Below are positions 1-64,000 of a stretch of 64,000 nucleotides of DNA, piece after piece. Under the pieces are notes generated by a model, which was not told the origin of the DNA, searched no databases, and was given only the letters and a program-made list of their open reading frames with translations. The DNA is taken from NCBI GenBank assembly GCA_036365515.1, contig CM070876.1, positions 123,832,810 to 123,896,809 on the forward strand, given 5' to 3'. Source of the DNA: Torymus aiolomorphi (lineage: Eukaryota; Arthropoda; Insecta; Hymenoptera; Torymidae). Position numbers and translations under genes: made by a program. Every line of letters starts with the position of its first letter. Positions within the stretch are counted from its first letter, which is position 1.

Positions 1-89
1 AATAATGAATTTTAAAAATACGACCGATTAAAATTCATTATTGACGAAATAAAATTCGACCACTGACTTGTTAACATGTGTTAGCATTA

Positions 90-1387
90 TACGAGGGTCA
101 TTTGATAAGTACCTAGCCTACAAATGAAAACACCAAAATTTTACAAAAAATAAAATTTATTTTTCAATGTAGTCTCCTTTTAGTTGAATACACTTGGTCC
201 AGCGGTGTTCCAATTTTTTTAACCCCGTTGAAAAAAATGTTTTCTCTTGGTTTGCAAAATAGGCCTCCGTGGCGGCGATTATTTCGTTATTGAAGTGGAA
301 TCTCTTCCTGGCGAGCGAATTTTTTAGGTTCGGAAACAAAAAAAAGTCGCACGGAGCCAAATCTGGAGAATACGGTGGATGGGGCAGCAGTTCGTAGCGT
401 AATTCGACCAATTTAGCCGTGGCGAGTGCAGAAGTGTGAGCCGGTGCATTATCGTGGTGGAAAAGCACTTTCTTTTTAGACAAATGGGGCCGTTTTTCTT
501 CTAACACGGCGTCAAATCGGCTCAATAGTTCGGCGTAGTACTGTCCTGTGACCGTTTTGCCCTCCTCCAGATAGTCAATAAAAATCACACCTTGAGAATC
601 CCAGAAAACAGTGGCCATCACCATTCCGGCCGACGGGACCGACTTCGCCTTCTTCGGAGCAGGTTCACCGGGTAAGGTCCACTGTTTTGACTGCTCCTTG
701 GTCTCTGGAGTGTAGTAGTGAATCCATGTTTCGTCGACGGTCACGTAACGATGCAAAAACTCTTTTGGATTGCGATTAAACAGCTCCAAACACTGCTCTG
801 AACTGGTCACACGGATGCGCTTGTTGTCTGCAGTCAGCAAACGCGGCATCCACCTTGCTGACAGCTTCCTCATGCCTAAAATCTCATGTAGGATATGCCA
901 CACGCGTTCTTCTGAGATGCCTACTATCGCAGCTATCTCGTGCACCTTTAATCGGCGGTCTGACAAAACGATATCGTGTATTTTTGTCACGTTCTCCTCC
1001 ATAGTGGCTGTTTTCGGAGCACCTGGGCGTGGATCATCAAAAACCGACGTACGACCACGTTGAAACTCGTTATACCAAAATTTAACGGTCGCCATCGAAG
1101 GAGAAGCATCCCCATACACTGCATCCAAGCGTTCTTTAATTTCACTGCGCGATTTCCCTTCCAAAAACAAGAATCGAATCACCGACCGATATTGTTCTTT
1201 TTCCATTTTTTCAAAAATCAACGGACACATTTGCTTTCACACGCTCTCAAAAATAAACTACAACTCCGATCCGGCTGAAATTTCGTCTGTAACCGTTTAC
1301 AGGAAGATACTGCACTGTAGTGTATTTCTGGTGCGATAGTGGCACCATCTGGCGGTGAGGCTAGGTACTTGTCAAATGACCCTCGTA
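90..1387 (-). mobile_element. Mariner (Tc1/mariner superfamily) element, apparently complete
   Basis: The element is bounded by terminal inverted repeats of about 28 bp that start CGAGGGTCATTTGA at the left. The right end is the reverse complement with one mismatch (position 14-15 of the repeat, T versus C). A TA dinucleotide flanks each end (90-91 and 1386-1387), the target duplication expected of this superfamily. Without the TAs the element is about 1.29 kb, the usual size of mariner. The single transposase gene reads on the minus strand and is uninterrupted. Near-identical ends and an open gene imply a recent insertion. Whether it is active cannot be read from sequence. Confidence 0.95.
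157..1206 (-). CDS. Mariner transposase, DD34D type
   Basis: The product cuts and rejoins DNA at the mariner inverted repeats and would act in the nucleus. I chose the methionine at 1206 because mariner transposases typically begin close to the EKEQYRSVIRFLFLEGKSR segment. An in-frame ATG at 1230 would add eight residues. The N-terminal half holds the helix-turn-helix DNA-binding region and a DPRPGAP linker. The catalytic core shows VTVDETWIHYY, then LFHHDNAPAH, then PPYSPDLAPCDFFLFP. Numbered from the upstream ATG, the acidic residues are D166, D260 and D295, with 34 residues between the last two. The RWMPRLL segment stands where mariners usually have WVPHEL, a small deviation. Length (~349 residues) is normal and there is no stop or frameshift. 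Confidence 0.95.
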   Translation of the reverse strand: MEKEQYRSVIRFLFLEGKSRSEIKERLDAVYGDASPSMATVKFWYNEFQRGRTSVFDDPRPGAPKTATMEENVTKIHDIVLSDRRLKVHEIAAIVGISEERVWHILHEILGMRKLSARWMPRLLTADNKRIRVTSSEQCLELFNRNPKEFLHRYVTVDETWIHYYTPETKEQSKQWTLPGEPAPKKAKSVPSAGMVMATVFWDSQGVIFIDYLEEGKTVTGQYYAELLSRFDAVLEEKRPHLSKKKVLFHHDNAPAHTSALATAKLVELRYELLPHPPYSPDLAPCDFFLFPNLKNSLARKRFHFNNEIIAATEAYFANQEKTFFSTGLKKLEHRWTKCIQLKGDYIEK

Positions 1388-1640
1388 ACTTTTGAAGCCT
1401 GAAGAGGTTGGCGGACGAGCCAACGAAACGTCGCTAAATATTCGCCAGAAATAAAAACTTGTTTCATTTCTAAATAACCCCAGCCTGATCGAGAAGAAAA
1501 TTCTATCAACAAGTACAATAATGGAGGGTGAAAAAATCTACAATTCAAGTTTTTGAAAAATGTCTGTATGGATGCGTGTGTGTGTGTGCGCGTGTGTGTG
1601 CCTGTGCGTGCGTGTGTGTGTGTGTGTGTGTGTGGTGTGT

Positions 1641-1678
<38 letters not shown>

Positions 1679-2701
1679 ACGCCTGGATCTCAGCTTCTAC
1701 TCGATCGATTTTAACCGGACAGGTCTCATTCTTTTTGTTTTTTTTGTATGATGACGGGTCAAAAATCCGTTTTTTGACTAGGCAGATTTGTTTTTGTTTT
1801 ATTTCGAATTTTCGATTTTCTCAAAATTGTTTTTGGCTTTTTTTGAATGATAGAATCGAGATATTTAAATCTGATGGGTAGCATTCGAATGAGCGTGAAA
1901 AAACCTATAATTTCCAAAAAAAAATTTCTCTAGCTATCCCGGTTTTCTTCGTATTGACAAAAACGTGTTTTTTTAAAAAAGGGTTATAAATCCGAAACTA
2001 AATGGTCAATTTTTTTGAGAAAAATGACGATAATGCAGAATATAAATATCTATAAGCTATAAAAATTTGAATCCATTCTTTTGGTTAGTTTTTGAGAAAA
2101 AAATTGAAAAATGAAAAAAACGAGATTTCTATGTCCAACGATTACGGAAGTAAAATAGACTTAATCGCTTTAAAATTCCTTGTAGAGGTAGATTTTGTAT
2201 AGTTCTCGGTCGAGTTCTTTGGGCAAAATGATTGGTCTAGAAATTTCAGAGATATTTGAGATTAAAGTTTTTTTAACCTTTTTTTCAAATCGTAATTTCT
2301 AGAGAACGGCTCTATGTATCTGGATCGGATGGGTAGCATTCGAAAGAGAATTAAAATATCTATATTTGGAAAAAAACATTTTATGTATAGCTCTCACAGT
2401 TCTTTTGTTATGAACAAAAACAAAAACGTGTTCTTTTCAATAAGGCTTATAACTCCTTAATCCTATCTCCTATCTTCAAAAAATAATTGATTATTTATGA
2501 TATCAATTTATTAGTGGTTTGGTTGGTGGGTGTATCGGGTTGCTAGGTCACAAAAACTAAAGTGGTGTAGTTTCCATAAAATCACAACGCTCACCGCGCG
2601 CTTCGAGAATTCTGGTGATATTATATATGTATATATGTATTTATTATGTTAAACCTGGTACATTCTTGCCGTTTGATATAAATAAATAAATGAATGAATA
2701 A
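1388..2701. other. AT-rich non-coding stretch with a degenerate internal duplication
   Basis: I see no gene. A (TG)n tract lies at about 1576-1677. Two diverged copies of one ~250-bp segment sit near 1740-1990 and 2200-2450; both carry GATGGGTAGCATTCGAA followed by a similar AT-rich context. At 2640-2701 the sequence TGCCGTTTGATATAAATAAA followed by AATGAATGAATAAA resembles the 3' tail of a non-LTR retrotransposon, but there is no coding sequence to support that. The open frames through the TG tract are low-complexity artefacts. Confidence 0.5.
1576..1677. repeat. (TG)n microsatellite, imperfect
   Basis: The tract is about 100 bp of TG dinucleotides with a few GC and TA interruptions. It generates spurious Cys/Val-rich and His/Thr-rich open frames on the two strands. 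Confidence 0.95.
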
Positions 2702-2860
2702 AGGACCCCGCACACAATGTATGGGAAAATATCATTCGGTAAAATTTTGGGGGGTTTTGCCCATGAGAACTTTTGTTCACGACCTCAAGATCTATCTTTT
2801 CCCCAAGTTTGATCCAATTTGACCGAATGATTATTTTCCATACATTGTGTTCGGGGTCCT
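2702..2860. mobile_element. Short palindromic MITE
   Basis: A 39-bp left end beginning AGGACCCCGCACACAATGTA is matched by an inverted right end that finishes CATTGTGTTCGGGGTCCT, about 35 of 39 positions agreeing. The ~80-bp middle is not coding. The size (159 bp) and structure fit a miniature inverted-repeat element. I cannot see a convincing target duplication, so the superfamily is unassigned. Confidence 0.75.
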
Positions 2861-4475
2861 CTGAAAATTAATACCTTCTAATCTTCAAAATAAATTTAAT
2901 TATAATTATGGCATAATTTGTTGCAAAAATTATAAATTTTGTTTTTAAAAATTAATTGAAGGAATCACAAAATTAAGTTTGAGGAAGCAACGGGCCAATG
3001 AATTGGCAGCGGTTTTTTTTTTAAACGACTTAATAATATTCGATCGGGCCGAAAAAAATATGGGTCGAAAGTAAATTTCAAGACCTTTCAAAAAATGGAC
3101 CTACTTTCGACCGATATCCAAACCCAGAGCCAAAAAAAATTATTTTCGATTTTTCCATATTTTTCTTTATTGCTTCCTCCTAGAGGATTAACTATATAAT
3201 TGTACGTGTACAACTTCAAAATAAGCTTTAAATATCTGCCAAAGATAAACTTGAAATCTGTGGGCAGTTTCGAGTTATGCTGCGGACAAAGTTATAACAC
3301 ACACACACACACGCGCGCGTGCGCACGCACGCACGCACGCATGCACGCGCGCAGACATTCTCTAGAAAATGTGTATCTCGACTCAGGGAGCACAGAAATA
3401 TCGAAAATCATCGAAATCTCAAGGTCCAAAAAATTGCACTGTTACCAAGCTTTCTCTTTGAGAAAGCAATAAACAATTTACGTTACATGTACGGAATTTT
3501 CGACAAAAATAAAATTAGCTACATTTTAATTTGAAACCCTATGAAATCGTTTTTGACAAACAATTTTAATCACTTTCCTTAGAATTGACCATCCAATTGA
3601 CGACAGCACTTTACTCTTTATTTTTTCATATAATACCTACGGATAAATCATTATCAGTAACATCAGTAACTGTTTGCTAGAACCAATGTAAGCACAGATC
3701 ATATATCACACAAGTACTGCGATTTTAAAAATCTTTACAGAGTATTTTTTAATTAATTTTCTACTTTTTGCATTCGTGAGTAAATTTGAAAGTAATATAC
3801 AGAACAGATACATACAGCTGATAGTCAAGGAAATAATCCAATAAACCTTGAGTTTGTTTGCTTGAGGAGTCCTACACTCAAAAAGAATAGAAGAGTTCAG
3901 AAACAATGCAACTTTAAGAGGCTGCATCAAGAATTGAGACAGAATAGACCAGGGGACTTTTTGAATTGAATATCATTTAAATCACATTTTTTTAAATCAC
4001 TTCAAATAAAGTGTGTTAAAAACGTTAAAAACGTATGAAAATTTATATTTTTATATACTATATAAGATATTGTATTACAACTAAAATTTAATTTAATGAA
4101 ACAAAATTTTTTCTCAACGGTAGTTTCGTTAACTAAATTTGAATTTGAAACAGTGATATTAGTCAACTTTGCATTTCTTTTTGCACAAATTAACAACCTG
4201 ACTATCGACAGCAACTTATGCTTTTGTAACCAATATAAAAGTGCAAACACAGCAGTGATTTCAAATAACAGCTGCAACGACATCAGTTTTTTTTATACAG
4301 AACGTGTTTATCTTTATTTTGAAGAAACTTATAATGTATTGTAGACATAAAAGTATGTTATAAAACTTTTTAAAAGTTTAATACGAAGGTTCATTGACAG
4401 TTTAATCAATGTTTTCTGAATTGGAATTTTATTAAAAACTGTTTACTTAAAATAGCGTGGTTCGATACTACATAT
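2861..4475. other. AT-rich intergenic stretch with microsatellite and small unrecognised open frames
   Basis: No gene is supported. A (CA)n/(CG-rich) tract lies at 3297-3355, between two small hairpin-forming motifs: GCTTCCTCCTAGAGGA at 3174 and GCTTTCTCTTTGAGAAAGC near 3449. Minus-strand open frames at 3706-3930 (74 codons) and 4002-4283 (93 codons) encode hydrophobic peptides, and a plus-strand frame at 4096-4344 overlaps the second. I do not recognise any of them. The two minus frames could be remnants of a membrane-protein exon, but AT-rich composition alone can produce this pattern. Confidence 0.4.
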
Positions 4476-5590
4476 TGTAACGGGATGGCTAGTGGGGGAA
4501 AATCCCAAAAAGCCACAGGCCAGAGATGCCCTAGAACACGGTGCCGCGGGTGTCAGACTAAAATGACTTTCCCGGGGATCTGCTCCTGGAATCCTGAAAA
4601 CAACGTGGAGATAGCACGCGGACTTCGCTTTCCAACTAATTGGATCGCTGAGAGAAAAGCGCGCTAGACTCAGATATGAAAACGACCGGCGGAGTCGCTT
4701 TAGGTTGTAATGAACAACGCGACGAACTAGATATCACAGGATATTAAAAACACTAATAATAACAAGCGCAACGCACGTGCGGATTAATACTCTTAGTTAG
4801 TTCGCGCGTGACGGTTAACATTTGAACGCGCGAACGTCTCGGCGCTTGGCAAAGCTGCTATTCTCGCGCGCGGTGTTAAGGGGGCCTCACCAACGAGGCC
4901 CGAACCCACAGAGCACGGCGCCCCGTGCGACGCGTACAGGCTCTCGCATGCGCTCACCCTCTCTTTCTGTTGAGAGTTGCTTGCTGCGGGACTGAGCACA
5001 GACGCCGAGAGACGCATGCTGTGTGTGCGCAGTAGGCGTCCGCGCCAGCATGCGTCTCACGCGCAAGTGAAATCTAACCTGATATTCCACACTTTCAATT
5101 AACGTATCTCACGAACGAGACCGCTGGGCTTTCTCAGATTTGAATGTCTTATTCTAATAGATGTCATTAATAAGATTTCGGTTTTTAGAAAAATTGCTAA
5201 GAAAACTTTTCGAGTTACAGATGAAAACGTTCATTTCGCGCGGGCCGTCCCATAAGGCGCTGTGTTAAAATGCGCGACTTTGATGTTTAATATCTCGAGA
5301 ACTAAACCGCTGGGAGTTTTTAGTTGAAAATATCTTATGGACAATAGTATTATCAACACCTGATCAAAATTGAGAGAAATTTCTAAGAAAAGGCGTTTTG
5401 GGGAAACCCCCTTAAAGTACGGCGGGCTGACACACACCCGCACGTACACGGTACAGAAAGCTTGCACGGGGCGATTTCCGTGCAAACCTTTACATTAAAC
5501 GCTAGAGATGAGAGTATAAGACTTACTTTTAGAATGAGCAGCCGGTGCACTCGGATCTCTCCCTCTCTCTCGCTCGCGCAATAGTTGTGC

Positions 5591-5652
<62 letters not shown>

Positions 5653-6062
5653 TCGCTCAATCGAGTCGGCAGGCAGGCGGTCTGGCTGCCGGCTCCTCGC
5701 TCGCTGTCTCGTGTGTTGCTCGTGGCACATGCGGCACCGTATCGCCCTATCTCTCTCCTTCTTGCTCGCACGCTAGTAGGCGCCTCCACTACACTCGCGG
5801 TATATAAAAAAATGGAGGGCGCGAACGCTGTAAACTTGAAAGAGACACGGGAGAGATGTTCACTGAGCGATGGCAAACACGAAGATGGCTGCCGTGACTC
5901 ACATACAGCTGTAGCAGCTTCGCGGGTACGCGACGGGCACTTTACGCGTCGTGAGACCGTTTTAATCCAGCCGGATGCTCGCGCGCTCGCGCCCCCAGTG
6001 AGCATGCCTGCTCGGCGCGGGTAATTCGAATCCCGAATTACCTAACTCGCGCACGCGTTACA
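4476..6062 (-). repeat. 3' LTR of the Gypsy element (left copy)
   Basis: This 1587-bp LTR starts TGTAACGGG and ends CGCGTTACA. Its outer parts, 4476-4700 and 5640-6062, match the right LTR at 13411-13660 and ~17450-17916. The middle ~940 bp has no counterpart in the right LTR. A (CT)n tract lies at 5600-5648. Just to its right GGTATATAAAAAAATGG could be a plus-strand TATA element, but the element reads on the minus strand. The 60-codon open frame at 4485-4667 recurs in the other LTR only because the LTRs are duplicates. Confidence 0.88.
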
Positions 6063-6069
6063 CCCCCCC
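6063..6069 (-). promoter_or_regulatory. Polypurine tract of the Gypsy element
   Basis: On the minus strand a run GGCGGGGGGG abuts the TGTAACGCG start of the 3' LTR. This is where second-strand priming is expected, and it fixes the element's orientation as minus. Confidence 0.75.
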
Positions 6070-6262
6070 GCCAGAGGCTGCTTAGGGGATCTGTGAGCAG
6101 CTCTTCCATCCATGGCCGTCGTCGTACCTATAAGTATCGTGGTAAGGTTTAGGAGAAGGAAGTTCGAAAAGGGTATCAGGAAGAATTGGAGTCCCCGGTT
6201 TTTCATTTTTTTTAATTTTTATTAAAAGAAACATAAAAAAACTCTTCGAGGCCTCGCCCTAA

Positions 6263-8065
6263 TCAGCTGGCCCGGGAGTAAGCCCGGCGCCCCTTGTGGC
6301 GAGCTGGGTTGGAGTAGTATTTTGATTTTTTTACCTCCAGATCGCCACACATGAAGCACCGAGGCAGCGCCTGCGCGTCTAATGCCTCTCGGGCCGCCTG
6401 CTCCTCTTCGAACGTCCTCCGGGGGCGCTCCTCTTCTTCTTGGAGACGGTGCTGGGCCTCTTCCCTAGCCCGGCGCGCCGTCCCCTCCGCCTCTTCTCTG
6501 GCTCGCTTGACCTCTTCCATGCGCTCCTGCACACGAGCTAGACGAGCCTCCTCCTCGTTCCCCAAGGCGGCGCGGCGCAGCATGGCGGCCCTGTCCTCTG
6601 CGGCGGCTGCGAGCTCATCACGCCGGCCTTGGACCATTCCTACCCATTTGCCGGCTTGCCGCTCATCGGCCTTACCGTGGCACTGGAGAAAAACCTCCAG
6701 TGCGGCCAGAGCAGCGTCCTCCGCAGCGCGCGAAGACTTGCTGAGGCGCCGCACAGTGTTCTATTTTGAAAAGAAATGGACAAAATGAAATATCTCGCGA
6801 ACGGATATCGATAGCCGGATGAATCCAACTGCATTTTAAAGTTGAAGTAATGTACAATAAAGGAAAAATAGTCCAGTACTGATCATTTGACCCTGTGACC
6901 TTAGAAATGAAAAATGAAAGTTGAATAAATAACGAATTTTCGGCTTTTTCATTTAGACTTTGTGGCTATCAATTTTTTCGATCAAAAAAATATGTACTCC
7001 TGAAGTGTTTGATGCAAGGTTTTTTAATAACCATTAGATTTTAATAATTCATATATGCACCTACAAATTTGTGTACTTGTATTTATGTACCCATGTATTT
7101 TGATTCGCTGAATCCGAATTTGAAGTCGAAATTACTCAATAATGCTCCATTTTTTCAGGGTGAATTTTTCGTATTTTTTATGGAGTTTTCAGATTTAAAA
7201 ACAAATTGGTGTGCGATAGGACAATTCTGACATCAAATTCGGATTCTTTGCATCAACCACTACAGGAGTACATATTTTTTTGATCGAAAAAATCTACAAT
7301 GAAAAAGCCGAAAATACGTTATTTATTCGACTTTCATTTTTCATTTCCAAGGTCACAGGGTCAAGTGAGCAGTACTGGACTATTTTTCCTTTATTGTACA
7401 TTACTTCAACTTTAAAATGCAGTTGGATTCATCCGGCTATCGATATCCGTTCGCGAGATATTTCATTTTGTCCATTTTTTTTCAAAATAGAACACTGTGC
7501 GCCGCGCCTCCTCAAGGGCTTCCTTCACCGGGACCCAGGCCGCACCGACTTCATCAGACGGTGCTCTTTTTGGTGCCTCGGTCGGAGCATCTCCTACCTT
7601 TCCTTTTGCGGCCCGGGCCACGCCGGAGTCAACTTCCGGTGCACAATGCTGGGCTCGGGCAGTCTCCTCTTCGGGGACTCGGCCTGCTCTCCTCACGCTG
7701 CTCCTTCGGGGGATGACGTCGCCGGAGAGGGGACGAACCGGCGCTTGTGTCGGACGGTCCCGAGGGTTCCCTTCTTGGCTCCGGTATCTATATCTCCTCG
7801 ATCACGAGGATGGAGGGCTCTTCCAATGGTGGATGTGTCAGCGTCAGCGCATCAATACCCTCCACCACCTGCTCCAGGAAGTCGATGACGCAGGTTTACA
7901 CTGGATTAATCCAGCGATCACCCGCTTCGCCGTCTCCGCTACCTCTGGAGTCAGGTCTGGCATGTCTTGCAATAGACAAATTGATCCCGGAAAGTAGTGA
8001 GTATGAGGATCGGAAAACAATGACGAACACGGGTTAGTATGGACGGCACAATTCTTGAACGGCAC
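6263..8065 (-). pseudogene. Unidentified ORF between integrase remnant and 3' LTR, interrupted by a Transib-type MITE
   Basis: I do not recognise this protein. Conceptual removal of the MITE at 6752-7499 with one 5-bp duplication leaves the frame open across the join, so it was coding-like when the MITE arrived. The C-terminal ~160 residues (6263-6751) are rich in Glu, Arg and Ala with heptad-like spacing, indicating a long coiled coil, followed by CFMCGD and a basic tail. The part right of the MITE (7505-7700) is acidic and proline-containing. Further upstream, frames at 7800-8065 are broken by a TAG near 7800 and at least one frame change. The position is where env would lie in some Gypsy elements, but nothing resembles an envelope protein: I see no signal peptide or transmembrane segment. 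It could be a second gag-like domain or an acquired segment. Confidence 0.5.
6747..7504. mobile_element. Transib-type non-autonomous element (MITE) with CGCCG target duplication
   Basis: The element proper is 6752-7499 (748 bp). It begins CACAGTGTTCTATTTTG and ends with the inverse, CAAAATAGAACACTGTG, and the inverted arms extend about 250 bp inward from each side. The flanks carry a perfect 5-bp duplication, CGCCG (6747-6751 and 7500-7504). Transib termini are known to start CACWRTG, and their 5-bp targets favour CGSCG. Both criteria are met. The interior is AT-rich and encodes no transposase. It interrupts the ORF at 6263-7700 cleanly. Confidence 0.88.
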
Positions 8066-8067
8066 AG

Positions 8068-8246
8068 TTAGTGGTTTTTGGACGCTCGGGTTCGATGGGG
8101 ACTAATTGGCCCGACATCAGCAGATGCAGGCTTCTTCGAGCCCTTACTCTCTCTAGAGTTTTCTCGCGGCACAAGTGCCCAGCAGTTGGAAGGTCGTCGC
8201 TTTCTCTCAGTACTTTGCGTCACTTTCCGTGAGGGACTGCTAACTT
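8068..8246 (-). pseudogene. Integrase zinc-binding (HHCC) remnant of the Gypsy element
   Basis: Downstream of RNase H the minus strand continues in the same frame through two TGA codons into a segment with TAGHLCREKTLERVRAR, recognisable as the start of the retroviral-type integrase zinc-binding domain. The second TGA lies only eight codons after the first. Similarity ends near 8080. I find no catalytic DDE core anywhere between here and the 3' LTR, so the integrase core is deleted or replaced. Confidence 0.6.
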
Positions 8247-9644
8247 TCATGCATCGTCGTCGCCGAGAGATTCGTCTATGACTTCATTTGGTTCGTACTT
8301 GTACAGTCTCCCCCCCGCTAGCTTTAACGGGGGGAAGTCTCGCGGCCGCAGTTGAACCTCTTTCACGATCTTGAGGTACCAGTGATCATTTGTATCGCGT
8401 TCGAGCTCTAACGCAGCGACCTCTGGCTCTTCTGCCTCGAACATCCTTGAAAGGGCATCTGGGACATTATTCAACGAGCCCTTTCGATGTTCGACGGTGA
8501 AACTGTGGTTTTGTAGCTCCGAAGCCCTCCTAGCTAATCTGCCGGTCGGGTTTTGGAGGTCACGGAGTCACTTCAAGCTGCTATGGTCCATGATAACCTT
8601 GAAGTCGTAGGCCTCTATATACGAACGGAACTTTGTAATCGCCCAGAGAATTGCTAGACATTCTCGCTCCGTCACGCTATAATTTCTCTCGGCTGCGCTC
8701 AGAGTTCGACCCGCGAACTCTAGGACTCTTCCATCGCCGTCAATTATTCGGTATAGCACCGCTTCCAGACCTGTATCACTCGCGTCAGTTTGCACTGCGA
8801 TCTGCGCGTTAGATACCGGTCTGTGTAGAATCCGTGCAGAAGCTACTAGCGCTTCTAGCTTTTGGAAGGCCTCTTCTTGTGCTGGTGGCCACTCATACTT
8901 CCAATCTTTTTTCGTTAATTCGGTCAGTGGTTCAGCAATTCTGGGGAAGTTCGATAAAAACTTTCTATACCACGAGGCCATTTCTAAGAGGCGTCTCAGC
9001 TGACGGAGGGTTTTCAGTACCGGATACTCCATGATGGGCTTTATTTTGTCGGGGTCTGGTTTAAAACCATCTCTATTAACTGTGACGCCGAGGTATTGGA
9101 CCTCATCGCGACAGAAGACGCTCTTCTCGCGATTTATTGTGAGGCCCGCGTCCTGCATCTTGTCCATAACTCTTTTTAGAACCACTTTATGCCCCTTGAA
9201 TGTCTCTGTGACTATTATTATATCGTCGAGGTACGAGTAAGCAAAAGGTTCGAGTTCGAGGCCGATGACTTTGTCAATCATCCTCTGGAAGGACACTCCG
9301 GCATACGAAAGACCGTAGATCATTCTCGTAAATTGAAAAAGCCCTTTACCTGGCACGGTGAAGGCCGTAGTCTCTTTGGACTCCGGGCTAAGTGGGATCT
9401 GGTGGTAAGCACCGCTTAAATCCAACGTGGAGATGCATCGCGCTTTCTGCAGTTTGCACAAGATACTTACCATGTATGGCAACGAGTACGCGTCTGGCCT
9501 TGACGCACCGTTCACTTTTCTGAAGTCCACGCAGAAACGGAACTTCCTGTTGGACTTGCGTACCATAACCACTGGACTTGACCAGCCACTTGTCGAGGGT
9601 TCTATTTTTCCCGCGACTAGCATTTCCTCCACCTCTTTGTGCAT
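8247..9644 (-). pseudogene. Gypsy pol: reverse transcriptase and RNase H
   Basis: The frame runs open from 9644 to 8568. It shows FRFCVDFRKVN (about residues 35-45), STLDLSGAYHQI with the motif A aspartate (D75), and YLDDIII (residues 138-144), so the polymerase catalytic aspartates are present. RNase H follows with VQTDASDTG, TERECLAILW and IMDHSS. An in-frame TGA at 8565-8567 interrupts RNase H. The same frame then continues to NNVPDALSRMFE, the usual end of Gypsy RNase H, and stops at a second TGA at 8244-8246. Both stops look like Trp TGG to TGA changes. With no full integrase this pol cannot support transposition. Confidence 0.88.
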
Positions 9645-9775
9645 CTCTTCCTCGAGTTTCTGAGATACAGGGTAATACTTCTATTTAATGCGTCTTGTAG
9701 ATCCGACATCTATTGCATGCTCGATCCACGAAGTGTACCCTAGTGGTACCAGGCTGTTACCGATCAGCTGAGCTA

Positions 9776-10240
9776 CTAAAGCTGTTCCTCTGTTGGGTCC
9801 GTCAACCCTACAGCCGATACGGACACGGTGTTGCTTGCGGTTATGGCGGCTACTTCTAACTTTACGCTTGCATCGTCACCCTTGAGATGCAGCGTGTTAT
9901 CTGTGGGGTCTAAGACGGCGCTAAACTTCTTAATGAAGTTTACCCCTAAGTAGCACTCCGTGTGTAGATCTGGCATTATTGCGACGCGCACGTCTTTGCA
10001 CACGCCAGCTACGACCATGGGCAGATAAACATGACCAACCACTGCTATGCTCTGACTGTTTGCCACCCGTGCAGTTAGGCCGCTGGCTGGGATTAACTCT
10101 TTTCCACAGGCCGTAGCGAGCTGTAGGCCGATGTAATTCATCCCAGTCCAGGAAGCTCCTGTATCAAAGGGTGCTCGTAGTCTGTAATCGGCTACACCTA
10201 CTTGAAGCCACCATCGCGAGCAAGTTTCTTAGTTGACTTC
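9776..10240 (-). pseudogene. Gypsy aspartic protease region
   Basis: The frame opens upstream of the first ATG (10141) and includes FDTGASWTG at about 10140-10165, the aspartic protease active-site signature D-T-G-A. Further on CYLGVNFIKKF matches the second conserved hydrophobic-Gly motif of retropepsins. The active-site aspartate is intact here, unlike in the younger Gypsy element at 25.5-30.8 kb. It lies between gag and the reverse transcriptase, as expected. Confidence 0.75.
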
Positions 10241-10455
10241 ATTCGGTTGAATCACTGGCACTTCTTCGCTCTCCACTTCAGACGATTGGACCGAGTTACC
10301 CTCGATCTCTCATGAGAGAGCTGGGGGCGGGCATGTGGTGGTGCTTATCTGCCCCCTTGGCCGTTTTCCTGTTGGTTTTCGGCAGCATCGGGCTTGGGAT
10401 TGCCTCCCTTTTGCTCATATCCGGGTTCCCTTCGGTACTCTAGCCTTTGTGGAAG

Positions 10456-12397
10456 TCACTTATTTCTCGGAATTTGCGGCGTTGCCTGGTGGGTCGAGCT
10501 ATTACCCCCATTAGACTGGTTTCTAACTTGCCCGCCCTCCCGCCGTCTATTTTCCCAGTTACCCTTCTTTTTAGGTTTTCTGATTGGTGGCGGGCTAGGC
10601 TTTTGCCCCTTGTTCTCGTCGGTGCCTTTCTTTGTAAAGGCCGATAAGCATTCGGCCATGACCCGACGGAACATAGCCTCGAGACTCTCTCGGGGCTCGT
10701 GCTGGTGGTACACCATCGCCGCCACACCTGGATTCTGCTTTTTCCGCTGATCCGTAGGCGGCTCTGCCGGCACGTAGGCAAATTCTGGCATGTACGTGTG
10801 CTCGGGTGGTGGTGGCGAGTGATACACCTTATCTGCCGCGATCGCTAATTCGGCTTCCCGGGCCAGGTCCAGGAGCCCTCGGTAATCCGTAATTTGATTT
10901 GGCATTACCATCTTTTGCAGTTCTGGCCGCATGTTCCGGTGCAACATATCTATCTGTTGAGCAATGCTAAGCACCGGAACCAAGTGCCTTGAGTCCTCGC
11001 GTTTATTTCCCCCAGGACGCGTTGCTGATGTCCCCTGTCCCCGCTATACATGTGCGTTATGGCGTACTTGAAATCTGGCAACGATCGCCATGTGTGGCGG
11101 TTACTCCGGTACCAGTTACTCTGCTACCCCCGTAAGGAGCTCTGACAACGACGAAAGTACCTCGTCATGTGTCAGATTTGCTAGAGTTCTGCATTCCTCT
11201 ACTCTCGTGAGGAATAACTCGAGGCTCTGCTCCTTGAGGACCCTGAGAACTTGATGTGCCATTTTCGGACTATCTGGCCCACATCACAGTTCGTCTGCTG
11301 AGGCAAATACGTATGCCTCTCAGACGGCTGCTGGGTCGCGCCGTTCCTTGTCTGGCGCTGAGTAGAATTTCTGGCATTATTCCTCCCAGCCTCTGTTGGG
11401 GACTGGAGACTCAGGCTGCTGTTGTTGAACTCTGCATACGTGAATGTATCTTGGAAGTTCATGTTCGGTTATCCTCGTCTACGGCCCGTGGGGGTTGAAC
11501 TCCCTCCAAGTGCGTACTTCAGGTTGGATGTCGAGCTCCATGCAGTATTCGTACACTCTCTTTAAGCACTTCAACCTCCTCCACGAGTGTTTTGATCACC
11601 GCCAGTAGCTGCTCCGATAATATGCTGTCTCCGACTGCTATCCCAGCGGTTCACGACACACGCTGTCGCAGCCACTCCAGGTTTTGCGGCTATGGCGGGT
11701 TTCGCGATTGCTGCCAGAACCCGTGCTACCCATTTCGTTCCAACAACGACTCTTCTTCGTGGTTGCGCTGGTATTGTCTTTACCTGCGCTGCTCTTCCAG
11801 GAGCACTTGCTGTCGCTGCTGCTCCTGCTACTGCTCCTGCTACCATCGCTACTGCTTCTGCTGTTGCTGCTGTTGCTGCCGTCGCTGCTGCTCCAGTCTT
11901 TGTTGCTGTTGCTGCTCCAGCTGCTGTTGCTGCAGTTGCTGCTGCTGTAGCTGTTGCTGTTACAGTTGTTGCTGTTGGAGCTGCTGCTGTTGGAGCTGTT
12001 GCTCTTGAAGCTGTCCCTCGGCTTCGGCTGGACATGTCCCGGTGGGTGCTGCCTCTACCGCTGGCTCCATCACTGCATTATGTGCTTGTGATGGAGCGTT
12101 CATCCTCCGAGACTCCGAGAGTTTCTGCATCACTATCGGGTCATCAAGGAGCGTGATGAACGGGTGCGGGTAGTCTAGGTCTGTATTGGGATCCACAATA
12201 GTCGACCCAGAATTGTTCATCAACGTTACGTCGATGAACGCACTTCGGGATTGCTCGCGTTTAGCAAACGCTTGCTGCTCCGACAGCTCCGGATGTAGCA
12301 TGAAATCGGCGGCACTATAATCGCCCATAAGCCACTTGATCGTTGTCAGCATATTCACTGACTGCAGATCTGACTGCTGTAGACCAAGGGCTTGCAT
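10456..12397 (-). pseudogene. Gypsy gag, decayed
   Basis: Three readable pieces make up gag. The N-terminal piece (11960-12397) starts at an ATG and ends in a glutamine-rich run. The run continues in frame through CAG/CAA codons to about 11800 but is broken by several TAG/TAA codons, each one transition from a Gln codon. The middle piece (11199-11462) holds RKWHIKFSG, the opening of the retrotransposon gag capsid domain. The C-terminal piece (10456-10983) has MLHRNMRPELQKMV, as in capsid helices, then a Lys/Arg-rich nucleocapsid-like tail with no CCHC knuckle. Frames change at least twice. The leader between gag and the 5' LTR (12398-13410) is AT-rich and non-coding. Confidence 0.8.
11800..12010. 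repeat. Degenerate CTG/CAG trinucleotide tract
   Basis: The tract encodes the poly-Gln part of gag on the minus strand. Open frames on the plus strand and in other phases (poly-Leu, poly-Cys, poly-Ala) are by-products of the triplet repeat and should not be annotated. Confidence 0.85.
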
Positions 12398-13660
12398 GGC
12401 CTAGTTAATTTCCTCTTCGGGCTGTGTATACACTCAATTGAGTAACGCAGATTCCGCAAACTGCGATGATCGGGCCATGGTGTCAATTGGCTGTGCGCTT
12501 CTCCACGAACTTACTTTACGAGCGCGAGTAGTATCCGGATTGATGGCAGAGAGAGTTTGCCTTTTCATCCCGTGAGCTAGCTTTTTCAACGCGAACCCGC
12601 GTTATTTTCTAAGAGCTACGGCGGTTGCTCTTAACCTCAATAAGGCACGAGCGTTTCCCGTATGCGGCTCTAAAAAAATAAAAGCTATTTTTGTAATTAT
12701 TTACTATTTGTAATTAATTACGCTCAACTACTCGCACTTGTAATTTTAAAATAAATATATGTGAAAAAATATATATGTGTCAAAAGGGAAAATATCACAA
12801 AAAAACACAAAAATAAATACAATTTTTACCTAAAAAAAAAAAAAAATTTTAAAGTTCGAGGGGATTTTTGCACTCGAGTTTTTACTCGGGCGTACAGTCA
12901 ACTTTTTGCTCGGAGAGTGCTTGTCGACTTCTTCTCGATTTCCCACAAACTGCACGAGAAAAAAAAAATTTTATTTTTCATCCAAAAAAAAAATAATTCG
13001 TATCGGAAAGACGAGAGAAATAAAATTTTCGAGTAGAGAAAAAAATTAATTAAAAAAAATTAATTATCGCTAAAAAAAAAATTTTTGTCGTTAAAAAAAA
13101 TTAATTGTTATGAAAAAATTTTAATTGTTAAAAACAATTAACCAACGCACAGAAATTTCGCGATCGAGATCTCTTCTCGTTGACAGTCTAGGTCGAGGCT
13201 TATTGGCTATTGCTCGCCCAACCTCGCACTCTCGCAACAGCACGGCTGTGTCACGCACACGCACACATGCGCCTACGAGCTGCGGCACGAAGAGCCTTTC
13301 TTTGCAGCTTACGCTCAGCTACGCTGCTGAGCTTCTTCGCGCCAAGCTTCGCCGCGAATCACGCACGCGCCTCGTGTCCTTCTCCACCCCCAAAACGTTG
13401 TGGCGTCAGTTGTAACGGGATCGCTAGTGGGGGAAAATCCCAAAAAACCACAGGCCAGCGATGCCCTAGAACACGGTACCGCGGGTGTCAGACTAAAATG
13501 ACTTGCCCGGGGATCTGCTCCTGGAATCCCGAAAACAACGCGAAGATCGCACACGAACTTCGCTTTCCAACTAATTTCTTCGCTGAGAGAAAAGCGCGCG
13601 CTCCAAGAGTAAAGCGCGCGGCCGCTAGACTCAGATATGAAAACGACCGGTGGAGTCGTT

Positions 13661-14561
13661 TTCCCGCGGATGCAACCAAAGAACAGCGCGAGAAAGTGCA
13701 ACGATTAAGCAATGCAAGTGTGAGATATATAACTGGGGCTAGGAAGGATGAGCACATAACACCCGACAAGAGACGCCTGAGTTGGCTCCGAACGGACTCA
13801 CGCAGATATTATTTCGCAGCAGTATTAATGTACAAAATTCTACGGCTGCGTGAGCCCAGTTATTTGGCTGCTTTCTTTACGGAGCACAAGCCCAGGCCTA
13901 CCAGTCGTGGTGTGCAGCCAGAGCTCAGAACCCCCGCCTTGAACTATAAAACGAGCGACAGGGCGTTTCAGGCGTAGGGTGTCAAACTCTGGAACTCTCT
14001 CCCTCCCTCTGTACGCTACCTACCATCGTTATTGTCATTCAAGAGGGCGGTACGCCAGCACCTATTTGATCTTGACGCCTAGCCTTTCCAGGAAGGCTGG
14101 AAGCTGCCAGCACGGGGATCTACATATAGATTAATACTTTAACTTTGCGGGCTAAGTTCGATCTGCGTTATTTGACTAAGCAGCTGTGATTTTTTACACT
14201 AACTATTACTGTGATATTACTATAATAGGTATTTCAAATGTGATATCTTATAAAATGTTTCTTAAACTGTGATTCTTTTACAAATTGTATTTTTAACTGT
14301 GATATCCAATTTAGAGTTTTACAAAATGCATTTTAACTGTGATATCCATTCTAGAGTGTAGTATCACCAGCTGTGATATTTACATATTTTTACTCTTTTT
14401 TCTAAAATTAAGGTCCGTGCGTAAATAAATATTTAATATTGTATTCTGATTTTAGCTTTTTTGTTATATTCAATTTTATTTTCTTGTAAATTTAGACGCA
14501 TTCTCTTATTGTATTTTTTATTTTCTTTTTATTTTTATGTTTAAATTGTATTTTTATTTTA
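13661..14561 (+). pseudogene. LINE (non-LTR retrotransposon) 3' end, 5'-truncated
   Basis: The plus-strand frame to 13977 encodes the C-terminal tail of a LINE reverse transcriptase: VQRLSNASVRYITG, DKRRLSWLRTDSRRYYFAAV, then YKTSDRAFQA. After a TAG at 13975-13977 the same frame continues with VKLWNSLPPSVRYLPS and RAVRQHLFDLDA, ending at a TAG near 14084. This pattern is typical of the region after the polymerase domain in Jockey/CR1/L2-like LINEs. No polymerase motifs remain because the copy is truncated at its 5' side. An AT-rich 3' untranslated tail follows and probably resumes at 17393-17450, after the Penelope insertion, ending in an A-rich AATAATAAAA. Confidence 0.75.
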
Positions 14562-14632
14562 ATAGGTTGTTTGTATGTGTAATGAAACACGTGGATCCTT
14601 TTGAGCAATTAAGTATTTTATTAATTTACTAT

Positions 14633-14680
14633 CAGCCGACGTTTCGGAATCATTGTAGGATTCCCTTTTCCAGAGACTAG
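14633..14680 (-). ncRNA. Degenerate hammerhead-ribozyme-like motif, Penelope element 1
   Basis: On the minus strand GAAACGTC is followed by GGCTG and preceded by a perfect 6-bp helix GGAATC...GATTCC. This matches the GAAA/stem III/GUC cleavage-site half of a Penelope hammerhead and its stem II. The other core strand reads CTGGAAAAG rather than CUGANGA, and stem I pairing is poor. I therefore consider it inactive by inspection. Confidence 0.5.
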
Positions 14681-15303
14681 AAAACAACGATGTAACTTAA
14701 TTCGTATGATCTAATTTCGCCACTATAATAACAAACAATACACAGCACAACTCTTACCTAATTAATTAAATTAACTAACACATACGCCCAATTTCATAGC
14801 AATGTAGTTGCTCGTCAATATAAAAAGATTGAACACGTAGCTCTCTCGACATTTTCTTTCTAATGCACGTCATATTTGCACTGTAATTAAATCGAAAAAA
14901 TTATGATTAGAAGGCTGAATGTGAATTTCAAATAATCATGAACCGCATGAATTATGAAATGAACTTACTAAATAAAAAACAAAACCATGTTGGAAAAATT
15001 AAAAACTGACAGGAACTGTGGTACATTGACCCGTTATCAAGCTACTAGTTTTCCCCGGATGGTAGCCAACAGAGCTATCAAAGAAGGACTGCGGATAGGT
15101 GACATCGCAGGGGATTATTTATACCCAAAAATCGAGTGGGGGGACACGACAGTACAAGCGGTGCGCCGCTCACAGTGTCCGTGGATCGCCCTGCTACTAC
15201 AAAGCATCCAAGAACCATAGCGAGTCGAGAGGCTCCTGGCGCTCCTCTTCACCGCACACACATGCGCATACGCAGGAACTAAGTAGTGCAACCTCAGCAT
15301 CGC

Positions 15304-17205
15304 TCATACCATCGTGCTATCCTGACTTCTCAGAATACGAGAACTCGACCCTCTAGGAACTAACTGTTTTTTTCTATCTTTAATTACGTTATTGATAATA
15401 TCTATGGAAGCCTTATAATCATTTTTCAACTTAATAGTATCAGTGATTCTATTCATATTATTTTTTGTATTATAAATGTGGATCATTTCTGAAAATTCTC
15501 TTTTACCTTTCTTAATTTCTTTATCCAAAACTAATCTTTTCAAAATTAATTCTGTGACGTGTTTCTGTGGCGTGTACGGCTAGTGCCGATTTAGTATCGC
15601 TATTTTTTACACTCAATTTATGCTCATTCATACGAATTTTGAGTTTTCTGCTAGTTTGTCCAACATATGTTAGATCACAATCAGAACAACCTATCTCATA
15701 AACAACGTTACTCTGCTGCAAACTATTTAATCTATCTTTACCTAACGTGATGAATCTCGATAACTTGTTAATTGGTTTGTTTACAACCCTGTAACCGTGA
15801 CTAGATAATATAGATTTTAGTTTAAAGCTTAAATCTTCAATAAATGGTAAAACTATAATTTTGTTGTTGTTGGCAACTGTATTCTTTGTCAGTGAACGAT
15901 TATTTTTTGAATTATCATGATTGTTGTTTAACTGGAAAATCCTATGTCTCATATTTTCAGAGATAAATTTCATAGGATATCCATTATTTTTAAGAAACTG
16001 AGTTGCAATATCTAGATTTTGTCTATGAAATTTTTTATGTGAAAGATTAATAGCACGATCTACAAGATTGTAAACAATTGCTCTTTTATTTTGATTAGGA
16101 TGATGCGAATCGAATGAATAAATCGTCCGGAATAAGTACTTTTACGATACCAATTCGTAATTATGTTGTTTTCATCAGTGCGAAATAATGTCATGTCTAA
16201 AAAGTTAATTGATTTTTTCTCCTGGTCTTCATTTTCTATCGTAAATTGTAAATAATGGTTAAACTTATTAAAAGTACTTAGGCATCTGTCAATTGCATCA
16301 TCCTTTACAATCAATAAACAATCATCGACATATCTCTTATATAAAACAATATCCGATTTCATAACATTGAGGCAATGGTTCTCGAGACACTCCAAAGCCA
16401 GTTCCCCAAACCACGGACTAGAGCATCCGCTCATTGGCGCGCCATGTGTTTGTTTATAGTAACTATTGTCAAAAGAGAAATAAGTAGAATTCATTAAAAA
16501 GATAATGCCATCCAAAAATTCGTTCATCGTCAAATTAGTTCTGTTTCTTAAATATTTCCATTTGTTACGGATACCAGTTAAAACAAGATCAATATTTATA
16601 TTAGTAAATAGAGATACGACATCAAATGAACATAATCTGTAATTATGCGGGACATGAATATCTGAGCTAATATCAATTAATTCAGAACTATTTTTCAAAG
16701 ACGATTTAGGCCGAGGTAAATATTTTGTAAAAAATGTGCAAATAGCTTTGTCCAGATCATGTGTTGGAGAGTTTATCGTCGATACAATGATTCTAGCCGG
16801 CATATCCTTTTTATGAATCTTTATCAAGCCGTACGCTCGTGAAAGTACAGAATGATCCAATTTATCAGTTAAAATGTCAAAACTGGAATCCATATCACAC
16901 ACACCTCTGCTTTTCCATTTTTGTATGAGTTTTTTTGTCGCATTTTTCAAAATTTTTGTACGGATCTTTTTCAAGTTTTTTATAATATGTAGTGTCAGAC
17001 AGAACATCTAAATCTTTTGATTTATAATCTTTAATGTTAATGGCAATTGTTACATTGCCTTTATCAGCTTTTATGAATAAAATATCTTTATTATTTTTAA
17101 TAAAAGTTTCAGTCGCAAGCAAGTTATGTTTAATAACAGTGTCAGTGTGTGATATGCGATTCTTACGTTTTGCAAAAGTATTGACTTTTCTAATGAGTTC
17201 ACAGT
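15304..17205 (-). pseudogene. Penelope-like RT/GIY-YIG ORF, N-truncated and frameshifted
   Basis: The minus strand encodes, in order, FIKADKGNVTIAIN (17040-17110), YGLIKIHKKDMPARIIVS, CSFDVVSLFTNI (motif A), KQTHGAPMSGCSSPWFGE, YKRYVDDCLLIV (motif C, YVDD) and SINFLDMTLF, then the endonuclease part with CSDCDLTYVGQTSRKLKI and MNEHK. At least three frame changes break it: near 16940, near 16115 and near 15540. The one near 16115 is a single-base loss, because the duplicated copy of the same stretch at 17208-17262 keeps the frame. The N-terminal ~280 residues present in element 2 are absent. Confidence 0.88.
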
Positions 17206-17207
17206 GT

Positions 17208-17262
17208 AAACAATTGCTCTTTTATTTTGAATAGGATGATGCGAATCGAAATGAATAAATCG
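17208..17262 (-). repeat. Short internal duplication at the 5' end of Penelope element 1
   Basis: This segment repeats 16068-16120, part of the reverse transcriptase just before the endonuclease linker, in the same orientation with about two differences. It sits between the right inverted repeat and the truncated ORF. That arrangement is expected if a partial upstream copy was joined to the main copy, as in the tandem arrays known for Penelope-like elements. Confidence 0.75.
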
Positions 17263-17447
17263 TCGACTGATAGTAAATTAATAAAATACTTAATTGCTCA
17301 AAAGGATCCACGTGTTACATTACACATACAAACAACCTATCAAAGTTGAATTGCGAGCAGTCTGAAAGGACAGAAAACTTATTTTTATTTTAGCTTATGC
17401 ATTGCATAAATTTTTGTATAAATTGTTTTGCCGCGAAGGCAAATAAT

Positions 17448-17487
<40 letters not shown>

Positions 17488-17916
17488 TAGCTGAATCGGG
17501 TCGGTCGGCAGGCAGGCAGGCTGGCTGCCGGCTCCTCACTCGCTGTCTCGTGTGTTGCTCGTGGCACATGCGGCGCGGTATCGCTCTCTCTCTCTCTCTC
17601 CCATCTTCTTGCTCATACGCTAGTGGGCGCCTCCACTACACTCGCGGTATAGCTATATAAAAAAATGGACGGCACGAACGCTGTAAACTTGAAAGAGACA
17701 CAGGAGAGATGTTCACTGAGCAATGGCAAATACGAAGATGGCTGCCGTGACTCGCATAAAGCCGTAGCAGCTTCGCGGGTACGTGACTGACATATTACCC
17801 GTTGCGAGAGCGTTTTAATCCGGTCGGGATGCTCGCGCGCTCGCGCCCCCAGTGAGCATGTCTGCTCGGCGCGGGTAATTCGAATCCTGAATTACCTAAC
17901 TCGCGCACGCGTTACA

Positions 17917-18620
17917 ATATACAGAAAAATTAAGCCTACTCACCCTGATCACAAGCATTTAGTATCAAAGGTTTAAATCAACTTTTACAGGAAGCAAACG
18001 ATATGCCATTGTGCAGAAGAACATCAGCACCTTTCATTAAGTATGATGGTTATTATCATCATAGATTATTGACTGAATCTTCTAGAAGAGTACTACCTTC
18101 GGATTTTGAAATTACATGCAGCTTGGAATTACATGAGCGGAGCACTTCTTTTCACCATAAAAAGATGAGATCTAAAGCACTAGGATCTACTGCTTAAGGG
18201 TTTTTTTCTAGTAGAGCGAGATAGACTGAAAATTTTGATAATATTAATAAGTACATGCAACTAGAAAGTTTAGAGTATATCCCTTACCTTAGGTGTTAAT
18301 AATTAAGCATATATAAATTATATACCTATTTTTTAACATATTTTACAGTAATTCACTCTTGCTAGTTGTTGTCATCCAATAGTAATATTTTTTTAATTGA
18401 GGCAAATTCTGTGAAAAGCTTGCAAAAATCATGAGTTACATGGATTAGATGCTAAAAATATACCCCTCTTATTTTATACATGCTTAATACTTAATTATCC
18501 AGAATTTATAATTATAACACATATTTTCAAGTATATATTACAATTATTTAATTACTTTCATTCATGACAATAAATAAAAATAAAATAGAAAATAATCTAT
18601 TTTATTTTTATACAGAAAAT
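17917..18620. other. AT-rich stretch without a recognised gene
   Basis: A 65-codon plus frame at 18003-18197 is the only notable open frame. Its product has no feature I recognise. Downstream is AT-rich sequence up to the foldback at 18621. Confidence 0.35.
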
Positions 18621-19850
18621 AAAATAAATTTATCCATAAAAAATGCTAAAACGCAAATGGAACATTCATATCATTGCAATGAATTTAACATAATGATTCA
18701 ATTTGTATTTAAACTATCCAATAATTATGCAATATTGGAGCTACAGAGCTTCTACATTTAATGGATTTTGCAATGAAATTTTAGAATACAAATAAAATAA
18801 TCGTACCTTGAAGTTCTTTGGAGTTTATACTTTTTAATTGTTCTTGATGTTTGTCGTTAAGAAATGTTAATTCCACTGCATTGACACTGCTGCAGAAAAA
18901 TCACTTGCAGACTGTAAACATTGTCTATTGCCTGAGAAATTTTTCACAAAGATAACATTTTCTTGTGTGTACACTTACATTCACAAGCACTTTAAAAGCT
19001 GATTGATTCTGTTATACTTATCTGATAGGTTGTATGCCCACACTTCTGATTTGCTCCCCATTTGAAGTAGGAAATTTGTTGGAATACTCATTCTCTGCAT
19101 ATCTGTTATTCTATTTGTCGACATTTTCACCTGTCAGCTGACGAAATAAATAGATAGACAAATATAAATAGACGAGGCCATGTTTGCATAGGGTGGCTGC
19201 ACATAAACGTGGTGTCTACATTACCGACCGCAACGATGAGTCTAATCGATCAGGTGATGTGCGGCCACCCTATGCACACATGGTCTCTTCTATTTACATT
19301 CACGTATCTCTTTATTATGACAGCTGATAAGCTGACAGGTGACAATGTTGACAGAAAGAATAATAGAAATGTAGAAAATAAATATTCCAACAAATTTCCT
19401 GCTTCAGATGAAGAGAAAATCAGTAGTATGGGCGTACAACCTATCAGATAAGTGTAGCAGAATCAATCTGATTTTAAAGTGCTTGTGAATGTGTAAGTGT
19501 ACACACAAGAAAATGTTATCTTTGTGAAAAAATTTTCGGGCAATAGATAATGTTTGCAGTCTGCAAGTGATTTGTCTGCAGCAGTGTCAATGCAGTAGAA
19601 TTAACAATTTTAACGACAAACATCAAGTACAATTAAAAAGTATAAACTTCAAAGAAATTCAAGGTACGATTATTTTACTTGTATTCTAAAATTTCATTGT
19701 AAAATCCATTAAATGTAGCAGCTGCGTAGCTCCAATGTTGCATAATTATTGTACAGTTAAAGTACAAATTAAATCATTATGTTAAAATTCATTGCAATGA
19801 TACGAATGTTCCATTTGTGTTCTAGCCTTTTTTATTGATAAATATATTTT
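18621..19850. repeat. 1.23-kb inverted repeat (foldback)
   Basis: Two arms of roughly 590 bp (about 18621-19206 and 19256-19850) are reverse complements with scattered differences and small gaps, separated by about 50 bp. The outer ends read AAAATAAATTTATCC and GATAAATATATTTT. The interior includes GGGTGGCTGCACAT opposite ATGTGCGGCCACCC. The arms encode no protein I recognise; the 80-codon frame at 19209-19451 has no counterpart in the other arm. It may be a foldback transposon or an inverted duplication. No target duplication is evident. Confidence 0.75.
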
Positions 19851-19985
19851 GCTTCCTCATAGAGGAAGCTTTGTAACGGTGAAAAAAATTGTCGAAAAAA
19901 AATATTCAAAAAGATGTTTTAAGGCGATATATGTGTATATTACTTGATTTTGATCATTTTTGTTTTCGTGGATGTGTGTGCGTGC

Positions 19986-20017
<32 letters not shown>

Positions 20018-20079
20018 GCGTGTGTGTGTGTGTGTGTGTGTGTGTGTTTCCCAAGAGTTGGAGAAATGCTTAATGTACT
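19851..20079. repeat. Hairpin motif followed by (TG)n microsatellite
   Basis: A perfect short hairpin GCTTCCTC-ATA-GAGGAAGC (19851-19869) lies exactly at the outer end of the foldback. It is followed by AT-rich sequence and then a (TG)n tract with TGCG interruptions at about 19972-20047. Related hairpins flank the (CA)n tract near 3.2-3.5 kb. Confidence 0.6.
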
Positions 20080-20311
20080 GATAGGAGCCGTACGGGACTC
20101 CCCTCGTGTGGGACTCCCCTGACACGGGCCAGCGGCAGGTATACCCACTAAAACTCCACCTCTTATCTTCTTAGCTCAGTATCCCCGCGGTACAGCCGCA
20201 AAGCAATCCTTCGCGGGGGAGCGTATGGCTTCTGGCTACTCTTGTTGCATGAGGTCGTCATTTCTTGCATCTTGCAGCCCTTCCTGTACTTTTACTTCTT
20301 CCGTCTACTTC

Positions 20312-21232
20312 TTACCGCATCGTTCGGTCGTCAGCTTCGTACCGCATCTCTCGTCTTCTTCTTCCTTCCTCGTCTTTCCTGATCTTTTTGAGTATGCTCG
20401 CAGCATAATTACTCACAGCGCTCCATCCATCCTCTGAAGTCAGCATCGTCGTCATAATAGACTCGGGAGTTACTCTGATCTGGAGATATCTCTCGAGTTC
20501 TTCTCGTTCCTGTCGGTATCGTGAGCAGTCACAGAAGATGTGCTCTGCATCTTCGTTTGCATCCAAACATACTGGGCAGCTTGGAGAGTCTTCTAGCTTA
20601 AATCGGTACAGGTAAGCTCGAAAGCATCCATGTCCGGTGAGAAGTTGTGTGAGGTAGTAATTAACTTCCCCGTGTCTCCTGTCAATCCAGTCCTCTAACT
20701 TTGGTATGACACGATGTGTCCATCGCCCCTTTTCGCTGGCATCCCATCTTGCTTGCCATACAGTCATCGTCTTCTTTCTTGCGACCTCCCAGATTTCCCT
20801 CCGGATGTTGTCGTTTGCACGTCTTCCTGCTTCGTACACGTCCTTTCTCTCCATGGCTAAGAGGTCAATGGGCAGTATACCTGCTATGATGCACACCGCC
20901 TCGTCCGATACCGTACAATAAGCCGACGCCATCCTTAACGCCATTCGCCTATACACGGTAGCCATCGCTCGTGCGTAGGTTTTTACCAGCATAGCATCAG
21001 CCCATACTGGGGCCCCGTACAGCATAATCGATGTGGTTACACTGGCTAAGAGTAACCTTCGATTTTGACTTGCCCCTCCTACATTTGGCATCAATCGTGA
21101 TAGAGCGGCGCCCACTTTCGCTGCCTTATCGCACACAATTTCAAGGTGCTGTTTGAATGTCAATCTTGCATCAATGGTGATGCCTAAGTACTTGATGGTC
21201 GGTTGAGATAAAATCTCATGTCCATCCACCAT
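20312..21232 (-). pseudogene. R1-like LINE: C-terminal domain with CCHC motif
   Basis: The frame starts just downstream of the polymerase core with IKYLGITIDARLTFKQHLE, the usual post-catalytic motif, and reads about 300 codons. Near the end CPVCLDANEDAEHIFCDC gives the Cys-Cys-His-Cys motif of R1-type LINE C-termini, thought to bind nucleic acid. Length and motif order are normal. The frame was once continuous upstream: the same phase continues through a TGA at about 21318-21320 into the polymerase. Confidence 0.85.
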
Positions 21233-22285
21233 CAGTGTTACCGTCTCTAGCTTCTTTCTACTCGAAATCAGGATAACTTCTGTCTCGTAGCTGGCTAATT
21301 CCAGCCCTGTTTCTGTTAGTCAATCGTGTATTATACAAATTGCCTCGTCTGCTATTGTTTTAACATCTTCTATGTGTTTCGCTGCCACCACTATAGCTAT
21401 GTCATCTGCAAATCCTATTACGGTTGCCCCTCAGGTAGTCGTAGTCTAAGTACTCCATCGTACATGATATTCCAAGTCGTTGGACCAAGCACTGAGCCTT
21501 GGGGAACGCCTTCTGTGACTTCATAACTCTCGCTGCCATTCTCAGTGTCATATAGTAAGATTCTGTCATTCAAATAGTCGGACATCATCCTCCTTATGTA
21601 GAGAGGCACATTTCGCTTTCGGAGCACCTCATGTATTTTACTCCATTTGGCTGAGTTAAATGCTTTTTTTACATCCAGTGTAACAATAGCGCAGTACTTC
21701 TTTGTTCCTCCTTTCCATCTGTCTCCATTTATCGCAGTCCGCGCAGTGTCAATTACCAGACCAGCTGCGTCCAGGGTAGAACGCTCCTTGCGAAAACCAT
21801 ACTGGTGCTCCGCCAGTCCTCCTGCGCCTTCAATAGCCTGGTCCATTCTAACGCAGAGTATGCGTTCTAGGATCTTCCCCGTGTGTCCAGCATGCAGAGT
21901 GGTCTGTACGAGGCTGAGTCATCAGGCGGCTTCTTTCCTTTTGGCAGTAACACCAAGCGCTGTGTCATCCAAATAGTGGGGAATTTTCCTTCTTCGAGAC
22001 ATGAGTTATACAAGTCTACAAAACCTCTGGGTGTGCGCATATAGCATGTTTCAATACCATATTGGGAATGCCATCTGTGCCCGGAGCCTTCTTGTTTCCT
22101 ACCCTTTTGCATGCAGCTAGCACTTCCTCCTTTGTGATTTGGGGAGAGGCGTCCTCACTTATCCCCGCTTCGACAACACATGGTTCCTCCAGCTGTCTGG
22201 GGAACAGAGTAGTCACAATCCGGTGTAATAGTTCCGGGCACTTGGGAAGGGGTACATAGCTTCTCTTTATTTTCTTCATCACCAC
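21233..22285 (-). pseudogene. R1-like LINE: reverse transcriptase
   Basis: Recognisable motifs in minus-strand order are GNKKAPGTDGIPN (near 22070-22110), QYGFRKERSTLDA, VTLDVKKAFNSAKW (motif A), GVPQGSVLGPTTWNIMYDG (motif B) and FADDIAIVV at about 21395-21415 (motif C). They sit in several phases (22016-22285, 21867-22112, 21418-21846, then the downstream frame), so there are at least three frame changes. A TGA near 21319 replaces what is normally a Trp in this region. Confidence 0.85.
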
Positions 22286-23019
22286 CTTGTACGGTTGACC
22301 CTGGGATCCAACTCTACCTCATCCTGTAATTCTTTAACACACCGTCGTTTGCTGTCCCGGATTTTCTTCTTGAGTTCCCGTTTAGCGTCTTTCATTTCCT
22401 GATTTCGGGCTTCCACTATTTCCTGACCTCGACCAGTCTTGTAGTATTTCTTCCTTGCCCGTTGCTCCTGCATTCTAGTTCGGTGACACTCGCTGCGGGC
22501 ACTCTCGACGTCCATGTCCCACCAGTATACTGGTGGTCGCCTATGGCTGGTCACTCTTCTTGGCATAGCAGCATCAAAGGCTCTAGTGATTATATCCATC
22601 GCCAGTTTCGCCTTATTGTTCGCCGTCCCAGACAGCTCCATTTTTTCCAGTGCCAACAGAAACATCTCCTTGTCATAGTCCTTCGTTTTCCAACCGACTC
22701 TCTTGGTCTGTACACTAACGCTGGATCCTTTTCTTGTTTTTCCTACCTCCATTATTTTGGCCTGGTGATCACTATTTGTGTAGTGTTCACTCACTGTCCA
22801 TGCGTCAACTGCGCCAATAAGGCAGCTGCTAACATAAGTCAGATCTACCACAGACCCGGTGTCTCCTCTTCTAAAGGTGTAAGTAGATTCCTGGTTAACT
22901 AAGAAAAAATCTAAGAGCCCGAATGCTTCCAATAGTATTCGACCTCTCTGATTTGTCCTTTGACTGCCCCACTCCACAGCCCAGGCATTGAAGTCACCGG
23001 CGATCAGTATCGGTTTCAT
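22279..23019 (-). pseudogene. R1-like LINE: APE-type endonuclease, C-terminal half
   Basis: The protein starts within the endonuclease with ILIAGDFNAWAVEWGS. It contains VVDLTYVS and a catalytic SDH-type triplet in HYTNSDHQAK, then a lysine/arginine-rich linker leading into the polymerase. The catalytic Glu-containing N-terminal half is absent, so it could not nick DNA. A stop codon immediately precedes the ATG at 23019, consistent with truncation at insertion. Confidence 0.85.
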
Positions 23020-23022
23020 TCA

Positions 23023-23690
<668 letters not shown>

Positions 23691-25252
23691 GGGAGCGTCC
23701 AGCGTCCAGCAGAAACGGGCCACTGAGCGCGCGCGGTGCCTTTTTTCCCTTTTTTCGCGTAAAAGGCGCTCTGTTTAACTCGTTCATAATCGTATGCTGC
23801 GTCTTTGAAAAAAAAGCCAAGCACCTATATCGATAGATTTTTTCCTGCTCTTTCCAATGGTGCGATTGTTTTTATTGCGAAACGCTTTCTTCCGGACGAA
23901 AACTCGAGTTGAATATTGAAAGCCATTTTTCTCAAAGTATATCATGTTTTTTTCAAAATAAACAACACCATTGGAAAGTACAACTCTTAAGCTTCAAAAC
24001 CCTATCTTGGAGAAGTTGGAGAAATAAAGGATTTAAAAGTAACAACATGAAAAAGACAGCGCCGAGGGTCCGCGCGAGCCCCTTGCGCCCGTGCGTACGG
24101 CACGTTTAAGTGCACGCTCTATTCAATTTGCTAATAATCGTGTACCAAGTCTTTGAAAAAAGAACTAAGGACATATATCGATAGATTTTTCCTGCTCTTT
24201 CCAATGGTGCTATTATTATGTAAAAAAATTAGAATGTAAAGGAAAAGGTAATATTGTTATGCCAGATTAAACAATCTATAAGGTTATTTTAAATTTCTGT
24301 TTCACTGCTTTCAGTGCGTTCATGGATATTTTTATGTTTAATATATTATGTTTTTCAAATTTTGTTATATAACTGAACAAAGTTCATTGTAATATTATAC
24401 TAACTGTTACAACTAGATCCACAAAATTATGTCCACGCATTGGCATTGTAAGTTACAAAACATTTTATATTTACAAAAAAGAAAGGGCGAAATAGCACAT
24501 CGCGTGTATTAATCCGCCCTTGAGCATAGCGTAAAAAGTTCGGGCAGCGACTGTCTTTTTGATCTTACTATTTTTGAACTTTTCATGTTTCAACTTAAAA
24601 ATATAATATTTTATAGTTTAAGACTTGTACTTTTGAAGAATATAATTCATTTTGAAGAAAAGACTGATATTTTATTGAAAAAATAGAGTTTAAACATCCA
24701 AATGGAATTTTCAACTAGAAGGAAGCATTTCGGAATAAAAATAATAGCACCGTTGGAAAGAGCAGGAAAAAATCTATCGATATATGTCCTTAGTTCTTTT
24801 TTCAGAGACTTGGTACACAATTATTAGCGAATTGAATAGAGCGTGTACTTAAACGTGCCGTACGCATGGGCGCGAGGGGCTCGCGCGGACCCTCGGCGCT
24901 GTCTTTTTCATGTTGTTACTTTTAAACCCTTTATTTCTCCAACTTCTCCAAGATAGGGTTTTGAAGCTTAAGAGTTGTACTTTCCAATGGTGTAGTTTAT
25001 GTTGAAAAAAAACATGATATACTTTGAGAAAAATGGCTTTCAATATTCAACTCGAGTTTTCGTCCCGAAGAACGCGTTTCGCAATAAAAACAATAGCGCA
25101 ATTGGAAAGAGCCGAAAAAAATCTATCGATATAGGTCCTTGGTTTTTTTTTCAAAGACGCAGCATACGATTATGAGCGAGTTAAACAGAGCGCCTTTTAC
25201 GCGAAAAAAGGCACCGTGCGCGCTCAGTGGCCCGTTTCTGCTGGACGCTCCC
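23691..25252. mobile_element. 1.56-kb foldback / long-TIR non-autonomous element in (TA)n
   Basis: Left and right arms of about 530 bp and 510 bp are inverted copies with high similarity, starting GGGAGCGTCCAGC... and ending ...GCTGGACGCTCCC. The left arm has a small local duplication AGCGTCC near its tip. The ~520-bp centre (24226-24745) is AT-rich with no transposase. Flanks are ATATATAT on the left and ATATATAC on the right. An 8-bp duplication is possible, but the (TA)n target makes it undecidable. Repeated TCTTTCCAATGG and TATCGATAGATTTTT blocks occur within each arm. Confidence 0.82.
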
Positions 25253-25261
25253 ATATATACA

Positions 25262-25476
25262 TTTTGGAAACCGGTGCTTTTGAAGATCTATAGTTTTTTC
25301 TCCAGAGTTCGTATATGCTTGACTAAAGAAACAACTCCCTCTGCGTTGAAGGTATTAATATAAATCCTCAAAAGTACCATTTCATACCGAAGGAATTTTG
25401 AGGATGTCCTCAAAAGTCCGAAAAATCCTCAAAGTATCGAATCCGAGCTGACATAGATCCTCAAAAGCTGCATTTG

Positions 25477-25539
<63 letters not shown>
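25262..25539. repeat. Head/core/inverted-tail microelement A1 and (TA)n
   Basis: A single head motif GTGCTTTTGAAGATC (25274-25288) is followed by the core TTGACTAAAGAAACAA (about 25319-25334). Then come four spaced copies of the head's reverse complement, of the type GATCCTCAAAAGC (25362, 25406, 25424, 25456). A (TA)n tract follows at 25478-25539. The same layout with different head motifs recurs at 30861, 39567 and 39837. It encodes nothing. Confidence 0.6.
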
Positions 25540-25543
<4 letters not shown>

Positions 25544-25951
25544 CGCGCTCTCGTTTTCCCGCTGTGGATGATTAAGGAGTGACTCCGGGAGGGGAAGAGT
25601 ATGGAGAGGCGCAACAATAAAGTTGAAGCAACACGTAGCAAAACACTTGTAGTTTTATTTAATCCTAATAACACGCTGTACAACCCGGGCGAATTGCTCG
25701 CGCCAGGGCATGAGGTAAGTTGGGTGCGCACGACTGTAAACGTGCCGTCGCCAGAGCTGAGGCGTAGTCCGCACGAGTTACTTGGCTGCGGGTGAGGAGA
25801 GCGTGGTGCGTCGAAGGCTGCTGCGGGCGGAAAGAGACCGGTGCCTCGCGCTCCTCTAGCGCGAACACCTCGCGAGGCTCAAGGCGCTGCTTGCGCGGAT
25901 GGCGCTGTCTGTCGCCAGCCATGGCTGGTGTGTGCGCAGGCGCAGGCGCCA
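25540..25951 (-). repeat. 3' LTR of the CsRn1-like Gypsy element
   Basis: On the minus strand it starts TGGCGCCTGCG and ends GAGCGCGCACA. A purine tract AGGAGGGGAG lies just upstream (25963-25972), as expected for second-strand priming. The pol frame runs into this LTR and stops at 25665-25667, so about the last 95 codons of pol are LTR-encoded. Confidence 0.85.
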
Positions 25952-28900
25952 CAGCTACTCCCCTCCTAGTGGCCGAGTCGTGAGGAGGGCACGATGTTGG
26001 TTGCGACGTGGATGCCGGCGCTGACCTCTGTAGGTCTGGAACCTGAAACATAACTGTCGGAGACCTTGGGGGTTGCTTTGGCTGGATGGCTGGCTGGGTT
26101 GTAAGGTCTTCTGCTGCGATGAACGCTGGCTTGAGACGGTCTAGGTTGACCGTTTTTGCTTCTCCGTTGACTAAGATGACGTATCTGCGGTCATCCAGTC
26201 GTTGAAGCACCTGGTGTGGGCCCGTGTAGGGCGGTGTGAGTGGCGGCTTGACTGCGTCGAGTCTCAGAAAGACGTGTGTGCAGCTGCCGAGGCTGCGGTG
26301 CGTGAACTGCTTGGCCTTGACGTGGTGGGCTGTTGGGGTGGGTTTCAGCTCCCTGAAATGGCAACGTAGGTGGTCTACGAAGATCTGAGCATCCACCGGC
26401 TGGTCGCTGACAGTGAAAAATTCTCCTGGGATGCGGAGAGTCGTGCCGAAGAGAAGTTCTGCTGGGGACGCTTTGATGTCCTCCTTGTACGCCGTTCTGA
26501 GGCCTAGTAGGACTGTGGGCAGCAGTTGAGTCCAGGGTATGTGCGAGCTGCACATGAGTGACGCCTTCAGCGTCCGATGCCAACGCTCCATCATGCCGTT
26601 GCTCTGCGGATACGCTGTTGTGCGTACTTTGTCTGCTCCGATGAGTTGCACCAGTGCAGCGAAGAGAGCCGATTCGAACTGCGGCCCTTGGTCCGTTGTG
26701 ATTGTGAGTGGCGTGCCAAAGAGCGCGATCCAGTGCCTGTAGAGAGCGTTTGAAACTGCTTCTGCCGTGGAGCTTTGCAGTGGTATGGCCTGTGGCCAAC
26801 GCGTGAAACGATCAATGATTGTTAGGCAGTACCTGAAGTTATCAACGGGCGGCATGATGATGAGGTCTAGATGTATGTGATTAAATCTCCTGTCCGGGAC
26901 CTCAATGTTTGTTGGCTGCAGTCTGGCATGGCGATGAATTTTTGCTCGTTGACAGTTGATGCACTCTCGAGCCCATTTCAGCGCGTCTCTCTTGAGTTCT
27001 GGCCAGATGAATTTCTCCTTTAGTGATTTGGCCGTGACGCGTCCGCTGGCGTGCGCTGGCGAGTAGATGACGTTGAATGCTGCTCTTCGAAGATCTTGTG
27101 GGATGTAAGGTCGCACCAGGCCTGTGGAGATGTCACACAGCAGCCTGTGTCCGTCGATGATGAGAGATTGAAGTGCTAGCGATGACGTCGCGAGCTCGTG
27201 GTTCTCTGAAATGTCTTCTCGCTGCTGGGCTTCGTGAATGGCGTCCGCGTTGAGGATTGAGGGCATGTTGATTGCTGCGACTCGCGACAGTACGTCAGCG
27301 ACGACATTGTCTTCTCCTCTCACATGTGTAAGGGTTAGGCAGAACTGACTTATGAAGTCGAGTTGGCGCAGTTGGCGCGGTGATGCCTTTTCTGGACGCT
27401 GCTCCAAAGCCTTGACTAGCGGCTTGTGATCGGTTTTCACGGTGAACTCTCTTCCTTCTAGTAGGTGCTGAAAGTGTTTGAGTGCCGCGTAGATTGCGAG
27501 TAGTTCTCGGTCGTACGGGCTGTAATTTTGCTCGGCTGGAGAGACCTTTCGCGAGTAAAGTCCAAGGGGTCTCCAGACGTGGTTTTGACGTTGATCCAGC
27601 GCGGCTCCAAGATGCGAAGAAGAGGCGTCTGTCGAGAGGACAAGCGGTGCGTCTGGCGCGAGGAATGACATCCTCACTGCGTGGGTTATGCCACCTTTAC
27701 AGCGCTTAAAGGCCTCTGACAGCTGCGGGGTCCAGGTAATTGGGCGTTTGTCCTTCTTCTTTGTCGAACCTCGGAGGAGGTCCGTTAGTGGTGCTTGGAG
27801 CTCAGCTGCGTTTGGAATAGAAGCTCGATAGTAGTTGAAAATGCCGTTAAATCTGCGCAGGTCGCAGATGGTTGCTGGTTGCTGGTGCTCCAAGATGGCG
27901 GTGACTCGGTCATCCGGTGGCTTGAAGCCGTTTTCGTTTATGTGGTAGCCCAGGAAGATGACGTCTTCCTTAGCGATGAGGCATTTTGTCAGGTTTAGCG
28001 AGAGCTTACTGGAGCGCAGAATTTCGAAGACGCTACGCAGGTGTTGAAGGTGCTCCTCTGCGTTGGCTGAGGCGATCAGTATGTCGTCCAAGTAGACTCG
28101 CACGAAGGGCAAGTGCCGAAAGAGGGCATCCATGTGTCGCTGAAAGGTCTGTGTGGCGTTGCGTAGGCCTAGTGGGATGCCAACGAACTCGAACAGGCCG
28201 AATGGTGTTGTGACTGCGGTTTTCTCTACGTCCTCTGGTGCTACCGGGATCTGAAAATATGCCCTGTTTAGGTCGAGCTTTGTGAATATCTTACAGTCAT
28301 GCAAGCTGAGGAGCAAGTCTTCGATCCTGGGGATCGGATAGCGATCTGGAACGGTTATGGCATTGAGACGTCTATAGTCTCCTGAGGTCCTCCATGTTTT
28401 TCCTTTCTTGATGAGGTGTAGCGGGCTGGCCCATTGGCTGCTTGACGGTCGAACCGTGCCTTGGAGAAGAAGCAGATCGAAGTGATGTTTCGCTGCTGCA
28501 TACTTTTCTCCGATGAGTCGGCGAGGGCTGGCGAATACTGGTGGACCCGTGGTTACCAGGTGATGCTGCACGGTTTGGGTGGGGCCTGCTCCGGGGGTGG
28601 CGCGCTGCTCGAAGAGATCGCTGTAGTCCTTTAGGACGTTCCTGAAGTGCTCGTTGAGTGCTTCCGTACCCGGTGGCTGCGGTGAAGCGATGCATACGCC
28701 GTGGACTGCTGCTGTGTGCGTGATGCCTTCGATGCAGCATGTGGTTTGCGTGTCTGCGAGGCAGTGGCTTTTGAGGTTGATGGTTAAGCCATAATGTGCC
28801 AGGAAGTCTGCGCCAAGTATGGCGCACTCGACGTCGGCGATGACGAAGGCCCAGCTGAGGGCTCTGCGTAGCCCTAGGTTGAGTTCCATGACGCACCGTC

Positions 28901-29168
28901 CATAGGTGTGGATTGTAGTCCCGTTCGCTGCTGCGAGCTTTAGCTTCTCTTTCTTGGCTCGTGGGTGTGTCGTGCCTTGTGGTATGAGTGACACCGAGGA
29001 CCCTGAGCCCACGAGGAATTTAATTCCTGTTGTTTTGCCGAATACGTGTAGACGATGTTCTGGCGGGCACTGCGGGTGGTTGTCTGGGCTGCCTTTTGCC
29101 GCCAGGACAGAGGGCAGCCTTAGGCGTTTCCCTGAGTGGCTGCTGCCGCAGGGCCGTTGTAGTTGCAC
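25665..29168 (-). CDS. Gypsy pol polyprotein (protease, RT, RNase H, integrase), open reading frame
   Basis: The frame runs 1167 codons without a stop. The protease region at residues ~50-63 reads FLVGSGSSVSLIP: the catalytic Asp (residue 54) is Gly, so the protease should be inactive. RT shows SGDYRRLNAITVPDRYPIP (262-280), KLDLNRAYFQIP with D299, and VYLDDILIA (YLDD 359-362). RNase H shows STDASSSHLG with D514, YDRELLAIY with E555, and KTDHKPL with D580. Integrase has a zinc-binding region ending CINCQRAK (736-743) in which the first His of the usual HxxxH is Tyr; its core has D768, D826 in TTDQGPQF and E861 in NGMMERWHR. A proline-rich C-terminal tail extends into the LTR. The true N-terminus is probably a gag-pol junction rather than this methionine. 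Confidence 0.92.
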   Translation of the reverse strand: MQLQRPCGSSHSGKRLRLPSVLAAKGSPDNHPQCPPEHRLHVFGKTTGIKFLVGSGSSVSLIPQGTTHPRAKKEKLKLAAANGTTIHTYGRCVMELNLGLRRALSWAFVIADVECAILGADFLAHYGLTINLKSHCLADTQTTCCIEGITHTAAVHGVCIASPQPPGTEALNEHFRNVLKDYSDLFEQRATPGAGPTQTVQHHLVTTGPPVFASPRRLIGEKYAAAKHHFDLLLLQGTVRPSSSQWASPLHLIKKGKTWRTSGDYRRLNAITVPDRYPIPRIEDLLLSLHDCKIFTKLDLNRAYFQIPVAPEDVEKTAVTTPFGLFEFVGIPLGLRNATQTFQRHMDALFRHLPFVRVYLDDILIASANAEEHLQHLRSVFEILRSSKLSLNLTKCLIAKEDVIFLGYHINENGFKPPDDRVTAILEHQQPATICDLRRFNGIFNYYRASIPNAAELQAPLTDLLRGSTKKKDKRPITWTPQLSEAFKRCKGGITHAVRMSFLAPDAPLVLSTDASSSHLGAALDQRQNHVWRPLGLYSRKVSPAEQNYSPYDRELLAIYAALKHFQHLLEGREFTVKTDHKPLVKALEQRPEKASPRQLRQLDFISQFCLTLTHVRGEDNVVADVLSRVAAINMPSILNADAIHEAQQREDISENHELATSSLALQSLIIDGHRLLCDISTGLVRPYIPQDLRRAAFNVIYSPAHASGRVTAKSLKEKFIWPELKRDALKWARECINCQRAKIHRHARLQPTNIEVPDRRFNHIHLDLIIMPPVDNFRYCLTIIDRFTRWPQAIPLQSSTAEAVSNALYRHWIALFGTPLTITTDQGPQFESALFAALVQLIGADKVRTTAYPQSNGMMERWHRTLKASLMCSSHIPWTQLLPTVLLGLRTAYKEDIKASPAELLFGTTLRIPGEFFTVSDQPVDAQIFVDHLRCHFRELKPTPTAHHVKAKQFTHRSLGSCTHVFLRLDAVKPPLTPPYTGPHQVLQRLDDRRYVILVNGEAKTVNLDRLKPAFIAAEDLTTQPAIQPKQPPRSPTVMFQVPDLQRSAPASTSQPTSCPPHDSATRRGVAVAPAPAHTPAMAGDRQRHPRKQRLEPREVFALEEREAPVSFRPQQPSTHHALLTRSQVTRADYASALATARLQSCAPNLPHALARAIRPGCTACY

Positions 29169-30373
29169 GGCTTCCTGCAGGTGCGCGACGCCGCCCCGAA
29201 TCTGTAGTGGTAGTAACAGATGCCGTTGCCATCTTGGCGATGTGGCGTTTCGGAGCGCTGTCGTGACTGCCTGCTGAAACTCCTGTCTCTGTTGCGTTCT
29301 TGGCGATCATGCCTTGCGAGGGCGTGACTTTTTTCAGGATTTCTCTGGAAATGCCAATGAGCTGCCCTAGGAGGAGCCTAATGTCGTCGGAGTCTCGCAT
29401 ATGCTGCGTGGCGAAAACTCCTGGCGAAGGCGATCGTGGCTACAGAGAACTGCTATTGACAGAGAAAGCACTAGGGATTATCGGTGTTTCCATGAGCTGG
29501 TCTGCAGCTGCTATCAATTCGTCGACTGAATTTGTTTTAAAAATTTTTAAAATGCTGATCACGTGGTGTGGCAGAGATTTGGTGAAACCAGAGTCGCGGG
29601 TCCTTTTTCCAAAATGGCGGCATCCGGCTAGACGCGGCGGCTGCGACGCACGCGGCGAAAATTTCGTCGGCCGAGAGCGTTGGATCGACTTCGTCGTCCA
29701 CGGCGCGGAAAGGCGCAGCGCGAGGGTTGAGCACGTGCACGGAAACTGGTTGCGAGCGAGTTGGCGATGGCGCCGAGGTAAGGTTTTGTAACTGACCTTC
29801 CGTGCCTCCTGGTGTAGACTGCTGCCGAGAGTTGCACGCTGGCGGAAAGCTGTCGGCGGCTGGGTTATGCGCGCCTGCGAGACGTGACGAAATGCTGAGC
29901 TGTGCTTCGCCGACGCGGTTGGGCTGCGCGCCGAGACCGTCGTCGTTTGTGCTGCGTGCGATGACTGCTTCGTCAAAGTTTTCGCTGCCTTGCGAAGCGT
30001 CAGGATCGCTGGCGGGGTCAGAGAGTTGCTCCTCGAGTGTGCTGGTTGTCTCCTCTTGCTTGCCGTGTGTTTCGTCGTCGCTCCGCCTCTCGCTGGGTGA
30101 GTCGTCGTCGCTTTGCTGTCCGCTGAGAATCTCGTCGTCGCTCTTCTTCTCGCTGTGTGTCTCGTTGTCACCTTGCTGCTCGCTGCTTTGCTTCCTTTCA
30201 AGAAGCTTTTGTCTCGCGTGTGAACGCGGTGGTTTCTTTGGTGTTGACGCCGGCAGACTTTGATGCTCCTCAAGCTGTGCAGAGTTGCGTAAGAAGTAGG
30301 CGGTTAGGCGGCCATTTTGGCCGGCCTGCGCCGGTTTTTTCTTTTTCGGCGGCAGCCTCCTGTTTTTCTTCAC
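29020..30373 (-). pseudogene. Gag of the CsRn1-like Gypsy element, internally deleted
   Basis: The ATG at 30373 lies 44 nt from the primer-binding site. The first 240 residues are low-complexity (Lys-rich, then Ser/Asp/Glu-rich repeats such as KSDDEILSGQQSDD). PPFWKKDPRLWFHQI, the start of the Gypsy capsid domain, follows. The frame then stops at 29537. A shifted frame at 29440-29540 carries SVDELIAAADQLMETP, which normally lies about 100 residues farther on. Most of the capsid domain is therefore missing, in addition to a frame change. A third piece (29020-29400) is basic and has no intact zinc knuckle that I can see. No working capsid could be made. Confidence 0.75.
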
Positions 30374-30416
30374 TCTCTCACCTGTTGCGCCGCACGTGCT
30401 GCTTTTTGTGATGAAT

Positions 30417-30428
30417 TCGGGGTCACCA
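30417..30428 (-). promoter_or_regulatory. Primer-binding site complementary to tRNA-Trp
   Basis: On the minus strand TGGTGACCCCGA starts two bases after the LTR end. This is the complement of the conserved tRNA-Trp 3' end (from memory of that tRNA's 3' sequence). It confirms minus orientation and the LTR boundary at 30430. Confidence 0.75.
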
Positions 30429-30429
30429 A

Positions 30430-30841
30430 TGTGCGCGCTCTCGTTTTCCCGCTGTGGATGATTAAGGAGTGACTCCGGGAGGGGAAGAGTATGGAGAGGC
30501 GCAACAATAAAGTTGAAGCAACACGTAGCAAAACACTTGTAGTTTTATTTAATCCTAATAACACGCTGTACAACCCGGGCGAATTGCTCGCACCAGGGCA
30601 TGAGGTAAGTTGGGTGCGCACGACTGTAAACGTGCCGTCGCCAGAGCTGAGGCGTAGTCCGCACGAGTTACTTGGCTGCTGATGAGAAGAGCGTGGTGCG
30701 TCGAAGGCTGCTGCGGGTGGAAAGAGACCGGTGCCTCGCGCTCCTCTAGCGCGAACACCTCGCGAGGCTCAAGGCGCTGCTTGCGCGGATGGCGCTGTCT
30801 GTCGCCAGCTATGGCTGGTGTGTGCGCAGGCGCAGGCGCCA
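30430..30841 (-). repeat. 5' LTR of the CsRn1-like Gypsy element
   Basis: This copy matches 25540-25951 with about six substitutions. A 95-codon open frame at 30555-30842 is the LTR-encoded tail of pol repeated in this copy and is not a separate gene. Confidence 0.88.
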
Positions 30842-30843
30842 CC

Positions 30844-31260
30844 TATATATATACTATATATACCGCTACCTTCCAGGACACCTACAGGTTTTCTGCAATA
30901 GAAGTAGGTATAAAACGTTAAACAGTATATAAGTGACTAAAGAAATAATATCCCTCAGGGTGTTGACCAACACCACGACGCCTGCGGCGCCCCCTTTCAG
31001 TTCCGCAGTATTTTACGTTGATTTCGGAAAAATTTTACGGAAAAAAACGTTGTGAAAGAAATCCTAAATGTCCTGAATAATACAAAAATGTCCTGAATAA
31101 TACAAAAATGTCCTGAAAGGTAGCGGTAAACATATTCCTAATTCAGTACAGTCCTGAAAATATGCAAATGTCCTTAAACATAGCGGTAAACCAATGAAAA
31201 GTCCTGAAACATAGCGGTGAACAGAAATATATATATATATATATATATTACTATATTATA
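30844..31260. repeat. Head/core/inverted-tail microelement A2, flanked by (TA)n
   Basis: The head is TACCGCTACCTTCCAGGACA (30861-30880) and the core AGTGACTAAAGAAATAATAT (30932-30951). Tail copies of the head's reverse complement, TGTCCTGAAAGGTAGCGGTA, lie at 31109-31128, and variants at 31169-31188 and 31200-31219. Partial copies (ATGTCCTGAATAAT) lie at about 31067 and 31088. A GC-rich block CCTGCGGCGCCCCC lies after the core. (TA)n tracts flank both sides. A second copy, about 95% similar, is at 39837-40176. It is non-coding. Confidence 0.75.
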
Positions 31261-31284
31261 TAGTTGTAGGGGCAAAAATGGGTA

Positions 31285-31507
31285 CCTACCCCCTCCACCC
31301 CCCTCCACTTCCCACCGCCCCCTCCACCACCCCTCCACTTTTTACCGTTAAATTCTTTCAAATTTTACGTTATTTTGAAGGGCGTCTGCCCCTCCACAAC
31401 CTCCCCTCCCCTCCACCCCCTCCACCTCTTTCCACCCCCCTCCACCTCTTTCCACCCCCCTCCACCTACCCCTCCACCTACCCCTCCACCTACCCATCCC
31501 ACCCAAT
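31285..31507. repeat. C-rich minisatellite (CCCCTCCAC-type)
   Basis: Degenerate repeats of CCCCTCCACC with TT or TAC variants occur on either side of a short AT-rich block. GTAGGGGC precedes the array and CTACCCCTCC is repeated at its end. The relation is similar to the head/inverted-tail layout of the neighbouring microelements, but without their core. The proline-rich open frame here is an artefact. Confidence 0.75.
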
Positions 31508-31526
31508 ACAGATTCGCTGATTAGGA

Positions 31527-32125
31527 TTATTTGGAAAAGGCGGACATCAAACGAACCAATGAATAAGCGAATATTATTTTTTATTAGCCGACGTTTCGGG
31601 AGCGTTAGATATACTCCCCTCTTCAGGGCTACAAGATATGTAAAAATGGTAAATGTACAACGTCATGATATTTTTTTAAATAAGAAAAACAAGTCGGAGA
31701 ATTCCATAAAATTTTTTACCATAAACAATTATTCAGTCATTATTAAAACATTCGGTCCTGCCGCACATACATCCACGAGAACTACACCAAACTTTGAGGA
31801 AAACGTTAAGAAAATTCAAAATTTAAAAATAATATTGTATTGAATTAAGAATAAAATAGATATCAAACTGTAACTTACTACCAACTTATGCGTAATTCTC
31901 TCATGATTACTATCGGATAAGGCGAGTGCCATCTCCGATAAATAAACTAACAATGAGAGGCATATGTGACTTGTTAAACGGGGGAACAATAGGCGATTTG
32001 GAAAAACTGTTGGGGATCAAGGGTAGAGAGGCAAGAGCTGGAAGTGGGAGAAACGGCACACGGAGCTGTTCGAGTGATATAGGAGAGCACGAAACGAGGA
32101 AGTGGGCAGAGCTAAGCCTATACAG
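31527..32125 (-). repeat. Left inverted arm (pLTR) of Penelope element 2
   Basis: The arm starts TTATTTGGAAAAGGCGGAC and matches the inverse of 34870-35481 with few differences. The hammerhead here is on the minus strand, sense with respect to the ORF and downstream of it. The inner end is near 32125, where CTTAGCTCTGCCCACTTCC-type sequence ends. Small open frames in the arms (about 63-94 codons on either strand) recur in both arms and are not credible genes. Confidence 0.88.
31585..31631 (-). ncRNA. Hammerhead ribozyme, Penelope type, sense strand
   Basis: On the minus strand the 47-nt motif reads stem I TAGCC, core CTGAAGA (fits CUGANGA), stem II GGGG(AG)...CTCCC, core GAAA, a two-base-pair stem III squeezed into ACGU, cleavage triplet GUC, and the closing stem I strand GGCTA. 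Stem I pairs over 5 bp. Hammerhead variants with almost no stem III are known from Penelope-like elements and are reported to cleave best as dimers. Predicted cleavage lies between 31589 and 31590. Confidence 0.8.
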
Positions 32126-32268
32126 CGAGAGAGTCCTCGCTGAGTAAACGTGCTCGTGTGTGCCACTTCCACGTTCACGTGCGCTCCCAATCATTCGGCA
32201 GGCTCATGGACGTATAGAATGGGGAAAAGGAGTATGGAAAGGCGAATGCACCGACACACAGCACCGAG

Positions 32269-34851
32269 CTAAGAATTGCAATGCAGTCTGATCAATTTCA
32301 CAGTGTCTTTATATGATCTTTTTAGAAATTGGGTGTCTTCTATGCGGTTAAGAGTATTGCTGTGATAGTAGATGTTAAGCATTTCCGAAAAAGAGCGTCT
32401 AAAAAAGTTAGATTCTTTGTCAAGGATTTTGGCTTTTTCGAAGTCTATATTGTGTCCTGTTTCTGACACATGCATGGCTAAGGCAGAAGTATTAACGCAC
32501 TTTTTTACGTCTCTATTGTGTTCATTAATACGTAAATTCATTTTTCTTTTGCTCATTCCAATATAAGTTGAAGAGCAGTTATGGCAATCTATTTTATAAA
32601 CAATACCACTGGTGTCAAGCTTACGGAGGTGGTCCTTTCCTAAGGTTATTATGCAGTTGAATTTATTAATGGTACTATTGATTGGGATAATATTATTTTG
32701 GAAAAGGATATGATTAATTTTAGGAGTCAGATGTTTAATAAACGGTAAAAGTATTTTTGGCTTTAACAAAGTAGCGCGTGAGATTCTATTAGTGATAGTG
32801 TTATTATTATGACTGTTACGGATGTATTCGAGTCTAATCCCGAAGTATTTGTTTATTATTTCGCGTGGATAGTTATTGCATAGAAGATAGTGGAAAGAAA
32901 GGTCGAGATTACTACGGTGGAATTGTGGGTCGGAGAGTTTTATGGACTTGTCAACAAGGTTGTAGATAATGGCTATTTTTTGAGAGTGGGGGTGGTGGGA
33001 AAAATAATTAATGTAGCGTCCGGATGCTGTGTTTTTTCTGTACCAGTTGGTGACGATTCTATTGTCGCGTGATCTTATTAATTCTATGTCCAGAAAACAG
33101 ATGCTGTTGTTATGTTCGCGTTCGATGGTGAATTGGAGGTGACCATTATATCCATTAAAGGAGGAAAGAATCTCTTCCGTTTTGTCTTTTTTAGGAATAA
33201 GAATGCAATCGTCCACATATCTTCTATACAGCAATAACTCATTATTATAACTATTAAGACAAGTAGTTTCAAGTGACTCCAGAGTAATGTCAGCAAACCA
33301 AGGGCTAGTGCAAAAACCCATAGGGGTACCCATGATTTGTTTATAAATTCTATTATTGAACTGTAAATATGTTGAATCCAAAAGAAGTTTTATAGCATGC
33401 ATAAATTCTAATTTAGAGAGGTTGATCTTATTGTTCAAGTATATCCATTTTTTGGCGACAGCTTGTAAAACAAGATCAGCTGGGATGTTGGTAAACAAAG
33501 ACACTACGTCAAAAGAAACTAACTCATACTCATCTGTAATTTTTAAATTGTCGGTTATTTCTTTTAATTCCAAGCTGTTTTTAATTGAGGATTTCGGGCG
33601 TGGAAAATATTTATTAAACAGAAGGAAGAGGCTTTTATCTAAGGCATAAGTAGGACTACCTACGGCTGACACAATGATTCTTATTGGATTGCCTTCTTTA
33701 TGGATCTTTACTAAGGCGTAAGCTCTAGCAAGATTAGTGACGTTAATATCTGCCCGTAACACGTGTGAGAAACATTCGTCTGTATCTAAAACACCTTTGT
33801 TTTTCCAGTCTTTAATTAGAGTTTTGATATTTTTCTGTAGTGAATTTAGAGGGGATCTATTAATTTTGCAATAAAAATTTGTGTCAGATAGCGCCGATTC
33901 CACTTTCTCTATGTAGGCATCTTTTTCCATCACTACTGTAACATTACCCTTGTCCGCTTTCGTGACGAAAATACTGGGATTATTTTTTAAAAAACGTTTG
34001 GTTTTAATGAAATTGTCTTTGATTATTCTATCACTGTGACTAAGATGTAAGCGTTTACTACCTTTGATAAAGTTATTAAAAGTAGAAAGCAAGTTATCTC
34101 TCATTTCTTCTTTATTGTTCTCAAGATTTCTCAAATTGCTTTCTACTGCCTTAACATACTCGAACATAGAGCGTCTATCTAAATCCAAAGTGAAATTGAA
34201 TTTGTCGCCAAGGTTGAGCGTCTCAATTGCAAAACTCGGTAACTGTGTGTGTGAGAGATTGACCAACCATCTATCCTTGGTGTTTATAATGTTATTGTTT
34301 AGGGTAGTCAAACTAACGTTAGATTCTGAATTTCGAAAATCTGATCCAACCGTTACACTTTTGTCAGAAGCTTTTAACAGACTATTAAATTTATTAATGT
34401 GGATATGTGAAACTTTATCACTAATGATATCCAAGGTATTATTGTAAAATTGTAAGAATTTTTTAGCATATGTTTCAGAAGTTGCATTTGTGAAGTTAAT
34501 TATGGACGCGTTGATTTGTGTAAGCAAAAACTGTAGATGAATGTTAAGGTCAGAGATTTCGATATTCAAAATCTTTTTCCGAACATACCTCGACAGATGG
34601 TTAGTCTTAGCACTCGCAAATTTACTGTTGAAGGAAATGTTTTTAAAGTACTTACACATGCTCTCAATGTGCTTAGGAAATATGTCATAGCTTCTGCATT
34701 TAACTAGGAATTTAAGTTCGCATTCGAATTTCTTATGTTTCTTTAGTAGTTTGGTGAGTTTTACACAAGTTGTTTTGGCATCCAAGCCAAAGTCTTCTTT
34801 TATAAAGTTGATCGTCTTGTACAAATTTAGGGTGTTTTTTCCCCGGGTCAT
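32269..34851 (-). CDS. Penelope-like reverse transcriptase with GIY-YIG endonuclease, intact
   Basis: The protein copies the element RNA and nicks target DNA. It has 860 residues with no stop or frameshift. The N-terminal ~280 residues are of unassigned function. FVTKADKGNVTVVM (295-308) precedes the polymerase, followed by YALVKIHKEGNPIRIIVS (378-395), VSFDVVSLFTNIP with motif A D448, YKQIMGTPMGFCTSPWFAD (503-521), YRRYVDDCILI (YVDD 545-548) and CFLDIEL. The endonuclease has GIVY...TYIG (749-765) preceded by a CxxC pair (C756, C759), then RINEH (774-778) and SETGHNIDFEKAKIL. All expected catalytic positions are present. The ATG at 34851 is close to the right inverted arm, which would supply the promoter. 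Confidence 0.94.
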   Translation of the reverse strand: MTRGKNTLNLYKTINFIKEDFGLDAKTTCVKLTKLLKKHKKFECELKFLVKCRSYDIFPKHIESMCKYFKNISFNSKFASAKTNHLSRYVRKKILNIEISDLNIHLQFLLTQINASIINFTNATSETYAKKFLQFYNNTLDIISDKVSHIHINKFNSLLKASDKSVTVGSDFRNSESNVSLTTLNNNIINTKDRWLVNLSHTQLPSFAIETLNLGDKFNFTLDLDRRSMFEYVKAVESNLRNLENNKEEMRDNLLSTFNNFIKGSKRLHLSHSDRIIKDNFIKTKRFLKNNPSIFVTKADKGNVTVVMEKDAYIEKVESALSDTNFYCKINRSPLNSLQKNIKTLIKDWKNKGVLDTDECFSHVLRADINVTNLARAYALVKIHKEGNPIRIIVSAVGSPTYALDKSLFLLFNKYFPRPKSSIKNSLELKEITDNLKITDEYELVSFDVVSLFTNIPADLVLQAVAKKWIYLNNKINLSKLEFMHAIKLLLDSTYLQFNNRIYKQIMGTPMGFCTSPWFADITLESLETTCLNSYNNELLLYRRYVDDCILIPKKDKTEEILSSFNGYNGHLQFTIEREHNNSICFLDIELIRSRDNRIVTNWYRKNTASGRYINYFSHHPHSQKIAIIYNLVDKSIKLSDPQFHRSNLDLSFHYLLCNNYPREIINKYFGIRLEYIRNSHNNNTITNRISRATLLKPKILLPFIKHLTPKINHILFQNNIIPINSTINKFNCIITLGKDHLRKLDTSGIVYKIDCHNCSSTYIGMSKRKMNLRINEHNRDVKKCVNTSALAMHVSETGHNIDFEKAKILDKESNFFRRSFSEMLNIYYHSNTLNRIEDTQFLKRSYKDTVKLIRLHCNS

Positions 34852-34869
34852 GAAGAATCCGTCACAGAA

Positions 34870-35481
34870 TGACGTTGTATAGGCTTAGCTCTGCCCACTT
34901 CCTCGTTTCGTGCTCTCCTATATCACTCGAACAGCTCCGTGTGCCGTTTCTCCCACTTCCAACTCTTGCCTCCCTACCCTTGATCCCCAACAGTTTTTCC
35001 AAATCGCCTATTGTTCCCCCGTTTAACAAGTCACATATGCCTCTCATTGTTAGTTTATTTATCGGAGATGGCACTCGCCTTATCCGATAGTAATCATGAG
35101 AGAATTACGCATAAGTTGGTAGTAAGTTACAGTTTGATATCTATTTTATTCTTAATTCAATACAATATTATTTTTAAATTTTGAATTTTCTTAACGTTTT
35201 CCTCAAAGTTTGGTGTAGTTCTCGTGGATGTATGTGCGGCAGGACCGAATGTTTTAATAATGACTGAATAATTGTTTATGGTAAAAAATTTTATGGAATT
35301 CTCCGACTTGATTTTCTTATTTAAAAAAAATATCATGACGTTGTACATTTACCATTTTTACATATCTTGTAGCCCTGAAGAGGGGAGTATATCTAACGCT
35401 CCCGAAACGTCGGCTAATAAAAAAAAAAAAATAATATTCGCTTATTCATTGGTTCGTTTGATGTCCGCCTTTTCCAAATAA
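34870..35481 (+). repeat. Right inverted arm (pLTR) of Penelope element 2
   Basis: This is the reverse complement of the left arm. It lies upstream of the ORF in the coding direction, so it probably carries the promoter and 5' untranslated region. An A-run of about 14 bases after the hammerhead (35420-35433) is longer than in the left arm. Confidence 0.88.
35370..35416 (+). ncRNA. Hammerhead ribozyme, Penelope type, antisense to the ORF
   Basis: The 47-nt sequence is the same as the left-arm motif: TAGCC, CTGAAGA at 35375-35381, stem II, GAAAC at 35404-35408, GTC at 35409-35411 and GGCTA at 35412-35416. Cleavage would fall after 35411 in plus-strand transcripts. Because of the inverted arms it is antisense to the coding strand. 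Confidence 0.8.
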
Positions 35482-35512
35482 ACTTAAATATCACGAACGT
35501 ACTTTAACGATA

Positions 35513-38500
35513 TCGCTGATTAGGAATCTGAACTCAGATTTTGAAAATTCAAAATAGCGGAACGAAAATGTCTGCCGCATATTGAAATATTACTGAATTT
35601 TGCTGAAAATTGTATATACGAGATTTCTGGATTCGATTATTACGAATCTGAACTTAGATTTTAAAAATTGAAAATGGCGGCAAAATATTTAAATAATACT
35701 AGATTTTGCTAATAATTGTATTTAGGGGATTTCTAGATTACGAATCTCAACTCAGATTATCAGAATTCAAAATGGTGGATCGAAGATGTCGGCCACATAT
35801 TGAAATATTACTGTATTTTGTTGAAAATTGTATATAAGGAGTTTTTGGAGTCGCTTATTACAAATCTGAACTCAGATTAAGAACATTCAAAATGGCGGAT
35901 TCAAAGATGGTGGTCAAATATTGAACTATTATTAGATTTTGCTGAAATTTGTATTACCTTAATACGGGATTTTTGGTTTCGCTGATTAGGAATCTGAACA
36001 TATATTGTGATAATTCAGACTGGTGGACGCAAGATCGCTAACAAAAAGTGAAATTTTACTCGATTTTGCTGAAAATTGTACATAAGGAATATGTGGATTC
36101 GCAGATTACGAATCCCAACTCAGATTTTCAGAATTCAAAATGGCTGATCGAAGATGGAGGCAAAATATTCAAAAACTACTGGAATTTGCTGGAAATTGTA
36201 TATAAGGGGTATGTGGATTCGCTGATTATGAATCATAACTCAGATTTTCAGAATTCAAAATGGCTGATCGAAGATGGAGGCGAAATATTCAAATACTACT
36301 GGATTTTCTGAAAATTGTATAAAAGGGATTTCTGGATTCGCTGATTACGAATCTGAACTCAGATTTTGAAAATTGAAAATGGCGGATTCAAAAATGGTGG
36401 TCAAATATTGAAATATTATTGGATTTTGCTGATAATTGTATATACGGAATTTTTTGTTTTGCTGATTACGAATCTGAACATATATTGTGAAAATTCAGAC
36501 TGGTGGACCCAAGATCGCTAACAAAAATTTAAATTTTACTTGATTTTGCTAAAAATTGTATAGAGTGGATTTCCGGTTTCGCCAATTAAGAATCGTAACT
36601 CAGATTTTGAAAATTGAAAATAGAGGACACAAGATGGATGCCAAAAATTGAATTATTACTGGATTTTGCTTGAAATTGTATATAACGGGTATCTGGATTC
36701 GCTGATTACGAATCGCAAATCAGATTTTCAGAATTCAAAATGGCTGAACGAAGATGGAGGCGAAATATTCAAAAACTACTGGAATTTGCTGAAAATTGTA
36801 TATAAGGGGTACGTAGATTCGCTGATTACGAATTACAACTCAGATTTTCAGAATTCAAAATGGCTGATCGAAGATGGAGGCGAAATATTCAAATACTACT
36901 GGATTTGCTGAAAATTGTATAAAAGGGATTTCTGGATACGCTGATTACGAATGTGAACTCAGATTTTCAGAATTTAAAATGGCGGATTCGAAGATGGTGG
37001 TCAAATATTGAAATATTATTGGATTTTGCTGAAAATTGTACATACCGCCTTTTTGGTTTCGCTGATTATGAATCTGAACATATGTTTTGAAAATTCAGTC
37101 TGGTGGACGCAAGATGACTAACAAAAATTGAAATTTTACTCGAGTTTGTTAAAAATTGTCTACAGTGGGTTTCCGGATTCGGCAATTAGGAATCGTAACT
37201 CATATTTTAAAATTCAAAATAGAGGACCCAAGATGGCTTCCAAAAATTGAAATATTACTCGATTTTGCTGTAAATTGTATATACGGGATTTCTAAATTCG
37301 ATTATGACGGATCTGAATTAAGATTTTAAAAATTCAAAATGGAGGCAAAATTTTTAAATTATACTGGCTTTTGCTAAAAATTGTATATAGGAGGTTGCTA
37401 TATTCGCTGATTATGAATCTGAACTCAGATTTTGAAAATTCAAAATAGAAGACCCAAGATGACGGCCAAAAATTGAAATTTTACCGGAATTTCCTAAAAA
37501 TTGTATATTATGGGTTTCCGGATTCGCTGATTAGGAATTTGAAATCAGATTTTGTAAATACAAAATGGCTGCCAAAAATTGAAATATTACTGGATTTTGC
37601 TGAAAATTGTATGTTGGGTATTTTGATTCACTGATTATGAATTCGAACTCAGATTTTCAGAATTCAAAATGGTACATCGAAGATGGAGGCCAAATATTCA
37701 AATATCACTCGATTGAGCTGAAAATTGTATATAGGGAACCCATCTGGATTCGCTGATTACGATTCTGAACTCATATTTTGCCAATTCAAAGTGGCTGCCA
37801 AATATTGAAATATTGCTGAATTTTACAATTGCATATGGGAAATTTCTGGATTCGCATGATGATGAATCAGAATTCAGATTATGAAACTTCAAAATGGCAT
37901 ACCCAAGATGGCGGCCAAAAATTGAACTTTTCTGTTTTGCTAAAAATTGAATATACTGAATTTCTGGATTGGCTGATTACGAATATGAACTCAGATTTTA
38001 AAAATTCAAAATGGCAGTAAAATATTGAAATAATATTGGATCTTGCAAAAAAATTGTATGTATGGAGTTTCCGAATTAGCTGATTACGAATCTGAACTCA
38101 GATATTAAAAATTCAAAATGGCGGAACGAAAATGTCTGCCACGTATTGAAATATTACTGAATTTTGCTGAAAATTGTATATACACGGAAAGAAGCATTCA
38201 GAGCTATAGACCGTGAGTTATAACAGAGTAAGCGGGTACTTTCTCTGCCACCGTGTGACGGCGCGACATTCAGGCATGTCAACGTGGCCTCTAGGCAACG
38301 CTATACGGGGTGACCGCCGCAGTCGTCAGACGTGCCACTCACGCTTGCCGCCGTGCGCGTTAAAGCTTGAACTCAGTGATAGTCACGGCCTACAGCCGTG
38401 TCACGCGAGCACCGTTCATCGAAATGACCACAGTCACAGTCATAGATGCATATGTCACGACATCCGGCGATGCTATATGGCACGCTATTTTTTTCTCGCG

Positions 38501-39260
38501 CGTCACGGGTTACAGCTGTGAATTCTTCTTTCCGTATACGGGATTTCTGGATTCGATTATGACTGATCTGAACTCAGATTTTAAAGATTCCAAATGGCGG
38601 CAAAATATTTAAATTATACTGGCTTTTGCTAAAAATTGTATATAGGAGGTTTATATATTCGCTGATTACGAATCTGAACTCAGATTTTCAGAATTCAAAA
38701 TGGCGGATCGAAGATGGAGGACAAATATTCAAACATTGATGGATTTTGCTGAAAATTGTATGTACGGGATTTCTAGATTGGATGATTATGAATCTGAACT
38801 CAGATTTTCAGAATTCCAAATTGCCAATCGATAATGGCTGTTACATATTGAAATATTACTGGATTTTGCTGAAAATTGTATATACGGGATTTCTGGATTC
38901 GATTATTACGAATCTGAACTCAGATTTTAAAAATTGAAAATGGCTGCAAAATATTTAAATAATACTGGATTTTCCTAATAATTTTATGTAGGGGATTTGT
39001 AGATTACGAATCTCAACTCAGATTTTCAGAATTCAAAATGGCGGATCTAAGATGTCGGACACATATTGAAATATTATTGGATTTTGCTGAAAATTTTAAT
39101 TCAAACTGGTGGACCTAAGATGACTAACAAAAATAGAAATTTTACTCGAGTTTGTTAAAAATTGTATATAGTGAGTTTCCGGATTCGCTGATTAGGAATC
39201 TAAACTCAGATTTTGTAAATATAAAATGGCGGCCAAAAATTGAAATATTACTGGATTTTA
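35513..39260. repeat. Satellite with ~120-bp period
   Basis: About 29 diverged head-to-tail units of roughly 115-122 bp are present once the inserted MITE is excluded. A typical unit runs GGATTCGCTGATTACGAATC, TGAACTCAGATTTTGAAAA, TTCAAAATGGCGG, AAGATGGCGGCCAAA, TATTGAAATATTACTGGA, TTTTGCTGAAAATTGTATA. Neighbouring units vary in length by a few bases and differ at perhaps 15-25% of sites, so the array is not freshly homogenised. The Penelope insertion at 31.5 kb hit a unit at the left edge. Small open frames in the array are not genes. Confidence 0.93.
38180..38539. mobile_element. 352-bp MITE inserted in the 120-bp satellite
   Basis: The element (38184-38535) starts ACGGAAAGAAGCATTCAGAG and ends with the inverse of ACGGAAAGAAGAATTCACAG, giving inverted ends of about 25-35 bp with a few differences. 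It is GC-richer than the satellite around it. ATAC flanks both sides (38180-38183 and 38536-38539). Joining the flanks restores a normal satellite unit (GTATATACGGGATTTCTGG). A 4-5 bp target duplication is therefore well supported. It is non-coding and the superfamily is unassigned. Confidence 0.85.
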
Positions 39261-39530
39261 TAATCAATAAGTTACAAATAAAATCAGAGCTGACGTAATG
39301 AACTACATATATATTCTGCATTATTTTATTAAATATAATATACTTAGTATTTTAAAAATTAATAAATGTTAAGAATAATGTTTTTAAAAAACATTACAGA
39401 GATTTTAAATGAAAAAATAAGTGTTTCATGATATTATGTAATAGAAGATTATCCTCATTCATTATTATTAATATTTATCTCTAATAATGGGGGTTGGCGA
39501 ACGGAGCAAGCAGGGGGCGAAGCCCCCTTG

Positions 39531-39560
<30 letters not shown>
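39261..39560. other. AT-rich spacer ending in a GC hairpin and (TA)n
   Basis: No gene is present. CAGGGGGCGAAGCCCCCTTG at 39511-39530 forms a strong hairpin (GGGGGC/GCCCCC with a GAA loop) immediately before a (TA)n tract. A hairpin close to a 3' terminus is a Helitron/Helentron trait, but no CTRR end or Rep/helicase sequence is present. Confidence 0.45.
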
Positions 39561-39562
<2 letters not shown>

Positions 39563-39788
39563 TATCGGGGTTTATGTAGCCCAAGACTGTATATTAGTAC
39601 CTACAGCCCAGAGTTCCCTATGGCAAGTGGCTAAAGAAATAATGGACCCTGGGGTTATAGACTCTAGGTCAGGCCGCATAAACCCCTACATTTAGAAATA
39701 TTATGAAGCCCGGGCTGCATAATCAAAATCGGGCTCGATAAATCCCTATATATAAAAAACGGGCTTTATAGACCCCTTTCGAGAAATG

Positions 39789-39800
<12 letters not shown>
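39561..39800. repeat. Head/core/inverted-tail microelement A3, flanked by (TA)n
   Basis: The head GGGGTTTATGTAGCCC (39567-39582) is followed by the core AAGTGGCTAAAGAAATAAT (39625-39643). Then come four tail motifs resembling the reverse complement of the head: GGCCGCATAAACCCC (39672-39686), GGGCTGCATAATC (39713), GGGCTCGATAAATCCC (39731) and GGGCTTTATAGACCCC (39761-39776). (TA)n lies on both sides. It is non-coding. Confidence 0.6.
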
Positions 39801-39828
<28 letters not shown>

Positions 39829-39833
39829 CTTAG

Positions 39834-40190
39834 TACACCGCTACCTTCCAGGACACGTACAGGTTTTCTGCAATAGAAGAAGGTATAAAACGTTAAACAG
39901 TATATAAGTGACTAAAGAAATAATATCCCTCAGGGTGTTGACTAGCACCACGACGCCTGCGGCGCCCCCTTTCAGTTCCGCAGTATTTTACGTTGATTTC
40001 GGAAAAATTTTACGGAAAAAAACGTTGTGAAAGAAACCCTAAATGTCCTGAATAATACAAAAATGTCCTGAAAGGTAGCGGTAAACATATTCCTAATTCA
40101 GTACAGTGAAAACATGCAAATGTCCTGAAACAGCGGTAAACCAATGAAAAGTCCTGAAACATAGAGGTGAACAGAAATATATATATATAT
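39834..40190. repeat. Head/core/inverted-tail microelement A4 (same subfamily as A2)
   Basis: This is a second copy of the element at 30861-31225, about 95% similar by eye, with a few short deletions in the tail. The head ACCGCTACCTTCCAGGACA starts at 39837 and the core at 39907. Tail motifs lie at 40063-40082, 40121-40138 and 40151-40169. (TA)n flanks both sides. Confidence 0.75.
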
Positions 40191-40640
40191 AACTATATAT
40201 GAGACATTTCACCTCCCTCTGTCCAAAAATTAAGAGGACGTACGAAAACGTACGACCACTCAAAATTTTCCTTGAAATATAGGCTTTCGAATGCGAAGTG
40301 GAAGAAGCCATGATTTCAAGATGGCCTACCAATATGGTCGCCATAACGATAGAAAGTGCATTAGGCATGTGTGAAAAATTCAGAATAGTGATAAAAAATT
40401 ATGAAAAAATTCATGCAGTAGCTTGTCCGGCTACTATATGGTTCAAATTCCACGATTAAACTTTCAAAATTCAAGATGGCGGATCCAATATCGCGAACGA
40501 AATTTCAAAAATCAACTGATCCATAGAAATTTAGTATACGGGGGTTTTTCAAGTTGCTAATCGAGAATCCGGAGTTAAATTTGTAAAATTGAAGATGGCG
40601 ATAAAATTTAAATTTAATCCCAACACTTTCATCAGTAATT
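40191..40640. repeat. Old diverged units of the 120-bp satellite
   Basis: Fragments such as TTTCAAGATGGCC, AAATTCAAGATGGCGGATCC, GTATACGGGGGTTTTTCAAG and TTGCTAATCGAGAATCCGG line up in order with the 120-bp satellite unit but are strongly diverged. They suggest the satellite once extended past the microelements at 39.5-40.2 kb. Confidence 0.5.
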
Positions 40641-41955
40641 TTTTGACACACAAAACGATGTGCCTGCGAAATTCTAAAACGTTGCATTTTCAAATACGAG
40701 GCATCGTGCGTAGCAGGTCATCAAACTTGCGAAAGACAACGAATTATATTTTCTTTAGAATCAGCATTTCTCAATGCTACTGCCGAATTGTATACGACTG
40801 ACGACAATGACATTACCAAAGAAGATGATCTCGATTTACTGTTCACGATTATCTTTAACCTAATTATTTTGTATTATAAAAGAAGCGATGTGTGTCACGC
40901 ACGTCAGTCACAGTAACAACCGTAATACAGGTGAACTGTCGAGCTCCGTCTGCCCCAGACGGCATACCAGGGCATAATTCATTATAACGGAGCAACAAAT
41001 ACACTGAAGTATACTAACATAAGCGGAATAATTGTACGAGCGAATATACAGCGATAGCATATATTGTGAGGGAAGTTCAATTAACTAAAAATTATACATC
41101 AAAGGAATTGCAAGCAGCAACAATATTGGTAATTATACGTTTCCAAATAAAATAAATTTTAAACCAAATATTATTTGTTATTTCCTTTATCCTGGACTTC
41201 ACATTGGTTCCGGTACCGGTCGAACATTAGTTCACTAGACTATTTAAAATAAAAGAATAAAATAACTATTCCGGACTTCACATTGGTTCTGGTACAGAAT
41301 CGAATACTAGATTCATACGAAAAAACAAGACTGGTATAAAGGGAAACAAATAGTAATTAAATAAATTATTAGTATGAACAAATACTAACTATTCCGAGCT
41401 TCTTGCTTTGCAGTAAGAAGTTGGGGGGATCATTGTAGCATGAATCGCCCAAACTTCGGAAGATAAGCATGTACGGCTCGTCCAGACTATACTATCATAT
41501 TAACAGATAAATAAAAGAAGAAAATTGATGATGTTATAGAAATAGGAAAAGAAGAAAGGATTACCCAAATACAAATAATCAAATGTAAACGAATATAAAA
41601 AAAGGTTTGACATAAAGATAAAATCAAAATAAATAAATATATAAGTAAATAGCATCACGAAAATATATTTGACAAACAACAAATTAAAATGAAAAAATTG
41701 ATATAGGGAAAACATTAAGAAACAAATAAGTAAATAATATCAGTAAGAACAAATAACTAAAATATTAGTGGAAAAAATAAACACATGAATACATAAATAA
41801 AAAGAAATTTAGATACATAAAACAAATCCAACACTAATGAGAAAAATGAACTAATAACACAAAATAATAATCATTGAATAGATAAATGTTATATTTTACA
41901 TAAACAAGAAATAAGAATACCAGAAATCAAATTACACGGAAAACAGTAAGGATAG
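40641..41955. other. AT-rich spacer, possible LTR remnant
   Basis: There is no recognisable gene. A segment GGACTTCACATTGGTTCCGG (near 41192-41211) recurs with small changes about 70 bp later. It looks like an LTR end followed by a primer site, upstream of which lies TATTATAAAAGAAGC (40871). This could be a solo LTR remnant, but no partner LTR or coding sequence supports it. 41490-41940 is simple AT-rich sequence with AATAAATA runs. Confidence 0.35.
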
Positions 41956-42777
41956 CCCAGACAGCACAGACAATACTTAAAGAATTCATAAAGACTTTGA
42001 AAGAGCTCCCATGAATTCGCGAAATAATAAGTATTTATCCCCAAAGTATTCATAGTGAATTCCTTAAGAGTAGGTGCTATGTCCAGCCCGAAAATTCATT
42101 TCAAGTTCGTCATAGGTTCTTTTTTTGATTTAGTACTCATAAAGAGTTCATTAATAATTTTTCTTGAAGTCATATTATGGTACATGTAAAAAGCTTCATT
42201 TTTTTTTCTAGAAAAAGTATTCACTTTTAATTCACAATGAACTACTAAGTATTCATTGAGTATTCGTAATGAACTATTATTACACTCTTTACGAATATGA
42301 AATTATTCTAGTGAATTCTTTTATTAACTTTAAAGTAAACAAAAATATTTGCCTAGAGTTCCTAAACAGTTCATTCCAATTTTTTAGCCTACAAAAATCA
42401 ATCTTGTTTTGCAGCTGAATTTTAAAATAAAAATTTATTTACTTTACACAGACACGTCATAAAATTTTTAGTCCCCATTTGAAAATCAATTGAAAATCAA
42501 GACAATATCAAGACAATATTCGAAGAAAAAAAAACAGACAACACCAAGACTTGAAAACCAAGGACATATTCTTGATAATATTTTTTATAAAGATCTTGCA
42601 TTATTGTTATTGATAAATTTGTAAGAATAAGTAATTTTTTTTTTATCATTTATAAATTTTTATTACATATTAACTTCACAAATTAACTCTTTAAGGTTAC
42701 ATTTCATCCAAGAATTAGTACATATTAAAGATCTTATGGATTTATATTTTAACGAACATCGGTCATTTGTTAAAGGG

Positions 42778-43140
42778 AAAATAATTATTTATATAATTCC
42801 TAACCCCAAATAGACGGGGAATGCGAGTTCCACGCGTATACGGAAGCGCGTCAAACGTGTATACAAGGCAAAATAATTATTTATATAATTCCTAACCCCA
42901 AGTAGGCGGGGGATGCGAGATCCACGCGTTTACGGGAGCGTGTTAGACGTCCATAGAAGGCAAAATAATTATTTATATAATTCCTAACCCCAAGTAGGCG
43001 GGGCATGCGAGTTCCACGCGTATACGGGAGCGTGTCAGACGTGTATACAAGGCAAAATAATTATTTGTATAATTCCTAACTCCAAGATGGCGGGGGATGC
43101 GAGTTCCACGCGTATACGGGAGCAAGTCAGACGTGCATTC
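42778..43140. repeat. 92-bp minisatellite, left array (~4 units)
   Basis: Unit starts are at 42778, 42870, 42962 and 43054, an exact 92-bp spacing. Each unit contains AAAATAATTATTTATATAAT, TCCTAACCCCAAGTAGGCGG, GGGATGCGAGTTCCACGCG and TATACGGGAGCGCGTCAGAC, then GTGTATACAAGG. The same unit forms the array at 48.05-48.86 kb. Confidence 0.9.
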
Positions 43141-43613
43141 AAAATATTACATTACATTACACAAGTAACCCTGTAAGGAAAATGTATTTCCTGCATTCAG
43201 ATCCGGATTCTTAAATATACTATACGTGTGCAACATCAGAACATGCATTTCTACGGCTAGCAACACGTCTCACTCATACCCACTCTCATCTCACATACCC
43301 ACTCACAAACTCACACTTAAACAACATTCACACATCTTCAATCTTAAAATCTAATTAACAAATTTTATTATTTTCTGTATATAATTTTTGCAATATGCAT
43401 AATAGTAGTATATTCGATTGTATTCCTATATGTACATAATTGATCTAGTATAAAATAAACATATAAAATTTATAGGTTGATAACTTCAGTAACTTTCCTT
43501 ATGTCTAAAATTTTGTGATCATTTGGTAAATTATTAAATACTTTAATAGCCTTATTATAGCTGCTTTTATCGCTAACTTTTAGAATATTTTTAGGCAGAA
43601 TTATTGTTTTATT

Positions 43614-45438
43614 TCATGTTGTACTTTTAGAGGTTATAAATTTAATCTTCAGCGAGTTGTAATTGTATAATAATGATTCAGATGCAAAGAGCTGATTTAA
43701 ATTCATTGGTACTTTCTCAACAAAATTATTTTTACTTATTATTCTTAAAATTCTTTTTTGTGCTTTTTGTATCATTTTTATATTATTGTCACTGGCTCCT
43801 CCCCAAGCTAATATACCATAGCTGATAATGCTATGGAAAAATGCATAATATATAATTTTCAATGTAGGATATGCCATTATATTTTTTATTTTGTGGAATA
43901 AAAAATTTAGATATTTTGTTTTCTTTACAATGTGCTCTGCATGAATGTGCCATCTCAAATTGTAGTCAAAGTATATGCCTAGATATTTACAGCTCTCTAC
44001 TCTCGTAAGTTGTTCAGTGCCAATTCTTAAATTCATGTTTGTAGGTACACTATCGTAGTAATTTCCAAAAGTTATATATACTGTTTTACTCACATTCAGT
44101 GAAAGTTTGTTGAGGGCTAACCAAGTTGACACTGCTTTTAAATACCCGTTCATTTTGACTTCAACTTCACTCCACGTTTTTCCTGCAGCTAATATAGCCG
44201 TATCATCTGCATACGATAATGTGGACTCTTTGGGCATGCTAGTTAGTAGATCGTTTATATATATAATGAACAGTAATGGTCCAAGTATTGTTCCCCGTGG
44301 AACCCCTGTGTTTACCATTAACTGTTCACTAATATTATCGCCTATTCTTACAAACTGTCCCCTGTGTTTCAGATAACTTTCTAGTAATGAAAACGCTTTT
44401 CCTCTTATTCCATACCTATGTAGCTTGTCTAACAATATTTTATGATTAACCGTATCAAAAGCTTTTGCTAAATCTAGAAATGTTACTGCTATCGGTAGAC
44501 TCTTATCCAGTTTTTCAGATTCCTTTTGTAATGAAATTTAAAGCATCGTTGGTTCCTCTATTTTTTATGAAGACGTATTGAGTATCACTTAAGAAGTTAT
44601 TAATTGTAACCCATTCGTAAATTCTGTTATATATTATTTTTTCAAATATTTTTGCTATATTTGATATTAGTAATATTGGTCTATAGTTTTCCATTTTATT
44701 TTTCAATCCAGATTTATATATTGGTATTATTTCTGCAACTTTTAAAGCTTCTGGCCATGTTTCAGTTTCTATACATTGATTTAGAATGTCAGCTAGTGTA
44801 TCTGTTATGTATGGTGATATTATTTTTAGTGTCTTTGCATTAATCTTATCAACTCCTCCATTTTTTAATTTCATATTATCTATTATTTTCTGAATCTCAT
44901 ATTTATTAGTTGGTTTTAAAAACATGGTTTTAGGGTTATGTTTCGCTAATTCTAGCTCTTTATCTTTAGGTTTTTCAATGGATTCTGCCATTTTTCAACC
45001 GATATTGCAATAGTGTTCATTTATAGCTTTTACAATTTCTTTAGGGTCTTTTATTATCTTTTTTTTGTCAGTTTTTATTTCGGTGATATCTGTATTCTTT
45101 TCATCTTTTTTAGTTGTCCCCAAAGTATCATTAATTATGGACCATAGTTGTCTAGGGTTATTACTGTTTTTTTCTATAAGATTTTTTTCATTTTTCATTT
45201 TTGCATTTTTTATTATTTTATCTAGTAATTTTACGTAGTCTTTGTATTCTTTTCTTAGTATATAATTATTTGGTTCATTTTTCATCCTTTTATATAAGGA
45301 GTCCTTTTTTTTACGAGACACTATAATTGCATTTGTTATCCAGTCTTTCCTGGGCATTTTGTTGTTATTCCAATTTTTGCCTCTTTTTGGGTATATGTAT
45401 CGACTCTTTTCTATACAATTTTGAATCTCCTTTATCAT
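43614..45438 (-). pseudogene. LINE ORF2: reverse transcriptase
   Basis: The upstream piece (44995-45438) is the linker after the endonuclease, including NPRQLWSIINDTLG. The next (44515-44991) has FLKPTNKYEIQKIIDNMK, GGVDKINAKTLK, NYRPILLISNIAKIFEKII and a degenerate TQYVFIKNRGTNDAL. Motif A, DLAKAFDTVNH, lies at 44440-44475 in a different phase, so a frame change occurs near 44510. The last piece (43614-44435) has GVPRGTILGPLLFIIYIND (motif B), LSYADDTAILA (motif C) and KYLGIYFDYNLRW. Catalytic residues survive, but the frames are broken. Confidence 0.87.
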
Positions 45439-45477
45439 GCAATTAATCGCTATTATATAGTTGGATTTTTCTCCGAT

Positions 45478-46301
45478 TTATAAATTGACCAATCTATTGA
45501 TGAAGCAATATCTCTTAGTTTGTTGTAATTATATTTACAGGTTATATCTGTTGATTTATCCAGCTTGTGGCTATTTTTCTTATCTATCTGTATAAATAAA
45601 GGCTAATGATCTGTTATTGGATGTTTGAGTTTTTAAGTTTTAGTCGTTATTGTTTTTGTTTTTATGAAAATATTATCAATACAAGTTCCCTTTTCTGTAT
45701 TTAAATCATATGGCCTAGTTGTTCCAATAAAACCTGGGTAAAAACCCTTGTCTAAAAAGTTGTTTAGAAAATCCTGACCTATAAGGTTATCTTTGAGTAT
45801 ATCTGTATTGAAGTCTCCAATTACAAAGTGATTCTGAACATCTTTTTTTAATATTAGATATTTATTTATAAAGTTATAGTTGAATTTTAACGGAGTTATA
45901 TCATGCGATCTATATAACGACGAAATCTCTAATTTACTGTTGTTATTTAAGGTTATACTTGTATTTAATATTATAATATTATACATTTCTATTATTCCTG
46001 TTACTTGTGTAACGTTTTCTTTGATATAAACAACCACACCATCAGATTTATTGATTTTACTATTATTATAGTATGATTTATAACCCCTCAACTTGAAATA
46101 TTCATACCTGTCTAAAATATTTGTTTCTGTGCAAATTTGTAACTTTTCAAAATTTGCATTCAAGCTTCTTATATTGGTGTACATAATCACATTATCTTTC
46201 CTGTTACTTTCCTTATTAAGCGTCTCAACATCATCGTAGCTTATTTCTTGTTTTACTACTTCTTGTTGTATTTCTTCTATAAAAGCTTCATTATGATTCA
46301 T
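45478..46301 (-). pseudogene. LINE ORF2: APE-type endonuclease
   Basis: The ATG at 46301 overlaps the ORF1 stop. Recognisable parts are MYTNIRSLNANFEKL, then CTETNI, YKSYYNNSKINKSDGVVVYI, HFVIGDFNTDIL and TCIDNIFIK. Between FEKLQI and CTET there is room for only a few residues, so about 10-15 residues before the catalytic Glu appear deleted. The frame shifts near 45640. The final catalytic segment reads PITDH followed at once by a TAG (45615 region). The enzyme is inactive as written. Confidence 0.8.
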
Positions 46302-47962
46302 TTTGTTATGTTACTATTTTTCGATGGTGGGCTAACACCTGCCACAACACCATCCGGGAACTTCCTCGCTGTTAATGTTGTCCTTCCTCTTGTAATTATA
46401 GAGCTCTTAGTCAGTATTTCTTTGTAGTTGGGCGTATTATTTCTTTTCAAGTTGTCTAGAGATTCGGTTACTATATCTTGGTCTTTTAAGTTTCCCGCGT
46501 AACCTGTTTTAACATTTGTTGTTGACTTCTCGACTGGTAAGTTATCTTCAGACTTCTTTATTGGTAAAGTAGGTTTCTTATGATAATTTTCTGTTTTTTT
46601 CAGAGGATCATATGGATAATCTGTTTTTTGTATCATTATGTATAAATAATTTTTATATAACTCACATACGTTCCAGTTATTGGCTGCATGTTGTGTATTT
46701 CTTTTTGTTTTCTGGTTCTTTTTTTTGTAATTAATGCAGTTAATACATTGTAAATTTTTCTGATCACATAATTTTTCTTCATGTTTCTCTGAGCAGTGTA
46801 GACATGTATATTCTCCTTTACATTTTTTAGCACTATGCCCATATGTTTTACATTTGTGACACATACCGATATTGTAATCATCGTAGACTCTGCATCTGCT
46901 TGCTCCAACATAGATTTTCTTCTCATGCATAATATAAGCATATGCATCTGCATTAACTTCAGCTATCAACGTTGTAGAATTGGCTTTATTATTGATATAC
47001 TTATGCATTATATTTAACTCCATATTATCTTCTATTTCATTTCTATTTTTTATATCCATTTCCATGTCTTGATTGCTTTCTGTTTGGTACTCATTGTCTA
47101 CATTTATAATTTTAATTCTAGGTTTTTTCAATTCTTCAATTTAAACTTCTGCTTTTTCAGTTGTGTTAATTTTAAGTTTCATCTTGTTTACGTCTTGCTT
47201 ATTTTTACATTTGATGATAATTTTGTCTTCGGTTGTTATGATTTTGTTAACAAGTATCGTTGTGTTCTTATTTATTGACATTTTCGTTTCATGAAATAAT
47301 TTTTTTAGATCCTCCTTGTTCTTTGGTGTTATTATGATATCTGGAATATTATTATTAGTTTGATTTATCTGTTTACCAGTTATTTGTGCATAAGTTGACC
47401 CAGTTGAAGTTTGTTCTTTTCCATTCATTTGAAGCAGTTTATTTTTTTCCAATAATTCATTATTTAACACTTTTAGTATTTCATTTTTATCCATAATCTC
47501 CTTAATTAGCTCTTTTTGGTGTTTATTCTCAATATTTAACTTTTCATTTTTGTTATCTTGTTTTTGTATCTCCGTTACCAAATCTTGATTTTCTATTATC
47601 AATTTTTGATTTTCTGAAGGTTCACTTGTTTTAATTTGTGTCAGTTCATCTTCAGTTCCCTTTAATTTTTGCTTTGTATCTATATAACTTTTCTTTGTTG
47701 TTTCACGTTTTTCTTTTAATGTGTCATACTTTTCTTTTAACGTTTCATATTTTTCTTTTAATACTGTATAATGTTTCCCCAGTTTTTCCTTTTCATTCTG
47801 TAAAAGTACACTTGCAACATGTGGGTCTTTAGAGGTTATGTTATCTAGATCGTGGTCTTCGCAAATAATGTACAGGCTATCTATGTAGTTCTGTGTCTTT
47901 TTTCTTAAATAATCACTTTTGTGGTAGACCCCTTGACATACTGCACATATTAGGCACTGCAC
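46298..47962 (-). pseudogene. LINE ORF1: gag-like protein with coiled coil and zinc knuckles
   Basis: The frame is continuous from 47962 to 46298 except for one TAA at 47141-47143. The N-terminus has CLICAVCQGVYHK, resembling part of a PHD-type zinc finger, as found in ORF1 of some LINEs. Residues ~60-190 form a long coiled coil rich in KEKYETLKEK-type heptads. The C-terminal part has CHKCKTYGHSAKKC (CX2CX4HX4C) and CLHCSEKHEEKLC (CX2CX3HX4C) knuckles. ORF1 proteins of this group bind RNA and form the particle. The frame's integrity apart from one stop suggests moderate age. Confidence 0.82.
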
Positions 47963-48044
47963 TAAACTTTAAGGATGGCATTTAAATGAAATATCTCGAG
48001 GAGCAGTATGCTTTAGCACCCATTCGTCCTCCGCCATGTTGGAA

Positions 48045-48860
48045 TGGAGAAAATAAATATTTACAGAATTCCTAACCCCAAGTAGACGAGGGATGCGACT
48101 TCCATGCGTATACGGGTGCTCGTTAGACGTGTATACATGGAAAAATAATTATATAAATAATTCTTAACCCCAAGTAGGCGGGGGATCGGAGGTCCACGCG
48201 TATACGGGAGCGCGTCAGACGTGTATACAAGGCAAAATAATTATTTATATAAATCCTTCAAGTAGGTGAGGGATGCGAGTTTCACGCGTATACGGGAGCG
48301 CATTCGACGTATATATATGGAAAAATTCAAATAATTCTTAACCTCATGTAGGCGGGGGATGCTCCCGTATTCGCGTGGAATGCGCATCCACCGTCTACTT
48401 GGGGTTAACAATTATTAAAATAATTATTTAGCCATGTATACACGTTTAACGCGCTCCCGTATACGGGTAACTCGCATCCCTTGCCTACTTGGGGTTAGGA
48501 ATTAAATAAATAATTATAGCCTTGTATACACGTCTGACGTGCTCCCGTATACGCGTGGAACTCGCATCCCCCACCTATTTGGGGTTAGGAATCATATAAA
48601 TAATTATTTTGCCTTGTATACACGTCTGACGCGCTCCCGTATACGCGTAAAACTCGCATCCCCGGCCTACTTGGGATTAGGAATTATATAAATAATTATT
48701 TTGCCTTGTATACACGTCTGACGCGCTCCCGTATACGCGTAAAACTCGCATCCCCGGCCTACTTGGGATTGGGAATTATATATATAATTATTTTGCCTTG
48801 TATACACGTCTGATGCGCTCCCGTATACGCGTGGAACTCGCATCCCCCGCCTACTTGATG
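48045..48860. repeat. 92-bp minisatellite, right array with internal inversion
   Basis: About three and a half units run in the same orientation as the left array up to about 48360 (starts near 48050, 48143, 48234, 48320). About five and a half units then run in the opposite orientation to about 48860. The switch occurs at GCGGGGGATGCTCCCGTATT. The inverted units are more uniform than the direct ones. Small frames here repeat with the unit and are not genes. Confidence 0.88.
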
Positions 48861-49311
48861 TTTTGTTTATGTTTTCATCAAATTCGAAAAGAGTGTAATA
48901 GTAGTTCATTATGAATACATTTTTTAGGAACATATGAATTCTTGTACGAAAAATATTATTTCCATAATATGACTTCATAATAAGCAATTTACAAACTTAA
49001 TTATGAATACTTTTCTATATATAAAATATGAGCTCTTTGCTACAACTTGGAATGAACTCTTTACGAACTATTAGAGAATAGAGGGAGTCTCTTGAGATCA
49101 CGCAATGATCTAAAAGAATTTTTGTTGAACTGTTTAAGATTACTTATGGAACGCTTCTTCCATAAAACTAATCATAAAGAATTCTTGTGAAACGCAATTC
49201 TCGATAGGCAAGCTTCGGCTTTTCATCCGCTATGCGCGCGCCGGTGGTGCTTTCTGTGGATACACTGGAGTGCCGAGAGAGTATATAAGCCGTGTAATTC
49301 AAATTGTTGAA

Positions 49312-49407
49312 ATGACTTCACGCAGAGTCCGAAATTACAAGGCTTGTCTTGTTTTTGGTATCCCTTTCACATTGGGGACTAAAAAGTTTTACGACATGTC
49401 TAAGTAA
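49312..49407 (+). other. Small open frame (31 codons) preceded by a TATA-like element
   Basis: GAGTATATAAGCCG (49279-49292) precedes an ATG at 49312 by about 20 bp. The frame reads 31 codons (MTSRRVRNYKACLVFGIP...) to a TAA at 49405. I do not recognise it. It lies in the right arm of the composite just outside the well-conserved inverted block. It could be the first exon of a former transposase or mere chance. Confidence 0.25.
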
Positions 49408-50005
49408 AATAAATAAATTCTTTATTTTAAAATTTTGCCGTAAAAGGTCAATTTTTGCAGGCTAAAAAAATGCAAAGTAAAAATGCACTATCAAAGTATT
49501 CTAAAATTGTTTTAATAGTATTAAAAATGGATTCATGTTTTCATCTTTTTCAACCAAATATAACTATTTTGAAACTTATAAGTTAGTAATAAATTCTTTT
49601 ACAATTCATGGTACAATTGAATGTATCGTGTTTAAAAAATTGTTGTTCCAAATGATATAAATTGGAATTCATTATGAACTCTAGAAAATGTTCATTTTGT
49701 ATTCTATATAAATGCTTTTTAGGAATTAATAATTTAAGTAAATATAATTCTACAGGAATTCATTTTTTTATGAACTCTTCAGGGATGCATACTGATTGGA
49801 TACGCCTGGACATATCTACATTCATTAATAACTCTTTAACAATATTTTAAGAATTAATTATGAATAACCAATAGAATATTTTCTTAATACAATATGAATA
49901 CTTTTAATTCATTAAGAAGTCATTAAGTATTGTGTCAAAGAGTAATTTTAGAATTCTTTTAGCGAATTCTTTATGAACTCATCGCGAGCATGTGTGCCGT
50001 CTGGG

Positions 50006-51136
50006 AAATAAGCCCGGACACTCAAAAATCCGCCTGGCTACCCACCGATTAACGCTTTAATTTGCACAACAATCGTCTACTGCAAGTGCTCGTTGCATTG
50101 TACACTAAAATAGATGTAAAAATCCAAATCAGCAGTTCGAAAAACCTTCTGAATTACCGCGGATATTAATTATATATAACAAATGGGACGTTTTTACGCG
50201 TCAAGCTGAGATGTGACGTTCTCCCAACCAACGATATGTAATAACGGCCTCATAGATTTGATGCAGCTTTTCCTCCCTTTTAACTGAATTTTCTATTGTC
50301 AAACGTTATTAGTTATTTTGAAAAAACTTTATTGAAGTTATTTCGATTCCCCATAGTTATTTGCGAACTATCGAGTAAATTTATTTTAATAATGCGGTGA
50401 AATAATATTTATAAACGTATATTTTCTATTAAAACGAGGAGAAGTTAATGATATGAAATATTTTATAATATTTACAATAAATAAATATTTATAATATTTA
50501 TTTATTTTATAATTTGGGTTTTGTGGAAAATACTACTTGCTTGTAGTTTACAAAGTAATGGCTGGTTATTCTTTTCTCTGTGTAGTCTCAAGCTTGGAAA
50601 AAATATTCCCGCAGACGGTGTTCGCCACTTGCCGCGGGACACACGCGAGCGCGTAGGGCTGCCACTACAAAATTGGAGACAAAAATTCCGCTTGAGATGG
50701 CGCGTTCTTGGGAGCTTGCGCTGAAATAGCGTGTTCTTCCCTGCTCGTGCCGAGATAGCGTGTTTTAGCGAGCTCACGCCGACATAGCGCCTTCTTCCTC
50801 TCAGCCGTGTGTATGGACTCCAGTTTATCGATACTTTTATCAGGGACCTTACTGCCAATTGAAGTATTATATTGAGTATTGTTTCAAGTAATTCTTAAAA
50901 ATAAAGTTAAGCTAAATAACAAGTTAAGAAATTACTTAAGAAATAACTTAAGAAATTACTTAAGAAATTACTTAAGAAATTACATAAGAAATTACTTAAG
51001 AAATTACTTAAGAAATTACTTAAGAAATTACTTCAGACATTGCTCGAAACGTTAAAGAAATTTCTTAAGAAATTACTTAGGTAATTTCTCATTTTATTAC
51101 TTAAATGTCAAAATTATTTTTTAAGTAATTACTTAA
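50006..51136. other. AT-rich spacer with two small tandem arrays
   Basis: No gene is recognised. 50690-50800 has three to four degenerate ~43-bp repeats of GAGATAGCGTGTTCTT-type with GCTCGCGC spacers. 50918-51136 is a tandem array of AAGAAATTACTT units of about 14-16 bp. The minus frame at 50502-50858 overlaps the first array and has no recognised domain. Confidence 0.5.
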
Positions 51137-51816
51137 GGGGGCTAGACACCTTTTTCTCTGAAATAAGAAGTCACATTTTAATACATAAATGTAAACTAAT
51201 TATTTCATACTTTTTACATATAAAAGTGGGTATATTTACCTTACCTTAAAACTTTCTCCGATGGGCCTTTTATATGGTCCAGAACCATAGTCATCGATGA
51301 AACAAGTTTTTTCACTAACCGTAAGCTTTGAAATTTTTCTGTAGATGGATTGACTCCTGATTTAAACTAAATTACTCCTGAATAGTATAATTCTCATATG
51401 AGTGCAGTGATTTAGGATTAAATGTCGGAAAAAATTTTTACATCAGAAAAATTATGAAAAAATATAAAAAATTTAAAAAAATTAAAAAAAAAACTCTTGA
51501 AAAACAGCACAATTTTCTTTTCTCATTAGATCAAAAATCCCTACACTCATATGAGAATTATACTATTCAGGAGTAATTTAGTTCAAATGTGGAGTCAATC
51601 CATCCACAGGAAAATTTCAAAGCTTACGGTTAGTGGAAAAACTTGTTTCATCGATGACTATGGTTCTGGACCATATAAAAGGCCTATCGGAGAAAGTTTT
51701 AAGGTAAGGTAAATATACCCACTTTTATATGTAAAAAGTATGAAATAATTAGTTTACATTTATGTATTAAAATGTGACTTCTTATTTCAGAGAAAAAAGG
51801 TGTCTAGCCCCCTTAA
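51133..51816. mobile_element. TTAA-flanked palindromic MITE (piggyBac/Kolobok-like target)
   Basis: The element proper (51137-51812, 676 bp) begins GGGGGCTAGACACCTTTTT and ends AAAAAGGTGTCTAGCCCCC. The inverted arms are about 290 bp each and nearly identical. TTAA flanks both ends (51133-51136 and 51813-51816). The ~100-bp centre is A-rich. TTAA targets are characteristic of piggyBac and Kolobok elements; the ends alone do not decide between them. It interrupts the AAGAAATTACTTAAG array, which resumes to about 51930. Confidence 0.88.
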
Positions 51817-52630
51817 ACAATTACTTAAATATCGGATTTATTTCTTAAGTAATTACTTAATCGATTACTTAAATATCAAACGTATTTGTTAAGTAATTTC
51901 ATAAGTAATTACTTCAGAAATAAGTTAAGACGTAACCGTTGGTAACGCGAAGTTGACTCCGAAAAGAAAAAAATTCCGTTGGACGGAGCGTCTGATTGGC
52001 GGTTGTTATAATGCGCCCTGCGCTCCAATTGGTGGTTATTTCTTCGGTTGATCGGATCTTCGGGGATTCGAAATCTCATATGATATTTACACGCGGGAAA
52101 AGGATAAAAAATCGGTGGCTTATAAAATGGTTAGTAAAAAGCACTTTTGAGTAGACTATAAATTTATATGCATTTTTTATCTCATTCCCGCTTAAAAAAG
52201 ACGGACATAAGGAAAAACATTTTGGGTAATGGAAGTAAATCATGAGATTTTGCACATGTAGGGATATTATATTTAAATGGTATGAATTAAAAATTAGTGC
52301 CAATGTAATTATTTATAGTGGACTTTATGCAAAAATTTGGTATTCTATATTTACAAAGCCCACCGGTAAACTGCAAACCGTCGGGCCCGCCAAGTATGTA
52401 TGGAAGATTGGAGGACCACCCCTGCTAGAGCAGCTCTATAGACTTCCATTGTCCTCCCAAGATGCGTAATATTATAGAAATTTCAAAATTGAGAAAGAAT
52501 AATGAAAAATGGTGATGTGGTGGTAACTATGTAATTTTTTTATATAGGCTTTGACTTTTCGTAAATATCTGAAAAAATTCTTATGAATTTTAGAAATAAA
52601 AAGAAGGCATAATAGTTATATAATTAAAAT
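51817..52630. other. Remainder of the AATTACTTAAG array, then unannotated sequence
   Basis: The TTAAGTAATTACTTAA-type repeats continue to about 51930. 51940-52630 has no recognised feature. The 75-codon frame at 52242-52469 has no domain I know. Confidence 0.5.
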
Positions 52631-52750
52631 AATATTCGCCCACACGGGCGTAAAGTGCGTAGGTTCTATAAAGTTTTGTAAGAACTGCAGTATATGAGCT
52701 ATTATGACTCTTGGTAGTTAAGTTGTACTTTATGCCCGCTGGCTGAATAT
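52631..52750. mobile_element. 120-bp MITE-like element
   Basis: The left end ATATTCGCCCACACGGGCGT AAAGT is partly mirrored by the right end ACTTTATGCCCGCTGGCTGAATAT read inversely, with several mismatches. A nested hairpin GCCCACACGGGC lies in the left end. No target duplication is evident. Confidence 0.4.
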
Positions 52751-52935
52751 GTTTCATAAGTAGGTATGTAAAGTTGTATTATGTCAGTCAAGTTAACTTA
52801 TGGGTACTTGACTACAATAAATTGATTTCAGTACTTTCTTCTGTTTAATTTGTACAGAAAGATGAACAAATTTAAATACATTTCGAGATTCGAAGAAATA
52901 AAACGACTATAGGCAAATTGTGCTGTTTTTTTTTT

Positions 52936-53633
52936 ATAGATTACGCAGAAAAAACGTCTATACTTGCCTTATTTTATACTTTCGTAGAAAGTTTTATATT
53001 TATTTGTATAGTCATGAAAAAAATTATTACCATTTGTAGAGAGAGCTTATTGAATAGATGAGACTAGAAGAATTAAAAGGACTAGACAAATTGTGTTGTT
53101 AGAACGTACTTAAAAAATTAGCTTTTAAAAAACGTGTTGATTGTTTTAAAAAAATATTTAAGCTCTCATTAAAGTTTTTGGTACTCAGTTTGACGGATGT
53201 TGAGAGAGAGAGGGTGAGAGGAAGAGAGAGGGGAGGGAAAGAGAGGGAGGGAGAGGAAGAGAAACGGAGGGAGAGAGGAACTAATACTTGCCTTAGTTTA
53301 AACTTTTTTAAAATGTTTTTTTAGATAGATTTCACAACGTCTTAAGAGAAAATAATAGATTATACAGAAAAAACGTCTATACTTGTCTTATTTTATACTT
53401 TCGTAGAAAGTTTTAGATTAACAATATTATTATTGGTACAGTCATGAAAAAAATTATTATCATTTGCAGAGAGTGCTTATTGAATAGATGAGACTAGAAG
53501 AATTAAAAGGACTAGATAAATTGTGTTGTTAAAACGTACTTAAAAAATTAGCTTTTAAAAAACGTGTTGATTATTTAAAAAAAATATTTAAGCTCTCATT
53601 AAAGTTTTTGGTACTCAGTTTGATGTATGTTGA
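52936..53633. repeat. Direct duplication of ~270 bp with purine-rich insert
   Basis: The segment 52936-53202 recurs at 53353-53633 with roughly 90% similarity (shared GCAGAAAAAACGTCTATACT or TACAG variant, and GAATAGATGAGACTAGAAGA). Between the copies lies a (GA)n-rich tract, about 53203-53282, and a short linker resembling the repeat start. No coding sequence is recognised. Confidence 0.85.
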
Positions 53634-53991
53634 TAAATTATACAACAATATTAATATTTAATTATAAATAATAATCATTCATATCTGTTATAATTTGTTT
53701 TTTTTTCAATAAAAATGCAAAGCACTGGTATTAACATTTTTTGTCATGACTTTCATTTGATGAATAAAAGAAGCCAAATAAATGCAAACAACTACAAATA
53801 ACTGTAAGGAACTGTTACTAACAGCAAATAATAATTATAATTCCTATAGGATTATTAATCATAGAGTTATAAATCCTATAGATTTCGGACAACAAATTTG
53901 TTTCCGACGGCACGAGGCATACAGCATGCAATGTGGATTCACTGTGACTCATGGCAGAATTTTAGCAAATGTCCCCATAGCTTCTGATATG

Positions 53992-54398
53992 CCCAGATGG
54001 CATATGCAGTTCCAAAGGAGCTCTTTTAGAACTCATGATTTTAAACAATGATTATTTAAAGTAAATTCAAATAAGTCCCAAAACAATTTTTATAGTGCAT
54101 TTGGATTTACTTTAAATAATTCATGTTTAAAATCATGAGTTCAAAAAGAACTCTTTTGGAACTGCTTATGCCGTCTTATAGTATACTATAAGAATTTTTT
54201 TGGAACGTATTTCGATTTACTTTAAATAAATCACGTTTAAAATAATCAGTTCAAAAAGAGCTCTTTTGGAACTGCTTATGCCGTCTTATAGTGCACTATA
54301 AGAATTGTTTCGGGACTTATTTCAATTTACTTTAAATAATTCATGTTTAAAATGATGAGTTCAAAAGAGCTCTTTTGGAACTGCTTAAGCCGTCTGGG
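53992..54398. mobile_element. MITE with CCCAGAYGGC ends and internal tandem repeats
   Basis: The left end CCCAGATGGCATATGCAG and right end CTGCTTAAGCCGTCTGGG are inverse matches. Inside, a ~115-bp unit containing TTTACTTTAAATAATTCATG and CTCTTTTGGAACTGCTTATG repeats about three times in one orientation, and once inverted at the left. Flanks are ATATG (left) and AAATG (right), so a 5-bp duplication is possible but not exact. Confidence 0.7.
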
Positions 54399-54868
54399 AA
54401 ATGTATTCGTTACGAATATCTTTCAAACTCTATTTGAACTAAAAAAAAATAGTTGTAACATTATTAGTTTTGAACCCTTAATGAACCCTTCTCAAACTTC
54501 GGTTAGGAATAAATAATTCTTAAATTTATTTTCGTATGAGTCCCTAAATAACTCATAGAGTACACTTTCCGAACTCATAGATGTATGCATTTAGTACTTG
54601 ATATAAATACATTTTTAAAAAAAATAATTCTTTACGAATTGTATTATTAGTCTATTAATTTAAGTAATCGGACATAACCTGAGTTCTTTACGAATTCAAT
54701 CAATATATTTTACGATCAAATTTTTAACAGAAAAAGAATAGTTAAAGAATTCTTAATGAATACAGTGAATTCATTAAGAGTTCTTTCTCAATTCCTAAAA
54801 AAGAATTCTAATACAATACATTTGGCGAATTCCTAACGAATTCATTCGGATTATATTTGCCGTCTGGG
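54399..54868. repeat. Arm-like sequence of the CCCAGAC family
   Basis: It ends ATTTGCCGTCTGGG at 54868. It is rich in AAGAATTCTTAATGAATAC and GAATTCATTAAGAG motifs, like the arms of the 8-kb composite at 42-50 kb. A matching left end adjoins or is shared with the element at 53992. Confidence 0.55.
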
Positions 54869-55620
54869 TAATTCTTAAAAACTATTATTTAGTGTTATTG
54901 GCGTTCCAAATCAAGCATTTATAAACTGCAAATAAAAATTATATATAATTACTAACTTTTGTGTGCAGAATTTATTTCCACCTGAGTGGGTCTGGGTTAG
55001 TATTACATTGTAATATTTTTATTAAGATTCTTACACTTTTATATTATTCGATAGATTGATAAAACGTCCTTCGTAACTAAACTTATAGGTCCGGGGCCAA
55101 CTTTCTTTGGTAGAGTCGCTTTAGCTTACTTTAAATGGAATATCTACAACAGTATTCCTCTTTGTCTCTACTACAGGAGGTTATTTACTTTGACAGACTT
55201 GAACATAATCTTTTGTTGGCCTTAATGCATAATGATTTGATTCATACCATCCAACAAGAAAAATTTGTAACTAATTCATATGTACCATATGTTCAGCATT
55301 TTATTATAACAATCTAACTTTAAGCACAATAAGTTAGTTATGTATGAATAGAAGATACAGCCTAAACAGACTGCTAACATATAATAAACTCATGTCCCAG
55401 GTTTAATTGCATATAGACCCAACATCGATATAGATCACAGAGTAAACATATTTCCAAATGCATTTTTTTAATTGACGTATATATCTCTCCTTCATGTGTT
55501 TGAAGTTTGCAACGTTGGGATCCAACGAAAAATCAGTTTTTGTAAAATCGGGTTTTTCTATCGGGAATCAGTTTATTATCATAAGAAATGATTAAATACA
55601 CATAAAAAAACATAAACAAA
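54869..55620. other. Unique AT-rich sequence, no recognised gene
   Basis: A polypyrimidine/AG-like TTTTGTGTGCAG at about 54957-54968 and an open frame near 55095-55215 (GPTFFGRVALAYFKWN in one phase) could be exon-like. I recognise no family and find no supporting splice pair. The last ~120 bp grade into the 152-bp satellite. Confidence 0.35.
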
Positions 55621-58600
55621 TGAACCCCACAGTACCCCCACCCCCCAAACGTTGATTATATAGGGGTGGCCAAAGAAAAAAAATTCTCACTTCGTTGCTT
55701 TTGGTATTCGTATCAATTTTATAGCTGATTATGAATTCCAACGATAAAATAGACCTAGAAAAAAATTAGCAACGAAATCGATTCCCCGGAACACCCCCGA
55801 AAAGTCGATTATAGGGGGATTGAAGGATAAAAAAAATTCTCACTTCGTTGCTTTTGGTATTCGTATCAATTTTACGGCTGATTATGAATTCTAACGATAA
55901 AATAGAAATAGAAAAAAATTAGCAACGAAATCGATTCCCCGGAATACCCCCGAAAAGTCGATTATAGGGGAGTTGAAGGAGAAAAAAAATTCTCACTTCG
56001 TTGCTTTTGTATTCGTATCAATTTTATAGCTGATTATGAATTTTAAAAATAAAATAGACCTATAAAAAAATTAGCAACGAAATCGATTACCCGGAACGAC
56101 CCCGAAAAGTCGATTATAGGGGGATCGAAGGCGAAAAATAATTCTAACGTCGTCGCTTTTCGTATTCGTATCAATTTTATGGCTGATTATGAATTCCAAC
56201 GATAAAATAGACCCAGAAAAAAATTAGCAACGAAATCGATTCCCGGCACACGCCCGAACAGTCGACTATAGGGGGGTTCAAGCAGAAAAAAATTCTGATT
56301 CGTATCAATTTTATGGCTAATTATAAATTAAAAGGTACAATAGACCTAGAAAAAAATTAGCAACGAAATCGATTCCCCGGAACACCCCGAAAAGTCGATT
56401 ATAGGGGGGTCGAAGGCGAAAAAAAATTCACACTTCGTTGCTTGTGGTATCCGTATCAATTTTATGGCTGATTATGAATTCCACCGATAAAATAGACCTA
56501 GAAAAAAATTAGCAACGAAATCGATTACCAGGAACACCCCCGAAAAGTCAATTATAGGGGGGTTGATGGAGTAAAAAAAATTCTCACTTCGCTGCTTTTG
56601 GTATTCGCACCAATTCTCTGGCTGATTATGAATTCTAACGATAAAATAGACCTAGAAAAAAAAAGCAACGAAATCGATTCCCCGGAACACCAACGAAAAG
56701 TCAATTAGAGGGGAGTTGAAGGAGAAAAAAATTCTCACTTCGTTGCTTTTGGTCTTCGTATCAATGTTATGGCTGATTATGAATTCTAAAGATAAAGTAG
56801 ACCTAGAAAAAAATTAGCAACGAAATCGATTCCCCGGAACACCACGGAAAAGTCGATTATAGGGGGGTCGAAGGCGAAAAAAAATTCTCACTTCGCCGCC
56901 TTCCCTATTCGTATCAATTTTATGGCTGATTATGAATTCCAACGATAAAATAGACCTAGAAAACAATTAGCAAAGAAATCGATTCCCCAGAACACCCCCG
57001 AAAAGTCGATTATAGGGGGTAGAAGGCGAAAAATAATTCTCACTTCATTGCTTTTGATATTCGCATCAAGTTTATGGCTGATTATGAATTCTAACGATAA
57101 AATAGACCTAGAAAAAAATTAGCAAAGATATCGATTCCCCGGAAAATCCCCGAAAAGTCGATTATAGGGGGGTTGAAGGAGAGAAAAAATTCTCACGTCG
57201 TTGCTTTTGGTATTCGTATCAATTTTATGGCTGATTATGAATTTCAACGATAAAATAGACATAGAAAACAATTTGCAACGAAATCGATTCCCCAGAACAC
57301 CCCCCAAAGTCGATTATAGGGGGGCTGTAGGGAAAAAAAAAATCTCACTTCGTTGCTTTTGGTATTCGTATCAATTTTATGGCTAATTATGAACTCTAAA
57401 GATGAAATAGACCTAGACAAAAATTAGCAACGAAATCGATTCCCCGGAACACCCCCCAAAGTCGATTATAGGGGGGTCGAAGGCGATAAAAAATTCTCAC
57501 TACGTCGCTTTTCGTATTCGTATCCATTTTATGGCTGATTATGAATTCCAACGATAAAATAGATATAGAAAACAACTTGCAACGAAATCAATTCCCCGAA
57601 ACACCTCCGAAAAGCCGATTATAGGGGGGTTGAAAGAGAAAAAAAATTCTCACTTCGTTGCTTTTGGTATTCGTATCAATTTTATGGCTGATTATGAATT
57701 CTAAAGATAAAATAGACCTAGAAAAAAATTAGCAACGAAATCGATTGGCCGCAACACCCCCGAAAAGTCGATTATTGGGGGGTCGAAGGCGAAAAAGAAT
57801 TCTCACTTCGTTGCTTTTGGTATTCGCACCAATTGTATGGCTGATTATGAAATGTAACGATAAAATAGACCTAGAAAAAAATTAGCAACGAAATCGATTA
57901 CCCGGAACTCTCCCGAAAAGTCGATTATAGGGGGGTTGAAGGAGAAAAAAAATTCTAACTTCGTTGCTTTTGGTATTCGTATCAATTTTATGGCTAATTA
58001 TGAATTCCAACGATAAAATAGACCTAGAAAGCAGTTACCAACGAAATCGATTCCCCGGAACTCTCCCGAAAAGTCGATTATAGGGTGGTCGGAGGCAAAA
58101 AAAAATTCTCACTTCGTTGCTTGTGGTATTCGTTTCAATTTTATAGCTGATTATGAATTCCAACGATAAAATAGGCCTAGAAAGAAATTACCAACGAAAT
58201 CGATTACCCGGAGCACGCCCGAAAAGTCGATTATAGTGGGGTTGATGGAAAAAAAAAATTCTCAATATGTTGCTTCTGGTATTCGTATCAATTTTATGGC
58301 TGATTATGAATTCGCACGATAAAATAGACCTAGAAAAAAATTAGCAACAAAATCGATTGCCCAGAACACCCCCGAAAAATCAATTATAGGGGGGGTTGAA
58401 TGCGAAAAAATACTCTCACTTTGTTGCTTTTTGTATTCGTATCAATTTTATGGCTAATTAAGAATTCTAAAGATAAAATAGAGCTAAAAAAAAATTAGTA
58501 ACGAAACGATTCCCCGGAACACCCCCGAAAGGTCGATTATAGGGGGTTTGAAGGAGAAAAAAATTCTGAGTTCGTTGCTTTTGGTATTCTTATCAATTTC

Positions 58601-61600
58601 ATGGCTAATTATGAATTAAAAGATAAAATAAACCTAGAAAAAAATTAGCAACGAAATCGATTCCCCGGAACACCCCCGAAAAGTCGATTACATGGGGGTC
58701 GAAGGGGAAAAAAAATTCTCACTTCGTTGTTTTTGGTATTCGCATCAATTTTATGGCTGATTATGAATTCTAAGGATAAAATAGAGCTAGAAAAAAATTA
58801 GCAACGAAATCGATTCCCCAGAACACCCCCGAAAAATCAATTATAGGGGGGGTTGAAGGCGAAAAAGAATTCTCACTTCGTTGCTTTTGGTATTCGTATC
58901 AATTTTATGGCTAATTATGAATTCCAACGGTAAAATAGACATAGAAAACAATTAGCAACGAAATCAATTCCCCGGATCACCCCCGGAAAGTGGATTATAG
59001 GGGGGTTGAAGGAGAAGAAAAATATTCTCACTTCGTTGCTTTTGGTATTCGTATCAATTTTATGGCTAATTATGAATTCTAAAGATAAAATATACCTAGA
59101 AAAAAATTAGCAACGAAATTGATTCCCCGGAACACCCCCGAAAAGTCGATTATAGGGGGGATGAAGGAGAAAATTCTCACTTCTTTGCTTTTGGTATTCG
59201 TATCAATTTTATGGCTAATTATGAATTTCAACGATAAAATAGACCTAGAAAACAGATAGCAACGAAATCAAATCCCCGGAGCACCCCCGAAAAGTCGATT
59301 ATAGGGGGGGCGGAGGCGAAAAAAAATTCTCACTTCGTTGCTTTTGGTATTCGTATCAATTTTATGGCTGATCATGAATTATAATGATAAAGGAGACCTA
59401 GAAAAAAATTAGCAACGAAATCGATTCCCAGGAACATCCCCGAAAAGTCGATTATACGGGGGTTAAAGGAGAAAAAAAATTCTCACTTCGTTGCTTTTGG
59501 AATTCGTATCAATTTTATGGCTGATTATGAATTCCAACTATAAAATAGACCTAGAAAAAAATTACCAACGAAATCGATTACCCGGGAGACCCCCGAAAAG
59601 TCGATTATAGGGGGGTCGAAGGCGATAAAATTTCTCACTACGTCGCTTTTCGTATTCGTATCAATGTTATGGCTGATTATGAATTCCAACGATAAAATAG
59701 ACATAGAAAACAATTATCAACGATATCAATTCTCCGGAACACCCCCGATAAGGCGACTATAGGGGGGTTGAAGAAGGAAAAAAATTCTCACTTCGTTGCT
59801 TTTGGTATTCGTATCAATTTTATGGCTGATTATGAATGCGAACGATAAAATAGACCTAGAAAAAAATTGGCAACGAAATTAATTCCCCAGAACACCCCCG
59901 AAAAGTCGAGTATAGGGGGGCCGAAGGCAATAAAAAATTCTCACTTCGTCGCTTTTCGTATTCGTATCAATTTTATGGCTGATTATGAATTCTAAAGATA
60001 AAGTAGACCTAGAAAAAAATGAGCAACGAAATTGATTCCGCGGAACACCCACGAAAAGTCAATTATAGGGGGGTTGAAGGAGAAAAAATATTCTCACTTT
60101 GTTGCTTTTTGTATTCGTATCAATTTTATAGCTAATTAAGAATTCTAAAGATAAAATAGAGATAGAAAAAAATTAGCAACGAAATCGATTCCCCGGAACA
60201 CCCCCGAAAGGTCGATTATAGGGGGGTTGAAGGAGAAAAAAATGCTCACTTCGTTGCTTTACGTATTCGTATCAAATTTATGGCAGATTCTGAATTCCAA
60301 CGATGAAATAGACCTAGAAAAAAATTAGCAACGTAATCGATTCCCCGGAATCCCATCGAAAAGTCGATTATAGGGGGGTTGAAGGAGAGAAAAAATTCTC
60401 AATTTGTTGCTTTTGGAATTCGTATCAATTTTATGGCTGATTATGAATTCGCACGATAAAATAAACCTAGAAAAAAATTAGCAACGAAATCGATCGATTG
60501 CCCGGAACACCCCCGAAAAGTCTTTTATAGGGGAGTTGAAGGAGAAAATATTCTCACTTTGTTGCTTTTTGTATTCGTATCAATTTTATGGCTAATTAAG
60601 AATTCTAAAGATCAAATAGAGCTAAAAATAATTAGTAACGAAATCGATTCCCCGAAACACCCCCGAAAGGTCGATTATAGGGGGGTTGAAAGAGAAAAAA
60701 CTTCTGACTTCGTTGCTTTTGGTGTTCTTATCAATTTCATGGCTAATTATGAATTAAAAGATAAAATAAACCTAGAAAAAAATTAGCAACGAAATCAATT
60801 CCCCGGAACACCCACGAAAAGTCGATTACAGGGGGGTCGTAGGCGAAAAAAAATTCTCACTTCGTTGCTTTTGGTATTCGCATCAATTTTATGGCTGATT
60901 ATGAATTCTAAGGATAAAATAGAGCTAGACAAAAATTACAACGAAATCGATTCCCCAGAACACCCCCGAAAAGTCAATTATAGGGGGGGTTGAAGGCGAA
61001 AAAGAATTCTCACTTCGTTGCTTTTCGTATTCGTATCAATTTTATGGCTGATTATGAATTCCAACGATAAAATAGACATAGAAAACAATTAGCAACGAAA
61101 TCAATTCTCCGGATCACCCCCGGAAAGTCGATTATAGGGGGGTTGAAGGAGAAGAAAAATCCTCACATCGTTGCTTTTGGTATTGGTATCAATTTTATGG
61201 CTGATTATGAATTCTAAAGATAAAGTAGACCTACAAAAAATTAGCAACGAAATCGATTCCCCGAAACACCCCCGAAAAGTCGATTATAGTGGTGTTGATG
61301 AAGAAAAAAAATTCTCACTACGTTGCTTTTGGTCTTCTTATCAATTTTGTGGCTAATTATGAATGAAAAGCTAAAATAGACCTAGAAAACAATAAGCAAC
61401 CAAATCGATTATCCGGAACACCCCCGAAAAGTCGATTATAGGGGGGTTGATGGAGAAAAAAAATTCTCACTTCGTTGATTTTGGTATTCGCACCAAAATG
61501 GCTGATTATGAATTCGAACGATAAAACAGACCTAGAAAACAGATAGCAACGAAATCGATTCCCCGGAACACCCCCGAAAAATCGATTATAGGGGGGTTCA

Positions 61601-64000
61601 AGGAGAAAAAAACTTCTTACATCGTTGCTTTTGGTATTGGTATCAATTTTATGGCTGATTATGAATTCTAAAGATAAAGTAGACCTAGAAAAAAATTAGC
61701 AACGAAATCGAATACCCGGAACACCCCCGAAAAGTCGATTATAGGGGGGTCGATGGCGATAAAAAATTCTCACTTCGTCGCTTTTCGTATTCGTATCAAT
61801 TTTATGGCTGATTATGAATTCCTGCGATAAAATAGATCTACAAAAAAATTACCAACGAAATCGATTACCCGGAACACCTCCGAAAAGTCGATTTAGGGGG
61901 GGTGATGGAGAAAAAAAATTCTCACTTCGTTGCTTTTGGTATTCGCATCAATTTTATGGCTGATTATGAATTCTACGGATAAAATAGACCTAGAAAAAAT
62001 GAGCAACGAAATTGATTCCGCGGAACACCCACGAAAAGTCAATTATAGGGGGGTTGAAGGAGAAAAAATATTCTCACTTTGTTGCTTTTTGTATTCGTAT
62101 CAATTTTATGGCTAATTAAGAATTCGAAAGATAAAATAGAGATAGAAAAAAATTAGCAACGAAATCGATTCCCCGGAACACCCCCGAAAGGTCGATTATA
62201 GGGGGGTTGAAGGAGAAAAAAATGCTCACTTCGTTGCTTTAGGTATTCGTATCAATTTTATGGCTAATTATGAACTCTAAAGATGAAACAGACCTAGACA
62301 AAAATTAGCAACGAAATCGATTCTCCGGAACACCCCCCAAAGTCGATTATAGGGGGGTCGAAGGCGATAAAAAATTCTCACTACGTCGCTTTTCGTATTC
62401 GTATCCATTTTATGGCTGATTATGAATTCCAACGATAAAATAGATATAGAAAACAATTTGCAACGAAATCAATTCCCCGAAACACCTCCGAAAAGCCGAT
62501 TATAGGGGGGTTGAAAGAGAAAAAAAATTCTCACTTCGTTGCTTTTGGTATTCGTATCAATTTTATGGCTAATTATGAATTCTAAAGATGAAATAGACCT
62601 AGACAAAAATTAGCAACGAAATCGATTCCCCGGAACACCCCCCAAAGTCGATTATAGGGGGGTCGAAGGCGATAAAAAATTCTCACTACGTCGCTTTTCG
62701 TATTCGTATCAATTTTATGGCCGATTATGAATTCCAACGATAAAATAGATATAGAAAACAATTTGCAACGAAATCAATACCGCGGAACACCCACGAATAG
62801 TCAATTATATGGGGTTGAAGGAGAAAAAAAAATCTTACTTCGTTGCTTTTGGTATTCGTATCAATTTTATGGCTGATTATGAATTCTAAAGATAAAATAG
62901 ACCTAGAAAAAAATTAGCAACGAAATCGATTGGCCGCAACACCCCCGAAAAGTCGATTATTGGGGGGTCGAAGGCGAAAAAGAATTCTCACTTCGTTGCT
63001 TTTGGTATTCGCACCAATTGTATGGCTGATTATGAAATGTAACGATAAAATAGACCTAGAAAAAAATTAGCAACGAAATCGATTACCCGGAACTCTCCCG
63101 AAAAGTCGATTATAGGGGGGTTGAAGGAGAAAAAAAATTCTAACTTCGTTGCTTTTGGTATTCGTATCAATTTTATGGCTGATTATGAATTCTAAAGATA
63201 AAGTAGACCTAGAAAAAAATTAGCAACGAAATCGAATACCCGGAACACCCCCGAAAAGTCGATTATAGGGGGGTCGATGGCGATAAAAAATTCTCACTTC
63301 GTCGCTTTTCGTATTCGTATCAATTTTATGGCTGATTATGAATTCCTGCGATAAAATAGACCTACAAAAAAATTACCAACGAAATCGATTACCGGGAACA
63401 CCTCCGAAAAGTCGATTTAGGGGGGGTGATGGAGAAAAAAAATTCTCACTTCGTTGCTTTTGGTATTCGCATCAATTTTATGGCTGATTATGAATTCTAC
63501 GGATAAAATAGACCTAGAAAAAATGAGCAACGAAATTGATTCCGCGGAAAACCCACGAAAAGTCAATTATAGGGGGGTTGAAGGAGAAAAAATATTCTCA
63601 CTTTGTTGCTTTTTGTATTCGTATCAATTTTATGGCTAATTAAGAATTCGAAAGATAAAATAGAGATAGAAAAAAATTAGCAACGAAATCGATTCCCCGG
63701 AACACCCCCGAAAGGTCGATTATAGGGGGGTTGAAGGAGAAAAAAATGCTCACTTCGTTGCTTTAGGTATTCGTATCAATTTTATGGCTAATTATGAACT
63801 CTAAAGATGAAACAGACCTAGACAAAAATTAGCAACGAAATCGATTCCCCGGAACACCCCCCAAAGTCGATTATAGGGGGGTCGAAGGCGATAAAAAATT
63901 CTCACTACGTCGCTTTTCGTATTCGTATCCATTTTATGGCTGATTATGAATTCGAACGATAAAATAGATATAGAAAACAATTTGCAACGAAATCAATTCC
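55621..64000. repeat. Satellite with ~152-bp period, continuing past the window
   Basis: About 55 head-to-tail units of close to 152 bp are present. A typical unit runs AATTCTCACTTCGTTGCTTT, TGGTATTCGTATCAATTTTA, TGGCTGATTATGAATTCTAA, CGATAAAATAGACCTAG, AAAAAAATTAGCAACGAAAT, CGATTCCCCGGAACACCCCC, GAAAAGTCGATTATAGGGGG, GTTGAAGGAG. Variants are interspersed, and blocks of several units recur: 61.65-62.48 kb repeats at 63.18-64.0 kb with an offset of 1524 bp (10 units). The ~60-codon frames that recur along the array are repeat artefacts. Confidence 0.96.

Follow-up and report, generated by a model that had tools for sequence, protein, structure and literature searches.

The stretch of Torymus aiolomorphi DNA analysed here (the window; 64,000 nucleotides) contains four short elements which share an internal core and differ in the words at their ends, and it raises the question of what kind of element would keep its inside constant while both ends change together. 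Three types were distinguished by their forward end word or head (A, B, and C), and the features concerned, with heads and tails seen in the sequence, are the following:

25260..25478, + strand: A-type microelement, head TGCTTTTGAAGATC near 25275; ends placed by eye from family members
25321-25334, + strand: core of the A-type element
Up to the right end of the A-type element, + strand: inverted tails (..TCCTCAAAAG..), followed by (TA)n
25477..25540, no strand: (TA)n tract to the right of the A-type copy
30862..31227, + strand: B-type microelement, head CCGCTACCTTCCAGGACA; ends placed by eye
30935-30948, + strand: core of the B-type element
Downstream of that core, + strand: B-type inverted tails (GTCCTGAA.. 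and ..TAGCGGT)
39531..39558, no strand: (TA)n tract to the left of the C-type copy
39558..39789, + strand: C-type microelement, head GGGGTTTATGTAGCCC; ends placed by eye
39629-39642, + strand: core variant of the C-type element, GGCTAAAGAAATAA (one mismatch)
Downstream of that core, + strand: C-type inverted tails (CGGGCTNNATAAA..)
39789..39827, no strand: (TA)n tract separating the C-type element from the second B-type element
39827..40177, + strand: second B-type microelement, core at 39910-39923; ends placed by eye

All four elements lay where the first-pass annotation had located them (cores starting at 25321, 30935, 39629 with one mismatch, and 39910), and each displayed one forward head, the core, and then several inverted copies of its head. 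For the three types, a 12-nt head window was found inverted twice downstream at 10/12 identity, a count that was matched by 0, 1, and 0 of 50 shuffled downstream halves for types C, A, and B, respectively. The C-type and second B-type copies were stacked in one tract, with only (TA)n between them. The C-rich array at 31.28-31.51 kb, which had been suspected to be a further variant, contains one GTAGGGG and three CTACCCC; its best core match had six mismatches, which makes its membership doubtful.

The core GACTAAAGAAAYAA was present in 14,091 copies (6,982 + 7,109) in the 1.08 Gb source genome as compared to 106 for the reversed control, and the longer pattern of core plus CCCT plus GACT gave 6,099 genome matches and none for the control. 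The genome holds thousands of short gene-less elements in which a core of 14-15 letters is constant and the end words are variable. Matching of heads and tails was analysed in a sample of 109 distinct core copies, obtained from 70 fetched loci plus the window after removal of copies too near a locus end, which grouped into 26 clusters; the largest was the C cluster (19 of the 109 copies). One representative per cluster was used, downstream halves were permuted among clusters, and the threshold was 10/11. The best inverted head counts added up to 44 over the 26 clusters when each head was compared with its own downstream half, vs. a permuted mean of 11.26 (sd 3.62, maximum 28), and 44 was reached in 0 of 20,000 permutations. 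Of the 15 multi-member clusters, 14 had at least one inverted head copy and 9 had at least two; the score was 1 for the window types C and B and 2 for type A, and zero in five of the 26 clusters (10, 15, 17, 18, and 23). Head copies in direct orientation totalled 18 (permuted mean 8.87; 18 reached in 66 of 20,000), a modest excess of the kind expected from palindromic tails and from the several forward heads that some families carry. Head-to-head palindromes were seen by eye as second tails in several families, for example TTTTGAGGATGTCCTCAAAA. Neither a scarcity of core copies nor complementarity at chance level, the two outcomes that the first-pass annotation had named as speaking for coincidence, was observed, and the arrangement of head, core, and inverted tails proved far more extensive than the window suggests.

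Since the main sample had been chosen by the core, core-independent samples were added. Twenty sites were taken by the A-type head word alone (756 occurrences in the genome, none for the control), and the core was located 32-34 nt downstream in all 20 (16 exact, three with one mismatch, and one with two mismatches), and a loose tail pattern matched 3-7 times, with overlaps, in every case. A second set was defined by the end word CGTTGTTATTTGTACGMCAGATC, of which the genome has 591 copies and the control none, with unpaired sites taken from the first 100 of the 591; the exact 15-letter core was found at 20 of 21 sites from 20 loci, but 15 of the 21 sites have one common 14-bp flank and are therefore not independent. 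These unpaired sites were also considered as ends of long elements, a possibility that was rejected because 20 of the 21 contained the opposite end 194-234 bp inside with 2-5 mismatches, the other site being cut off. Tail-less core copies at locus L055 were likewise rejected as long autonomous elements, as they presented no tail word and no frame longer than 106 codons on the strand read.

The constancy of the core extended slightly beyond the letters used for selection. Its 14 letters were the selection criterion of the 26 cluster strings whereas flanking positions were not; T stood directly before the core in 26/26 strings and directly after it in 24/26, and MGT or CTT was preferred immediately upstream, as was CCCT a few bases downstream. 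The strings were otherwise not alignable around the core, so that the same core is found in families with non-alignable flanks. A survey of 63 segments between simple-repeat tracts, not near-identical to each other and from fetched loci that were mostly core-selected, revealed 48 that contained the core exactly or with a single mismatch and two that contained it with two mismatches; among the remaining 13, ten looked unrelated by eye and three were head/tail elements. At least these three, with no recognisable core (L016:7545-7682, L047:2025-2216, and L013:7475-7717), indicated that the core is not always kept. In nine families retrieved by their tails, with 1 to 16 copies each and again from mostly core-selected loci, the core diverged less than the upstream flank in seven of the eight multi-copy families; compared with the downstream flank, it was the less divergent in only three of the eight, a mixed result as regards selection on inserted copies. 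A peptide code in the core, considered by eye only, was rejected, as length changes just after the core argue against it.

A fixed core between complementary ends could also belong to a structured RNA, either ribozyme-like or a small RNA gene, with the head base-pairing to the tails once transcribed; RNA folding of the head against alternative tails was one of the explanations offered initially. Upstream CAGAG(T) can pair with downstream CTCTGG or ACTCT in several families (by eye), and single-sequence folds paired head with tail in several clusters, as expected of any inverted repeat. The longest stem around the core, however, was hardly different within clusters (6.69 bp) and between clusters (6.32 bp), a stem of at least 6 bp, found in 23/26 clusters, was also obtained in 72% of cross pairs, and no Rfam match at gathering scores appeared within the window. 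Folding of this kind gained no support from these comparisons, and we regard a structured RNA as very improbable.

The heads had initially been described as unrelated between subfamilies. End words are indeed distinct, and about ten classes can be told apart by eye; several of the classes look alike, and when words were aligned in tail orientation a faint common pattern, TCCnnnAAA, emerged. The common-site score was 8.33 bits for 15 words vs. 6.51 when shuffled, in a set that included close relatives and whose shuffled controls had fewer starts; for 12 words it was 8.26 vs. 7.14, a value reached by 1 of 100 shuffles, and for 10 words the score was reached by 3 of 100. The pattern is no more than suggestive of a descent of all head words from one site.

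Insertion sites bear on the mode of transposition. A microsatellite (TA or CA) flanked the left end in 20/20 of the A-type copies picked by head; in four of them (L114, L115, L116, and L124) it consisted of CA instead of TA repeats, indicating that a pure A/T target rule is not the full explanation. Target duplications were read only from members outside microsatellites, as inside (TA)n they are indistinguishable from the tract. Nine core-bearing copies were located outside microsatellites (L001, L020, L030, L043, L044, L065, and L085-L087), with lengths of 246-249 or 443 bp and inverted ends beginning with GGCCGTT or GGCTCTT; L043, L044, L085, and L086 have common flanks and were counted as one insertion. 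In the L030 type the inverted terminal repeats are GGCCGTTGTTATTTGTACGMCAGATC and CGGCGTTGTTATTTGTACGACAGATC, whereas in the (TA)n types the inverted ends are imperfect and subterminal. Perfect direct repeats, in a search in which each end was allowed to move by up to 3 bases, flanked four of the six independent non-microsatellite insertions (TTAAAAATT, AAATAAATA, TAAATAATA, and AAAATAATAT); they were 9 bp long in three cases and 10 bp in one, and always composed of A and T only. The other two insertions displayed no duplication, which weighs against the reading proposed below. The non-microsatellite members, whose end words differ from those of the (TA)n members, are tied to them by the core and the general plan only, again a point against that reading.

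These sites also bear on a rolling-circle origin. The first-pass annotation had suggested a Helentron-like HINE design, in which head and tails would be Rep-binding subterminal inverted repeats and the core a nick or origin site. Geminivirus-like origins have iterons that vary around a fixed nick site, and a constant core with variable flanking words would suit an origin of this type. DINE-1 and Helentron HINEs are rolling-circle elements with a microsatellite within the element, whereas in the present elements the tract is outside and 9-10 bp duplications occur. The inverted ends starting with GGCCGTT or GGCTCTT are unlike Helitron ends. Subterminal inverted repeats, association with microsatellites, and a very high copy number do resemble DINE-1, a very abundant non-autonomous arthropod group (PMC4067079). 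Perfect 9-10 bp A/T repeats at 4/6 independent insertions and the inverted ends of the same members nonetheless fit this design badly, and we consider it unlikely. For the non-microsatellite members, a MITE of the Tc1/mariner type was rejected too, since in place of a TA dinucleotide duplication the four insertions have longer repeats of 9-10 bp that lack a fixed TA.

All these factors taken together indicated, with a probability that we put at roughly 0.6, that the elements are non-autonomous cut-and-paste MITEs which belong to a single, very large and diversified group, most probably Mutator-like (MULE). The 9-10 bp duplications and inverted ends point to cut-and-paste MITEs, and the duplication length, within the about 8-11 bp typical of MULEs, makes them MULE-like; inverted terminal repeats are present, and tract-flanked and stacked copies correspond to microsatellite-targeting MITEs. 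In a survey of 4,268 arthropod genomes, the first three bases are G/C in most arthropod MULE ends, which counts for this assignment, and complete MULEs were reported in only three hymenopteran species, which weighs against it (PMC13359780).

We infer transposase binding, the role of the core, and MULE membership from these patterns as follows. The head and the inverted tails would be copies of the DNA-binding site of the transposase at both ends, one forward site on the left and several reverse sites on the right. The site of each subfamily would drift jointly with its transposase variant, so that head and tails change together. The core, present in nearly all of the elements, would be a cis site required for mobilisation, independent of the subfamily-specific DNA-binding domain; a second transposase contact, an enhancer, or a host-factor site are candidates. 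The enzyme would favour short targets of only A and T, a preference by which (TA)n tracts would become hot spots where elements stack and 9-bp duplications are hidden. Of the initial proposal of binding sites for diverging transposases or Rep proteins, the transposase version fits best and the Rep version badly.

The mover might instead be a neighbouring DDE transposon (copies at L015, L057, and L013), which is likewise inserted in (TA)n or TATA, uses the same target tracts, and is a close neighbour of the microelements; an internally deleted copy occupies 23701-25256 in the window. A relative of its protein is predicted to adopt an integrase-type RNase H fold, and its ends GGGTCGTTCCTGTAC faintly resemble GGCCGTTGTTATTTGTAC by eye. 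However, no core within two mismatches was found in the L015, L057, or L013 copies, the ends GGGTCGTTCC and GGGAGCGTCC are unlike microelement heads, and the flanks of the L057 and L013 copies agree by eye over about 4 bp (ATAT) and not 9. As regards the L015-type transposase itself, its profile gave no match to PDB sequences at E 1, Foldseek returned none at E 0.001, and any given Pfam family matched 2 of 29 relatives at most (the best E, 0.00099, was for Tudor_4 in one member). This transposon seems an improbable source of mobility for the microelements.

Regarded as MULE-like MITEs, the elements look like an animal counterpart of plant microsatellite-targeting mini-transposons. MITE families usually retain their ends and vary inside; microsatellite-targeting MITEs are already known, and the unusual feature here is a fixed core combined with differing end words. 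MuTAnT of Medicago truncatula is a MULE whose short non-autonomous copies, 200-300 bp in length, reside inside (TA)n, with 9-bp duplications in 14/218 copies, those outside perfect TA tracts (PMC4486113). Modular inverted repeats are a further likeness, and in both MuTAnT and the SaTar/Micron elements of plants the use of (TA)n as target goes with duplications of 9-10 bp at the rarer insertions elsewhere (PMC4486113, PMC5907723). MuTAnT differs in that its long inverted repeats are nearly identical and its MULE parent has been identified (PMC4486113), whereas the present elements have one head vs. several tails, many end words, a fixed core, and an animal host. SaTar arrays of guayule and rice, including Micron, are of MULE type and consist of unrelated elements placed end to end in microsatellites; stacking, use of non-TA microsatellites too, and 10-bp duplications in members elsewhere are common to both systems, whereas an internal core common to families, which the present elements have, is not mentioned in the accessible part of that paper (PMC5907723). 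The same source suggests that, instead of being targeted by a transposase, such elements may have entered microsatellites by recombination (PMC5907723). Among insects, ATon of Aedes aegypti is also abundant, non-autonomous, with inverted ends, A/T target specificity, and no known autonomous partner, but inserts at an AT dinucleotide; ATon-I and -II have common ends (ATAGGCC) and different insides, the reverse of the present pattern (PMC3422177). The letters of the core were not found in any paper of the literature search, nor was an animal family of this plan in the open literature searched.

With the core fixed and both ends changing together, it becomes directly testable how transposase specificity changes and what an internal cis site does. 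Some ten or more end words, each matching at both ends around an invariant 15-bp core, could represent a radiation of the recognition code in which a separate conserved factor reads the core, a tentative proposal that we hold to be possible rather than probable. If true, the ends would be written in a two-part code, a variable specificity site plus a fixed cofactor site; we know of no eukaryotic MITE family with such a code. The elements would then constitute a natural data set for the co-evolution of transposases and their DNA sites. In the literature consulted, microsatellite targeting is described mainly from plants; the present elements extend it to an animal, whose genome has about 14,000 copies of the core and in which the stacking of elements gives rise to mosaic arrays of TA and CA repeats.

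The DDE-type transposon, an unlikely candidate for moving the microelements, carried long inverted ends, either GGGAGCGTCC.. or GGGTCGTTCC.., and its copies were placed as follows.

Copies of the DDE-type transposon in the window and in loci fetched from the source genome
window 23701-25256: internally deleted copy
L013:941-6950: larger copy
L015:921-7888: larger copy
L057:637-7595: larger copy

The internally deleted copy directly adjoined the A-type element, the microelement with a (TA)n tract on its right. Relatives were present in wasps, one ant, one fungus gnat, crinoids and one sponge, and searches of the protein relatives against Pfam gave no convincing match.

The surroundings of the larger copies were inspected by eye, and all three lay near the centre of an inverted repeat.

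Regions holding a larger copy together with inverted repeats (by eye)
L013:711-7175
L015:1-9420
L057 with flanks, C1:157500-165000

This position within inverted repeats, as judged by eye, suggests that the transposon may prefer palindrome or cruciform centres. Inverted copies of one microelement flanked two of the three larger copies (also by eye).

Three further features were recorded in the window.

Other features in the window
25665-29168, minus strand: open gypsy-type pol frame of 1167 aa, in which domains for RT, RNase H and integrase were recognised
32269-34851, minus strand: frame of 860 aa that matched RVT_1 weakly, at E 7e-6 and short of the cut-off; perhaps, as a guess, a Penelope-like element
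55639-64000: satellite array of 153/305-bp units, extending past the window edge

Microelements also occurred in tandem arrangement on contig C1 of the same genome.

Tandem loci
L051, C1:11.27 Mb: tandem repeat, unit roughly 1 kb; every unit read contained a (TA)n tract and a microelement
L052, C1:11.77 Mb: spacing taken from match positions only

A relative of the microelements lacking a recognisable core, with head and tails of GTCTGCATAAGT type, was located at L016:7545-7682, and the same coreless type was found at about 157.5 kb on C1 and in L013. This relative constitutes a natural control for what the core does.
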